This document shows, one piece after another, positions 1-64,000 of a stretch of 64,000 nucleotides of DNA. A model generated the notes under the pieces. It did not search any database and was not told the origin of the DNA. It saw only the letters and a list, made by a program, of their open reading frames with translations. Each line of letters begins with the position of its first letter. Positions within the stretch are counted from its first letter, which is position 1. The position numbers were made by a program, and so were the translations under genes. This stretch comes from Paramecium sonneborni (Eukaryota > Ciliophora > Oligohymenophorea > Peniculida > Parameciidae): the NCBI GenBank assembly GCA_905182985.1, contig CAJJDN010000047.1, positions 393,522-457,521 of the forward strand. Reading direction: 5' to 3'.

Positions 1-819
1 TGTAACATTTTCTTATTTCTATTATAGAGTATTAAATAAACTAAAATTTAAATCACTTCCAAGAACACCATCCAATTATCCATTTATATTTGTCATATTC
101 CTTGTCTATGTAACCATAAATAAAAACCAAGTCCATACAATGTATGGATCACTAAAATAAGTCAAATTATAATTTTTATCTTCTATTTACTTTAAATGAT
201 TAGTATACCATATCCTTCTATGTGGCTTATAATTAGGAAAAGGATCTCCAGGCCAAATGGAAAAGTACATTTGATCTCCAATTGTTGAAAATAATAAATC
301 TAAATCCATATCCATAATTGGTAGGGTTTAAGTTAAAAAAGAAGAATAATTCATTGCTAATTAATCCTTATTTGTAAGAGGATATAATTTATCTCCAAAG
401 AAACCAAAACAAAATGTTTATTCATATTAATATTTGTCCATTTTATCATCATAATTAAGGCAATTTAATGGTTACTATATATATTCCAATTCTATAGATT
501 ATATGAATTGATATAAAAAATCAGACTTTAAAAGATGAGTCTAACTTCTCAATAACACTTCCTAAGAACTTCTCACTTATAAATAACTAATCATATCTGT
601 TTTTTTGTAATATTATGTAACATAGAATTCTAATGAAATATTTGAGTACATATCTATAATGTGTTAAAATGCCAAATAACTTATTAGGGTTAATAATGTT
701 CCTACAAAAAATTAAATTAGCACTTGAATTATCAATACTTATGTTCTAACTGTTAATTTATTAAAACCAAATAAAGAACTTAAGCAGATTTAACTTTTAC
801 GATTTTCTGATTTTTCCAT
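1..819 (-). CDS. dCache-domain membrane sensor (partial, 3' end outside window)
   Basis: The open frame starts at the ATG at 819; an in-frame TGA lies just upstream (near 870). It runs off the left edge, so about 273 N-terminal residues are visible. A hydrophobic membrane segment lies near residues 30-50, followed by an extracytoplasmic region. Near its end are RRIWYTNHL, YFSDPYI and later LDGVLGSDLNFS, the order expected of a dCache sensor domain (R-x-W-Y, then SDPYI, then G-V-x-x-D). Such domains bind small ligands outside the cell and usually precede a second membrane helix and a cytoplasmic output domain, which is not in the window. No intron is needed in the visible part. The family call comes from motif order only; the ligand and output are unknown. 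Confidence 0.6.
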
Positions 820-1459
820 TATTTGTAATTTTATTTGAATAATAAACAAAATAATTATTGAATATCATAATCAATTCTTATTTCTAATTTAAAAATTACT
901 TTATTTAATTTTTTTTGCATTCTACTAAGTTCTAATTTGAAAAGTTAGAAAAATTCAAAAAAGATAAGAAAATAATCATTAATTCATCAACATTAATTAA
1001 GATTTACAATAAAATGTACAAAATTATCAAATAATTAAAGTTAAATACTTTATTTATTTTGAAATTCCATATAATCATCTGATATTGATAAATGATTCCC
1101 ATTCATTCATAAAATTAGATATATGTAAAATAACTATATTTATATCATAATAAAATATCCACCATTATATTGAAATAATCAATGCGTATCAAACAGAATG
1201 CAAAAAAGATTATCACTTAAAATCCTATTGGTATCAATAAATATTCAGGTTATTTCATTTTATTGATACCTAAAAATGTTTAGTTATTAGTTTTACTTGA
1301 AATTTGTTTAAAAATACTGTAATAAAATTAATAATTTGCAAATAGGTTAAGCATATTATTTACTTCTAATGGACTAATAATTAATAAATTTATTATAAAC
1401 TAAAAGATTATTGAATTTTATTACCAAGCATAAATAATTGTAAATTGTAAATAAAAATA
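820..1459. other. AT-rich intergenic stretch
   Basis: I see no supported gene here. It is the upstream region of the sensor gene on the minus strand and contains only short open frames and homopolymer-rich sequence. Confidence 0.4.
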
Positions 1460-1825
1460 ATGAATACAGGAATGCTTCAATAGCAAATATTAAATGAAAT
1501 TATTAGTCAGGGATAAATCTTTTTAGTAAATAAACTATTGAATATCCATAAAAAGCATTAATTATAAGATGCTTAAATAATGCAATTACAAAAGTATGTT
1601 TTAAGTAGAATATAGAATAAATAAATACAACTAGCAACTAAAATATTAAAATTAATAATAGAAAAGAAATATTGTTGGGCTATCTCAATTATATTTCTAA
1701 TGTATGTATTATTACATATTACCATAATTCCATTAGAGGGCCTAGAATCTGTGAATATTTTAAATCAATTTACGCTTATCTTTAATTAATTAATAGTAAT
1801 TTCATTTGATAAATTGACTCTTTGA
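1460..1825 (+). pseudogene. possible relic of a P-type ATPase
   Basis: A 121-codon frame (TAA/TAG read as Gln) has a clear membrane segment and then a stretch ending SFDKLTL before TGA. In P-type ATPases the phosphorylation motif is F/S-D-K-T-G-T-L-T, so this looks like the motif with the central residues missing. Downstream in the same frame open blocks continue to about 2515, interrupted by several TGA codons. This is a weak, motif-level resemblance. It could equally be a chance frame in AT-rich DNA. Confidence 0.2.
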
Positions 1826-2982
1826 AATCATTTTAATTTACATGGTATATGGTCTACAGATATATCATAAAATCATCATTTTTTTGAATTACTTGGGTTT
1901 CAGTTTTGAGATCTATCTGAGCTTCTTAATCCATTGAAATATATGTATAATTAAAATAATTAAATTATGATTATTTAAATTTATTTACTACAGTAATTAT
2001 TAGTTTATAAATATCATTAATTTTTTAAACATTTTTCATCTATCCGACTAATTACGCTTATTTTGTTTATCTTTAACGATGTTTATTTAAATTATTCTTA
2101 TTCATTTAATTAAAATAATTTAAGTACAATCTTTAGCAATTCATAAAAAAGCATATTAATTTAAGAACCTGATAGAAGACAACCTTGTATCTATAATCTA
2201 ATTAAGTAATAATAAATATTAGGGTTCACATGGGTTGATATTAATGATATTATTTATAAATTCCAAAATTTAGGTCTTATGATGATGATTTATGCCTATG
2301 TTTCGATAAAATTAATTATTATTAACACTCAAAATCCCCTGAATATTTGTAATTATAATAAATGTGAACCAAATTATCTAAATTTTTATATATATAGGAA
2401 TCGAATTTTATTGAATATCTATTTCATGAACTTTAATAATCTTGAAGTAAATTTTAGGAATAACTATACAATTTTAAAAAAAGATTATGAGAGTTTTTCA
2501 TAGATAATAAAATGACATATTTGAGAGATTTATTTTTTTAATACTCCAATATATATTAATTCATAAAAATATTGATAATAAATGTTTAATAAAAAAATTA
2601 TTCTTATACGTATTTAGATTTAGATTATTGTTAAAATTTTCAATCTTTTTCAAAAATCTGATCCTTTATATTGTTATTAAAAATATTTATAGTGATTTTT
2701 GCAAAATAATATAAATATAGATTTAGATATATGAAGAGATTGTCTTTTAAGTGCGACTAATTAAAATTAATTAAAAAACTTAGAATTAATTAAAATAATT
2801 TTTTAAAATAATCAACTTAATAGTTTAATTTTATGATTAAACAAGAACATTAATATTAATATTATTATTATAATATTGTAGAATTAAACTTAATTGATTA
2901 ATTGATAGTCAAATTCAATAATCTATTATTAATTGAAATTGTATTGGTGGATAAAAAATATTTTTTTAATTAATTCATTAAA
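1826..2982. other. intergenic, possibly decayed coding sequence
   Basis: No intact gene is supported. Open blocks in the frame of the preceding relic persist here with interrupting TGAs, including a 74-codon block ending at 2503. I cannot assign them to a family. Confidence 0.3.
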
Positions 2983-3523
2983 ATGAATTCAATGAAATTT
3001 TCAAATAAACCAAGTTTATAAACTTTGAAGGCTTCTAAATTTAGTTTGATTGCAATAGAATAAAGATCTCCAAATTCAACGAAATTGATGAAATGTATAT
3101 ATTTTAAAAAATTGTACTTTTAGTAAAACAGTCATGCCTCATTTCTAACTAGAGCCCAAAGTTTAAAACTGAGAGAACTAAAACATTCAATTTCGGTGAA
3201 AGTGATTAGAAAGCTACAACAAAAATGGGGAATTTGAAAGAGAAAATTGGAAAATTAATCATTCTATTATAAAAAACGAAAGGATAAAAAGATATTTCTT
3301 TTTAAGTAAAAGTTGAGGAGATGATTGATTAAATGATGAAATTAAGTCGTGTTGATATTAGAATATTGAAATAGTTAAGATAGATAAAAGATGAGAAAGA
3401 ATAAAAGGAACAATCTCAATTAAAAACAATTTTATTTATAAATAGATAATAAAATTAAATAGAATAATTAGTAAATATAATAATAATAATAATTAGAAAA
3501 AAAGATGTTTGGAATATAATTGA
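2983..3523 (+). CDS. small basic protein, unknown function
   Basis: The ATG at 2983 opens a frame that becomes continuous after removing two short introns: 3095-3123 (29 nt, GTATAT...TTTTAG) and 3471-3496 (26 nt, GTAAAT...AATTAG). The spliced length is 162 codons including TGA at 3521-3523. The protein is rich in Lys, Gln, Ser and Ile and has no membrane segment. Its C-terminal half (about residues 75-160) is charged and probably helical. I recognise no domain. The two introns, both GT-AG and both restoring frame, are the main evidence that the gene is real. Confidence 0.6.
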
Positions 3524-3575
3524 TTAAAAAGAAAGATTGTTTATATTTTGAATCTATATAGATATGTTAATAATA

Positions 3576-6500
3576 TCAATAATTTTATCTTTTTGGTCCA
3601 GCTTTACTATAACCAGTTGTTGGTCTGATACGTTCTCTTTCTACATTTTCGACATATTTATATGGATGTAAATGAAGTTTTTCAAATTTAGATTTGGTAT
3701 GTTTTGAATGATTTTCAGAAATATATTTATTTTGAACAAAACTTAATTAATCAATAGATCCATAGAGACTAATTAAGTAACAGATGGTATCATAGATTAA
3801 TAGAGTCTTAAATTAGAATTCTTAATTAAATTATGACCTAAAATAATGATAAATAAAATATTACCAATCTTCAGTTTCTTTTCTAAAGAGTAGAGTTCTT
3901 CCATTAGCATCTCTAAAATCTTTAGGACCAACTCCATAAATATAGGCTTCAAAAGATTCACTAAATTCTTCAACAATGATAATGGAAGGAAAATAAGTAG
4001 ATAGTACTTTTTTAAGCCATTCAACATTTTGATTTATATCTTCTCTTTATAGATAATATAAATTAATAACAAATTAACCTATATTCCATTATTCAGGCAA
4101 TAATATTGGTTCATATATATTAATTTATTTATCTTCTTCTTCATAATTTTATTTTTTTTCAATGTTAGTTTCTAATCTTTAATCACATAAAGCTTTGATT
4201 GCAAATAGTTTCATATATATTTTGGATCCTTTTTATTCACAACTTATTTAAATGGATTGAATTTCCTTACCTTCCATAATAACTTTATGAATAATAGGTT
4301 CTGTTTTTCTAAGATGTTCTTCTAAATAAAAATAGATTGGATATCCATCAATAATAAGTTTACTAACATAATCATTTTTAACTTCAATAATTAATGTTTC
4401 TTTAATTTCTAAATCAACGTATTCAGTAACTTTATCAATAGTAACTTCTTCATCATCATCATTTTTTTATTCAATAGTCTATTATTCTACTTATTCAGGT
4501 AAATCAATTTCTAATGGCATTTCATCAAAACTGGGCTCTTCTTCTGAATCTATATCAATTAAAGGATATGTTTCTAAATCTTTGATCCCTTAATCAATAG
4601 TAAGTGTATTATCAATAATTATAGTACTAGCTTCAACATTTACTTCTTTTAATGGTAAATCACGCTCAACTATTGATGGGATGATCTACATATGAATTTA
4701 TAATGGGAATCTTAACTATAATAATAGTGCATAAGAATCTAATATCTAATTTAAGAAGTAAAATACATTATAAACAAATAAATGGACTAGCAACATTATG
4801 AGCAAATTAAATCTTATCATTCACTTTTTATTCATCCTATATAATTATTGATGATTAACTCTTAAGATATTAAGTATGTTCTCTTTAATCTTCTTCTCTT
4901 ATTAAAGGTTATACTTTAAAACTAAGTGATAAATCTTATTTATCTAAAGCCTCTAATGGTTCTTCATACATTTCATTATCACTTTCATCTGTTAAATCAA
5001 CTATCTCTGGTTATTTGTATTTATGTCTTTAATAGTTACAATTATCTGCACTTGGAACATTCACGAACTTTTCTTTGAATTGCTATTCAGGCTTTATCTT
5101 GCATTTATCAACTAATCTTAATAATAATTTTGCATAACTACTCTTCATAATTATCACGGGTGATTTTTGCATTCGTGGACATTTTATTGTAATAAAATCT
5201 ATAAAGAAGTGCAAATGTTGATTGAATTTGAGTTTCTATCAAATATTATGGATATGATTATATGCTCTTCACATAAAGTGGATCATAAACATCTAAATCA
5301 GGTTCGGATCCTGATGAATCTGCTTATTCTAAATCTAAAGGACGATACTCTTTCTTTCTTATATGAAAACCACCTTATTAATCATCAAAAGCATAATCTT
5401 TTGTTATGCTTTCTTTCTATTCTGTGAATAAGCTTTTTATACAGATATCATCAATATCCATTATATGTTAATCAGTTATCTAATCATTTTTATATGTGTT
5501 AATTTAATTAAATTTATTACATAAACTATATACCTAATCAATAAAACCTTTTTTATTACATTCAAATAATACACTTTAGATATCAAATCAGTATCCTTTG
5601 TGTATGTTTCATAATATATATTCTTTGGATGATACAAATTCAATTTATTTAATGCTTTCTCTTAATTCATTGCTTGAGATTTATGCTTATATACAACCTA
5701 CATAAATATTGGCAATCTTGATCTTTGTTATCCAAATATCTTCAGTTCCTTCTTCGTTTAATTATCAACATATTAAGGATACTTAATAAGATCTATGTAC
5801 CCAAATCTAATACACCCAAAAATATAGTTTTTAGCATTCCAATCTCTTTCCAATTTCTTTTTCAAATCTGTAAATGAATCATAATAAGCCACCATATTTT
5901 AATCATTAATATAACCCAATCTTTTTTATTTAAATTAGACCTTTCTTGCTGTATTTCTAGATAATAATCTCTAAACAACTAATTTAATATTAAAATACAA
6001 ATACTTCTGGCTGATGGTGACAATCTTTCCTCATCATCACTTGCTGTAGTTGTACTTAATTCTTATTAAGATAATATATTTTTATGGACTTGATACGCTT
6101 ACTTTAATATAGAAAACATTTATTAGTAATTTACAATCATTCCAAAAGTATTATCTTAATAAAGACAATCACTATATTATGATAATTACATTAAATGCTA
6201 CATTGGGACAGGAATATTTAATTTCTAAACAGCAAAAAACATTCTATCTATTTCAATAAAATAAGAGTGTTCATTTAATTGTTATTATTATTTCAACTTA
6301 CGATGAATTGTAAAAAATCCATCTGTCTCAAAATTCATTGGTGTAAGCATTAATAATAGCTAAGATAATTTTTATGAATTGACATGTATATGTTTACATG
6401 AATTCATAAATTCAGCATCATTTTGCATTATTCGAATCAATTAATTTATTATCCTGTTTAACTATTATTTAGTTTAAATTCTGTTATTTATTGTATTTGA

Positions 6501-6734
6501 TAATGGTTACAAGATTGTCCTTTATTTTTATCTGCTCTTTGAATAGCTAGTCTAAATTGTTCTCTATAAATTAGAAAAATCAAAGTTTCTTGTTCTCTTT
6601 TGTATCTTCTCTGTATCTACACTTTAGTAAATACTCTATTATTATTCTAATTTAGATTGCTTATTAGCGATCTTTGGAAATATAGTACTTCTCATTGTTG
6701 ATTTAGTACCATCAGGTGTAAGTTACCTGTTCAT
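3576..6734 (-). CDS. large (~1,000 aa) protein of unknown function
   Basis: Coding sequence runs from the ATG at 6734 to TGA at 3576-3578. Clear introns are 5979-5998 (20 nt), 5534-5559 (26 nt) and 3838-3864 (27 nt). Two further joins are less certain: about 25 nt near 5115-5140 and about 31 nt near 4688-4722 (5' GTTAAG). With these the length is about 1,000 codons. The N-terminal third is Gln-rich. Acidic blocks follow, for example DDEER near residue 215, SEEEPSFDE and NDDDEEV. The C-terminal third is more globular (SIIIVEEFSESFEAYIYGVG) and ends in a basic tail. I recognise no catalytic domain or membrane segment. If the uncertain joins are wrong, it could be two same-strand genes meeting near 5,110-5,150. 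Confidence 0.55.
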
Positions 6735-6927
6735 TTTTTGTAATTGCAATATTTATAATTAATAATTTAGACAATGCAATTAGAGTATAAACAAATAAAA
6801 CTAAGTTAATAAATATTTAATCGATATTTAGTAATAGAAGCAATATCAATAATCTTCTTTTCTGTTAAATAATGAGATTCTTTGCATTTAATCAATATCG
6901 AATTGATTAATTTTAATTTCTTTTGTC

Positions 6928-8498
<1,571 letters not shown>

Positions 8499-8696
8499 TC
8501 GAATAAAACATTAGAGTAATCATACTATGATTTCATATAAAATAAATTAATTAATCATGCATACACATGCGATACATTTCATTAATAATCACTTTTATAC
8601 CTTTACCTTATCAAGTAGCTTCTTTTTTCAATTATTTATATTTACGAGTACATTTAATATCTTTTAATTATTATTCGTCATTTCATATTAATATAA

Positions 8697-8895
8697 TCAT
8701 ATTACTTATTTCTATTATCTAATTTTTTTAGATATTATGCGGCTAAATATGACATACCATTCTAAATATTCATTCAATTAAACCAAGATGAATTCTGTCT
8801 TTTAGAATTATATTTTTATTTTTAAATTTCAAGGATGTAAAATCAATTGTTGTGTACATATATAGTCTTCTGTTTCTTTTATTCAAAACTCTCAT
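8697..8895 (-). CDS. small protein, unknown (58 aa)
   Basis: A short frame from the ATG at 8895 becomes 59 codons after removing a 22-nt GT...TAG intron near 8745-8766; TGA is at 8697-8699. The product is basic (MRVLNKRNRRLY start) with no recognised domain. It sits between the divergent kinase and protease genes. Support is limited to frame and one plausible intron. Confidence 0.3.
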
Positions 8896-9171
8896 TAACC
8901 ACTAGATGTAAGAAAGAATAATAATTTTTTTTGTTAAAAAATGATAATTATTGTTATCATTATGATATTTAAGAAAAAAAAAATAATTTTAAGGTTCAAT
9001 AATGAGATAGAGAACTTAATGTGAGAGTTTAAATGCATCTATTGAGTTTTATTAGTTTAGAGAATGCTGATTTAATTGTATATTCATGATTACATATATT
9101 ATAAATTTTGATGACTTCATGTACAGTCCTTTATAAATAAAAAGTATGAGAAGATATTATCAATAAATAAA

Positions 9172-10092
9172 ATGAATAAGACATTGATTGCAGTCATTAC
9201 CACTGTTCTACTTGCAGCAACTAGCTATATGAGTTAAGAAGATCCCTTAAGAACTATGTATTAAGAATGGAAACAACAATACCAAACTAGATATGCAAAC
9301 TAATTTGAGGATGAGTATAGATTTGAAATCTTCAAATAAAATTACAATTACTATCAAGAAGTAAATAGCAGACAATCCAGTTATACCCTTGGATTAAATC
9401 AATTCGCAACTCTTACAGACGAAGAATTCGAATCAATATACCTTGGTGGACTTGATGACTCTCATGTAGAGGTTGATGAAACAATAACTTCATTTAATTA
9501 TCCAGAGAAGGCTGATTGGTCTGATAAATTGAATCCAATAAAAAATTAAGGATCATGTGGATCATGTTGGTCATTCTCTGCAGTAGGTGCTTTTGAAGCT
9601 TATTTCATTATTAATCATGGTTAAAAAAAAGTATACGCTGAGTAACAATTAGTTGACTGTGATAAATATTCATATGGATGTGATGGTGGTTTTGCAGGAA
9701 ATGCTATTGATTATTTAAATAAAAATGGTGCTGTTTTGGAGACTGATTATCCATATGCTGCAGTAGATCAAAATTGTAAAATACCATCAGGATTAGTTAA
9801 AGCAGGTGGAAGAAAAACTTGGACTACAGCCACATAAGCTTATGAAGCAATAGCTCGATATCCAATTTCTGTTAGTGTTCATGCTTCGAATTGGAAAGGA
9901 TATACTAAAGGTGTTTTCTCTGATTGTATTAATACTTCAACAAATCATGCAGTTGTTGCAGTTGGATATGATGTTGAAGGTAACTGGTTGATTAGAAACT
10001 CTTGGGGAGTTGGATGGGGACTTTAAGGACACATTTGGCTCAAAAGTGGAAACACTTGTGGAGTACTTAGAAGATTAGATTAAGTTGTTTGA
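9172..10092 (+). CDS. cathepsin L-type cysteine protease (papain family C1)
   Basis: An intronless frame of 306 residues encodes a secreted or lysosomal prepro-protease. A signal peptide covers residues 1-20 (MNKTLIAVITTVLLAATS). Next comes an I29-type inhibitory propeptide (about 25-90, including TLGLNQFATLTDEEF), then the mature enzyme from about residue 110. Catalytic residues are visible: oxyanion Gln in NQGSCGSCWSF with Cys132 as nucleophile, His259 in NHAVVAVGYD and Asn276 in RNSWGVGWG. The CDGGF segment is also typical. Length is normal for ciliate cathepsin L-like enzymes, which act in food vacuoles and lysosomes or are secreted. Start choice: first ATG, directly followed by the signal peptide. 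I see no lesion. Confidence 0.93.
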
Positions 10093-10152
10093 AAAGAATT
10101 TTATTTAAACAATTACATAATAACAATATAATTCTAAAGTTTTCATAGTATT

Positions 10153-10756
10153 TCATGTATATTGAGATAAAGAATTTAATAGTTTCATTATTTTCATATC
10201 CCACTATCGTTACTTTTCAGTGTTTAACATATTCAGAGTCTCAGTATTATATTTGTTTCCCATTTCTAAATATTCTTATAATGTTCTATTAAAAATCTCA
10301 GAAATTTCATGCTTGTAGTTTTAACTAAAATTGAATTCTTATACTCTCTTCTTAAACGATAAGGCACAAATCATTCCTATATAAAAATGACCTATTTATA
10401 TTAAATAATTATCAACCTTATTGATGATGCAAAACTTCATCAATTTTATCTTTTTACCAAGACGAAGGATCTATCTTACACCAAACATCAACCATCACTT
10501 AAATCTTATCATCATCTTGACGCACTTAATAATTATAACCAATCTTCCATCTAATTTAAGCTTAGGCTGATTCATTTTTTGGAGGGGTTCCTTAAAAATC
10601 ATCCCATGTTAATTTTCGTAAGTCCAAATTATTCTAATTTATCGAAGAAGAACTGTCGCTGTATGAATGTTATGATCTACTCAATTGATTAAAGTCCTCA
10701 CTTTAATTTATTGGTTAATTATTTAACATATATTTAATAATATTCTCTCTTTTCAT
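10153..10756 (-). CDS. DUF922-like (predicted Zn-protease fold) protein, Glu of HExxH replaced
   Basis: The frame from the ATG at 10756, with one 25-nt intron (GTTGAT...AAATAG, near 10388-10412), gives 192 residues. A Ser/Gln-rich N-terminus of about 40 residues precedes LTWDDFQGTPPKN, then an Arg/Trp-containing beta-rich segment, then VLHHQQGHFYIGM. The order L-T-W-x-D-F, then H-E-Q-G-H-F-D-I-like, is what I know from the DUF922/COG5661 family of predicted secreted zinc proteases. Here the position of the catalytic Glu reads Gln (CAA), so it may be inactive. It lacks an obvious signal peptide. The family call is from memory of the motif and is moderate. It converges on the cathepsin gene, with 60 bp between stops. 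Confidence 0.5.
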
Positions 10757-10980
10757 TATTCACCATCTCTTATCATTTTGTATTATTTTTATATTCAATT
10801 TCATTTTATACTATTACTATTATCTTCTATCATCTTTCTATGCTGATTATTCTATCATTTTCCTTCTCAAAAAATATCATCATTTGTAGAAATCTTTTAT
10901 CTTACATTTTTTAATATATATATTATACTGTATTGTTTAAAAATGTAAGAAATATTCTCACTATTACTTTTATTCATAAG

Positions 10981-12622
10981 TCAATGCAATCGCTCGTAAT
11001 TACTCAAAAGCGTTATTTAAATTTTACTAATTTATATATATATATTTTATACCATTGTAAGGGGGAATAGGTTTGTGGATGAAGTACAATTATTTGGATA
11101 AATCAAGAACTATGCCAATAAAGGGACCTATGACATAGGCTTTTATTATCTTTACTACTACTATGTTACTGCTTAATTTCCTTAAGGTCCATGTCCATAA
11201 AATTTCATTTATTCTTATTGCTAATTATATTCCTGCAAAGGCAAAGCATTGTTTTGAGATTATGTTTATCCTTATGACTATGACTGATGAATTTATTATT
11301 ACGGTATTTGGGGTTAATTTACTTGAGATTACAAAATTGCTGCATTTTAAACACTTGGCTATTATTAAACTTATTAAATTATTTAATGAGGAACTTGTTA
11401 CTATTATTAATGAGTCTCTTATTATTTTTATAATACCACTTGTTATTATTAACCCTTTATAGTTTAATCAGCCTAAATTTATGTTGGCTATTTACTAGTT
11501 TGATTAGGTATTACTTATTGATTATTTTATTATATTTTCTATTATTATTACTATAGTTATTAAGTTTAATGCTAAGAATTTTATTTGGATTATTATTATT
11601 ATTATTGTTATTATTGTTATTATTATTATTGTTATTATTATTATTGTTATTATTATTGTTATTAATGTTATTATTATTATTATTATTGTTATGACTATTA
11701 TTATTACTATTATTATTGTTATTATTGTTATGAATTTAATTATTATTGATTTAAATTTTATGATTAACTTTCCTTTTTATTTGAAGAATCTTAAATTTAC
11801 TAAGTTACAGATTCATTTTATTATTATCTTGCAAGCTAAGCTTAGTTTTCTTATTATTATTATGGTATTTATTATTCCTTATGAGAATCTTTTAGAACAT
11901 ATTGTGGTTATTATACAAATTCGTCATTTCTATTTCTATATTATCTTTTCTAATTATAGTTCCTGTTATTGTTATTATAATATTAATTTTAATTTGTTCT
12001 CCTTTAATTCCATGATTCGTTTTAAGTATTTTTTTAATATCTTTATTAGCCTCTATCATTTCTATAAATTTATTGATTATCTTAATGATCATAATCCTCA
12101 TCTTTATTTCTTACATCTTCTCTATTCCTTTTGTTATTATAATTCTATTAAGAACTAAAAATAAAGAGATTCTATACTTGAATGATTTTTGATATTATCC
12201 TTGGTTTTCATAATTTCTTGTGTTTCGATATTCTTGCTATCTATTGTATTGATCACTTTATTTTCTATTGTTTTTATGATCTTCATCTCTGTTTGAGTAT
12301 TTTCTGTACTTATTTTAAGATCTTGATTTCTCATTATCATTTGTAATCCAACCTTCATCAGTATCATCTTTATCATCCTCTTTTTATTATTACAAGTCTT
12401 TAATATCTCTTTCAACTAAATCAAACTTAAAGTAATGTCTTTTCGCTATATTAAAAACTTCACATTCCTAAAATTTGAATTTCACTTCATTACTTAAAAA
12501 CCGTACTATTAAGAAAGTTTACTTATTTCATCTCTCTATTTCTATTCTAAAGCATCTTTTTTCTATTTCCATTCAACTTCGGCAGGTCTTTTATCTTTTG
12601 TCTAACTTTCGTAGTCACTCAT
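10981..12622 (-). CDS. Gln/Asn-rich low-complexity protein with polyQ tract
   Basis: Starting at the ATG at 12622 (MSDYESQ), removing a 26-nt intron near 12469-12494 and a 23-nt intron near 12154-12176 gives 531 codons to TGA 10981-10983. Residues 1-90 look globular (EVEWKQKKDALEQKQRDEI, then NIAKRHYFKFDL) and are followed by acidic and Arg/Asn-rich repeats (RN, QYY). A long polyQ region is made almost entirely of TAA/CAA codons, and a Pro/Gln-rich tail ends the protein. Such proteins are often RNA-granule or transcription-associated, but no domain is recognised. In the last ~50 codons another frame is equally open, so the exact C-terminus is uncertain. Confidence 0.6.
11583..11753 (-). repeat. 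trinucleotide (TAA/CAA)n polyglutamine-coding tract
   Basis: On the minus strand this is a nearly uninterrupted run of TAA, CAA and occasional TAG triplets, all Gln in this genetic code. On the plus strand it reads as (TTA/TTG)n. It lies inside the Q/N-rich gene. Confidence 0.8.
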
Positions 12623-13467
12623 TAAAAATATTTATAAAAATTTGTATCAAAAATTAGATTCAAGGGCAATTAAATCAAATATTCCTTCATAAAATCAAAA
12701 ATTTATATTCTCAAAAATTATTTTCTTAAAACTAATTTTTAAAATCTGCTCTTAATTCACTCATTTAAGGCAAAATTTATATAGGTATTTAAATATATAA
12801 AAATCCATTTCTAGCGGTAAAATTAAAATATAATTATGATTTTGCTCTCTAATTTTATCTAAAGAAAATGATATAAGATAACTTCATTTGGAACTTTAAA
12901 ATAATAATAATTAAGTTTTTTAGAAGGGAAAACAAGTGATTTAGCATTATTATTATTTAATAAACTTATTTAAAAAATCTTAATTAAATTCGAGATTATG
13001 TTTTTTATATATTTTTTTTTAATAAAAATCTTAGATTTATATTTAATTGATGTTTTCCTTTGTACTCTATACAATTTAACATAAAATATTCCATTTAATT
13101 TCTTTTAGCAGTCCAAAATCTTTATCATTATTATTGTTGCCTTAAAATTACTTGTAAATAATAGTAAAAAAATATTGAAAATTCTAAGCTCTGAAAAAAA
13201 TTGATTATAAAATAGCAGACTGCTTAATTTATTTTGTTATTTATAATATATAAAGAAGTATTGACTTTAATAAGCCAGGGATGTCTTAAATTCAATACTT
13301 TTTTTTTTAAATTTGATTTCCATATTTTTTTTTCTCTATAACCGATACTCTCTTTTAGTAAATTTAGGTCTTGTCCATTATTAAATATTAGAGTAATTAT
13401 TTTTGCATACATTTGATGATCAATTTAAAGTTTGAAGAAATAAATTAAAAAAATAGAAAATAGAAAC
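12623..13467. other. AT-rich intergenic stretch
   Basis: No supported gene. A 62-codon minus-strand frame at 13224-13412 exists, but it has no intron, family or compositional support. Confidence 0.4.
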
Positions 13468-13635
13468 ATGGGTAATTATTATAGAAAAACGTCCCAGAAA
13501 AGTAATTATTTCAATATGAGATAGAGCTTAGAACAAAATTAATTCTTGTTGAACTAGCTATATAAAGAGTTATTGTACTATTACAAAAATAAAAGTTAAT
13601 ATTAAGTTAAGAAATGGATAAAATCTCAAAGTTGA
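13468..13635 (+). CDS. small protein, unknown (55 aa)
   Basis: A short frame from ATG 13468 to TGA 13633-13635 encodes a Tyr/Gln/Lys-rich peptide beginning MGNYYRKTSQ. The N-terminal Gly-Asn would suit myristoylation. There are no introns. It ends 80 bp before the FHA gene on the same strand and might instead be part of its leader. Low confidence. Confidence 0.25.
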
Positions 13636-13714
13636 TATTTAGTGAAATAAAGAAATATTTCCATTAATATTAATTTAAAATAATTTTTTTCGAGTATATT
13701 CTTATACCACGTAG

Positions 13715-15278
13715 ATGGAAAACCCTTATAACTTTGCCTTAAGCTAATCAAACTAATTTAATAGTATTAAAATTTTTGATGGTTAGGTTTTATGAATATG
13801 CAATAAATAGTGATACCAGTAAGACCTGATGAATTAGAACTTAATAACCTTTAATAGATGGCTGGATCGATAGCCTTGCAAGAAAATTCAGAAATGGTAG
13901 AAGAAAAACAAGTACTAATATTTTATATACAAGTAACAAAACCCCCTACATGATAAAAAGTATTTGGAAAATGGAGAAAGTGTCTAGCAAATTGTAACTA
14001 ACAAAAGAACTTTTAACGACTTTAATAGAGAATTTCCTTTTGTCAAGATCAGTGTTTACAAGTAGCACCAAATGGCTAATTAAAAAATATATATACTTTA
14101 AGATGACAAGTAAAAATATTCAATTATGTTAGAATTATTGGAAGCAATTAGATCTCAAAAAATGAAATATCAATCATTCGTCGTAAAAAGTAATAACAAT
14201 AAGGAGATAATAATATAGATTTAGGTAGATAATTTAAATGATAATTTTTAGGTCTCTCTTCATAAGAAGTAAATATAGATTAAGTTCCTTGTAAAATTTC
14301 AACAGAATTTGGTTTTCGTCATTCTAGTAGAATTACACCACATATTCTCTGTTTTTTATCTTTAAAATATTCCCATTCAAGATTTTAATAATTTCCATCC
14401 AATATCTTTAAACTTATACACTCATTTATTAAGTAGTTCTTACTTTTAATTTTTTTAGAGAAAAACCATAATTCTATGTTTAGGATTGTGGAACATCTTT
14501 GAAAACCTTAGTTAGAATTAAAAAAGAAAGTCCAAAAATAATGAACGATTACAACAATTACTTAATTGGAGCTGATTTCTATTTTCATGTGGTTCAATTA
14601 AATTCAATACCATATCCATAAGATAAGAAAAAAAAGGATCAAGAAACACCAAATGAATACTTTTATTAGACTCTTGTTAGAGAACATGAAAAATATAGAG
14701 CTAGAATTCATGGTCTGTCTTTAGAAGAATAGGCAACTTTTTAAGGTATTTCATATATTTATATAATAGAATACTTGGAAGAATATAGAAAATTAAAGAA
14801 GAAAGGAAGGAAATAATATCATCTCTTAAATTGCTAAAGACCATTTCTTAAAATACAATTTGATACACCAATATTTAAATAGATAGCTGTTTTCATAGCT
14901 AAATCAGGATGTGAATAAATATTTAAAATTGGAAGATCTTAGGATTGCGATATTATTGTCAATATGAATACTGTCTCAAGAAAACAAACTTAAATTAAAT
15001 TCAATAAATCATAATGGGAAATCTGTGATGGAGAAGGTATACGATAATCAGCTAATGGAACTTGGTAATCCTTATAACCCTATGAATTACCTTTTTAGAA
15101 AAAATCTAATCTTAGTACTCCACTTTTGATTGAAGATCTTATGGAAATTAAAATATCTGAAAACATTTTTAAATTTGAAATGATTGGATTTGGAGTTTCA
15201 AAAAAGTAATATTATTTTAATATTATTAGACGAAAATTGACAAATACACTCTACTAAGAATTAACTTAATTTAATTGA
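13715..15278 (+). CDS. FHA-domain protein
   Basis: Six short introns (13782-13810, 13912-13933, 14110-14132, 14225-14251, 14433-14458, 15206-15229; 22-29 nt) give an exact frame of 470 residues. Near the C-terminus (about residues 350-440), FKIGRSQDCDIIV, then NTVSRKQTQIKF and SANGTW, are the G-R-S, S-R-x-H-like and N-G-T elements of a forkhead-associated phosphothreonine-binding domain (the S-R-x-H position reads SRKQ). An earlier region (EFGFRHSSRITPH, later FYVQDCGTS) looks like a second, more diverged FHA. The N-terminus is Gln-rich and probably disordered. FHA proteins read phospho-Thr marks in kinase signalling. No catalytic domain is present. The third intron is what brings both FHA-like regions into one frame. 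Confidence 0.75.
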
Positions 15279-15396
15279 TTTCATTTAAAATGATTTCAAA
15301 ACCTTATATATTTAAATATTGTATTAAATTATTTTCTTTCCATTTTTTCAACTTTCTTTTTTTAAATTATATTAGAAAGCTTAATAGAAATATATC

Positions 15397-16374
15397 ATGA
15401 AAATTAAAAAGTTAAATAGAGAGAAAACATCTACTCATTCTTCAAGAACCATCAAGATTTACAATAATAAGAAGCTTAATGCCAGTAAAAGAGCTTAAAA
15501 TAAAGACCTGGGAAAACCTCCAAATTTAAAAAACATTATTTTAGATAAACCAAATATTTGGGCTGCCAAAGAGAAATCAATTAGACTGATAACTTTCTTA
15601 ATAAACTAAGGGAGGCATTTTCTACTTCATCCAGCAGGAACAAAGAAGATCTTGAAATATGAATCTAATTAGTAAAAATAGAAAGAAAAGGAAAACTTAC
15701 ATAATTATATTAACAAAATGAAACCATTATACGATTTATTAGGATAAATATCTATTACTTATCTTGGATTTTAATAGAGATAGTAAAAGAAAGAAAGATT
15801 AATTGTATTTTTTTTTAGAAATAATTCTTAAATAGATCCTCAATATGATAATCTAGAGCCTCTTATTAATAATTAATTATAATATGAATTAGAAGAAATT
15901 AAATTTTAGCTTGACAAGAACTTTTTTAGAGAACTTCATGAGATTTTAAAATAACTAGTAGGAAATTAAATAAATATTTAAAATCAAATTAAACTAATTA
16001 CTTAAAAAATAGTGAATTAAACTAATGATTTACATGAACTATCCTAAGCTAATACAATAGCCAAGAATTTATTCATCTAGTTATTGATTGAGTAAGGAAA
16101 TAAAAATTTATAATTATTGAAAACGATTATTGAAGATTAGGATGCAAAATAATTAGTTAAATTATTTAAATATTTCATTACATCTAATTCATTAAGAATT
16201 GAGGAATTCATAACAAATATAATAAAATTGATGTAAGGAGACAACTTTAACAATTTAACTGAAAATTCTCATCAACAAGATATTTTTAATGATGAATGTT
16301 TAATATAATTAAAATACCTATATCCAGAAAATGATAATTCTATTTATCTTAGTGATTAAGAAGGATTTATTTGA
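15397..16374 (+). CDS. unknown protein with basic N-terminus (325 aa)
   Basis: A continuous intronless frame of 326 codons runs from ATG 15397 to TGA 16372-16374. The first 45 residues are Lys/Arg/Ser-rich (MKIKKLNREKTSTHSSR). A Leu/Ile-rich, Gln-rich helical body follows, about residues 120-310. No membrane segment or known motif is seen. It lies 119 bp after the FHA gene and 87 bp before the RanBD gene, all on the same strand. Confidence 0.6.
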
Positions 16375-16461
16375 TATTTTAAATTTTAGTATTATTTTTA
16401 GATTTTTTGTGAATAACTTATTTAAATTTTAAAATTAATTGAAATTATTATTAAATTATTC

Positions 16462-17357
16462 ATGGCATAATAAGGAGAAGAATTAAAAGGCAAAATTGAT
16501 GAATCTCAAAAGGGATAAAATGAGTAGAAAGAATAATCAGTCTAATAGTAGGAGGAGAAGAATGCTGAGGATAGTCAAGAAAAACCAAAAAATTAAAGTT
16601 AATCTTAATCTCTTTTTTCTGGTTTGAATTCTGGATAGAATTTATTTAATAATAGTGGCATTAACCTTAAACCAGGCTAATTATTTACTGGAAATATCTT
16701 AAGTTCATCAACATAACCTACATCAGAATTATTTTCATAGTTGTTCAAAAATACAAATGTAGAAATTAATTGTGGAAAAACTCAATCTGAGATAAATTAA
16801 TAAATATCAAAGCCTGCAGAAAATAATAATCAAGATGATGATGGTAACATTCTTAAATTTATTTAAATTAGAAGAAGATGACGATGAAGAAGATTAAAAA
16901 TATTTATACTCTGATTTTAAGTATGAATAAAATGCAGACTTGGAATAGATTATCAAAGTAAATTGAAATATAATATTAAAAAGTAAGATTTAGAAAAGTT
17001 TAGAAGAAATGCAAATCAAATACTTGAGAAAGGAACTGTCTCTATTGAAAAAGCTAAAAATGAAGAATCTTATTTCTTTATTTATAGGTATTCTATTGAT
17101 TTATAATTAGAAACTAAACTTAATAAATTATCTATGCTGGATAATTGATAAAAGGACTTTCAAAGACAAGGCCTTTAGGTTAAAAATAAGAAAATCTATT
17201 ACTTAAAGCAGTAAGCAAAAAGGAATAAGAAAATTAACAAGAGTTATAATAAGTTGATGATAAAAAGTAGTTAGTCATTGATATTTTAAAATTAATGTTT
17301 ACAACAAAAGAAGGAGCTGAAGAATTTAAAAAGCAATTAGAAAAGGTATTGCAATGA
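16462..17357 (+). CDS. RanBP1-domain nucleoporin (Nup50-like)
   Basis: Introns at 16844-16871 (28 nt), 16958-16983 (26 nt, 3' AAG) and 17088-17110 (23 nt) leave 272 residues. The Gln/Glu-rich N-terminus leads into a region with spaced LFSG, NLF, QLFTG and LFSQ motifs, reminiscent of FG repeats. An acidic stretch (DDDEEDDDEED) and a C-terminal Ran-binding domain follow: EKGTVSIEKAKN, SYFFIYRNQTQQIIYAG, and LMFTTKEGAEEFKKQLEKVL at the end. That order (NxQTxxIxYAG, then T-x-E-x-A-E-E-F) is typical of the RanBD of Nup50/RanBP2-type proteins acting in nuclear transport at the pore basket. The assignment between Nup50 and another RanBD nucleoporin is an inference. Confidence 0.8.
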
Positions 17358-18383
17358 AAATATGTATAAATTATATTGTTTAAAAATTAAATCAATATTT
17401 TATATCAATTATTTTTTATTATGCTTTGGTTTAAGGATCATAGCAAATGTAAATCTTCTTTTCTATATAATTTTAAGAGTTTTATCAGTAACAATAGTAA
17501 TATAATAAAATTATTAGAATCTATACGACAAAATCTAACATTTAAAATAATAATTTAAAACTTATAAAAAATTAGAGTTATTTTCTTTTACATAATCTTC
17601 AGTAGCCAAAAATTAAGTAAGACAGCAATAAATAAAATAATTGAACCTAAAATACTTTTTTTAGTTAAGTCCTTTTATTAAATCTTAATCATTTTAAAAT
17701 ATAATTTTTCAATTAAATATAATTCTGTCTTGTTTTTTGATAATTTGACATCTTTTCTTTGAACTATTTTTTGATCTGTTACTTCCAATTTAAGCACCTA
17801 ATTCTTTGCTTACTTTCAAACTTAATCGATGATACATATTGTTTATATTATCATTGTTATAAAAATTGGAGGTTTTAAAAATATGACTTAAACTATTTCT
17901 GTAAAAAATATAAATTTCATTTGTTTAATTTATTATAATTATATAAGTTTAACAATCCATTAATTACATTCACATTGTCTGGATATTTTTTGAGAATTGC
18001 TATTTCAGTAATAAGAGGAACCTATGCTATTTTATTATAAAGTTGTTATTTATTTAGTAGTTATATGATTTGATTTATTTCACAGTTTTAAAGATAAATT
18101 AATAAAATTACAATTGTAAAAATATCATTTATATTCAAATTACTTTTGACTTAAAATCTTGGAATTCATTATAAAATAATATTAATTAAAAAATTGAATT
18201 TTTATTCTAAAATAAAATATTTTTATTATTGATTTTTTAAGTGTTATTTTATGGAAAGAATTTTAGCTTCAAAGTAAATGCAAGAAACAATCTTTTGAAA
18301 TTCTATTAATCTATGAATTTAACTCATATTATTAATAAAATTTATGTAATTTTTTTTTATATAAATATTTCTTAATTGCTCAA
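17358..18383. other. intergenic region holding a gene relic
   Basis: No intact gene is visible. The region contains the K-gene relic annotated separately; the rest is AT-rich with no recognisable coding sequence. Confidence 0.4.
17669..17820 (-). pseudogene. degenerate fragment of pseudokinase gene K
   Basis: Read on the minus strand, this ~150-bp piece matches codons ~45-100 of gene K (compare 21300-21440) with many substitutions, a one-base insertion in the GGTGCT(T)AAATTGG segment and further indels. Conserved bits include KVSKELGA, TDQKIV and NKTELYL. It is broken and has no start. It lies ~3 kb from the intact copy in opposite orientation, so it is a dispersed old copy, not an assembly duplicate. 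Confidence 0.7.
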
Positions 18384-20081
18384 ATGATAACAATTTTATT
18401 CTTGGATCGTAAAGATGAAGAACATTAAAGAAATTACGCAAATATAATGGAAACACTGTAAAAGAGTAGTGTTAGAGAATCATGGACATTATTTGATTCT
18501 GAATCAGGGAATTTAGTTGATTAAAATACAAATTTAAAAGATATTTTCAAGCTGAGAGCTTTGAAAGGTTCAGATATTAAAAATTTGTTTAAAGAACATA
18601 AAGATATCCAAACACTTATGAAAAAAAACGATTAATATGAAAAAGAAATAAAAAATTTAAAGGATGAACTTAAAGAATATAATTTGGTGAAATAATCATA
18701 ACTGCTTAATGTTCAGACTAATGTCTAGATCAATAGAAATGTCATAGAGAAAGAATAAGAAATTGAGAATCTAAAAAAAATAAATAAACAATAAGAATAA
18801 ATAATACAAGATATGGATACCGATAAAGCAGAATCTTAATCAGTTTAAAATTTCAATTAAAATAGAATGATAGAGAGAAATAATGAAATAATAGCAAACT
18901 TAAATTAAGAATCAAAAAATTTATCCTAAGAGCTTAAATCTTAATAATAAAAAGTAGAGTCTTTATCCTAATAACTTGAATCTAAAAAATAAGAAGTAGA
19001 TAACTTATCCTAAAAGCTTGAATCTATGTCAGTTGAACTTAATCAATAATCAAAAACAATAGAAAACTTAACCAAAGAAAAAGAAAAATTTTAATCTTAA
19101 TCGTTCAATATTGAAAGTTCATGCAATCAAACAATATAAGAAGTTCTTTAGTCATTTTATGATGAAGAAAAGCCTATGAATATTTATTTGCAACATTTTA
19201 ATTTGTTATTAGAAAAACAATTGGAAAATGAAAAATAAAAAATCAAAGAACCTCTGAATAATACATTTTTATAGAGTACTTAGATTCTTCAAATAAGCAT
19301 ATAATAAGTAACCTTAGACATTTAAAAATTTAAGTAATGTGTTAAGGATAAGAGAATTTTTTTATTAGAAAATGAATATATAATTTAAGGTAAAAAATAA
19401 GATATTGATTAAGATACATTAATAAAATTAAAAAATGGACTCAGTTAAGAGATTACAATTAATAATGATATTTATTAAATAAAAATAAAGGAATCTAGAA
19501 AAAAAGAGTATTAAGCAATGCATTTAATAAATAATTAATTAGTAGTAGAAGGCTTTATGTCAATATATAATGAAGACCTCTAAAAAACAAAACCTTAATT
19601 AAACAAAATTTCTTTAGAATTAGAAAAAGACTTTTTAATTAAAGATGAAATTAACTAATAATAAAACCAATAATTAAACCAAATTCGTTTAAAATTAGCA
19701 AAACACTTTTTAATTAAAGATCAATTTAACTAATACTATATTTGTGAGGAAGTTTTTGGAGATGAATAAAATAAAAAATATGAAACATTTACATAATCAA
19801 CATTAATTCATTAATACATTAATTCCTTCATATTATACTTCTATTATTCTATGAATAAAAATTGTATAATAACAAAATATGAATTAAGAGAGGAGGATAA
19901 ACAGCCTAAAAAGCTGTCAAATATTAAAATTAGTCATAATTATTTTTAAGCATTATCTTTATTTTATAAAGGAAATTAGCGTATAGAAAAACTCAAAATA
20001 AATAATTTGACTTAAGGAGCCTATTAAACATTTTGGTCTGAAGAATTAAAAAAGTTGGCTGAAGAAAAAAGAGGAGTTTGA
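18384..20081 (+). CDS. coiled-coil protein (565 aa)
   Basis: A single uninterrupted frame of 566 codons without introns. After ~60 N-terminal residues the protein is a long Gln/Glu/Lys-rich coiled coil (roughly residues 75-260) with heptad-like repeats such as LSQQLESKKQEVDN and LSQKLESMSVELN. The C-terminal half is more mixed. A 22-26-residue segment is duplicated in tandem near residues 410-455 (KDFLIKDEINQ, then KHFLIKDQFNQ). No motor, kinase or membrane domain is seen. A structural or scaffold role is only a guess. Confidence 0.7.
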
Positions 20082-20629
20082 AAATAATAAGAAGATATTA
20101 TTAAATATAAAAAATACTTTATTTTGTTATTTTATTTATTTTTTCTCTAAAAATAGGATCGTTAATTAATTCTTTTTTAAGATAACTTATTATATAAAAA
20201 TAAATAATATTTTTAAATAAAGTAAAAAGCTCTTTAAGAAATTATTAATTAAGGTATTTATAAAAAAAAGATTCTAGATGAATTAAAAGATTTCTATCTA
20301 TTTAGTTTAGCAGAAATTAAATCTTGAATGTGAATAATTATGATTAATTTATTTTTAGATAAGAAAACTCAAATATCATAAAATTAACAAATACCTAATT
20401 TTTTTAAAGAACTTATCTCTTTGTTAAGTTCTTCTGATTTGATTTAAGTTTCATAGGATTTAAGAAAAAATTAAATGAATGATAGATTAAATTATAATAT
20501 GGAATTCATTCAAAATGGAATAAACACAAAAATATTTAGAATATTCAAAAGAAAATTGATTTATTAACTTTAATTTTATTTAATTAATTTATAGTTTGAA
20601 AAAAACAATATAAATGAAGAATGAGTATA
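20082..20629. other. intergenic stretch left of the inverted repeat
   Basis: AT-rich, with no supported gene. The sequence is unique up to 20629; homology to the reverse-strand arm begins at 20630. Confidence 0.4.
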
Positions 20630-21285
20630 TAAAAAATAAATTTTATTTATGAATGCAAAAATTAAATCCTTAATGCTTTCATTTGATTATTTTTTTTAAT
20701 GAATTATTTCTTAAATTATCATTTTTCATGTTATCATAAAATCTAATTATGTAAAGTTTGATCAATTGTTTAGAATCTAAAGATCTGAGAGAATTGTTCA
20801 ATTAAGAATAACGAATTGATGAAACTACGTCATGATTAGATTTTGATAACAATTATCATTAAGATTGTGATCGCAATTTTTGTTACAAATGAAATTTCAT
20901 TTTAAGATAATAATGATGGTTTGTTACTATAAGATTAGAGTTTATCAAATTCATTAGTAGGTGATTCATCAAATTGATTTAAATGAACAATAAGTTTATA
21001 GGAACTATTAATATATAAAAATACTCTTATTATCATTTGAATGATTACTTTATTGGATTTATTGAAAGCCCTATGATAGAGTTAATTTTTAGGAATAATC
21101 TTAGACATTTATAATCTGATTAAGGAGAGAGACATTGAGAGCTTCCCATTAATTAATGTATTAAATAATTCATACTATTTATCAAACAGATCAAATTCTA
21201 ATTCATTAAGCAAAGAATGGAAATATTCCTATGATCTCTTTAACTGTAAATAGAAGAATTGATTTAATGCCACTTGCATAATGTG
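20630..21285 (+). repeat. left arm of inverted repeat flanking the K-L cassette
   Basis: This 656-bp block reappears reverse-complemented at 26469-26974, 29016-29616 and 31423-32122. Differences are few: AAGG versus AAGA near 21122-21125, a T/A difference near 20685 and a 44-bp segment absent here but present at 32038-32081. The inner boundary is sharp: after ...GCATAATGTG the two arms continue into different sequence. The arm contains the broken 3' part of gene P, a short membrane-anchored frame (from ATG 20819) and the first ~43 codons of gene K. Confidence 0.85.
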
Positions 21286-23776
21286 GAGGATTATGTTTGA
21301 AAGTAAGCAAAGAGTTAGGTGCTAAATTGGAAGTAACAAATCAAAAAATAGTTTTAATAGAGGATGTAAAATTAGCAGACAACAAGACAGAATTGTATTT
21401 CATAGGAGAATTATATCATTTAAATGATTAAGATTTAATAGAAGGCCATAAATTAGAAAGTGTAAGACGAATTTTAATTGAACTGTATAAGGCATACGAT
21501 TCATTATTGAAATAGAATAAATAGTTAGATTTCTCTCTCTATAATCTATTTTTAGTTTAAGATTAACTAAAAGTATTAGATATAGGAGTTTTAAATAAAA
21601 AAGTCTAAAAAGACTCAACTCCAACAAGTATGCTTGCATTATTAATTTTAAAACTATTTTTATCACGACAATAATACAAACCATTAAAATATATGAATAG
21701 TGGATAATAGATAGAATACATACGGAAATTAAATGAATATTCAATTTTATTGCCAATGCTAGATGATATTCCAAAAAGAATTTCCTGGGAAAATCTTGGT
21801 TGTTATCTCTTTTAAGATGTTAAAAAATAAGAATTTCTATCAACCATGCCTATTGCTATGTATTATAAATAGCCATACAAATTAAATTCAACATTAAATT
21901 CATATAGTTTGGCAGTTTAAAGAATGTAGAGTAATTTAAGGTCTAGAAGTAAAAGAAATGTAGGATCTTTATATGAACATTAAAAAACATCTATTAATGG
22001 ATTAGATGATGATTCTTAAGAAAATCAAAGAGTTATTCGTTCAAGAAGATTAATTAATCCAAATATTAATCTTATTAAACCAGGATCAATGCAATCTACT
22101 CCTAATCATAATAAATTAGAGCATCCTTATAGACATTCTCCTTAAATAATTAATAACTAATCATAAACTTAATAAATTAGAGCTTCATTCAAAACTGAAA
22201 ACTCTTTATAAACAATATAACAAAATGTTTCTTATGATAATTTCTTTTTAAAAACATAAACAATGACTCCAGAGGATTCATAATCTAAATTTATATCGAT
22301 TAATGCCAGTGTTAGTTAAAATTATTATTCTCAAGAAAATTAAAATTAAAATGACTAATTAACCACTTTATAATAATTATAGGTGAAGAGCACAATTTAA
22401 CATGAAAAAAGAATTTTCAAATTACCTTAACATAAATAATTACCACCAGNGGAGAGAGACATTGAGAGCTTCCCATTAATTAATGTATTAAATAATTCAT
22501 ACTATTTATCAAACAGATCAAATTCTAATTCATTAAGCAAAGAATGGAAATATTCCTATGATCTCTTTAACTGTAAATAGAAGAATTGATTTAATGCCAC
22601 TTGCATAATGTGGAGGATTATGTTTGAAAGTAAGCAAAGAGTTAGGTGCTAAATTGGAAGTAACAAATCAAAAAATAGTTTTAATAGAGGATGTAAAATT
22701 AGCAGACAACAAGACAGAATTGTATTTCATAGGAGAATTATATCATTTAAATGATTAAGATTTAATAGAAGGCCATAAATTAGAAAGTGTAAGACGAATT
22801 TTAATTGAACTGTATAAGGCATACGATTCATTATTGAAATAGAATAAATAGTTAGATTTCTCTCTCTATAATCTATTTTTAGTTTAAGATTAACTAAAAG
22901 TATTAGATATAGGAGTTTTAAATAAAAAAGTCTAAAAAGACTCAACTCCAACAAGTATGCTTGCATTATTAATTTTAAAACTATTTTTATCACGACAATA
23001 ATACAAACCATTAAAATATATGAATAGTGGATAATAGATAGAATACATACGGAAATTAAATGAATATTCAATTTTATTGCCAATGCTAGATGATATTCCA
23101 AAAAGAATTTCCTGGGAAAATCTTGGTTGTTATCTCTTTTAAGATGTTAAAAAATAAGAATTTCTATCAACCATGCCTATTGCTATGTATTATAAATAGC
23201 CATACAAATTAAATTCAACATTAAATTCATATAGTTTGGCAGTTTAAAGAATGTAGAGTAATTTAAGGTCTAGAAGTAAAAGAAATGTAGGATCTTTATA
23301 TGAACATTAAAAAACATCTATTAATGGATTAGATGATGATTCTTAAGAAAATCAAAGAGTTATTCGTTCAAGAAGATTAATTAATCCAAATATTAATCTT
23401 ATTAAACCAGGATCAATGCAATCTACTCCTAATCATAATAAATTAGAGCATCCTTATAGACATTCTCCTTAAATAATTAATAACTAATCATAAACTTAAT
23501 AAATTAGAGCTTCATTCAAAACTGAAAACTCTTTATAAACAATATAACAAAATGTTTCTTATGATAATTTCTTTTTAAAAACATAAACAATGACTCCAGA
23601 GGATTCATAATCTAAATTTATATCGATTAATGCCAGTGTTAGTTAAAATTATTATTCTCAAGAAAATTAAAATTAAAATGACTAATTAACCACTTTATAA
23701 TAATTATAGGTGAAGAGCACAATTTAACATGAAAAAAGAATTTTCAAATTACCTTAACATAAATAATTACCACCAG
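21124..23776. repeat. direct repeat 21124-22449 / 22451-23776 separated by one N: unmerged contig overlap
   Basis: The 1,326 bp before the N at 22450 and the 1,326 bp after it appear the same base for base wherever I compared them. A contig end, one N, and a restart at exactly the overlapping position is the signature of two contigs joined without merging. I treat it as an assembly artefact, so gene K is probably single-copy in this orientation. Confidence 0.85.
21156..22449 (+). CDS. gene K, pseudokinase-like protein (copy A, truncated by assembly gap)
   Basis: Same protein as the complete copy at 22483-24495, reading from ATG 21156 (or 21231) until the N at 22450 cuts it after 431 codons. 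The frame is open back to TGA 21117-21119. See the complete copy for domains. This is probably the same gene as copy B seen in an overlapping contig. Confidence 0.7.
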
Positions 23777-24495
23777 AAGATAATGAATAAACTATAAAGG
23801 TCACTAAAATGGAGGAAGATTTGACTAAGGAGTTTGAAAAATATTCAGAAAATTATAAACATTATATTGAATGCTTAAATATGATTGGTAAGACAGTTGC
23901 TAAATGTATAACTACTTTAGATGCAAAGAATAATCTTTGGATGATGCCTTTATTTATTGTATTTAAAAGAATGTATTAATTAAGAATTTCTTTAGAAAAT
24001 AGTATACAAAATAATCACAATATTTTCCATCTTTAAAATTATACATAATTTACAGAAAGTTTGTAATTTCAAGAGTTTAAAGAGGGATTTATTAATCAAA
24101 ATAATATTGTTAAAACAGAAGTTTAAACTTTATTATAAAATTGTGAATTCAAGATAGAGAAACTTGATAAAAAAAATTAATAAAAAATAGTTCCTTTGTT
24201 GAATCTAAATTTAGATTAGAGTATCAGGGATATTTCGTTTATTTACTTTTACTAATAGATTTATAGTTATATTAAAAAGTTAATGGTAGAGCGCCCTAAA
24301 TAAGCACAATAATTAAGGGATTTGATTGTTAAAATTTAATGCTCCTTATTAATAATGGATTAAGCTATTGGTGATTTTAAATTTGATTTATAAGAATATA
24401 ATAATCGTAAACAAGATGAATTATATAGATAAGAGAATGAGTTAAAACTAGAAAAGATTAAAATGAGAATATAAAAAAGTGGATATTAATTTTGA
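22483..24495 (+). CDS. gene K, degenerate protein kinase (pseudokinase-like), complete copy
   Basis: An intronless frame of 671 codons from ATG 22483; a second possible start is ATG 22558. Residues ~75-170 have the layout of a kinase: hinge-like ELYFIGELY, helix-E-like LESVRRILIELYKAYDSLL, then QLDFSLYNLFL where HRDLKxxN is expected, then LKVLDIGVL where DFG is expected. The HRD motif is gone (Asp125 and Asn129 remain) and DFG reads DIG (Asp142), so catalysis is doubtful. A long Ser/Asn/Gln-rich linker and a helical C-terminal domain (about residues 430-670) follow. The stop lies 65 bp before gene L on the same strand. The kinase call is from motif spacing and is moderate. Confidence 0.6.
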
Positions 24496-24559
24496 TTATT
24501 TTTAACTGATACTTTTATTTAACAGATAAATAATTATTATATTTTATTTTTCAGTTTAT

Positions 24560-26018
24560 ATGGGAGCTCAATAATCTGTAGCAGAAGGAATTATTAAATC
24601 AAAGAACTTCACAATATTAGGATATAAAGAAAATGATATTTATGGATCATTTAAAATAATAGAATCACAAGGAAATTAATATGCAATGGTTTCTAAAACC
24701 TGCCAAAATGAAGAAAGCTATATTAATTTTTGCAGAATATTAAAAGAGACTTAATAATTAAATAGAATAAATCAACTTGTAAAATTGGTTGAAGTAGATA
24801 TGCAAGAAGAATCTAATTTATGTAGTACTTTCTATAAGGTATCGGCTTTATACGAATATTATGATACTACTTTAAGGGAAATAACTAAATAAGCATCAGT
24901 AAACTGTTTGTTTGTATTAAAATCTTTATCTGAAGGATTAATAGAATTATACTCAAACAATTTAGTACATGGAAATCTAACACCTGATTTTATACTAATT
25001 GATAAATCAAAAGGAGAAGTGAAACTGAATAATTGTACTTAACTTACTGGATATAATCATTATAAGCGCATTCTAGCTAGTGATGGAACTTGGTATTTAT
25101 CTCCTGAATTAGTCGCAGCAATAGAAAAGAAGAATTTAAGACCTCAATATAATCATGAAAAGAATGAAGTTTATTAATTAGGATTGATAGCCTTAGAACT
25201 GTGGGGAAATGTAAATATATAATCTTTTTACAATAAATAATCTTGCGTTTTAAATAAAAGTACAAAAGTATTGTTTAGCTTTAGTTATTATAAATGAAGC
25301 CATAGATGAATTTGGCGTAAAGAATGGTTAAGTTTTGAAAAATGTTATCAAATAGATGTTGGAAGAGGACCCTAATAGTAGGCCTACAATGGCAGAACTA
25401 AATGCTGTTTTTGCACAATTATATGAGAATTAATTACAAATTATAGAAGAAGAACCTAAAGTACTTTAAAATGCCTAACCAATTACACAATAATAAGTTG
25501 TTACCTTATGTGAATTAAATTAAGAAGAAGAAGTTCATTAAGAAATAGTAGAAATCCACGAAGAGTCTTTCTAACATTAGAATGTAAATAATTCTAATGA
25601 AATTTGTAAATAATAATTTGAAGAATCCCCTAAAAAGGTAGAAAAATCAAGTGTTCATCTACATCCATAATCTTTGAAATCTTCAATATCTTAATCTATA
25701 AAGGAATACTATGTTACTGGATCAATTGCTGCTTAATTTGGTTAATTGACTTTCCTTGAAAATAATACTGAATATTAGTCTATTGGAGCTGCTCAATTTG
25801 AAAATCATCATGATTTAGATCAAGATGTATTACAAGAGAAACCTTAAAATATATAACAAAATTCAACTAAAAGTCATGAATCAACAATCATAAAAAAGAG
25901 TGTTAAAGTGAACTGTAATCCTCAAAATAAAAAATCAATTTTAATCAAAAGACCAAAACGTGAATCTTTAGAAACTAAACTTCCAAAATAAGCTGTAGTT
26001 ATAACTAAAAGAAGATGA
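24560..26018 (+). CDS. gene L, pseudokinase (complete copy)
   Basis: One 19-nt intron (25260-25278) gives 479 residues. The N-terminal ~290 residues are a kinase fold: ATP-site Lys46 in YAMVSKTC, LVHGNLTPDFIL at residues 135-146 where active kinases have HRDLKPxN (catalytic Asp is lost, His137-Gly-Asn), LNNCTQL in place of DFG, GTWYLSPEL for the APE region, EVYQLGLIALELW for subdomain IX and QMLEEDPNSRPTMAEL for subdomain XI. Both catalytic aspartates are missing, so it is a pseudokinase. The start MGAQQS could be N-myristoylated. The C-terminal ~190 residues are Gln/Glu/Ser-rich with a basic end (KRPKRES, TKRR). It is paired with gene K, so the two may act together as scaffolds or regulators; that is inference. 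Confidence 0.75.
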
Positions 26019-26468
26019 ATACTTTATATTTTAATGAGATTTATATATTACCTTTTAATTTGAATTTATTAATTTTTTATTGAATTTTAATTAAAGAAAC
26101 ATCCGATATAGATCAAGTACATATGTAAATTAATATCTATTAATGGAGTAATAATATATTTCTACGATCTTTTTTATTTTAATGTTTTTACTAAAATTAC
26201 ATAGAATAAAAGACGTTATGAAATTATTAAAAATAATATGTCATCTCAACATTTATTTGGAAAAAATATTAGTATTTAATCAATATTAAAAAAGCAATAA
26301 ATAAATTAATATTAGAACTCATTGAAAAGATTTATGACTTCAATCGGAATATGCAACTATTGAAAATATATGGACTACATCTTGGATTTTAAGTTCAATT
26401 TGGGTTGCAAAAAAGAGATATGGCATGGATCTTAAATACTTATTATCTTATATTATTGATTATGGTTA
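26019..26468 (+). other. region between gene L and the inverted arm
   Basis: 3' flank of gene L, repeated at 28566-29015. It contains a 41-codon frame at 26238-26363 (MSSQHLFGKN start) and another hydrophobic frame that runs across the repeat boundary. Neither is strong enough to call a gene. Confidence 0.35.
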
Positions 26469-26974
26469 CACATTATGCAAGTGGCATTAAATCAATTCTT
26501 CTATTTACAGTTAAAGAGATCATAGGAATATTTCCATTCTTTGCTTAATGAATTAGAATTTGATCTGTTTGATAAATAGTATGAATTATTTAATACATTA
26601 ATTAATGGGAAGCTCTCAATGTCTCTCTTCTTAATCAGATTATAAATGTCTAAGATTATTCCTAAAAATTAACTCTATCATAGGGCTTTCAATAAATCCA
26701 ATAAAGTAATCATTCAAATGATAATAAGAGTATTTTTATATATTAATAGTTCCTATAAACTTATTGTTCATTTAAATCAATTTGATGAATCACCTACTAA
26801 TGAATTTGATAAACTCTAATCTTATAGTAACAAACCATCATTATTATCTTAAAATGAAATTTCATTTGTAACAAAAATTGCGATCACAATCTTAATGATA
26901 ATTGTTATCAAAATCTAATCATGACGTAGTTTCATCAATTCGTTATTCTTAATTGAACAATTCTCTCAGATCTT
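26469..26974 (-). repeat. right arm of inverted repeat (copy B contig, truncated at N)
   Basis: Reverse complement of 20780-21285, directly abutting the 3' flank of gene L. It carries the AAGA variant (CTTCTT on the plus strand near 26632), as do the arms at 29016-29616 and 31423-32122, unlike the left arm. It is cut by the N at 26975. Confidence 0.85.
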
Positions 26975-26975
26975 N

Positions 26976-27041
26976 TAAGAGAATGAGTTAAAACTAGAAA
27001 AGATTAAAATGAGAATATAAAAAAGTGGATATTAATTTTGA
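26976..27041 (+). CDS. gene K, last 21 codons (copy C contig)
   Basis: The 3' end of gene K as it appears at the start of the overlapping contig; stop at 27039-27041. It is a duplicate of 24430-24495, not a separate gene. Confidence 0.6.
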
Positions 27042-27105
27042 TTATTTTTAACTGATACTTTTATTTAACAGATAAATAATTATTATATTTTATTTTTCAG
27101 TTTAT

Positions 27106-28565
27106 ATGGGAGCTCAATAATCTGTAGCAGAAGGAATTATTAAATCAAAGAACTTCACAATATTAGGATATAAAGAAAATGATATTTATGGATCATTTAA
27201 AATAATAGAATCACAAGGAAATTAATATGCAATGGTTTCTAAAACCTGCCAAAATGAAGAAAGCTATATTAATTTTTGCAGAATATTAAAAGAGACTTAA
27301 TAATTAAATAGAATAAATCAACTTGTAAAATTGGTTGAAGTAGATATGCAAGAAGAATCTAATTTATGTAGTACTTTCTATAAGGTATCGGCTTTATACG
27401 AATATTATGATACTACTTTAAGGGAAATAACTAAATAAGCATCAGTAAACTGTTTGTTTGTATTAAAATCTTTATCTGAAGGATTAATAGAATTATACTC
27501 AAACAATTTAGTACATGGAAATCTAACACCTGATTTTATACTAATTGATAAATCAAAAGGAGAAGTGAAACTGAATAATTGTACTTAACTTACTGGATAT
27601 AATCATTATAAGCGCATTCTAGCTAGTGATGGAACTTGGTATTTATCTCCTGAATTAGTCGCAGCAATAGAAAAGAAGAATTTAAGACCTCAATATAATC
27701 ATGAAAAGAATGAAGTTTATTAATTAGGATTGATAGCCTTAGAACTGTGGGGAAATGTAAATATATAATCTTTTTACAATAAATAATCTTGCGTTTTAAA
27801 TAAAAGTACAAAAGTATTGTTTAGCTTTAGTTATTATAAATGAAGCCATAGATGAATTTGGCGTAAAGAATGGTTAAGTTTTGAAAAATGTTAATCAAAT
27901 AGATGTTGGAAGAGGACCCTAATAGTAGGCCTACAATGGCAGAACTAAATGCTGTTTTTGCACAATTATATGAGAATTAATTACAAATTATAGAAGAAGA
28001 ACCTAAAGTACTTTAAAATGCCTAACCAATTACACAATAATAAGTTGTTACCTTATGTGAATTAAATTAAGAAGAAGAAGTTCATTAAGAAATAGTAGAA
28101 ATCCACGAAGAGTCTTTCTAACATTAGAATGTAAATAATTCTAATGAAATTTGTAAATAATAATTTGAAGAATCCCCTAAAAAGGTAGAAAAATCAAGTG
28201 TTCATCTACATCCATAATCTTTGAAATCTTCAATATCTTAATCTATAAAGGAATACTATGTTACTGGATCAATTGCTGCTTAATTTGGTTAATTGACTTT
28301 CCTTGAAAATAATACTGAATATTAGTCTATTGGAGCTGCTCAATTTGAAAATCATCATGATTTAGATCAAGATGTATTACAAGAGAAACCTTAAAATATA
28401 TAACAAAATTCAACTAAAAGTCATGAATCAACAATCATAAAAAAGAGTGTTAAAGTGAACTGTAATCCTCAAAATAAAAAATCAATTTTAATCAAAAGAC
28501 CAAAACGTGAATCTTTAGAAACTAAACTTCCAAAATAAGCTGTAGTTATAACTAAAAGAAGATGA
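27106..28565 (+). CDS. gene L, second copy with 1-nt frameshift
   Basis: The same as 24560-26018 except for an extra A near 27893 (GTTAATC versus GTTATC). The insertion falls in the KNVIKQ segment just before kinase subdomain XI. It shifts the frame and destroys the end of the kinase domain and the tail. Since everything else matches, this is most simply a base-calling error or a rare allele in an overlapping contig. The copy at 24560 is the intact reading. Confidence 0.65.
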
Positions 28566-29015
28566 ATACTTTATATTTTAATGAGATTTATATATTACCT
28601 TTTAATTTGAATTTATTAATTTTTTATTGAATTTTAATTAAAGAAACATCCGATATAGATCAAGTACATATGTAAATTAATATCTATTAATGGAGTAATA
28701 ATATATTTCTACGATCTTTTTTATTTTAATGTTTTTACTAAAATTACATAGAATAAAAGACGTTATGAAATTATTAAAAATAATATGTCATCTCAACATT
28801 TATTTGGAAAAAATATTAGTATTTAATCAATATTAAAAAAGCAATAAATAAATTAATATTAGAACTCATTGAAAAGATTTATGACTTCAATCGGAATATG
28901 CAACTATTGAAAATATATGGACTACATCTTGGATTTTAAGTTCAATTTGGGTTGCAAAAAAGAGATATGGCATGGATCTTAAATACTTATTATCTTATAT
29001 TATTGATTATGGTTA

Positions 29016-29616
29016 CACATTATGCAAGTGGCATTAAATCAATTCTTCTATTTACAGTTAAAGAGATCATAGGAATATTTCCATTCTTTGCTTAATGAAT
29101 TAGAATTTGATCTGTTTGATAAATAGTATGAATTATTTAATACATTAATTAATGGGAAGCTCTCAATGTCTCTCTTCTTAATCAGATTATAAATGTCTAA
29201 GATTATTCCTAAAAATTAACTCTATCATAGGGCTTTCAATAAATCCAATAAAGTAATCATTCAAATGATAATAAGAGTATTTTTATATATTAATAGTTCC
29301 TATAAACTTATTGTTCATTTAAATCAATTTGATGAATCACCTACTAATGAATTTGATAAACTCTAATCTTATAGTAACAAACCATCATTATTATCTTAAA
29401 ATGAAATTTCATTTGTAACAAAAATTGCGATCACAATCTTAATGATAATTGTTATCAAAATCTAATCATGACGTAGTTTCATCAATTCGTTATTCTTAAT
29501 TGAACAATTCTCTCAGATCTTTAGATTCTAAACAATTGATCAAACTTTACATAATTAGATTTTATGATAACATGAAAAATGATAATTTAAGAAATAATTC
29601 ATTAAAAAAAATAATC
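29016..29616 (-). repeat. right arm of inverted repeat (copy C contig, longer)
   Basis: Reverse complement of 20685-21285, and the same as 31423-32023 where compared. It ends at the N gap just where the left and right arms begin to differ. Confidence 0.85.
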
Positions 29617-29630
29617 NNNNNNNNNNNNNN
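29617..29630. other. assembly gap (14 N)
   Basis: Fourteen N bases separate the forward K-L contig from the contig carrying reverse-oriented K. Confidence 0.95.
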
Positions 29631-31552
29631 TTATTATATTCTTATAAATCAAATTTAAAATCACCAATAGCTTAATCCATTATTAATAAGGAGCATTAAA
29701 TTTTAACAATCAAATCCCTTAATTATTGTGCTTATTTAGGGCGCTCTACCATTAACTTTTTAATATAACTATAAATCTATTAGTAAAAGTAAATAAACGA
29801 AATATCCCTGATACTCTAATCTAAATTTAGATTCAACAAAGGAACTATTTTTTATTAATTTTTTTTATCAAGTTTCTCTATCTTGAATTCACAATTTTAT
29901 AATAAAGTTTAAACTTCTGTTTTAACAATATTATTTTGATTAATAAATCCCTCTTTAAACTCTTGAAATTACAAACTTTCTGTAAATTATGTATAATTTT
30001 AAAGATGGAAAATATTGTGATTATTTTGTATACTATTTTCTAAAGAAATTCTTAATTAATACATTCTTTTAAATACAATAAATAAAGGCATCATCCAAAG
30101 ATTATTCTTTGCATCTAAAGTAGTTATACATTTAGCAACTGTCTTACCAATCATATTTAAGCATTCAATATAATGTTTATAATTTTCTGAATATTTTTCA
30201 AACTCCTTAGTCAAATCTTCCTCCATTTTAGTGACCTTTATAGTTTATTCATTATCTTCTGGTGGTAATTATTTATGTTAAGGTAATTTGAAAATTCTTT
30301 TTTCATGTTAAATTGTGCTCTTCACCTATAATTATTATAAAGTGGTTAATTAGTCATTTTAATTTTAATTTTCTTGAGAATAATAATTTTAACTAACACT
30401 GGCATTAATCGATATAAATTTAGATTATGAATCCTCTGGAGTCATTGTTTATGTTTTTAAAAAGAAATTATCATAAGAAACATTTTGTTATATTGTTTAT
30501 AAAGAGTTTTCAGTTTTGAATGAAGCTCTAATTTATTAAGTTTATGATTAGTTATTAATTATTTAAGGAGAATGTCTATAAGGATGCTCTAATTTATTAT
30601 GATTAGGAGTAGATTGCATTGATCCTGGTTTAATAAGATTAATATTTGGATTAATTAATCTTCTTGAACGAATAACTCTTTGATTTTCTTAAGAATCATC
30701 ATCTAATCCATTAATAGATGTTTTTTAATGTTCATATAAAGATCCTACATTTCTTTTACTTCTAGACCTTAAATTACTCTACATTCTTTAAACTGCCAAA
30801 CTATATGAATTTAATGTTGAATTTAATTTGTATGGCTATTTATAATACATAGCAATAGGCATGGTTGATAGAAATTCTTATTTTTTAACATCTTAAAAGA
30901 GATAACAACCAAGATTTTCCCAGGAAATTCTTTTTGGAATATCATCTAGCATTGGCAATAAAATTGAATATTCATTTAATTTCCGTATGTATTCTATCTA
31001 TTATCCACTATTCATATATTTTAATGGTTTGTATTATTGTCGTGATAAAAATAGTTTTAAAATTAATAATGCAAGCATACTTGTTGGAGTTGAGTCTTTT
31101 TAGACTTTTTTATTTAAAACTCCTATATCTAATACTTTTAGTTAATCTTAAACTAAAAATAGATTATAGAGAGAGAAATCTAACTATTTATTCTATTTCA
31201 ATAATGAATCGTATGCCTTATACAGTTCAATTAAAATTCGTCTTACACTTTCTAATTTATGGCCTTCTATTAAATCTTAATCATTTAAATGATATAATTC
31301 TCCTATGAAATACAATTCTGTCTTGTTGTCTGCTAATTTTACATCCTCTATTAAAACTATTTTTTGATTTGTTACTTCCAATTTAGCACCTAACTCTTTG
31401 CTTACTTTCAAACATAATCCTCCACATTATGCAAGTGGCATTAAATCAATTCTTCTATTTACAGTTAAAGAGATCATAGGAATATTTCCATTCTTTGCTT
31501 AATGAATTAGAATTTGATCTGTTTGATAAATAGTATGAATTATTTAATACAT
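29631..31552 (-). CDS. gene K in reverse orientation (copy D, 3' end lost in gap)
   Basis: Reverse complement of 22483-24404 and identical wherever I compared it. The frame starts at ATG 31552 (or 31477) and is cut at the gap after ~640 codons, 30 codons short of the stop. The start lies inside the inverted-repeat arm, and upstream on the same strand is the intact gene P, so here K has a different upstream neighbour from copy A. Either a second locus or the inverted form of the same cassette. Confidence 0.7.
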
Positions 31553-32122
31553 TAATTAATGGGAAGCTCTCAATGTCTCTCTTCTTAATCAGATTATAAA
31601 TGTCTAAGATTATTCCTAAAAATTAACTCTATCATAGGGCTTTCAATAAATCCAATAAAGTAATCATTCAAATGATAATAAGAGTATTTTTATATATTAA
31701 TAGTTCCTATAAACTTATTGTTCATTTAAATCAATTTGATGAATCACCTACTAATGAATTTGATAAACTCTAATCTTATAGTAACAAACCATCATTATTA
31801 TCTTAAAATGAAATTTCATTTGTAACAAAAATTGCGATCACAATCTTAATGATAATTGTTATCAAAATCTAATCATGACGTAGTTTCATCAATTCGTTAT
31901 TCTTAATTGAACAATTCTCTCAGATCTTTAGATTCTAAACAATTGATCAAACTTTACATAATTAGATTTTATGATAACATGAAAAATGATAATTTAAGAA
32001 ATAATTCATTAAAAAAAATAATCTAATGAAAGCATTATGCAATAATAATTTAAATGAAGATAATTTCAAAAATCTAAATAAAGGATTTAATTTTTGCATT
32101 CATAAATAAAATTTATTTTTTA
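31423..32122 (-). repeat. right arm of inverted repeat, complete (700 bp)
   Basis: The reverse complement of 20630-21285 plus a 44-bp segment (32038-32081) missing from the left arm. Outside it (32123 onward) the sequence is unrelated to the left flank. On its inner side it runs directly into reverse-oriented gene K, whereas the otherwise identical arm at 26469 runs into the 3' flank of gene L. Confidence 0.85.
31570..31889 (-). CDS. possible small membrane-anchored protein within the repeat arm
   Basis: A frame from ATG 31889 begins with a hydrophobic segment (ILITIIIKIVIAIFV). With a 38-nt GTAG...TAAG intron it would read 94 codons to TGA. Equivalent copies lie at 20819-21138 (+), 26616-26935 (-) and 29163-29482 (-). 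Its start overlaps the end of gene P in another frame, and the intron is long for this genome, so it may not be a real gene. Confidence 0.25.
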
Positions 32123-32418
32123 CACATCCAACAGGCATCCAAATTAAAAATTATAATATATAAATCATATGATGGCTTTTTGTTCTGAATATAGAGATTT
32201 GTTTCTTTATTGATAGTTTTTATAGATCTAGAACTCATTAATTTCTATATCTTCTTTTTCATACATTTTATAAATTAATTTTATAATTTTTCATATTTTT
32301 TAGAATATAATCTTATGTAGGCTTGTATACATAGCCCCATCAAATGATCAAATAATAAACCTAATTTAAAATATTGAATAATAATTCTGAGCTTCTGTTT
32401 TTTACATGTCATTAACAT
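31873..32418 (-). CDS. gene P, unknown protein; C-terminal half lies in the repeat arm
   Basis: An uninterrupted frame of 181 residues runs from ATG 32418 to TGA 31873-31875. It is Lys/Ile/Leu-rich with hydrophobic blocks and ends in a charged helix (ESKDLRELFNQEQRIDETTS). The last ~75 codons are inside the inverted repeat. In the left arm the corresponding copy lacks 44 bp and is therefore frameshifted and truncated, so the copy here is the only intact one. No domain is recognised. Confidence 0.4.
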
Positions 32419-32513
32419 TATTCAAATATCTTAAAACTTTGCTTATAAAAGATATTTAATAAATTATGTTATTTATATATAATTTATTATTAATAATAGA
32501 TTTATTGTATATA

Positions 32514-33418
32514 TCATTCAATACATTAAGAACAACAACATCTTTACATACATAAACAACACATATCACTATATTTTTCTTCATAAAAACTTTAGTCCAA
32601 AAAAAAGATCCCAGTAAGTAAAAGAGCTTTTTCTTCAAAAGAAGATAATTTAGGAAATTGGACTACATATTCTGATTCTACATTTAACATACATTCATAA
32701 CAGCATCCCTTTTTTTGACTGATCTTCTTTATTTCAGCTATTTTCTAAATATAATATTTATTACTTTATTGAATTTATTAAGGATGTCAAAAGATATTGT
32801 TTAACAAAAACCACAGGGCAGATAACAATAAGTTTAGAATTAATTCCAAATACCTTTTATATAAAATAACAAATTATTATTTGCATCAAATATTTCAACT
32901 GTTTTTAATATTGAAAATAAAGGGAATCTAACATAACCTAATTCATTTCCTTATGATCCTACTGTTTTGACATATGGTCTTATATTATCAAAATACAGTA
33001 CCTGTTCAAACATAGCCAAGTGCACTTATAATCTCTGTTGATTGTAAAAATTAGTTTTTGGTTAGTTGAACTTAGATTTTGTTTAACTTCCATATTGAAT
33101 GATCTACAAGAGCTTGGTAATGATATTCGTTCATAACATTCTGTCTCTGAGTTTACTTTAAAGTGTGGCCGAGATTTTTTCTATTCAAATTCTGTGTTGA
33201 AGTTATCCATAGCATAAATAAAGTAAAAATTTTGATTCTCGCATTAAGATGAAGCTGTAAAAATTTCAAATCTTTGTGCAATATATATATAGTCAGTTTT
33301 CGAAAATGCATCACATTCAACACTATCAATATTAATCTAAAATTATTCTCATTACTACTTAAATGTTGGATTCTATTGATAAATTGTAATCATTCTAAGT
33401 ATTTTTCTTTGAATTCAT
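32514..33418 (-). CDS. phospholipid scramblase family protein
   Basis: Introns at 33337-33358 (22 nt), 32979-33001 (23 nt, 3' AAG) and 32745-32764 (20 nt) give exactly 279 residues. The series LPSSCRSFNMEV, FTINRDYKCTWLCLNRP, LGYVRFPLF, VEIFDANNNLLFYIKG, LPCGFCQTISFDI, then a C-terminal YVVQFPKLSSFEEKALLL and IFFLDQSFYEE follows the conserved layout of scramblases: a Cys-rich strand, the R-x-Y-K-C-T-x-x-C-x-N-R-P segment, the F-D-I segment and the C-terminal hydrophobic helix with its L-D-x-x-x-F-E-like end. A very Cys-rich tail (MCCLCMQRCCCSQC) suggests palmitoylation. The family moves lipids between leaflets or binds them in a Ca2+-dependent way. Start: the first ATG giving this frame; upstream there is a stop. 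Confidence 0.8.
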
Positions 33419-33843
33419 AGTTCCAAATTAAAAAAATATATTTGTAATTTTAATGTAATGTTTGCTTGATTATAACCAGTCTACCTTTTAAAACATAATA
33501 CTCCTTCTACAATACCACATACATTACCACATTTAACTCATCATACTCCCTTAAAATCAAAAATATTGTATTTTATTTTCAGATAGTTATTTGTAGCTAC
33601 ATCTATGTGTGGTATCTTTTTTATTAATAAATAATTATTATGATTTAGCACTTAATTTACAAACGAATGAAGAAATTATATTTTGATTATTCGAAAAGAA
33701 TGATATAGTTTATTAAGAAATACATTTAAAATTAAAAACTATAAAATGCATCAATAATTAATGGTGAACAAAAGAGGAAATTACTTGTTAAATTACAACC
33801 GAGAAAGGAATTTTTTTATATATAGTTCCCATAAAATTAATTA
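33419..33843 (-). other. region between scramblase gene and gene Q
   Basis: All three minus-strand frames are partly open because only TGA stops translation. Segments such as CGNVCGIVEG or QKEYYVLKGR look protein-like, but no single spliced model joins them. It may hold a 5' exon of the scramblase gene or a relic. Confidence 0.3.
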
Positions 33844-34510
33844 TCATTTTAATGTATCTCTGTTTTATTGGGCTTCCAAATTTAGAGGTGTTTTCACTAT
33901 TGAATATTAATCTGTAGTATGAAACCTTTATCCATTGTTTTGTTATTTTTTGCCTAATATTTATGATTCATTCTAAAAATCGGCATAGAATTCACCAACA
34001 TTCATTAATTACACTTTAGTTTTTTTTCTATCTGAATATCTACAAACCCGACTTACCCTGTTTGGAGAAAATGTCTGCTATTGTTTTGATTATACAATTA
34101 ATGATTTTGCTCTTGTTGAGATAGTTTAAGTTTTTGTATATTATGTAGAAAAACCTGCATCCTGTTCCAAAATTGGAGGAACATATGTTTTTTGGAAATT
34201 TTAATTTTAATTGTTAATAGTTATGTTTTGATTTCCATTTTTTTAAATAACAAATTGTAAAGGTTATAATAAATTACTAAATTTAGGAGGCTATGCTTTT
34301 TATCCTTCTAATTCTTTAATTTGATTATAAAGCTTATAAAATTGTTTGTCAAAGAATGTTTTATTAGCAATCTAATCTAAACAATGAAATAAAAGTATGT
34401 ATACTCAATTGTAGTTGTAATGATAATTGATCAATCAATAATATCATCATTCTATTAACGATTGAATTGTATTCATATTCAAGTTTTTTATTTAGAAAAC
34501 CACTATGCAT
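33844..34510 (-). CDS. gene Q, small Gln-rich protein of unknown function
   Basis: ATG 34510 with a 28-nt intron (about 34379-34406, GTATAC...GTTTAG) gives 212 residues to TGA 33844-33846. The N-terminal ~70 residues are helical and leucine-rich, and the rest is Ser/Thr/Gln/Lys-rich (RAKSLIVQSKQQQTFSP). No recognised domain. An identical copy at 35244-35910 is probably an assembly duplicate. Confidence 0.55.
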
Positions 34511-35243
34511 ATGAATAAATTAAAATTAATTTATTTTTTTTTTAGAAAATTAAATTACATTACATGAATTTCATAAAGTTACTAATGATTACACATATAT
34601 TTAATAAATCTCTTAAATATTTTTTGGAAATTGTCTTATGTACTTATTAATTAAATATAGGATCTAGATTAAATGATTATAAGATACTATTTTTAATTTA
34701 TTTGTAATTTAATGTTAATTGCTTTCATAATTTTTATTAATAATTATTCAATGTAATATCTATTTTTGTAATTGAAGAGATTATTATAATTTTATGTATG
34801 ATAAATTATTTTCGTAAATAAAAAACATATATTACAAAAAAGTACTTGTAAAAACGTTTTGATATGATGATTAATTTAAGGAGATAATGTAGCAAAAATG
34901 AAACCAGAATTAANCCACATACATTACCACATTTAACTCATCATACTCCCTTAAAATCAAAAATATTGTATTTTATTTTCAGATAGTTATTTGTAGCTAC
35001 ATCTATGTGTGGTATCTTTTTTATTAATAAATAATTATTATGATTTAGCACTTAATTTACAAACGAATGAAGAAATTATATTTTGATTATTCGAAAAGAA
35101 TGATATAGTTTATTAAGAAATACATTTAAAATTAAAAACTATAAAATGCATCAATAATTAATGGTGAACAAAAGAGGAAATTACTTGTTAAATTACAACC
35201 GAGAAAGGAATTTTTTTATATATAGTTCCCATAAAATTAATTA

Positions 35244-35910
35244 TCATTTTAATGTATCTCTGTTTTATTGGGCTTCCAAATTTAGAGGTGTTTTCACTAT
35301 TGAATATTAATCTGTAGTATGAAACCTTTATCCATTGTTTTGTTATTTTTTGCCTAATATTTATGATTCATTCTAAAAATCGGCATAGAATTCACCAACA
35401 TTCATTAATTACACTTTAGTTTTTTTTCTATCTGAATATCTACAAACCCGACTTACCCTGTTTGGAGAAAATGTCTGCTATTGTTTTGATTATACAATTA
35501 ATGATTTTGCTCTTGTTGAGATAGTTTAAGTTTTTGTATATTATGTAGAAAAACCTGCATCCTGTTCCAAAATTGGAGGAACATATGTTTTTTGGAAATT
35601 TTAATTTTAATTGTTAATAGTTATGTTTTGATTTCCATTTTTTTAAATAACAAATTGTAAAGGTTATAATAAATTACTAAATTTAGGAGGCTATGCTTTT
35701 TATCCTTCTAATTCTTTAATTTGATTATAAAGCTTATAAAATTGTTTGTCAAAGAATGTTTTATTAGCAATCTAATCTAAACAATGAAATAAAAGTATGT
35801 ATACTCAATTGTAGTTGTAATGATAATTGATCAATCAATAATATCATCATTCTATTAACGATTGAATTGTATTCATATTCAAGTTTTTTATTTAGAAAAC
35901 CACTATGCAT
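35244..35910 (-). CDS. gene Q, duplicate copy (contig overlap)
   Basis: The same gene as 33844-34510, offset by 1,400 bp; likely the same locus in the overlapping contig. Confidence 0.5.
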
Positions 35911-36465
35911 ATGAATAAATTAAAATTAATTTATTTTTTTTTTAGAAAATTAAATTACATTACATGAATTTCATAAAGTTACTAATGATTACACATATAT
36001 TTAATAAATCTCTTAAATATTTTTTGGAAATTGTCTTATGTACTTATTAATTAAATATAGGATCTAGATTAAATGATTATAAGATACTATTTTTAATTTA
36101 TTTGTAATTTAATGTTAATTGCTTTCATAATTTTTATTAATAATTATTCAATGTAATATCTATTTTTGTAATTGAAGAGATTATTATAATTTTATGTATG
36201 ATAAATTATTTTCGTAAATAAAAAACATATATTACAAAAAAGTACTTGTAAAAACGTTTTGATATGATGATTAATTTAAGGAGATAATGTAGCAAAAATG
36301 AAACCAGAATTAAATTTAAAATGGTATAGGAAATGATTTGATTAATAAAATTAACAATTTAATTTTTCATTTGACTTCAACAGGTAAAGAGAAATTAATA
36401 ATAAATGGTAATTCTAAAAATTTGGAATCTGTTTTGATTATTAACAATAATATATTTTATATTGA

Positions 36466-37593
36466 ATGGGAATAGTTTGCTGTTCAAATTAAGAAGTTGG
36501 GAGATTGAATATTTAACCAATGATTCCATTGATTCCAACAGATGAAGCTTCTTTAGATGAATAAAAGATAGTGAAAATATAATCAAGTATTAGACGTAAT
36601 TGATGATTAAATTTCAAGGTTACCTAGCTAAAAGTAAATAAAATTAGAAATCAGAGGCATCAGCTACAACAGCAGTTTAAGTGAAATCAAATGTGAGTGA
36701 ATAAATAGTTTCTATAATTGAAATGATTCCAAAAGATGCATAAAAAGTAGATTGGCCTTAGAATTTACTTTAAGCAGTGTTAAATAAATTAAAAGAGTTT
36801 CCATGTCTAATGTAATTAACATAGTAATGTTACTTAATGAGCGATGGTTGCTATTATTAAGGGCCTTTTGTGAATTATTAAAAAGAAGGTTTTGGAAGAT
36901 AAATTGATTAAGATGGTTCTTTATATGAAGGAACATTTAAATAGAATGTAAAATAAGGAAAAGGAAGATAAATAAGTTGCGATGGAAGTGTGTAATTGAT
37001 ATAAAATAATGTAGATATGAAGGAAATTTTGATGATAATGAATATGATGGTTATGGCGAATTTTAAGATTCTTATGGATTTGTATATAAAGGAGAATGGA
37101 AGTAGTCATTATTTCATGGAGAAGGTCATGAAATAAATGATTAATTCTAATATAAAGGAGCATATAAATAAGGACATAGAACAGGATATGGTGAGATCAT
37201 ATATGTAGATGGAAATAAGTATATGGGAGAATTTAATAAAAATAGATATGAAGGATTAGGTATTTTTATGTATGCAGATGGAAGAAAAGTATACAATAAA
37301 TATCATATAATTAGTATGAAGGTGGTTGGATGAATAATCAAATGCATGGAAAAGGCACGTTTTCTTGGCCAGATGGTCGTAAATATACTGGAAACGTATT
37401 TAGATTTATTTTATAAATTAAGTATCATTTAGATCTGAAAGAAGGATTTGGAGAATTTTTATTTGAGAATGGTAGTAGTTATAGAGGAATGTGGAAATAA
37501 GGAAAATAACATGGTCATGGAGTTATGATTTCAGAGTTAGGAGATTAAAGGGAAGGAGAATGGGTAGAAGGAAGAAGAATAAAATGGAGATGA
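36466..37593 (+). CDS. MORN-repeat protein with MGxxCC N-terminus
   Basis: Four introns (36587-36618, 36992-37014, 37289-37314, 37396-37422; the first ends CAG-like CAAG, the last TAAG) leave an exact frame of 339 residues. After ~130 Gln/Ser-rich residues come about nine MORN repeats (for example [61 protein letters not shown]). The protein begins [10 protein letters not shown]. Gly2 followed by paired Cys is the signature of N-myristoylation plus palmitoylation, so it is likely membrane-attached. MORN arrays bind lipids or act as scaffolds at the cortex. An upstream TGA fixes the start. Confidence 0.88.
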
Positions 37594-37688
37594 CTATTAC
37601 TTTTATTGATTTTAATTAGACTCTTTTCGTAATATTTATTATTACATACTTAATTACTAATTAATAGAATAAATATTTCTATAAATTA

Positions 37689-40600
37689 TCATATCATTAG
37701 ACTGTCTTTTTTAAGTATTTTTTGAAGAAGAGCTAATCGTCTATTATTTTTATTGCTTCCTAACATAATACTTTTTTGCATTATTTTTGGAGACTTTAGA
37801 GTAATTTATTTTTGCTATTCCATCAATTATTTAACAATTTCAAAAATATTATCATTTTTAAAATAGTATGTAAATACTTAGGTTTTATCTATATCAAAAT
37901 TAATTTCATTTATATTATTTTATATTTGTTATTAAGCTTATTAAGGATGTAGACTTGAAGGTTATTCACTTCGATGTTAAGATGAATTTTATTAACTTTC
38001 AAAATTTTCATTTTAATTTAAATAAATATTATTATTTGTATTTAGAATGTTATTTAAATTACTACTTATTTGACTTTAAAAATTACTACTTCCATCATTT
38101 CTTTTCATAAAATTCAGTTTAGAATCTATTTTATTTGTACTAAATAGAATTTTAGGTTATGATTATTTAATACGAGATAATTCTTTTGTTTGTCTTCTTG
38201 CTCTTTGACCATTATTAGAATTTTATCTATTAAGTTAATCAGGTGATTAGAATTTTAAATTTAAAAAGCTATCATTATCAGGTGTTGGGGCAAAAACAAT
38301 TGATCTATTTTTATAAGTTGCTACAACTTTAGGAGCTTAAAAAAAAGAATGATTAGAATCATCCTCATTTTCAATAACTTTAAAAGTACTTGATATTTTC
38401 TTATTTATTAATTCATCTAAATAAACAGCACTACCATGTAAAATTGAGTCATTCTTATTAAAACCAAGATCAACTAAATGTTACAAAGTTAAATCACTAA
38501 TATATAAATATAGATATTCTACTTTGTTTCAGAATCCTGTATATAATCTAATGCTGCCTATCTTAAATTATTTAATCCATAAAAAGTTCTTCCTTTCTCT
38601 TATTTTCTAAATCTTGTATTTACTCCTCTATTCTATTCTTTATTACTTAATGCTTATTGTAAAACCTTTTCTTTGTCTGATATAAAAAATAGAAATGGAC
38701 ATTTATTAAAATAATGTATCCAGCCACAGACAAAGCATTTGTTACCTCTTGATTTTTTAGAAAATAATAGTTTATCTTTAAATTAATTAAACTTCTCAAA
38801 ATCTTCTTTATTTTCTTTCAAAATTTTTGTAAAATCATTTCTATTTATTGCCAATAACTTAGTAAATTTTACAGCTTTAACTGAATACAAATAAGGATTT
38901 GATAAAACAAATTCCCATTGTCCTATTAGATCATCCTTTATTAACCAATTACAAAAGCTTACATCTCTACTATTCCCTAAAGTAATGTATATTTCTAATT
39001 CCCCTTCCAATACATAATATAATTTCTCACATCTTTCATTCTAATTTAAAATCTTAGATTCTGGTGCATAACTCTCTATTTTTATTTATTAACATAACTT
39101 ATCTATTGTACTTTAAGAACAATAATCTTTCACAATCTTTGCTTTCATCAAATACTTTTTGTATAAATCAATCTACATCTATTCCCTTAATTATCTTGAC
39201 AATTACTATATCATCTATTAACCTTCATTATTATCTTCAATTTAAGATTTTAGATGATATTCAAAATACTTTCTAATTTACAATGATAAATTTGTATTTA
39301 TATTATAATTCTTTAAATATTACATAATACTCTTCATCTATTATTTAAACTTCACATTTTTCTCATTTAAATTCTTGAATATTTCACCTATATTATTAAT
39401 TGTGTATCCTAAAACACTGCATCCTGTAAAAGCAATAAAAATTGTAAATAAAGCCTCCTACACATTACAAGGAAGAATATCTCCATATCCTATTGTTAAA
39501 GTTGTTATTACTATAAAATAAAGAGAAAAAAAATATTATTCTTACCATGTAGAATTATTTAATTATTTAGAGATTAACCAACTATTTGTGTTATTTTTAA
39601 CTCCTTATTCTCCAATCTTATACCAAACACAAGCAAAAAAATGACAAGTGTAAACAATAAAAAAAATTGATTTTATTAACTCCCACCATCCTTAAATTTA
39701 TTACTTAAAACAAAGTATTTCTTCCAGAGTTGCTAGTGTTTATTTTAATTTTATTATTCTGAATATTGCTAAATATTATATTGCAAGGCTATCAGTAAAT
39801 ATAGGAATAATACTTACAATATCTACTATGAAATCATTTTTCAAATATTACTTTGCTATTTTAATTTTATCTTTATACAAGATTCCTAGAATATTTAGAT
39901 TAAAAACCTTCATTATAAAAAGATGTGTTGAATCTTAAACCACAATCAAACATACAAAATATTATTGGTATCGTATCAAGGAAATGATGTATGCCATCTT
40001 TATTAAAATCATATTCATTCAAAAATATTAAAAGAGGAATATAAGTAATATTGATTATAAGCAATACAAATAGAATAATCTTAAACCAAGTTAATATTAA
40101 ATTATCTGGATTAAAAACTGGAATTTTTTCGAAAAAATTTTCAATATCAAAAAAATAGGTATCAAAGTTTTTCTTATTATTTTAATGAAAGTTTTGATTT
40201 CTTTGGTAAATAAACATTTTTATATTTGAAGCCTAATCTCCAAGCATTTATAAAATATTTTCATTTATCATTTTATACTGAAAAGTTTATGAATGAATTT
40301 TTAGTTATCGAATAAATTTAGAGACTAGACGAATTAAGTTCAAACCATTTTTTAAATGGTACTATTTATTATGTTATTTTAATGCTTCAAGCTCATCTAT
40401 TGGAGATGCTAAGACCCTAGATGAAGCCTAACCAAAATTATATAAAACATCTTATGATTCTATTTTATTTTTATTTTTTTCACTTTCCTTACGATCCTCA
40501 TATATTGGTATAAAATATATACTAAAAAGCTAATTCCTAGACTTGGTTCATAGTTTTCTTCAACTATTGATAAATTATCTTTTTTAAATTATGTTAAATT

Positions 40601-40708
40601 TGGTGAGTACTCCTTAAGTCGTGGATTATGCTTAGATTGAATTTAAGAATTTGAATTTTTTTTCATATCATTTGATATAGCTATCGAAGTATCTGAGGTT
40701 CGCTTCAT
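37689..40708 (-). CDS. cyclic-nucleotide-gated-type K+ channel (6-TM, CNBD)
   Basis: The gene starts at ATG 40708 (MKRTSDTS) and ends at TGA 37689-37691, with several short introns, e.g. a 26-nt one near 40513-40538. The N-terminal region includes LNLIRLVSKFIRQLKIHS before the membrane domain. Helices include WFKIILFVLLIINITYIPLL. The pore reads TTLTIGYGDILP (filter around 39482-39499), so it should be K+-selective. The linker and a cyclic-nucleotide-binding domain follow (around 38780-39050: ELEIYITLG and WEFVLSNPYLYSV). Downstream is a Cys-His knuckle (CFVCGWIHYFNKCP). Ciliates have large families of such channels controlling ciliary beat and membrane potential. Not all intron positions were worked out. 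Confidence 0.85.
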
Positions 40709-41019
40709 TTATAATGTAAATTTGATATATTAATTTTTGAAATATTTTAACTTTGTAAATATTATTAAGTTAATTGCTTCTTTATAATCATTTAAGAACT
40801 AATTCTTTAGGTTTATAATTTCCTTAATCAATCATTAAGCTGTTGATTAAATATTAAAAAAAAATTAATTTTTGATTCGTGGAATTTTCTTTACTTCAAA
40901 AAAGGACATTGTTAGAATAATTCATTTCTTCAGAATGATAAGTAATAATATAAATAATTTTAGTTTCATTAATTTCTTATGCTAAAATTTTATTATTAAT
41001 ATTTTTTTAATATCCATTT
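40709..41019. other. divergent intergenic region
   Basis: It separates the channel gene (minus) from the next gene (plus). AT-rich and probably contains both promoters; I see no distinct motif. Confidence 0.4.
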
Positions 41020-41827
41020 ATGCAAGAAAAAGAGGTTGATGCTTTATGGAATTAATTATTGAAAACCACTGTGGAAATGCTTGGTTTTGAATTTAAATAA
41101 GAATATTTATCAAAATCATTCAATCGTTTATATTCAGATTACAAAATGTTCACTCAGAAAAGAAATTATTCATATTTTGGATTATGGCTCTTTGGGTTTT
41201 ATGCTCTAAATTTTCTCTCAAGTTTTTAAGATAAAAACATGTAATCATTGGTATTGAAATTAAGTTCTGACATTCCCAAAATTATAGAATAATTAATATT
41301 TTGTCCAATATTGATAATGATACTAATTTCAACAAAACCTTATCTTTACAGATCTTTTGAATCAAAACTACTCTACTATATCTAAAATACTATTGTTATT
41401 TTAATAGGGATATTTTTCCCAAGACCTTCGTAAACAGAATACGAAATATTTGTCGAATTTTTTATTTATTAAGCAAACTTGGAAAGCCTGCCATATAAAA
41501 TTATTTTTATTATAGTGAGCTAACTAATACAAAAAGAGATTAAATCTTTAATGGATTTAGTTGTTTTCGTAATTTTATTAGCATTAGCAGTTTATTAAGA
41601 AATACATAGATATACATCATACATTTCAGATTATGAACAAGTTGAGAAACATCAAAAATAGGAAAAGTAAAAAATTTTGATTTACTTTTAGACAGATATT
41701 AGAATTCATACTTGAAACTTAAAATTACGATGAGAGAGAGCGAATTTATCAAAAACTAAAAAAACAATTAAAAGCAAAAAATAGCAAGAAAATAAGTCTT
41801 GATACTGTGTTGGATTATATATTCTGA
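41020..41827 (+). CDS. multi-pass membrane protein, unknown
   Basis: One 25-nt intron (41667-41691) gives 260 residues. Five hydrophobic segments are visible: around YSYFGLWLFGFYALNFL, LIFCPILIMILIS, NTIVILIGIFF, YKIIFIIVS and LVVFVILLALAVY. A charged N-terminus (about 50 residues) and a basic coiled C-terminal tail (KLKKQLKAKNSKKIS) flank them. I cannot place it in a family. It lies 28 bp upstream of the next gene on the same strand. Confidence 0.6.
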
Positions 41828-41855
41828 AAATAAAATAATTATTTAATCTTATAAA

Positions 41856-42693
41856 ATGGATGTACGACTACTTAAATATGACATTTTTTCATCTCCATCT
41901 GCTCAAAAATCATCGAAAGGATTTCTTCCAAAATTTGAGGATAGAAGTTTGACGTCATTACTAAAATATAAAAATGAAACAATAAAATAGCCAATTCATT
42001 CAAAAATCTTCAAACCATATGGAGAAGAATCTGAAACCAAGACTTAATAAATTATGTATACAACTGCGAAGTTGTCTTATTCAAGTTCTGTGAAAAATAT
42101 CAATAAATTTCCAGAGGTTCAATTAGATCCAAAAGCTGTAAAATTGCTAGGATAAGGTAGACATTATTTAAGAAGTGATTATTAAACTAAAAGAAAATTT
42201 TAGGATGCAAAAAATAATCAACGAATAAAAAATCATTCTCATGATTATATGATGTAAAATATATAAATGAAGTTTTGTGAGAAATCTGTAAAATCATAAT
42301 TTAAAGCAAATTTAATATTTTTCAAGAAAACAAAAAATATTCCAGCTTAGATTTAATTATTAAAGAAAGAGGAGGAAAGAAAATCAATGCCTGAAACAAA
42401 GAATGATTTTTATGATACTAAATAAAGAAAAAAATAGATGGCATCTAATAAATAATAACATACTGATCATTCAATGTTTTCAAGTACCTTTAGAGATAAT
42501 TTTTTGAAAAGTTAAAGAAGCAATTTTCATCCCAAACCAACTAGTTAAGAAAAGTCTACAAGACAGGGACATAAAAAGACTTAATCTGTTTAGTATTTGA
42601 TTTATAATAAATAAAACTAGAACATAGAGTCAAATGGAAGAAGGTAATAAAGAAGTGCCACTTTTTAGCAACAATTATCAACCTAATAATTGA
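41856..42693 (+). CDS. basic protein of unknown function (270 aa)
   Basis: Frame from ATG 41856; a 25-nt intron (GTAATA...TTTTAG, about 42643-42667) brings it to TGA 42691-42693 after 271 codons. The protein is strongly basic and polar, rich in Lys, Ser, Gln and His, with no hydrophobic segment. Short basic clusters (KKEEERK, KQRKKQMASNK, GHKKTQS) may mark it as a cytoskeletal or nucleic-acid-binding protein, but nothing specific is recognised. Without the intron the frame would run into the next gene; the next gene's own ATG and domain argue for splitting here. Confidence 0.55.
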
Positions 42694-42745
42694 TATTCTT
42701 TCAAAATTAATTATTCTAATTTAACTATTATATAATTCAAAATAA

Positions 42746-43328
42746 ATGTTTTAGATCATAAAGGTAGATTCAGGCATAGATGCTAAATTAGAGTTTGAAA
42801 TATCAAACATAGTTAAGGCTGCATATGAGAGATTGAATAATTAATATGATAGATCAAAATACATCTCTGATTATTTAGATGAAAGGTATGGGGGATGTTG
42901 GAGAGTAACAATAGGAAAATCATTTACTAGTTGTGGAACATATTATTTATCATAATTATTAAGACTGAGTTATCAAAATGATTAAATAGAAATTGTTAGA
43001 ACTTAAGGTGATGCAGAATTTGAAATTGTATAAAGAGATTAAGGAATGAACTAAGCTGTTTTTGATTCAATTTTAGGAATGTAATAGTTATTTAAATTAG
43101 AGAATTTAAAATGCACAATAAATGTAAAAAAACCTATCTGCTTAAGTTGAATATATTTCAGAATGTGTAGAATCAAAACATACTGGAAAATGGGCTGTGA
43201 TTTGTGGGTAATATTTATTAGTTATCTTAAGTTATGATTTTAATAGTCGTGTTCCTTATGTTAATAATAATCTTGTTTGTGTGGCTAGAAAGGGTATCAG
43301 ATATACAGTATTAATGATAAGTAAATGA
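42746..43328 (+). CDS. dynein light chain (LC8)-like protein, possibly two modules
   Basis: From ATG 42746 the first ~80 residues read KLEFEISNIVKAAYERLNN, then YISDYLDERYGGCWRVTIG and KSFTSC. This resembles the LC8 pattern (helix pair, D-x-x-Y-x-x-x-W-x-x-x-V-G-x-x-F-x-S). Further on, VEYISECVESKHTGKWAVICG looks like a second, diverged copy of the same helix/strand unit. A 28-nt intron (GTATAA...CTAAG) and a 24-nt intron (GTAATA...CTTAAG) join them into exactly 176 residues; both end in AAG, so the model is uncertain. LC8 proteins dimerise and act as hubs on dynein and other partners. The stop is 6 bp from the opposing gene's stop. Confidence 0.55.
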
Positions 43329-43334
43329 ATATAG

Positions 43335-44017
43335 TCATTGATATAATTTCAATAATTTATACAAAGAAGACTTGACACTAGTATTTAGGTTTTCAACTTT
43401 TTCCAGTTTTATCTTTTTATTTGATCCTGCAAATAAGTGTTTAGGATCACTCAAAATTCCCTAAGAAATTCTGGCTTATATTTAATTTTAATTTCCTCCT
43501 ATTGGCCCTTTGATTGACACTCTTGAATTAGTTACTTCTTATATTGTTTATTCTTTAACACCTTATTCTTAAATCTGTGTTTTTATTTCATTTTGTTGAG
43601 TAAATTTGTTTATTTCTTTAACAAAATAAACATTGATTTTATCATCTTTGAATATTATTTTTGGAGATATCTTCTTATATGTATCTCCATCTTTTATTTG
43701 ATTGCTCTCTTGAAAATCTTTCTATGATGTAGTTTTTAACATTTTTTGAGATGTAGATTTCAACAAAGTTTCACCCAAACCTTACGTTTAATTTTTTTCT
43801 TACTTTTATAATTTGTATGTTTTTTTGGAGAAACTTATCGAGTAGAGAAATATATTTTATCTTAATGTTAGCTATTTTCATGTTTATTGAATTCTATTGC
43901 TTATATCGATGATTTTCTAGTATGATTTGCTGATAAAGTCATGTCCTAATTTATTGTTAAAGATGTTCGAGTTCTTTTACTATTTATTAGTTTATTTGAT
44001 CCTGATGAACTTTTCAT
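43335..44017 (-). CDS. basic Ser/Lys-rich protein, unknown
   Basis: ATG 44017 with a 23-nt intron (near 43777-43803, GTAAG...CGTAAG) gives 219 residues. Composition is rich in Lys, Ser, Thr and Gln (MKSSSGSNKLINSKRTRTS start; STSQKMLKTTSQKDFQ). No domain is seen. It converges with the LC8-like gene with only six bases between the two TGA stops, so their 3' untranslated regions must overlap. Confidence 0.55.
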
Positions 44018-44440
44018 TTGATTATTAATTAATCACTTATAAAAGCTCAATTAATAAATATTATAAATTTCTATTAATTACAACAATCTTTTTAATCTAA
44101 TATAAGAAAGAGTGTAAATATACTTTTCTTGGGAGTAAATTTGTTCAATTAAAATAAAATGATTTGTGAGATTTTATGATCATATTATATTCTAAGAATA
44201 AAATCTTTAATCTTTAATAAAAAGTAATTAAACTAAAAATAATTCAAAGAAATAGATCTTATAAATATTGTAATAATCAATATAATAATTAATCAATAAA
44301 ATGCAAAAAATAGAAATTTTTCTTTTATATTAATTCCTTAATTATTATTATATATCTGTTGATTTTGATTTCTATTTTTAGAAAATTGCACTTTAAATCA
44401 TAGATATTAGCTGATTATAGATATTTTAGTTAATAAATTG
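44018..44440. other. divergent intergenic region
   Basis: Between the basic protein gene (minus) and the P-type ATPase (plus). No gene or motif is visible. Confidence 0.4.
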
Positions 44441-47400
44441 ATGAAAAAAGCTTGGAGTAGATCTGCATCCTAAATAGTGACAATGTTCACTTAAGCATAG
44501 TAAAAATATGAAAAATATTGTAGATAAGAGATGGAGCTAATTGTTGCTAAACGACAATTTGATGAAATGTCAAAAGAATTGAAATAAAGAAGAGAGTAAA
44601 TCTATGGGAGAATGAAAGGAGTCCCAAAAATAGAAAAGAAACCTGAGTCATCTGGTAAATAGGAAAAGTTTAAATCAATGGTAAATATTAATAAATAAAT
44701 CTAAGGATGAACATAAGATTACATTATAAGAGCTAGAAAACAAGATGTAAACAAATATTATCAATGGAATTGATACATAAGAGGCTGAAAAGAGATTAGT
44801 CGTACATGGAAAAAATTAATTGACAGAAAAAAAATAAGTTCCTTGGTATTTAAAATTATTGCATGAATTAACATCAGTATTTGCATGCATGATGTGGACA
44901 GGATCAGCATTATCATTCATAGCTTTTGGATTAACACCAGAAGATCCTTCAAATTTATATTTAGCAATAGTATTGGCAGTTGTGGTAACTGTTACAGGAA
45001 TAATGGCTTATTTTTAAAATCAAAAATCTGCTGCATTAATGGAAGCATTTAAAAATTTTATACCACCTGAAACCTAGGTTATAAGAAATGGAAGATAGAT
45101 GAAAATTCCAGCTGAAAACTTAGTTCCAGGTGATTTAGTTGTAGTAGAATTTGGTAAAAGAATACCAGCAGATATCAGAATAATAGAGAGTAATGGAATT
45201 AAAGTAGATAATTCAAGTTTAACAGGAGAAACACTATTATTATAAAGAACTCCTGATTGTAGTCATCCAGAAAATCCTTTAGAAACAAAGAATCTTGTAT
45301 TTTTTGGAACTTTATGTAAAGAGGTATAAAATTATAATATATAAAAAGGGTAATGGAAGAGGTATAGTAATATTTACTGGTGATAATACAGTAATTGGTT
45401 AAATTGCAGGATTAGCTATGTCATCTGGAGAGGAAGAGTCTGTTTTAAGAAAATAAATCAATCTTTTTGTAAAAATGATAGCTATAATTGCTTTAATATG
45501 TGGAATAGTCTTTTTCATTTTAGGTATGTCTTATGGATATCCTGCATTATAAAATATTATTTTGATGATGGGTATTGCTGTTGGATATGTACCAGAAGGT
45601 TTGATTGCTACAGTAACAGTAGCTTTGAGTTTGACAGCAAAGAGATTAGCATAAAAGAAAGTGTTAGTTAAAAATTTAGAATGTGTTGAAACTTTAGGAT
45701 CAACATCTTGTATATGTTCTGATAAGACTGGTACTTTAACTTAGAATAAAATGACAGTTGAACATTTATGGTATAACAATAAAAAAGTTAAAGGTTTGAA
45801 TTACTAAAAATTTGGTAAGAAATATAATTACGAATACGATTTATAGAATAAAGGATTTTAAGATTTATTTGAATGCGCATCATTTTGTTCAGAAGCTGTA
45901 TTTGATCCATCATTACCATAAGAATTAAGAATGAAGATTTAGAATGATAAATTATTAAATCAATAATAGAAAGAATAGAAAATTCAATTAGCAACAAATG
46001 ATTGGGAAATTAAATACTAATCAATGAGTTGGTTAGAGAGACCTACAATAGGTGATGCATCAGAGAGTGCTTTAATTAAATTTTTATAACCAATAAAAGA
46101 TATATTAGAGACAAGAAATAGTAAGAAATTAGCAACAGATGTAGATGGTAAAAATACAAGAATGCCATTTAATTCAAATAACAAGTATGCATTTGTTATA
46201 CTTGAATATGAAACAGAAGAATCATTTTATTGTTTGATGTCAAAAGGTGCACCTGAAAGAATATGGGAATTATGTACAACAGTAAATAATGATGGAAATG
46301 AGGAATAAAAAGATGAAAATTGGGAAAAGGCATTTAAATCTATAAATAAGTCATTTGGTAAAAATGGAGAGAGAGTTTTAGGATTTGCTAAAGTTCATTT
46401 ACCAAAAACAGCATATCCAAAAGGATATCCCTTTAATTTAGATAAAATGAATTTCCCTTGGAATAAATAATAATTTTTAGGTTTGTTTTCATTAATTGAT
46501 CCTCCAAAAGATTCAGTACCAGATTCAGTAATAAAATGTAAAACAGCAGGTGTATAAGTAATAATGGTTACTGGAGATCAACCTGTAACAGCAGCATCAA
46601 TAGCTAAATAATGTAATATAATAACTGAGAAAACAGTTAATGAAATAGCTGATGAAGAAGGAATAAGTTTTGAAGAAGCATTCCATAGATCAAATGCAAT
46701 AGTAATACATGGAGACTCATTAACAAAAATGATGATAGATGATGAAGGGAAACCAGAATCTGAATAAGGTAGATAATTATAAGAATGGCTTAGTAAATCT
46801 TAAATTGTATTTGCAAGAACAAGTCCAGCTTAAAAATTAATTATTGTTGATGGTTGTTAAAAGAAAGGACATATTGTGGCTGTAACTGGAGATGGAGTTA
46901 ATGACTCTCCAGCTATTAAAAAAGCTGATATTGGTATCTCTATGGGTATAACAGGATCAGATGTTGCTAAAGATGCTGCAGATATGATATTACTTAATGA
47001 TGATTTCTCTAATATTGTTATTGGTATAGAAGAAGGTAGAAAAATTATAGATAATCTAAAAAAGACTATTGTATTTGTTTTAACTGGTAATATAGTTGAA
47101 GTTATTCCTATATTTGCTTACTTTATCTTAAATATTCCATTACCTTTAACTACTGTCTTAATTCTTTGTATTGATGTTGGTACTGGTATTATTCCAAGTA
47201 CTGCTTTTGTCTATGAAGAAGCTGAATTAGATATTATGACAAGAAGACCTAGAAATAAAGAAGAAAATTTAATTACTCCTAAAAGTATTGTATTTGCCTA
47301 TGCTTAACATGGATTCATTTAACTTTGTGGATGCTTTTTAGCTTACTTTGTTGTTTTCTACGATTATGGATTTCTTTCAGATTCTTTATTGGGAATCCTT

Positions 47401-48075
47401 GCTAAAAATGGTGTTATTCCTAAACCTACTGATGATTTTGATCCTAATGATAGATTCTTTGGCAACACTAATCTTAAAAATATTTATACTGATCGAGTTT
47501 AATAATAACCTGAAACTGTTGGATAACATTGTATTTCAGATGATGAAACTAAATTTGAGACTATTGATTGGTTATTCTCTAAAAATAATGATGTAGATTT
47601 GAGAATGTATTATATTCAATGCAATACTCAAACTAATTAATGGGAGTTAAGTGTTGTTTGGGGAGAATGTTAAATAGACTAGATATCTCCACTCAGTAAC
47701 AAGCCTGTCTGTTACAGTACTGAAGCCTTATAATATGCTTAAACTGCTTACTTCATTGGACTTGCTTACACTTAGATGTGCAACTATCAATCTTTAAAGA
47801 CTCATAAATCTGCAGGCATCTTTTAAGGTTTCAATAATGTATTTATGCATTTTGGATTCATGACTCTTATTATCTTAGTTATGGGACTTACTTACGTTTA
47901 AAGCATTAATGTGGCTTTCCAAACTAGAGATCTTTTATTTTAGCATTAAATGCTAGCATTACCTTTTGGTCTCTTAATGTAACTTTGGAATGAAGCTAGA
48001 AAATACATGGTTAGAAATGTTCCCTAAACCACACAAACAATGCCAAATTGGTGGGCAAGATGCACATCAATTTGA
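44441..48075 (+). CDS. P-type ATPase, Na+/K+ (H+/K+)-ATPase alpha-subunit type (P2C)
   Basis: Two 25-nt introns (44681-44705 and 45324-45348, both ending AAG) leave 1,194 residues. Family marks in order: [11 protein letters not shown] before TM1, [19 protein letters not shown], the actuator [10 protein letters not shown]4 [20 protein letters not shown], the phosphorylation site [10 protein letters not shown] with Asp411, KGAPERI in the nucleotide domain, and [20 protein letters not shown] in the hinge. The PEGL motif in TM4 and the [15 protein letters not shown] stretch are typical of Na+/K+ and H+/K+ ATPases rather than SERCA. The C-terminal helices are present and it ends [10 protein letters not shown]. 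No beta subunit is seen nearby. Transported ions are inferred from the family. The N-terminus is Gln-rich and species-specific. Confidence 0.93.
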
Positions 48076-48162
48076 TAAATTGATATTCAATTAGATGATT
48101 AATATAAATCATTTATTACAATTTAATATCATTAACTATAATTAATAATTATATATTATTTA

Positions 48163-49088
48163 ATGGAAAGTTTGTACTCTTTATTATCATAGATTCTATT
48201 GATTACAACATCTGTTATTTTATTGATATCTATGACAATTGCTTTAAGAAAGATAATGAAAGACGTCAATGATATATTAGATTCAACTGATAAACTTATA
48301 TTCTTTATTGCTGCATTTCAATGTACTAAATCTTGAAATTTAGAGTTATTGTTATTAGGTTTCTTAATTTAATAGTATACAATGTTCCTAAGTGGATTAC
48401 GCATACTCAGAATGCTCTAAGACTTAATGTTATTAAATTGTTTAATCAAATTAGATAGTGATAATGAGCAATGTTTAGTAACTATAAATATTATATAGCT
48501 AATCAGAAAATTGTAGATAAAATTTCAAAGCTCATTTCATTGATTTTTTTATCAATTTGGTGCTTCATTATTTTTTTGGAAGGTTTTAATTCACATTTTT
48601 AATGTGATCAATAAATATGGATGCTACTTTCTGGATTTCTATTTCTCACAAATGTCATTTAATTATATTTTGGACTCAATATTTTAATTTAAATCTAAAA
48701 ATACTGTCAAGATTCAAGTAATCAACATATGTTTGATGGTTTGCATAAAATTATGATGGATGAATTATAAAATAGGAAAGTATAAGTTATTGTCTTTGTC
48801 CTTTGTAGCATCAGTTCATCTATTGTCATGCTATTGTATGATTATACTAATTTTAATGAATTGAACCCTATAATATGTCTTCAAAAAACTAATGTTACTC
48901 AAATTCTTATTTATATTGCTGTCATTTTTGTCTCATATTAACTACCATGTCTAGGAATATACTATGTGTTTTATCATAAGAATAAAAAGTATTTGAATAA
49001 TCATAATTGGGAAATGCAAAGAAATATTGTTAATTTCTATGATGAAAGAAGTGAAATTGAATTGGGAGATTATTAAAACTCGTAATGA
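48163..49088 (+). CDS. seven-helix-like membrane protein, unknown
   Basis: Two introns (about 48327-48349, 23 nt ending GAG; about 48453-48473, 21 nt) give 293 residues. Hydrophobic segments are ILLITTSVILLISM, KLIFFIAAF, SLIFLSIWCFIIFL, LLSGFLFLTNVIQLYFG, VIVFVLCSISSSIVML and QILIYIAVIFVSYQLPCLG. A short acidic tail (DERSEIELGDYQNS) follows. This resembles ciliate multi-span proteins sometimes likened to 7-TM receptors, but I see no receptor motif. It lies 87 bp after the ATPase on the same strand. Confidence 0.55.
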
Positions 49089-49578
49089 GTCCATTTATTC
49101 ATTCTGATTTTTAAAAATAACTAATATATATAATATCACAGTTTTTAATTAGATAATCATCAAAGTTTCTTAATTTTATGGAATAAAAATATTCTTTTTT
49201 TACATTACTTATTAAGTCTAATATATTTTAAAACACCTCCTTTTTTTAATTATCATTTATAATTATTCAAATATTATTCATTTTGATTTATTTATTTTTA
49301 AACTTGAGATAGATTCTTTTTTTCAAAATTAAAATGATTTGGAAAATTTTATTTTTCTACTTTTGTTTTAAATAGTTGATCAATTATTTTAATTATAATT
49401 TTTGAATCTATTTTATTTCTAAAATACATAATTTACACTTTAAATGAATATTAATTATTTATTATTTTTTTCATTAGATATTGCTTATATTTTATGAAGA
49501 TATTATTAAATAAAAATCCAAAAAAAAAGTGAAAATCCTCCCATTATAAATTTATTACTTATTTATTTATAATTAATT
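49089..49578. other. intergenic, very AT-rich
   Basis: Homopolymer-rich sequence with no supported gene. Confidence 0.4.
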
Positions 49579-49776
49579 ATGAGTTTTTTGGATGATAATT
49601 ATAAATAAAATAAAAGATTCAGATTTTAAAAAATCCAATTACAAAGAAAAAAACTGATTGACTTGGAGAGATTACATAAGTATTTAATTAATATATAAAT
49701 GAAAAGAGATAAAAAAGTTTTTAAGATTGTTTGTTTATTTATGTGTATGTATTATTAATATACTATTGTTTCATGA
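49579..49776 (+). CDS. small basic protein, unknown (65 aa)
   Basis: ATG 49579 opens 66 codons to TGA 49774-49776, immediately abutting the stop of the ribosomal P0 gene on the other strand. It starts MSFLDDNYKQNKRFRF and has a basic helical centre. A 27-nt in-frame intron is possible. Weak support. Confidence 0.3.
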
Positions 49777-50857
49777 TCAATCGAATAAACCTCCCATATC
49801 AACATCTTCTTCAGGTTCTTCAACTTTAGCTGGTGCTTATTGAGCAGCTGGTTTTTCTTCAGCTTTAGCTTAAACTGGAGCAGCAGTTGTTGGAGCATTA
49901 GATTATTTGATTTAATCAAAGATGAATCCTGATTATAAACCAATAGCTGCTAGATCCTTGAAAGCATTAGCTAATAAATATGGAGCTGAAGCTTCATTAA
50001 CCCAACCTAAAAAGAATAGAAAAAATATGATTACCATTTGCTAATGAAATAGCAGATACATTTTTAACATTTTGTTAGAATTTGGTAACAATATCATTCA
50101 AGTTAACTGATACTTATTATTTATTTAAGATAGATCCATTGTCATAGCAAGCAAGAACTTCCATTCTATAATAAAAAATGAGATATAATATATACCCATA
50201 TAAGAATGGTTTTTTGCCTAATTTTTACAATAAGACAGCTTATGATTAACCAACCTTTTATCCAGATTTTAAGACAACAAAATCTTTAGTGATTTGGATT
50301 TAACCTTTTTCAATTTTGGTAGGGATTTAGAGTGCATGGAAGAATTGAATAGAAGCTGGATCCATACCAGTTGGTCCAGGTGGAATAACAACATCAATAG
50401 GAGCAACAGCACCAACTCTAGCTGGAGTTTCAACTTTGTTTTCTTCAATGACTGGTTTAAGATCAAAGACTGGTGTATCTGTAAATATGAATCCAACTTT
50501 GCCTGCAACAGAGTTTTTCAAGGCATCCAATTCTTTAATTGCATTACCAAATTTAGACAATTCATCATAATATTCATGTTCTTTTGGTAATTCTTAAACT
50601 CTTGTAGCTAATACTTTTTTGAAGAGAGTCTAAAATAGAAAAGTGTTATTACATTTTTGCCAATAACTAATAGGGCATTTCTCTTAGCCAAAATTCTTCT
50701 GATGTCTTACACTTATTTAGATCCAACATTTGCTAATCCAACGATGATAACTTAAGTATATTTTGATAACAATTCATATATCTTTCTATTATAATTATCA
50801 ATAAGATTATTACTTGAATTATGCTGGCTTCTTATCTTTTGTTTCTTTTTTGCCCAT
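49777..50857 (-). CDS. RPLP0: ribosomal stalk protein P0 (uL10)
   Basis: Introns at 50786-50813, 50630-50652, 50166-50195 and 50007-50034 (23-30 nt) leave 323 residues from ATG 50857. Recognisable features are: MGKKETKDKK start, VIIVGLANVGSKQVQDIRR, LAKRNALLVIGKN, a middle domain with PTGMDPASIQFFHALQIPTK (the conserved T-x-x-D-P segment, then F-x-x-L-x-I-P-T-K), ITKDFVVLKSGQK, and the Ala/Pro/Glu-rich hinge ending EEDVDMGGLFD. It anchors the P1/P2 stalk that recruits elongation factors to the large subunit. The final motif is G-G-L-F-D rather than the common G-F-G-L-F-D. As expected for a highly expressed gene, codon use is less AT-biased than its neighbours. Confidence 0.95.
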
Positions 50858-50948
50858 TTATTATTTATTTAAATTAAAAAAAGATTTCAAATTTTTGATA
50901 AACAATTCAAGTATATATATAAATTTCATTAATTCTTTAATATACATT

Positions 50949-52043
50949 TCATGTCTCATTATCTAACCATTTTAATCTCTTGCCTTCTTTCCATAATCCT
51001 TTTCTTCTAGTATTATCATTAAATATAAATATTCCTTCCCCCTCTTATTTACCCTCTCTCCACATTCCATCATATTTTCTACCATCAGCCCATTAATAAA
51101 TACCACGACCTTCTTTTTTATCATTTCGATATTATCCTTCATATCTTCTTCCATCTTTCCATGTATATACACCATAACCATGCATACAATTATTTATCCA
51201 TTATCCTTCATAACCTCTTCCATCTGACCAAAAATAATGTCCTTTTCCATTTATTCTATTATTTTCCCATTATCCATCATAATATGAACCATCTGGCCAT
51301 TCATACTTGCCTTATCCTTATTTCTTACCTTAATAATAATCTCCTGTATATTTTGATCCATCATTCCAAATCTCTTTACCATAACCATGTTATAAATCAT
51401 CTTTCCATTCACCTTCATATTTTGAACCATTAGAATGACAATAAATCCCCTTCCCATTTGCTTTATCTTAATCCCATTCTCCATCAAATTTATCTCCATC
51501 TACATGGTAAAATATTCCTCTTCCACATGCCCTATTGTTTTTCCATTCACCTACATATTTCGCTCCATCAGGCCATATTTAAGTACCCATTCCCTCTCTA
51601 CAATTTCCTATCCATTAACCTTAATATATTGCACCACTCTTAAATTCATATGGACCTCGAGTTTCCAAATAATCATTTATCTTAGAAGGTGTATTTATAA
51701 CTTCTAAATTCTCTTTCATATAATTTTTATTAGCCCCCATATTTGCATTTCTCATCACTATTTTCATTCTTTATTATTCATGTTTCCTTCTAACTTAATA
51801 TCCTCGATATCTACTTTATATTTTTATTGCAGCTTTCATTATTTTATCATTTTAGTTTTAATATTCATTAAATTTAATATGCACTTTTTTTGGTTAACTA
51901 TTACTTTATGATTATTTCTCATTTCTTTTACTCTCTTAATCTTTACTTTATTATTCTACATTTCCATTTCCTTAATTACTTCCTATTGAATTTCGTGACT
52001 AATTTTTATTATTTGTTGATCCTTTATTATCTAACTTACTCAT
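50949..52043 (-). CDS. IQ-motif and MORN-repeat protein
   Basis: An intronless frame of 364 residues from ATG 52043. A Ser/Asn/Gln-rich N-terminus (~65 residues) is followed by an IQ motif, AAIKIQSRYRGYQVRRK, which binds calmodulin-like proteins. Roughly nine MORN repeats follow (KYVGEWKNNRACGRG, KYEGEWKDDLQHGYG, YYDGQWENNRINGKG, RYEGQYRNDKKEGRG and others). It belongs to the same broad type as the MORN gene at 36466, probably cortical or ciliary. Upstream at 52129 an ATG opens MGSRCSQCDC, another possible acylation signal that could be a 5' exon, but no intron joining it in frame was found, so the conservative start is given. Confidence 0.85.
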
Positions 52044-52275
52044 TCAATTTAATTATTTACCACTATTTCCTTTTCCTATATTGTATTTCTTCCATATCTG
52101 CAATCACATTAACTACACCGACTTCCCATTCAAAATATATATTCCAAAATAGAAATGTTTTTATTAAAAATATGTAATTTATATTCTGTTGTGTAAGTTA
52201 ATTTCAAAATCTCGGTTTTTAAATTAGATTCTTCAACAAAAGCTAAATTCACATACATTTATAAAAAATATATAA

Positions 52276-53212
52276 TCAAATCATGAATTATTGTTTTACT
52301 TATGATGGTTGAAATATATTAGTTGCTTAATTTTGCAACAATTCATAAAATTAGTTTTAACCTAATTTGCTACCAAATTCTAAAGATACACTTGAATCTT
52401 ATAAATAAAATGGCAAAGGAGTCAATCGATCATTTGGACTTCCCAAATATGATGATATTGATTCCAAATGAAATTCATTAAACACTTTACAAATACTTCG
52501 AATTATTGATAATTCTTCTTTATGTTATTCATTATTTGGAATCAATTGCATCACTTTACATAATAATTAGTAAGAATGCTAAGCCTTGATATTTATAGTT
52601 ATATCATGAGTATTAATTTACTACTCTTTAATTCATTAATTACGTTCATTATTTATATAATTCGTAGTTTTAGTTACATCTATAAATGAATTTGCTCATT
52701 AAATTTCATTTGAATTTATTTTTACTAATTTTATAGATCCTTCAATGTTTCTGTTAGCTATTGATGCTCAGCCTCATAAATTTAGTGCTTCAGATTGTTA
52801 TCTTAATGACTAAGTTCTTCCAACACCTTCAATTTATTTTAACTAATGATATTTATCAACTATTTTCTACTTCATTAAAAGTATTCATACTTATCTCCTT
52901 GAATAAAATATCGATGAGCAAACACATTTATATTTCGTCTAATCTTAGATCTCTTAAAACCATATAAATTTAATTGCCTATCACAAATTACCCATAATAT
53001 AAACCGTATAAAACTTGCAAATGATTTCTGCTTATAAAATACTCTAAGTATCTATTTCTCCAACTTCTTAATATCAGAAACTTCAAAAGATTTACCATCA
53101 TCACTCCATCTCAAGAATTTATATTGCTCAGACTAAACAAATGAAATTAATTTAATACTTCCAATAAATCAAAAAGCCTGTCTAAAAACTTTGGACTTTT
53201 TTTTTAATGCAT
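52276..53212 (-). CDS. heat-shock-factor-type transcription factor (HSF 1 of 2)
   Basis: Four introns (26, 27, 24 and 23 nt) give exactly 278 residues. The DNA-binding domain occupies about residues 5-95: KFLDRLFDLLE, LRWSDDGKSFEV, VFYKQKSFASFIRQLNLYGF and FAHRYFIQGDKKQLINI. These are the W-S-x-D-G-x-S-F, F-(K)-x-x-x-F-x-S-F-x-R-Q-L-N-x-Y-G-F and H-x-x-F-x-x-G elements of HSF. A heptad region (about 110-180: LEELSHQDNNLKHQIYEAE and following) could trimerise. The canonical basic loop reads Lys/Gln-rich here. It lies directly downstream of a second HSF gene in the same orientation (122 bp apart), and both are predicted at 278 aa. Confidence 0.9.
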
Positions 53213-53334
53213 GTAAAATTAATAAAATAAATTTTCTGATGATATGTAATGTTTTAGTTTATTTTGTCATTATAAGATTAATTTAAAAATATTTTATTAA
53301 ATCATTTATAATTATAAATAATACACATTAAGCA

Positions 53335-54267
53335 TCATAAATCAAATCCAAAGAAACTAAAATCTGCTTCTTGTTAACCAAAAAACCAAACAGGTTCCAA
53401 AGTTTCAAGATTGAATTGTTCTTACTTATGATTTAAATAATTTCCAATATCTTCAACAACGGCTTTTCCAAAAGTAGCTGGAGAAGTTGGATAAGGAATC
53501 TCTATTTCATCTTCTTTTATAGATAATGTCTCACTCATCCATAGATCTTCTTCGTTTGGATATACACACTTTATAAGATACTAAAATGAAGTCTCTATCA
53601 ATTTTATTATAAATTTTAATTACAGGCTTCTGGTTTCATTGCTCTAACTATCATTCTTATACTTTCAATAAAAAATACTCCTCTTCTTTCTTAAATAGCC
53701 TTTATCTCTAATAATTTCTATCAATTATTGTATAAAATTATACTTCTATTATCAATTTAAAATGATGCTAAAATCTCAATTATTGCTAAATGGATTTAAC
53801 CAATTATTATTGAATATTTAGTTATTCTTATTTCAAAGACGTCATTGTACTTTTTAATTCTTCTTATTCAATAATAAATGTTCCTATTTGTTATTTATCC
53901 ACAATAATTTGTTTTTTTTTCTGAATAAGTTTCTAAATCATATTGCTCTAAGTAAAATATGGATGCTAATACGTCAATATACCATTTTAATCTCTACAAC
54001 TAATAAAACCATATATATTCAATTATCTGCTTAATTTAAAATTAATACCTTAAAAAACTTGAATAATTGCTATGTTTAAAAAATCGTGGCAACACGTTCT
54101 CTTATAATAATGATTTATCAATTATTTAAATTTTTATTCCTTATTCATCCCATTTTATTATGTCTATATACTCAGTACGCTACATTTTTGATTGATAATA
54201 CATCAAGTATCTGTTTGAAAATCTCTATGAATCTATTGCTTTTATTTATTTTACTTTTTTTGCTCAT
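53335..54267 (-). CDS. heat-shock-factor-type transcription factor (HSF 2 of 2)
   Basis: From ATG 54267 (MSKKSKINKSN), four introns (22, 19, 26 and 29 nt) give 278 residues. The HSF DNA-binding domain reads RFIEIFKQILD, YIDIIKWDEQG, NVLPRFFKHSNYSSFLSRQLNIYGF and YQHPYFTQSNMIQKLIQKKKQ; note SRQLNIYGF, the recognition helix. The W-S-x-x-G segment is diverged (KWDEQG). A coiled stretch (about 120-170) and an acidic C-terminus ending FSFFGFDL follow. The sequence differs clearly from its tandem neighbour, so the duplication is old or the two were recruited independently. HSFs drive heat-shock genes through nGAAn elements. Confidence 0.88.
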
Positions 54268-54417
54268 TATTTTTATAAATTCATAAAAAGAAATTCAATT
54301 TCTTAAAAGAATAAACTCTATTTACTATAAAATATCATCATAATAATTGATATATTTTTAAAGATCAAACTTGAAATATAATATTGAATGTATCAATTAA
54401 AAAATTATATTACTAAA

Positions 54418-56412
54418 TCAATAATTTATGTATTTTATAAAACCCCAAGCCTGTAATCCATTATCATTTATAATCAATTTCATTCCTTTTGTAATATATT
54501 CAGGGGAATATTTGAATTTTAGCCTTATTATATTAGGTTATTTAGGAATTAATTCAATAAATTCTTAAGTTTTTTCGATTTTTTCATTTATCACAAATAA
54601 GTCTTTTTTTTTTTAATCTTCTTCACTTGTATAAGATTTAATTTAACTGCTACCTTTTCTACGAGGACTTCTATATGATTATTTGTTTAGATTATTTGAA
54701 CTGTTAGCTTTCTTAAGTTATTCACTTTATTTTCTAAAAGATACTCTTGATTAAGGAGTTTCAGATTTTTACATGCAAGATTCATCAATAGATTTTGATT
54801 ATTTTTTTCTTAATGTTAAAGGTTCAAACTACAATTATTCTTCTCTAATAATCTTACAAATTTATCTAATAATAGAAATAAATAAAATACCTAGTACATT
54901 AAGTGTTTATAACAGGTTCAAAACTAACAGCAATTTTTTTGGCATCTTTTTAATCATCAAATAACCAAATTTCAGCTAAAAAATCCCAAGCAGCTTAAGG
55001 ATTGCTTTTACCTTCAATTAAAACCATTCCACGTCTAATAGGATTCTAATCTGATCCAAATTATTAAGTAAGATTACTTTATTTAAACCTAATTGTACAT
55101 ATTTATCCACATTAAGCAGATTTGACCTATATTTAATTTAAATATTACTTGAACTCTATTGCATTAAATTTCTTCAATTTCAATAGGGAAAAAGCGTCCA
55201 TTTTTATCTGGTCCCATTTATAGTATTTATTTGACTCTAATAATTCCTTTAAGAACTGTACCACCAAGTACTTTTTGGTTATTAATTTCAAAAACATTAT
55301 GAATACAATATTCTGTGTCTAAATTTGAATTATTTGTTAATTCATTTGTAGAAGGTAATAAATTTAAGAATTTAATAAAATAATCTAAAGTTCTTAATTT
55401 TAAATTTGATATTAAGAATATTGGAATTAAAGTTTTGCTTAAAATTTATTTACTAAATAAGACAACATCTTCTTCTGTACGAACAACAATAGGAACACTT
55501 TAAATTTAGAGACTTTTAATCATATCTTTTAATTATTCAATAATTTCTGCATAATAATGTTCTGTAATTTGATCTACATGAGTTATAGCAATCATAAAAG
55601 GAATTTATTGAATTTAAATTAATTTAAGGAAATCCATAGTAGGTTTTCCAATTTATTATAATGAAGATATGGTTAATAAAGCATAATCTGGAAATTGAGA
55701 GTTAATAATTTAAATCATTTGATTATGTGCTCTTTTAGTACCACCCATATCAATAAATGTAATTAATTTAGTAGACAAATCAACTAATTTTTCAACCATA
55801 CAAGTTGGACTAAAGTTTAATTAATTTTAATGATTCATAATTTTGCCTTCACTATCGAAACCTATTACAGTATGACTCACTCTTTCTGTTTTTCCAGAAG
55901 TAATTTCTGATCTATTTTTTAAAAATTTCATTCTTGCTAATCCTTATCCATTATCCAATGAACCAGTACTAAGTACTCCTAAAAGTGATGTTTTCCCAGA
56001 TCCACTTTCACCTAAAAGTAATATTCTTATATCCAAATTTATTCCATCTTTTAAACCTTTTCTAACGATTACTTCACATGTTTTTCCATTTGTACCTTCA
56101 TTTATACCTACAACTATTAATTCAGCTTTTAAAGATTAAGCCATTAAACAAAGTGTTTTCAATGATCCAAGCATATCAGATTTATTTAAACCTAAAGGAT
56201 TACCACTATCTTCTACACCAATTTTATAATATGCCATTCCATTTCCTTCAGATAATCTAAAATTCATTTAAGTTGTCAAATGAGTTAATCTTTTTGGATC
56301 AGGATCTACCAATCTTAATTTATATTCAGTATGTCCAAAGTCACTCTCCTACTTAAAACTACAAATCTTTGATTTATCTTCTTTTATTAAATACTATATT
56401 CAATTATTTCAT
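54418..56412 (-). CDS. GTPBP1/2-like translational-type GTPase
   Basis: Three introns (28, 22 and 25 nt; the first near 56371-56398) leave 639 residues. The GTPase domain starts near residue 140: G1 LLGESGSGKTSLLG, then STGSLDNGQGLARMKFLKN and SGKTERVSHTVIGFDSEG, which matches the E-L-D-N-G-x-G-x-A-R and S-G-x-T-S-S/x-H-x-I-L-G-F-D segments of GTPBP1/GTPBP2. G3 is DMGGT and G4 THVDQ. Elongation-factor-like beta-barrel domains follow, ending LKFKYSPEYITKGMKLI. A Ser/Lys-rich insert of ~80 residues (around RSPRRKGSS) interrupts the C-terminal part. The family rescues stalled or mistranslating ribosomes. G1 departs from the usual G-H-V-D-x-G-K-S. Confidence 0.85.
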
Positions 56413-57907
56413 ATTATTACTTATTCATCTATATATTATTACAAATCTATTTATATCTCCTCTTTATTTGGTTTTACTAATAAAACAAATTATGGCTTTG
56501 TTTCATATTTTTATTCCTTTTAAATTCAAAAATATATATATACTTATATTTACTCTTATTATTCTAATTCATTATCATTTTTTTAAATATTATCTAATTA
56601 CTTTCCTTTCTTTTTCTTCTAAATATCCAAATTTTATTTTCTTTTTTTTTACTTATCTGCTAATTCAGAAAATTAAATATGAGCTTGCTTTTATTATTTT
56701 TTTTTCTCTCTTTTTGACTCTTCCTCATCAATTCCTTACCATAAACTATAAATTCCATTATTTATAGTAGATTGTTATTAATGATCGAAATGCATGTATT
56801 ATTGTGAGAACAAATATATTCTTTCTTAAATATAATAATAATTATTTGGTATATTTTTTTAAATGAATTTCAATTTAATAGAAATTCTGAGCAATTTAAA
56901 TTTTTACATGTACTTTTTATTAGAGAAATTGCTAGAAATATTAATAAAATCTTTAATTCATTAACAATTTATTTTCTTTTTCATATCACTTTTACACAAT
57001 TTTTCTCCTTTTTATATTTTAAATATAAATTTCATATACAAATATTATCATTCATCATTTTAAATGAAATTATAAAAAAATATAGATATAACTATTGATC
57101 TATCGAATTTCTTCTATATTATTTTTCATTTAGATTATATTATAGAAACTTAATAAATCTAATTTTAAAATTTATTTTTTCTTTATACATTCTACTCTTT
57201 AATTTAATTTCATTAAGTGTCAACTATCCTAAGTAGAATTGAATAAACATAAATTGTTCATGGTAGAGAAAATCAATAAATTCTAATCATAAAACTATAG
57301 AATCATCTATTATTAATTCAGGATATCATTCCCTCAATACTTTCATATCATTATTCTATCATATAAAAAATATTTTGGAGAACTCATCATATTCTAAAAA
57401 TGTATATAGAGTTTGTGATATAAAATAACATAAAGTTATTATAAAATGACTAATAAATAATATTCACTTTCATTATTTTATAAAACTAAAATAGCTTAAA
57501 TTACAAAAGATTATATTTACTATTGATAAAAGTAAGAGTTTTAGCTTTTGAAAATTTAATATAAGATTATAAGTTTATATATTAATCTATATATTATTAT
57601 TTTCCATTTAGACATATTTAAATTAGTCTGGCAAGTATATCAATTTTTGATATATTAATGAGTTACACTTATTTCCAGAATCATTTTTCAATATGCTAGA
57701 TTAACTTCAAGAATAGTAATTGATTAATTACAGTATTATAAAGTGATTAAGTTAAATTATGTTTTTATTTAAAGTTATTTATTATTGATAGTTTCATAAG
57801 GTTTAATAAAATCAAAACTTAATAGATAATTTTTAATGGAGAAGAGAGAGAGAAATTAGTTTTTTATTAAATAATTTTTTTAGTATATTTATATATTTAA
57901 TTAAATT
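56413..57907. other. long AT-rich intergenic region
   Basis: No gene is supported on either strand. Long hydrophobic frames exist (e.g. 56369-56767 plus strand) but have the composition of translated A/T-rich noise. This is one of the largest apparently empty intervals in the window. Confidence 0.4.
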
Positions 57908-59435
57908 ATGACAGATGATGATTTTGAAACAGAGTAAAACTTATTAGGATCAATTTTATCAAGTAAATTACTATTTTATATGTAAGTATGTGATGAAAAT
58001 GAGTCTTATGATTAGAAGAAATTAAATGTAAGCACTGAATGCAATTAAACTCAAAATTTAGATAAAATCTAAAGATAATATAACTTTTAAACAACAGATA
58101 CATTCAGCAAATCCTTCGAATAAATAAGTTTGTGTTCAGATCAAATATGCAGCCCTATTTCACCTGATAGAAAGGTTTAATAAAATAATTTTGGGGTTTG
58201 CACGTCATTTAGCTCTGATAATCAAACAAGTTTAGAGAATTCAATGATCTTTGGAAATACTCGTTGTTTTGATTGCTTTTAAAAATAACCTGAATAATTT
58301 TCACCAATATTTTTCAGTTAAACCAATCCAATTTGGCCTTAATATCAAAAACCAAATCAAAATTTAGATATATAATTAGACTATGATATTGTAATGTTTT
58401 ATATAATTATATTATAGGAGAATATGTGTGGAAATCAAGTGTTATCAAGAAAAGTCTAAAAAATATTTGAAACTGGATCTCCAAATTAAAAACAATAAAT
58501 ATTCTGTAAAGTATAAGCTAGTTGTTAAGAATTCTCAAAAGACATCTTTGGAAATTATTTAATTTAAAAGATCCTTGAAAAAGGTAATAAATTATTAAAT
58601 TATTTTTTAGGAACACTAGTCTAATAAGTTTAGATCTTTTAATAATTATTACCTTATGTTTTTGAATTATCGAAAAATAGTTTTGGTTGTAGAGTTATTT
58701 AAAAACTAATCGATATAATTTCTAAAAATAATCGCCTTGTAAACCCATTTATTCAAGAAATAAAGCAAAATATTTAATTTCTGCTGATTGATTAAAATGG
58801 TAAATATGTAATTTTAAAATGTTTGGAAAACTTTTCTCTAGATGCAGTTAAATTTATATTGAAACCAACTGAAGATTTATGTGTCTATATGTGTGATTCA
58901 TAATATGGGTGCAAAATTATTTAAAAACTTATTGATAATTATCCAGCTTAAGTAGATAATTTAATATAAATTTGTATATCTAATTAAAATCTACTCTATA
59001 AATCTTAATATGGAAATCACATAATTTAATATGCCATTAAATAACCCAAAAATTTAGATTTTATAGCAATCTATATACTTAATCATTTAGAATCCTTATG
59101 TTTTAATAAATATGCAAGTAACACTGTAGAAGCTATCCTTGAATATTTAACTCCAAAACTTAAGAATAATTTTATTCAAATTTTAATCAAACCTTCAGAT
59201 TAAAATGGAATGTAATAAAATTATGTATTTTAGGTTCATTTTTCTAAATATCGCCACTAATCCATTTGGAAATTATGTTATAAAAAAATTATTATAGATA
59301 TTTGATCTTGAACAAACGCAATAACTTTTAGATCTGATTAAATAGAATCCAAATTTATTATAATAAATAAAACAATCAGAATATGGATAACGAATATTTA
59401 CTCTATTGACAATATAGTTAAATGATTAAAATTGA
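57908..59435 (+). CDS. Pumilio/PUF-family RNA-binding protein
   Basis: Three introns (two of 27 nt near 58393-58419 and 58583-58609, one of 22 nt near 59211-59232) leave 483 residues. The first ~170 residues are Ser/Gln/Asn-rich. PUF helical repeats follow from about 180: FGNYLIQKILEKG, FELSKNSFGCRVIQKLID, LIDQNGKYVILKCLE, YMCDSQYGCKIIQKLID, KSQYGNHIIQYAIK, CFNKYASNTVEAILE and IATNPFGNYVIKKLLQ. The N/S/C-x-x-x-x-Q-type RNA-contact residues on the inner helices are largely kept. PUF proteins bind 3'UTRs and repress or localise mRNAs. About 7-8 repeats are countable. Confidence 0.9.
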
Positions 59436-59525
59436 TAATATTAAAATGATTATAATCATAAAATTAATTGTTGAGGTTGATTAAAATTTAATAAAATAAT
59501 TTAATTTTTAATAAATAAATATAAC

Positions 59526-60883
59526 TCAACATTGAAATTCAAATTATAATAGACTTTTAAATCCAAATCTTAATGATTGAACAATAGGATAATAAATTCC
59601 AGCAATAAAATTTAAAACTGCTAAAAGTATAGTAAAATATATCACTATATGAACTAATTTCATTTTTTCAATAAATTTCATTGAATAATGGCAACATAAA
59701 GTTCCAAATATAAACTGAAAAAGTATTAAAATATATATATATACAGCTAAACTAAAAAACCAAGCAATTTCTAAAATCTAGATTTGGCTATCAGTTATTA
59801 ATTTAACAACATTAGTTAAACCAATAAAAAAGTAATTAAATGCAGATGTTGAAGTGGCTATTCTTGGATGTAAACCTAATTGCAATAAAACTGGAACCAT
59901 CAATAATCCCTTAAATTAATAAAAAAATTTAATACTGCTCCTAAAGCCAAAAGCCCTGAAATTAATCCTGCTAAAAACCCAGAAACATATATTAAAATAA
60001 AACGTTTCTTTTGAAAATATCTTTCTGACATAAATATATTATATTCATCAAACTTTTTTTCTTTCTAAAATGATGATATTTAATATATTACATTTTAACC
60101 ATATTTATATACAAATCTAGTCATAATAAGATTTACAAATAGTAATATAATCCATAAAATATATCTAAAATCAAAACATTCATTTATATGAATATATGGT
60201 TTAAGATATTTTCCTCCAGTCATAATTATTTATGAAATAAAAAAGAAAGATAAAGCAATCATCAATTTTTAAGATGGAAAATAATTGTAAAATTCCTATT
60301 TTAATAATAGTTATTATTCATCAGTAAATATTGAATCTTTTTAATTAAGTAAATATTATTCTAAATCAAGTTAACTTTAGCATCTAATTTTTCTAAGTTT
60401 TTCTTTTTTTGCTTTATTGAATAAAAATGGAATAACAATAATTAAGAAAATTTGTTAAAAAATAGTTTCTATTAAAGGAGCAAGAAAAACATTAAGGATA
60501 CTACCTAAATATGTTCCAAGAGCAATAGAACAATTTAAAATTACAACTAAATTGTAATTAATTAATGGTCTTTATTAATCGTATGGATGTGATTTTTTCA
60601 TTAATAGAAATGTATTAATGACACATCCACCAAACATTAAACAATATGAAAGTTAAGTTGCATAACTCTATTCGTAATCAAGCATCATTAAAAGAATTGG
60701 TCCTTTTAATACTCCTCCTCCTAAACCTCCAGTCATTCCTAATCCTAACAAGATAGGACAAATTATATATACTAAAATAGTATATAAGGACATGGGAAAT
60801 ATTGGATTATGTATACAGATATCATCTATGCAATTATTCAGATATCCACAATTTAAAGATTATGGACATTATTATTTAAACAT
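59526..60883 (-). CDS. TauE/SafE-family membrane permease
   Basis: One 26-nt intron (near 59909-59934) leaves 443 residues from ATG 60883. A Cys-rich N-terminal ~30 residues (MFKQQCPQSLNCGYLNNC) precede membrane helices. The diagnostic segment GLGMTGGLGGGVLKGPILLMM is followed by SYATQLSYCLMFGG, as in TauE/SafE (DUF81) anion/sulfite exporters. Further helices flank a central basic loop (about residues 170-200). The C-terminal half repeats the helix pattern (AIGLTNVVKLIT-like region). The Cys-rich N-terminus probably faces outside the cell or vesicle. The substrate is unknown; such genes are common in ciliates. Confidence 0.78.
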
Positions 60884-60987
60884 TATTAAGATAGAAAATA
60901 TTTGTAAAAATTGTTAAATCAAATATATAGTTCTTTTTTGTAAATTACCTTTTATATTTGAAAATTATTTCAAAAATCAGTAATCAA

Positions 60988-61431
60988 TCATTTCTTAGGA
61001 TAACCTATTCGATTTCTTTAGTTTATCATTTGTTGATGAATTTATAAGTAATTATGTACTAATATTGAACTTTATTTTTCTAATTAATCTAAGTATTTCA
61101 TTTAGTAATCAAACCCAGCATTCATATTAAATTTATCTATTAAACCATCAATTTATAATTGATATTTTTTGTTAAAATTATTAGTTTTGATTCTTTCTTA
61201 TGTGCTAATATGGGTTGATACTTCTAATGAATTATTTGAAATCATATTAGAAATTGATCTTCCTTTACTATTTTATTTTTAAAAAGGTGATTAGTTCTTT
61301 GATCTTTAAGTTGGAATATAATTATTTTGTTACACATATGGATTTTTAGTTAATTGAGGTAATTTAAGTTAAAAACTTGGACTGCCTTCCTTGCTTTTAG
61401 CTTTGATAATTTATTAATCATTTTTATACAT
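60988..61431 (-). CDS. small Gln/Asn/Lys-rich protein, unknown (147 aa)
   Basis: An intronless frame of 148 codons from ATG 61431 to TGA 60988-60990. Polar residues dominate (MYKNDQQIIKAKSKEGSPSF). A helical C-terminal part (about 100-140) contains LQIHQQMINQRNRIG. No domain is recognised. It lies 104 bp upstream of the permease gene on the same strand. Confidence 0.5.
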
Positions 61432-62449
61432 TTATTATAATCACATATATGAAACAATATACCTCCTCTTTATTTCTCAAAATTATTATTCAATAAGAAA
61501 ACGTCTTAAATCTAGAGCTTCTATAAAAATTACAAGCAAATGCATAATATAATTACATACTAAAAAATAATAATGTGAAAACAGAAACAAAATATTGGAA
61601 TAACTTTATTAAAAACTCTAATTTAAATCAAAAAGATTTCGATAATAACTAAAAAATCATTAGAATCTAAAACTCTATATCAGACATTTTTATATGCATT
61701 ACGTTAATCATGTAATTGTCTTTTTTTTATGATATTAGAAAAGTTTTAAACAAATTAAAGGGGATTTAGTATAAAAATCATTAAAGTAATTTATTCAAGA
61801 TTTTATAAGGGATTATTATGATGAATCTTACAATAATATTGGAATGCAATTATTTTAATATCATATACTTATTTAAATAATGAAGTGAATGTTGATATTA
61901 ACATAAGAAAAATTGTAATCCTATCATATGGGTCAGGTTTTAGAAGTTATTTAGAATATAAATTAAAAATGCTTGATTTTGAGAAATGATCATTTTCTAT
62001 ACTATGTTTATGGTTTATGATATTATATATATTTGATATCTTAAAACTTTGTTATGTGTTGATATTTTTAGTAAAATTAATTTTATTCATAATTCATTTA
62101 AATATGTATTTGAAATACCATTTCTAGTAGTTATGAATCATTTATAATATCAATCGATAGACATATGAAATTATATTCAATTTTTAATGATAAAATTACA
62201 ATCAATCATAAATTCGAATAAATATGAATGTTAAAAAATTAAAATTTCTGAGACATCCAAAATATGAAATAATGTAGTGTACAAATATTTATGGGTTATA
62301 TTACCACTATTATATATTAATAATTTTTAACGAATTATAAATAATTCAAATTTTAAACCTAATGAAAACTTTTTAAGTTAGCAAAGACTCATCATTTAGG
62401 TATTTAAAATATTAAAAATAGGATTTTAGTACCATAGAATAGAATTGAA
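61432..62449. other. AT-rich intergenic region
   Basis: Divergent upstream region between gene 60988-61431 (minus) and the CXC gene (plus). No gene is supported. Confidence 0.4.
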
Positions 62450-62885
62450 ATGGAAGAGGAAACAGTAGAAACTTAAATATAGTTAGATTAAAAGAATATT
62501 TATCGACCAATAAAAATAATATTTCCTCCTCCTAATAATTCAAAAATCATAACAAATTCAAAGTATATTATGTAAAATATCAAGATCATGTAATTGTAAG
62601 AAATCATAATGTTTAAAACAGTATTGTGATTGCTTTGCTAACGGATAAATGTGTTCAGAAAATTGTAATTGTGTTGGTTGTTTCAATAATCCTCTTAATA
62701 GTGAATAAAGAAAAGAGGCTAAAGTTTAAATAATTAATCGAGATCCAGGAGCATTTAAATAATCTTTCAAAGGATGTAATTGTAAAAAATCTGGATGCTA
62801 AAAGAAATATTGTGAATGTTTTTTAAATAGTTTAGCATGTACACATTTGTGTAGATGTGATGGATGTCTCAATTGTTAAAAATGA
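62450..62885 (+). CDS. CXC-domain (LIN54/tesmin/TSO1-type) DNA-binding protein
   Basis: A 22-nt intron (62563-62584, 3' CAAG) gives 137 residues. Two Cys-rich repeats fill most of the protein: CNCKKSQCLKQYCDCFANG with C-x-x-x-C-x-C-x-x-C, then a short hinge (NPLNSEQRKEAKVQIINRDPGAF), then CNCKKSGCQKKYCECFLNS with C-x-x-x-C-x-C-x-x-C. In each repeat the Lys-Lys-Ser and the Tyr that contact the DNA minor groove are present. R-x-x-x-x-x-x-I-x-x-R-x-P-x-A-F in the hinge is typical. LIN54-like proteins bind CHR elements of cell-cycle promoters. At 137 aa this is a minimal version with only a ~40-residue N-terminal extension. Confidence 0.92.
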
Positions 62886-63086
62886 TATTTTTATATAATT
62901 AATTTCAATAAAAGAGTTAGAATCAAATTTAAATTAATTTATTAATCATTTAATTATTATTCTAGTAAGAATAATTGGAAGTATTTTTATAAGTAAATTA
63001 TTGCATTTTTATATTAAATTGCAAATAAAATATTTTAGAAAAATACTTGGTATATAAATTTATTATTTATATCTTTTAGAATTTAA

Positions 63087-64000
63087 TCAGAAAACTCTAT
63101 TGCTTGTAGCACTACTTTATATAAATTAGAGACGGTTTTTAGGTGTTTTAAAGAGAGGAGAAAAGTGAGTCTAAGACTAAATTTTTCTATATTTAATTCT
63201 GTTTTATGCATTTGGTAATATTTTTCTTTTCTTTTCTTTATGACTTCTCAATTAGGATTAAGATGTACTTAAAGGACTATTACAAGATTATTTTTCTAAT
63301 AAATCTTCTGGAAAATGAGTTTTTAATGTAAGTTTTTTAATTTTATTTCTAGGTTTATCTTCTTAAGTTTATTAGATTTATTAATAATCTTATTCTTGAG
63401 AATCATTTTAAGTAATAAAATTATAAAATGTTTTTGATTTAAAAAAGAGTTCAGATTAATTTTGTGTCATTACATTAGTAGGTATGACTTTAATAGGATA
63501 TTTTCTTTATTTTTAAGATAAAAATTCGAGTTATTATTTAATAATATTAATTCTTTGTTATTTTTTTATTTGTTAAATTTATTAAATTTTTTTAGTAGTT
63601 TCAATTAGTTTTTCACTTTAATGTGGAGATTCTAAAATAGTTTCTGTTTTGATTCTTTAACAATAATATTATGGAAAATTAGAAGCTGTTTTTGCATCTG
63701 TTTAGGTTCTAAGTTCAGCAAATTATTGTAATTCTATTCTATGTAATTTTAATTCTTCAAATTGTTATTCAAACATTCTTTCAACTAAAGATGTTCTTTA
63801 AATTTTATAAGCGAATCCTTTGGCTGAATTACAAATCAAAGAATATTCATAGGGTAGATTAATATTGAGGTGATAGAATCCAAATACTTAGAGTTCTCCA
63901 ATTTCAAATAGCTAAGAGAAGAATAAAATGATTACATTTGAATTAGTTTATTTATTTTTATTAAACTTTTTGACTAAGAAACTACCAGATTTGATTAGAA
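63087..64000 (-). CDS. cyclic-nucleotide-binding-domain protein (C-terminal part, cut by window edge)
   Basis: The frame enters from the right edge and ends at TGA 63087-63089. A 24-nt intron near 63914-63937 joins KSGSFLVKKF to LFEIGELQVFGFYHL. The sequence LIKSGSFLV, then L-F-E-I-G-E-L-x-V-F-G-F, then PYEYSLICNS is the second half of a cyclic-nucleotide-binding or CNBD-like fold; the phosphate-binding Gly-Glu is reduced to IGELQ. About 200 Gln/Lys/Ser-rich residues follow (QQIQQIKKQQRIN and a basic end). The N-terminal part is outside the window, so whether it is a channel, kinase or stand-alone CNBD protein cannot be told. Confidence 0.65.

Follow-up and report, generated by a model that had tools for sequence, protein, structure and literature searches.

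Does the segment that carries the neighbouring genes K and L of Paramecium sonneborni lie between its inverted repeats in two orientations, as originally predicted, or does the assembly only print it so? The stretch of DNA analysed, here called the window, comprises 64,000 nucleotides (C47:393522-457521) of a 91.5 Mb assembly in 289 contigs, and was compared with itself. On the question of orientation, the analysis drew on the assembly sequence. The two genes are as follows.

22483..24495, + strand: gene K, 670 amino acids (code 6), with 84% identity to a single protein in each of P. pentaurelia and P. tetraurelia
24560..26018, + strand: gene L, with one short intron; protein-kinase domain PF00069 (E 1.2e-8, first exon scanned)

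The intron of L lies somewhere in 25247-25305, with four candidates for its ends. By eye, the L translation reads HGN where kinases have HRD, and L is probably a pseudokinase on account of this replacement. The original prediction had called both genes pseudokinases; for K this is only suggested, and no Pfam match was found for it at E 1. The prediction had also run the two genes forward from 21156 to 26018, which is correct in orientation but not in span, as that interval crosses an N at 22450. K and L are coding and present in the assembly; IESs are TA-bounded germline DNA absent from the macronucleus.

Single Ns are present at 22450, 26975 and 34914, and the self-comparison of the window showed that each sits between direct copies abutting the N. 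The joins and the one longer gap, none of which has a strand, are listed here.

22450: single-N join; 21124-22449 repeated exactly as 22451-23776 (1326 bp), an unmerged contig overlap
26975: single-N join; 24430-26974 repeated as 26976-29521 (2545 bp), with one indel
34914: single-N join; 33515-34913 repeated exactly as 34915-36313 (1399 bp)
29617..29630: 14-N gap; its ends lack an overlap of the single-N type and the flanking contigs conflict

The window was treated as contigs Ca (1-22449), Cb (22451-26974), Cc (26976-29616), Cd (29631-34913) and Ce (34915 on). Joins were also examined outside it; in contig coordinates all those examined, the three of the window (C47:415971, 420496 and 428435) included, lie as follows.

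C47:356108, 388352, 415971, 420496, 428435 and 464726: single-N joins, unmerged overlaps
C49:162214, 174525, 182932, 209084 and 226717: single-N joins, unmerged overlaps
L012:639 (C31): single-N join, unmerged overlap, one direction

Duplicated ends of 1003-2545 bp were present at 11 of the 11 single-N joins in C47:343522-477521 and C49:150001-230000, and the twelfth join (C31), testable in one direction only, agrees with an overlap. Unmerged contig overlaps of about 1.0-2.5 kb were thus found at all 12 single-N joins examined (three in the window, nine outside), in stretches making up about 0.2 of 91.5 Mb. Of two longer gaps in the same stretches, one of 1666 N (C47) shows no duplication and the other, the 14-N gap of 29617-29630, has conflicting ends; adjacent contigs with identical ends across a gap were found at the single-N joins, and at neither of these longer gaps. 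In the examined parts of this published assembly, every single-N join conceals a false duplication of 1-2.5 kb, and copy number, duplications and gene models beside an N need checking. Unmerged overlaps at these joins can split or duplicate genes.

For the MAC genomes of PMC8354472, fragments of about 450 bp were sequenced as 2x250 reads, and the fused reads were assembled with Newbler 2.9 (minimum overlap 99 bp, 99% identity), followed by SSPACE with 5-13 kb mates and GapCloser. P. sonneborni appears among the MAC genomes sequenced in passages of that paper (PMC8354472), and we infer that the assembly studied here is the one it describes.

Self-comparison located the inverted arms and the reverse copy of K as follows.

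20630..21285, + strand: left inverted arm, holding the region upstream of K, the initial 43 K codons and a broken counterpart of a frame that is open on the reverse strand in C49
26469..26974, - strand: right inverted arm in Cb (506 bp), joined to the L 3' flank
29016..29616, - strand: right arm in contig Cc, the contig ending at arm position 20685
31423..32122, - strand: right arm adjoining the right flank; 656 bp and a further 44 bp without counterpart in the left arm
29631..31422, - strand: reverse K end of contig Cd, the sole evidence found for the second orientation; adjoins the 14-N gap

The inverted recurrence of the 656-bp arm 20630-21285 after L (26469 on) and at 31423-32122 agrees with the original prediction. 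What had been overlooked was the N joins. We read the repeats beside the single Ns as contig overlaps, so that several of the supposed copies would be one sequence printed twice and not genomic copies; the arms after L in Cb and Cc would then be one arm printed twice, with K and L likewise reprinted.

Over 656 bp the left and right arms differ by two substitutions (20684 T/A and 21125 G/A) and one 44-bp indel after 20670. The arms have 601 bp in common, with one substitution, and the identical stretches are 440 bases between the two variants and 160 bases after 21125, at the inner edge. The 44-bp segment and a small difference mark the right arm, and at 21125 the reverse-K contig has A, as the right arm does; both had been correctly noted. 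When Ca, Cb and Cc were merged, the order was left flank, arm, K, L, arm, and the copies that overlap disagreed at one indel only. In this layout the left arm has T at 20684 and G at 21125, and the L-side arm has A at 21125. Long near-identical repeats of the kind that permit inversion of the segment between them are present (656-bp arms, 3856 bp from inner arm edge to inner arm edge after merging). Cc stops inside the arm, so that no contig joins the arm of L to the right flank.

The second orientation (right flank, arm, K) was read in contig Cd only, with its K end abutting the 14-N gap. The order in Cd is right flank, arm (44 bp extra, 20684 A, 21125 A) and K, and the reverse K, with part of the arm included, matches Cb at 1952 of 1952 bases, in line with the predicted identity. 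Three of the four possible junctions are present, namely left arm-K, right arm-L and right arm-K. The left arm-L junction, which had been predicted, was not found by either of two probes of the assembly: the inner 162 arm bases matched at least five places, all in the window, and a diverged one in C49, and 23776-26468 (the last part of K through the L 3' flank) gave no other joining among the matches listed.

The history of the arms was examined through C49, which carries a diverged counterpart of much of the window, probably from the P. aurelia group whole-genome duplication. C49 matches cover window 1-17310, parts of 17536-26117 and most of 32126-52745, the comparison with C49 extending no further along the window. 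Very sensitive blastn gave mostly AT-rich, seemingly chance matches, and strong rows alone were used. The C49 counterpart of K is without stretches of about 71 and 317 bp and is therefore probably degenerate. The segments that matter for the rearrangement are given below.

17536-17653: segment a, like C49:168708-168827
17657..17827, - strand: K fragment, matching 21289-21459 (84%) and starting four bases past the inner edge of the arm
17834..18586, + strand: segment b, homologous to C49:169079-169880
26340..26477, + strand: segment c, homologous to C49:168935-169086

In C49, segment c runs directly into segment b; in the window, the right arm (26469) follows c and the K fragment (17657-17827) precedes b. 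Both junctions lie near a short likeness recognised by eye (C49 CACATTTTG; K reverse strand CACATTATG; right junction CACATTATG; left junction ACATATTG). On the simplest reading, arm and fragment would be the two parts of a K copy divided by one old exchange. Window 17.8-26.3 kb (b, a coiled-coil gene, arm, K and L) is inverted relative to the flanks when compared with C49.

Two histories that might have led to a, K fragment and b on one side and to c and arm on the other were worked out by hand, and neither was adopted: tandem duplication followed by simple inversion fits in part, as does excision of a circle with reinsertion, and neither explains the place of segment a without extra steps. 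The ancestral K-L orientation could not be decided from C49, because the arms are homologous and the neighbourhood is comparable either way.

The rearranged region showed several further features. The inversion from b to L relative to the flanks spans window 17834-26310 against C49:169079-189290. The b-to-arm stretch is printed as about 16 kb in C49 (about 14 kb without two overlaps) and occupies about 3 kb in the window. Window 26096-26310 is an apparent remnant of the C49 gene past L (RING-domain exon), of which only the start is seemingly left; a search with one exon of that gene returned eight matches, RING-domain proteins where domains are given, none of them named Paramecium. A frame at L016:5388-7421 (C49), read in code 6, contains a tract of several hundred glutamines; its counterpart, near 11.5 kb in the window, is shorter and of low complexity.

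Between K and the K fragment there are 23 base differences over about 168 positions and, in addition, four gap columns; by codon position the differences number 9, 5 and 9. The arms are 99.7% identical against 84% for fragment and K (Fisher p about 8e-15, with neighbouring bases not independent). From two differences in 656 bases against 23 in about 168, the arms have probably been homogenised by exchange since the rearrangement, provided that arm and fragment derive from the same event. The reverse-strand frame open in C49, a putative gene only, is broken in both arms, so that their similarity is not readily attributed to selection. Whichever account of K-L holds, arms this similar next to a K fragment that has diverged would seem to document, on a small scale and in nature, that inverted repeats exchange sequence. 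Homogenisation makes a flip more conceivable without showing that one takes place today.

The likeliest account of the apparent second orientation is an assembly error, probably a mis-walk at the inner edge of the arm. K and L would then be ordinary neighbouring genes of the macronuclear genome of P. sonneborni, and the inverted repeats of about 0.66 kb round them would be remains of the old rearrangement, which would explain why the region upstream of K and its first 43 codons recur beyond L. The layout would be left flank, arm, K, L, arm, right flank. Right-flank sequence extended inward through its arm would have taken the K exit and not the L exit, resulting in a reverse-K overhang beside an unclosed gap; the remaining extra copies would be contig overlaps that were never merged, and the overlaps and the reverse-K end may both reflect a step of assembly. 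Two contigs break where the arm copies differ, the first base of Cb being one before variant 21125 and the last base of Cc one short of variant 20684, and the succession of right flank, 20684 A, 21125 A and K in Cd is that of a wrong exit after 160 identical bases. The 440 and 160 identical bases are what short reads must cross. Fused reads of about 450 bp are shorter than the 656-bp arm, and the 99% identity threshold would tolerate the lone difference in the 601 common bases. However, Cd continues 1792 bp beyond the arm into K without mismatch, longer than one read, the right end of Cb (arm position 20780) lies away from any arm variant, and a positive size is recorded for the 14-N gap, where superposing the arms of Cd and Cc would call for a negative gap of about 2.4 kb. 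The apparent recombination of the arms over evolutionary time also makes a real flip plausible.

Such a flip, with K-L turning by homologous recombination between the inverted arms so that both orientations coexist in one polyploid macronucleus, is a doubtful alternative to the mis-walk. It accounts for the right flank-arm-K junction of Cd, and the same kind of exchange would have kept the arms near-identical since the old rearrangement, their difference (2/656 and one indel, against 23/about 168 for the K fragment) pointing to exchange between them if the fragment was split in the same event. A simple inversion after duplication, worked out by hand, would moreover produce right flank-arm-K as the earlier of the layouts. 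Since autogamy makes P. aurelia strains homozygous, an allelic difference is unlikely and coexistence would have to be somatic. The K upstream region is nearly the same in whichever orientation, and expression need not change; the original prediction had K keeping its first ~43 codons both ways, with a change of upstream neighbour. A single crossover does relate the two layouts, as had been proposed, and the arms seem to have exchanged in the past, but the second orientation amounts to one contig end at a gap. Only one of the two flipped-form junctions was found. The order of bases bears on the choice as well. Starting from the merged layout, a single crossover has to lie within the inner 160 of about 601 common bases to bring 21125 A next to K on the side of the right flank, unless conversion followed, whereas a mis-walk at the inner edge gives right flank, 21125 A and K directly. 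For a single, evenly placed crossover this favours an artefact three or four to one, but the argument would lose force if exchange was repeated or gene conversion took place. A third reading takes the scaffold as printed, with a second, 3'-truncated K truly inverted between L and the right flank and three arms in all. Scaffold order and the positive 14-N gap agree with it, but it requires the third arm and a K without substitution over 1952 bp, and the twice-printed sequences at 12 single-N joins look like overlaps; we consider it very improbable. A recombinase-type switch was set aside; none of five translated stretches scanned against Pfam matched a recombinase family.

Should K-L flip after all, it would show that homologous recombination can invert a segment somatically in the macronucleus of a ciliate. 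A limited literature search returned no title on K-L flipping in Paramecium, which is not evidence of its absence from print. Inverted-repeat isomers of the plastid type would be the model for the coexistence of both orientations in a multicopy genome; plastid repeats span many kilobases, in contrast to the 0.66-kb arms here, where coexistence is hypothetical. A segment between near-identical inverted repeats that can be flipped repeatedly by non-allelic recombination, as envisaged here, is described in passages of PMC3961182 (2014), which also mention the difficulty of assembling such regions; the orientations there were genotyped by inverse PCR, whereas the flip here is only inferred. The single-N joins resemble the duplicated overlapping or contained contigs and false segmental duplications in passages of Kelley and Salzberg 2010 (PMC2864568), where neighbouring scaffold contigs likewise repeat their ends with the overlap unmerged. 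The cause given there is haplotype difference, whereas the overlaps here are essentially identical, and, unlike the cases in those passages, one contig of this locus also has a conflicting overhang at a repeat.
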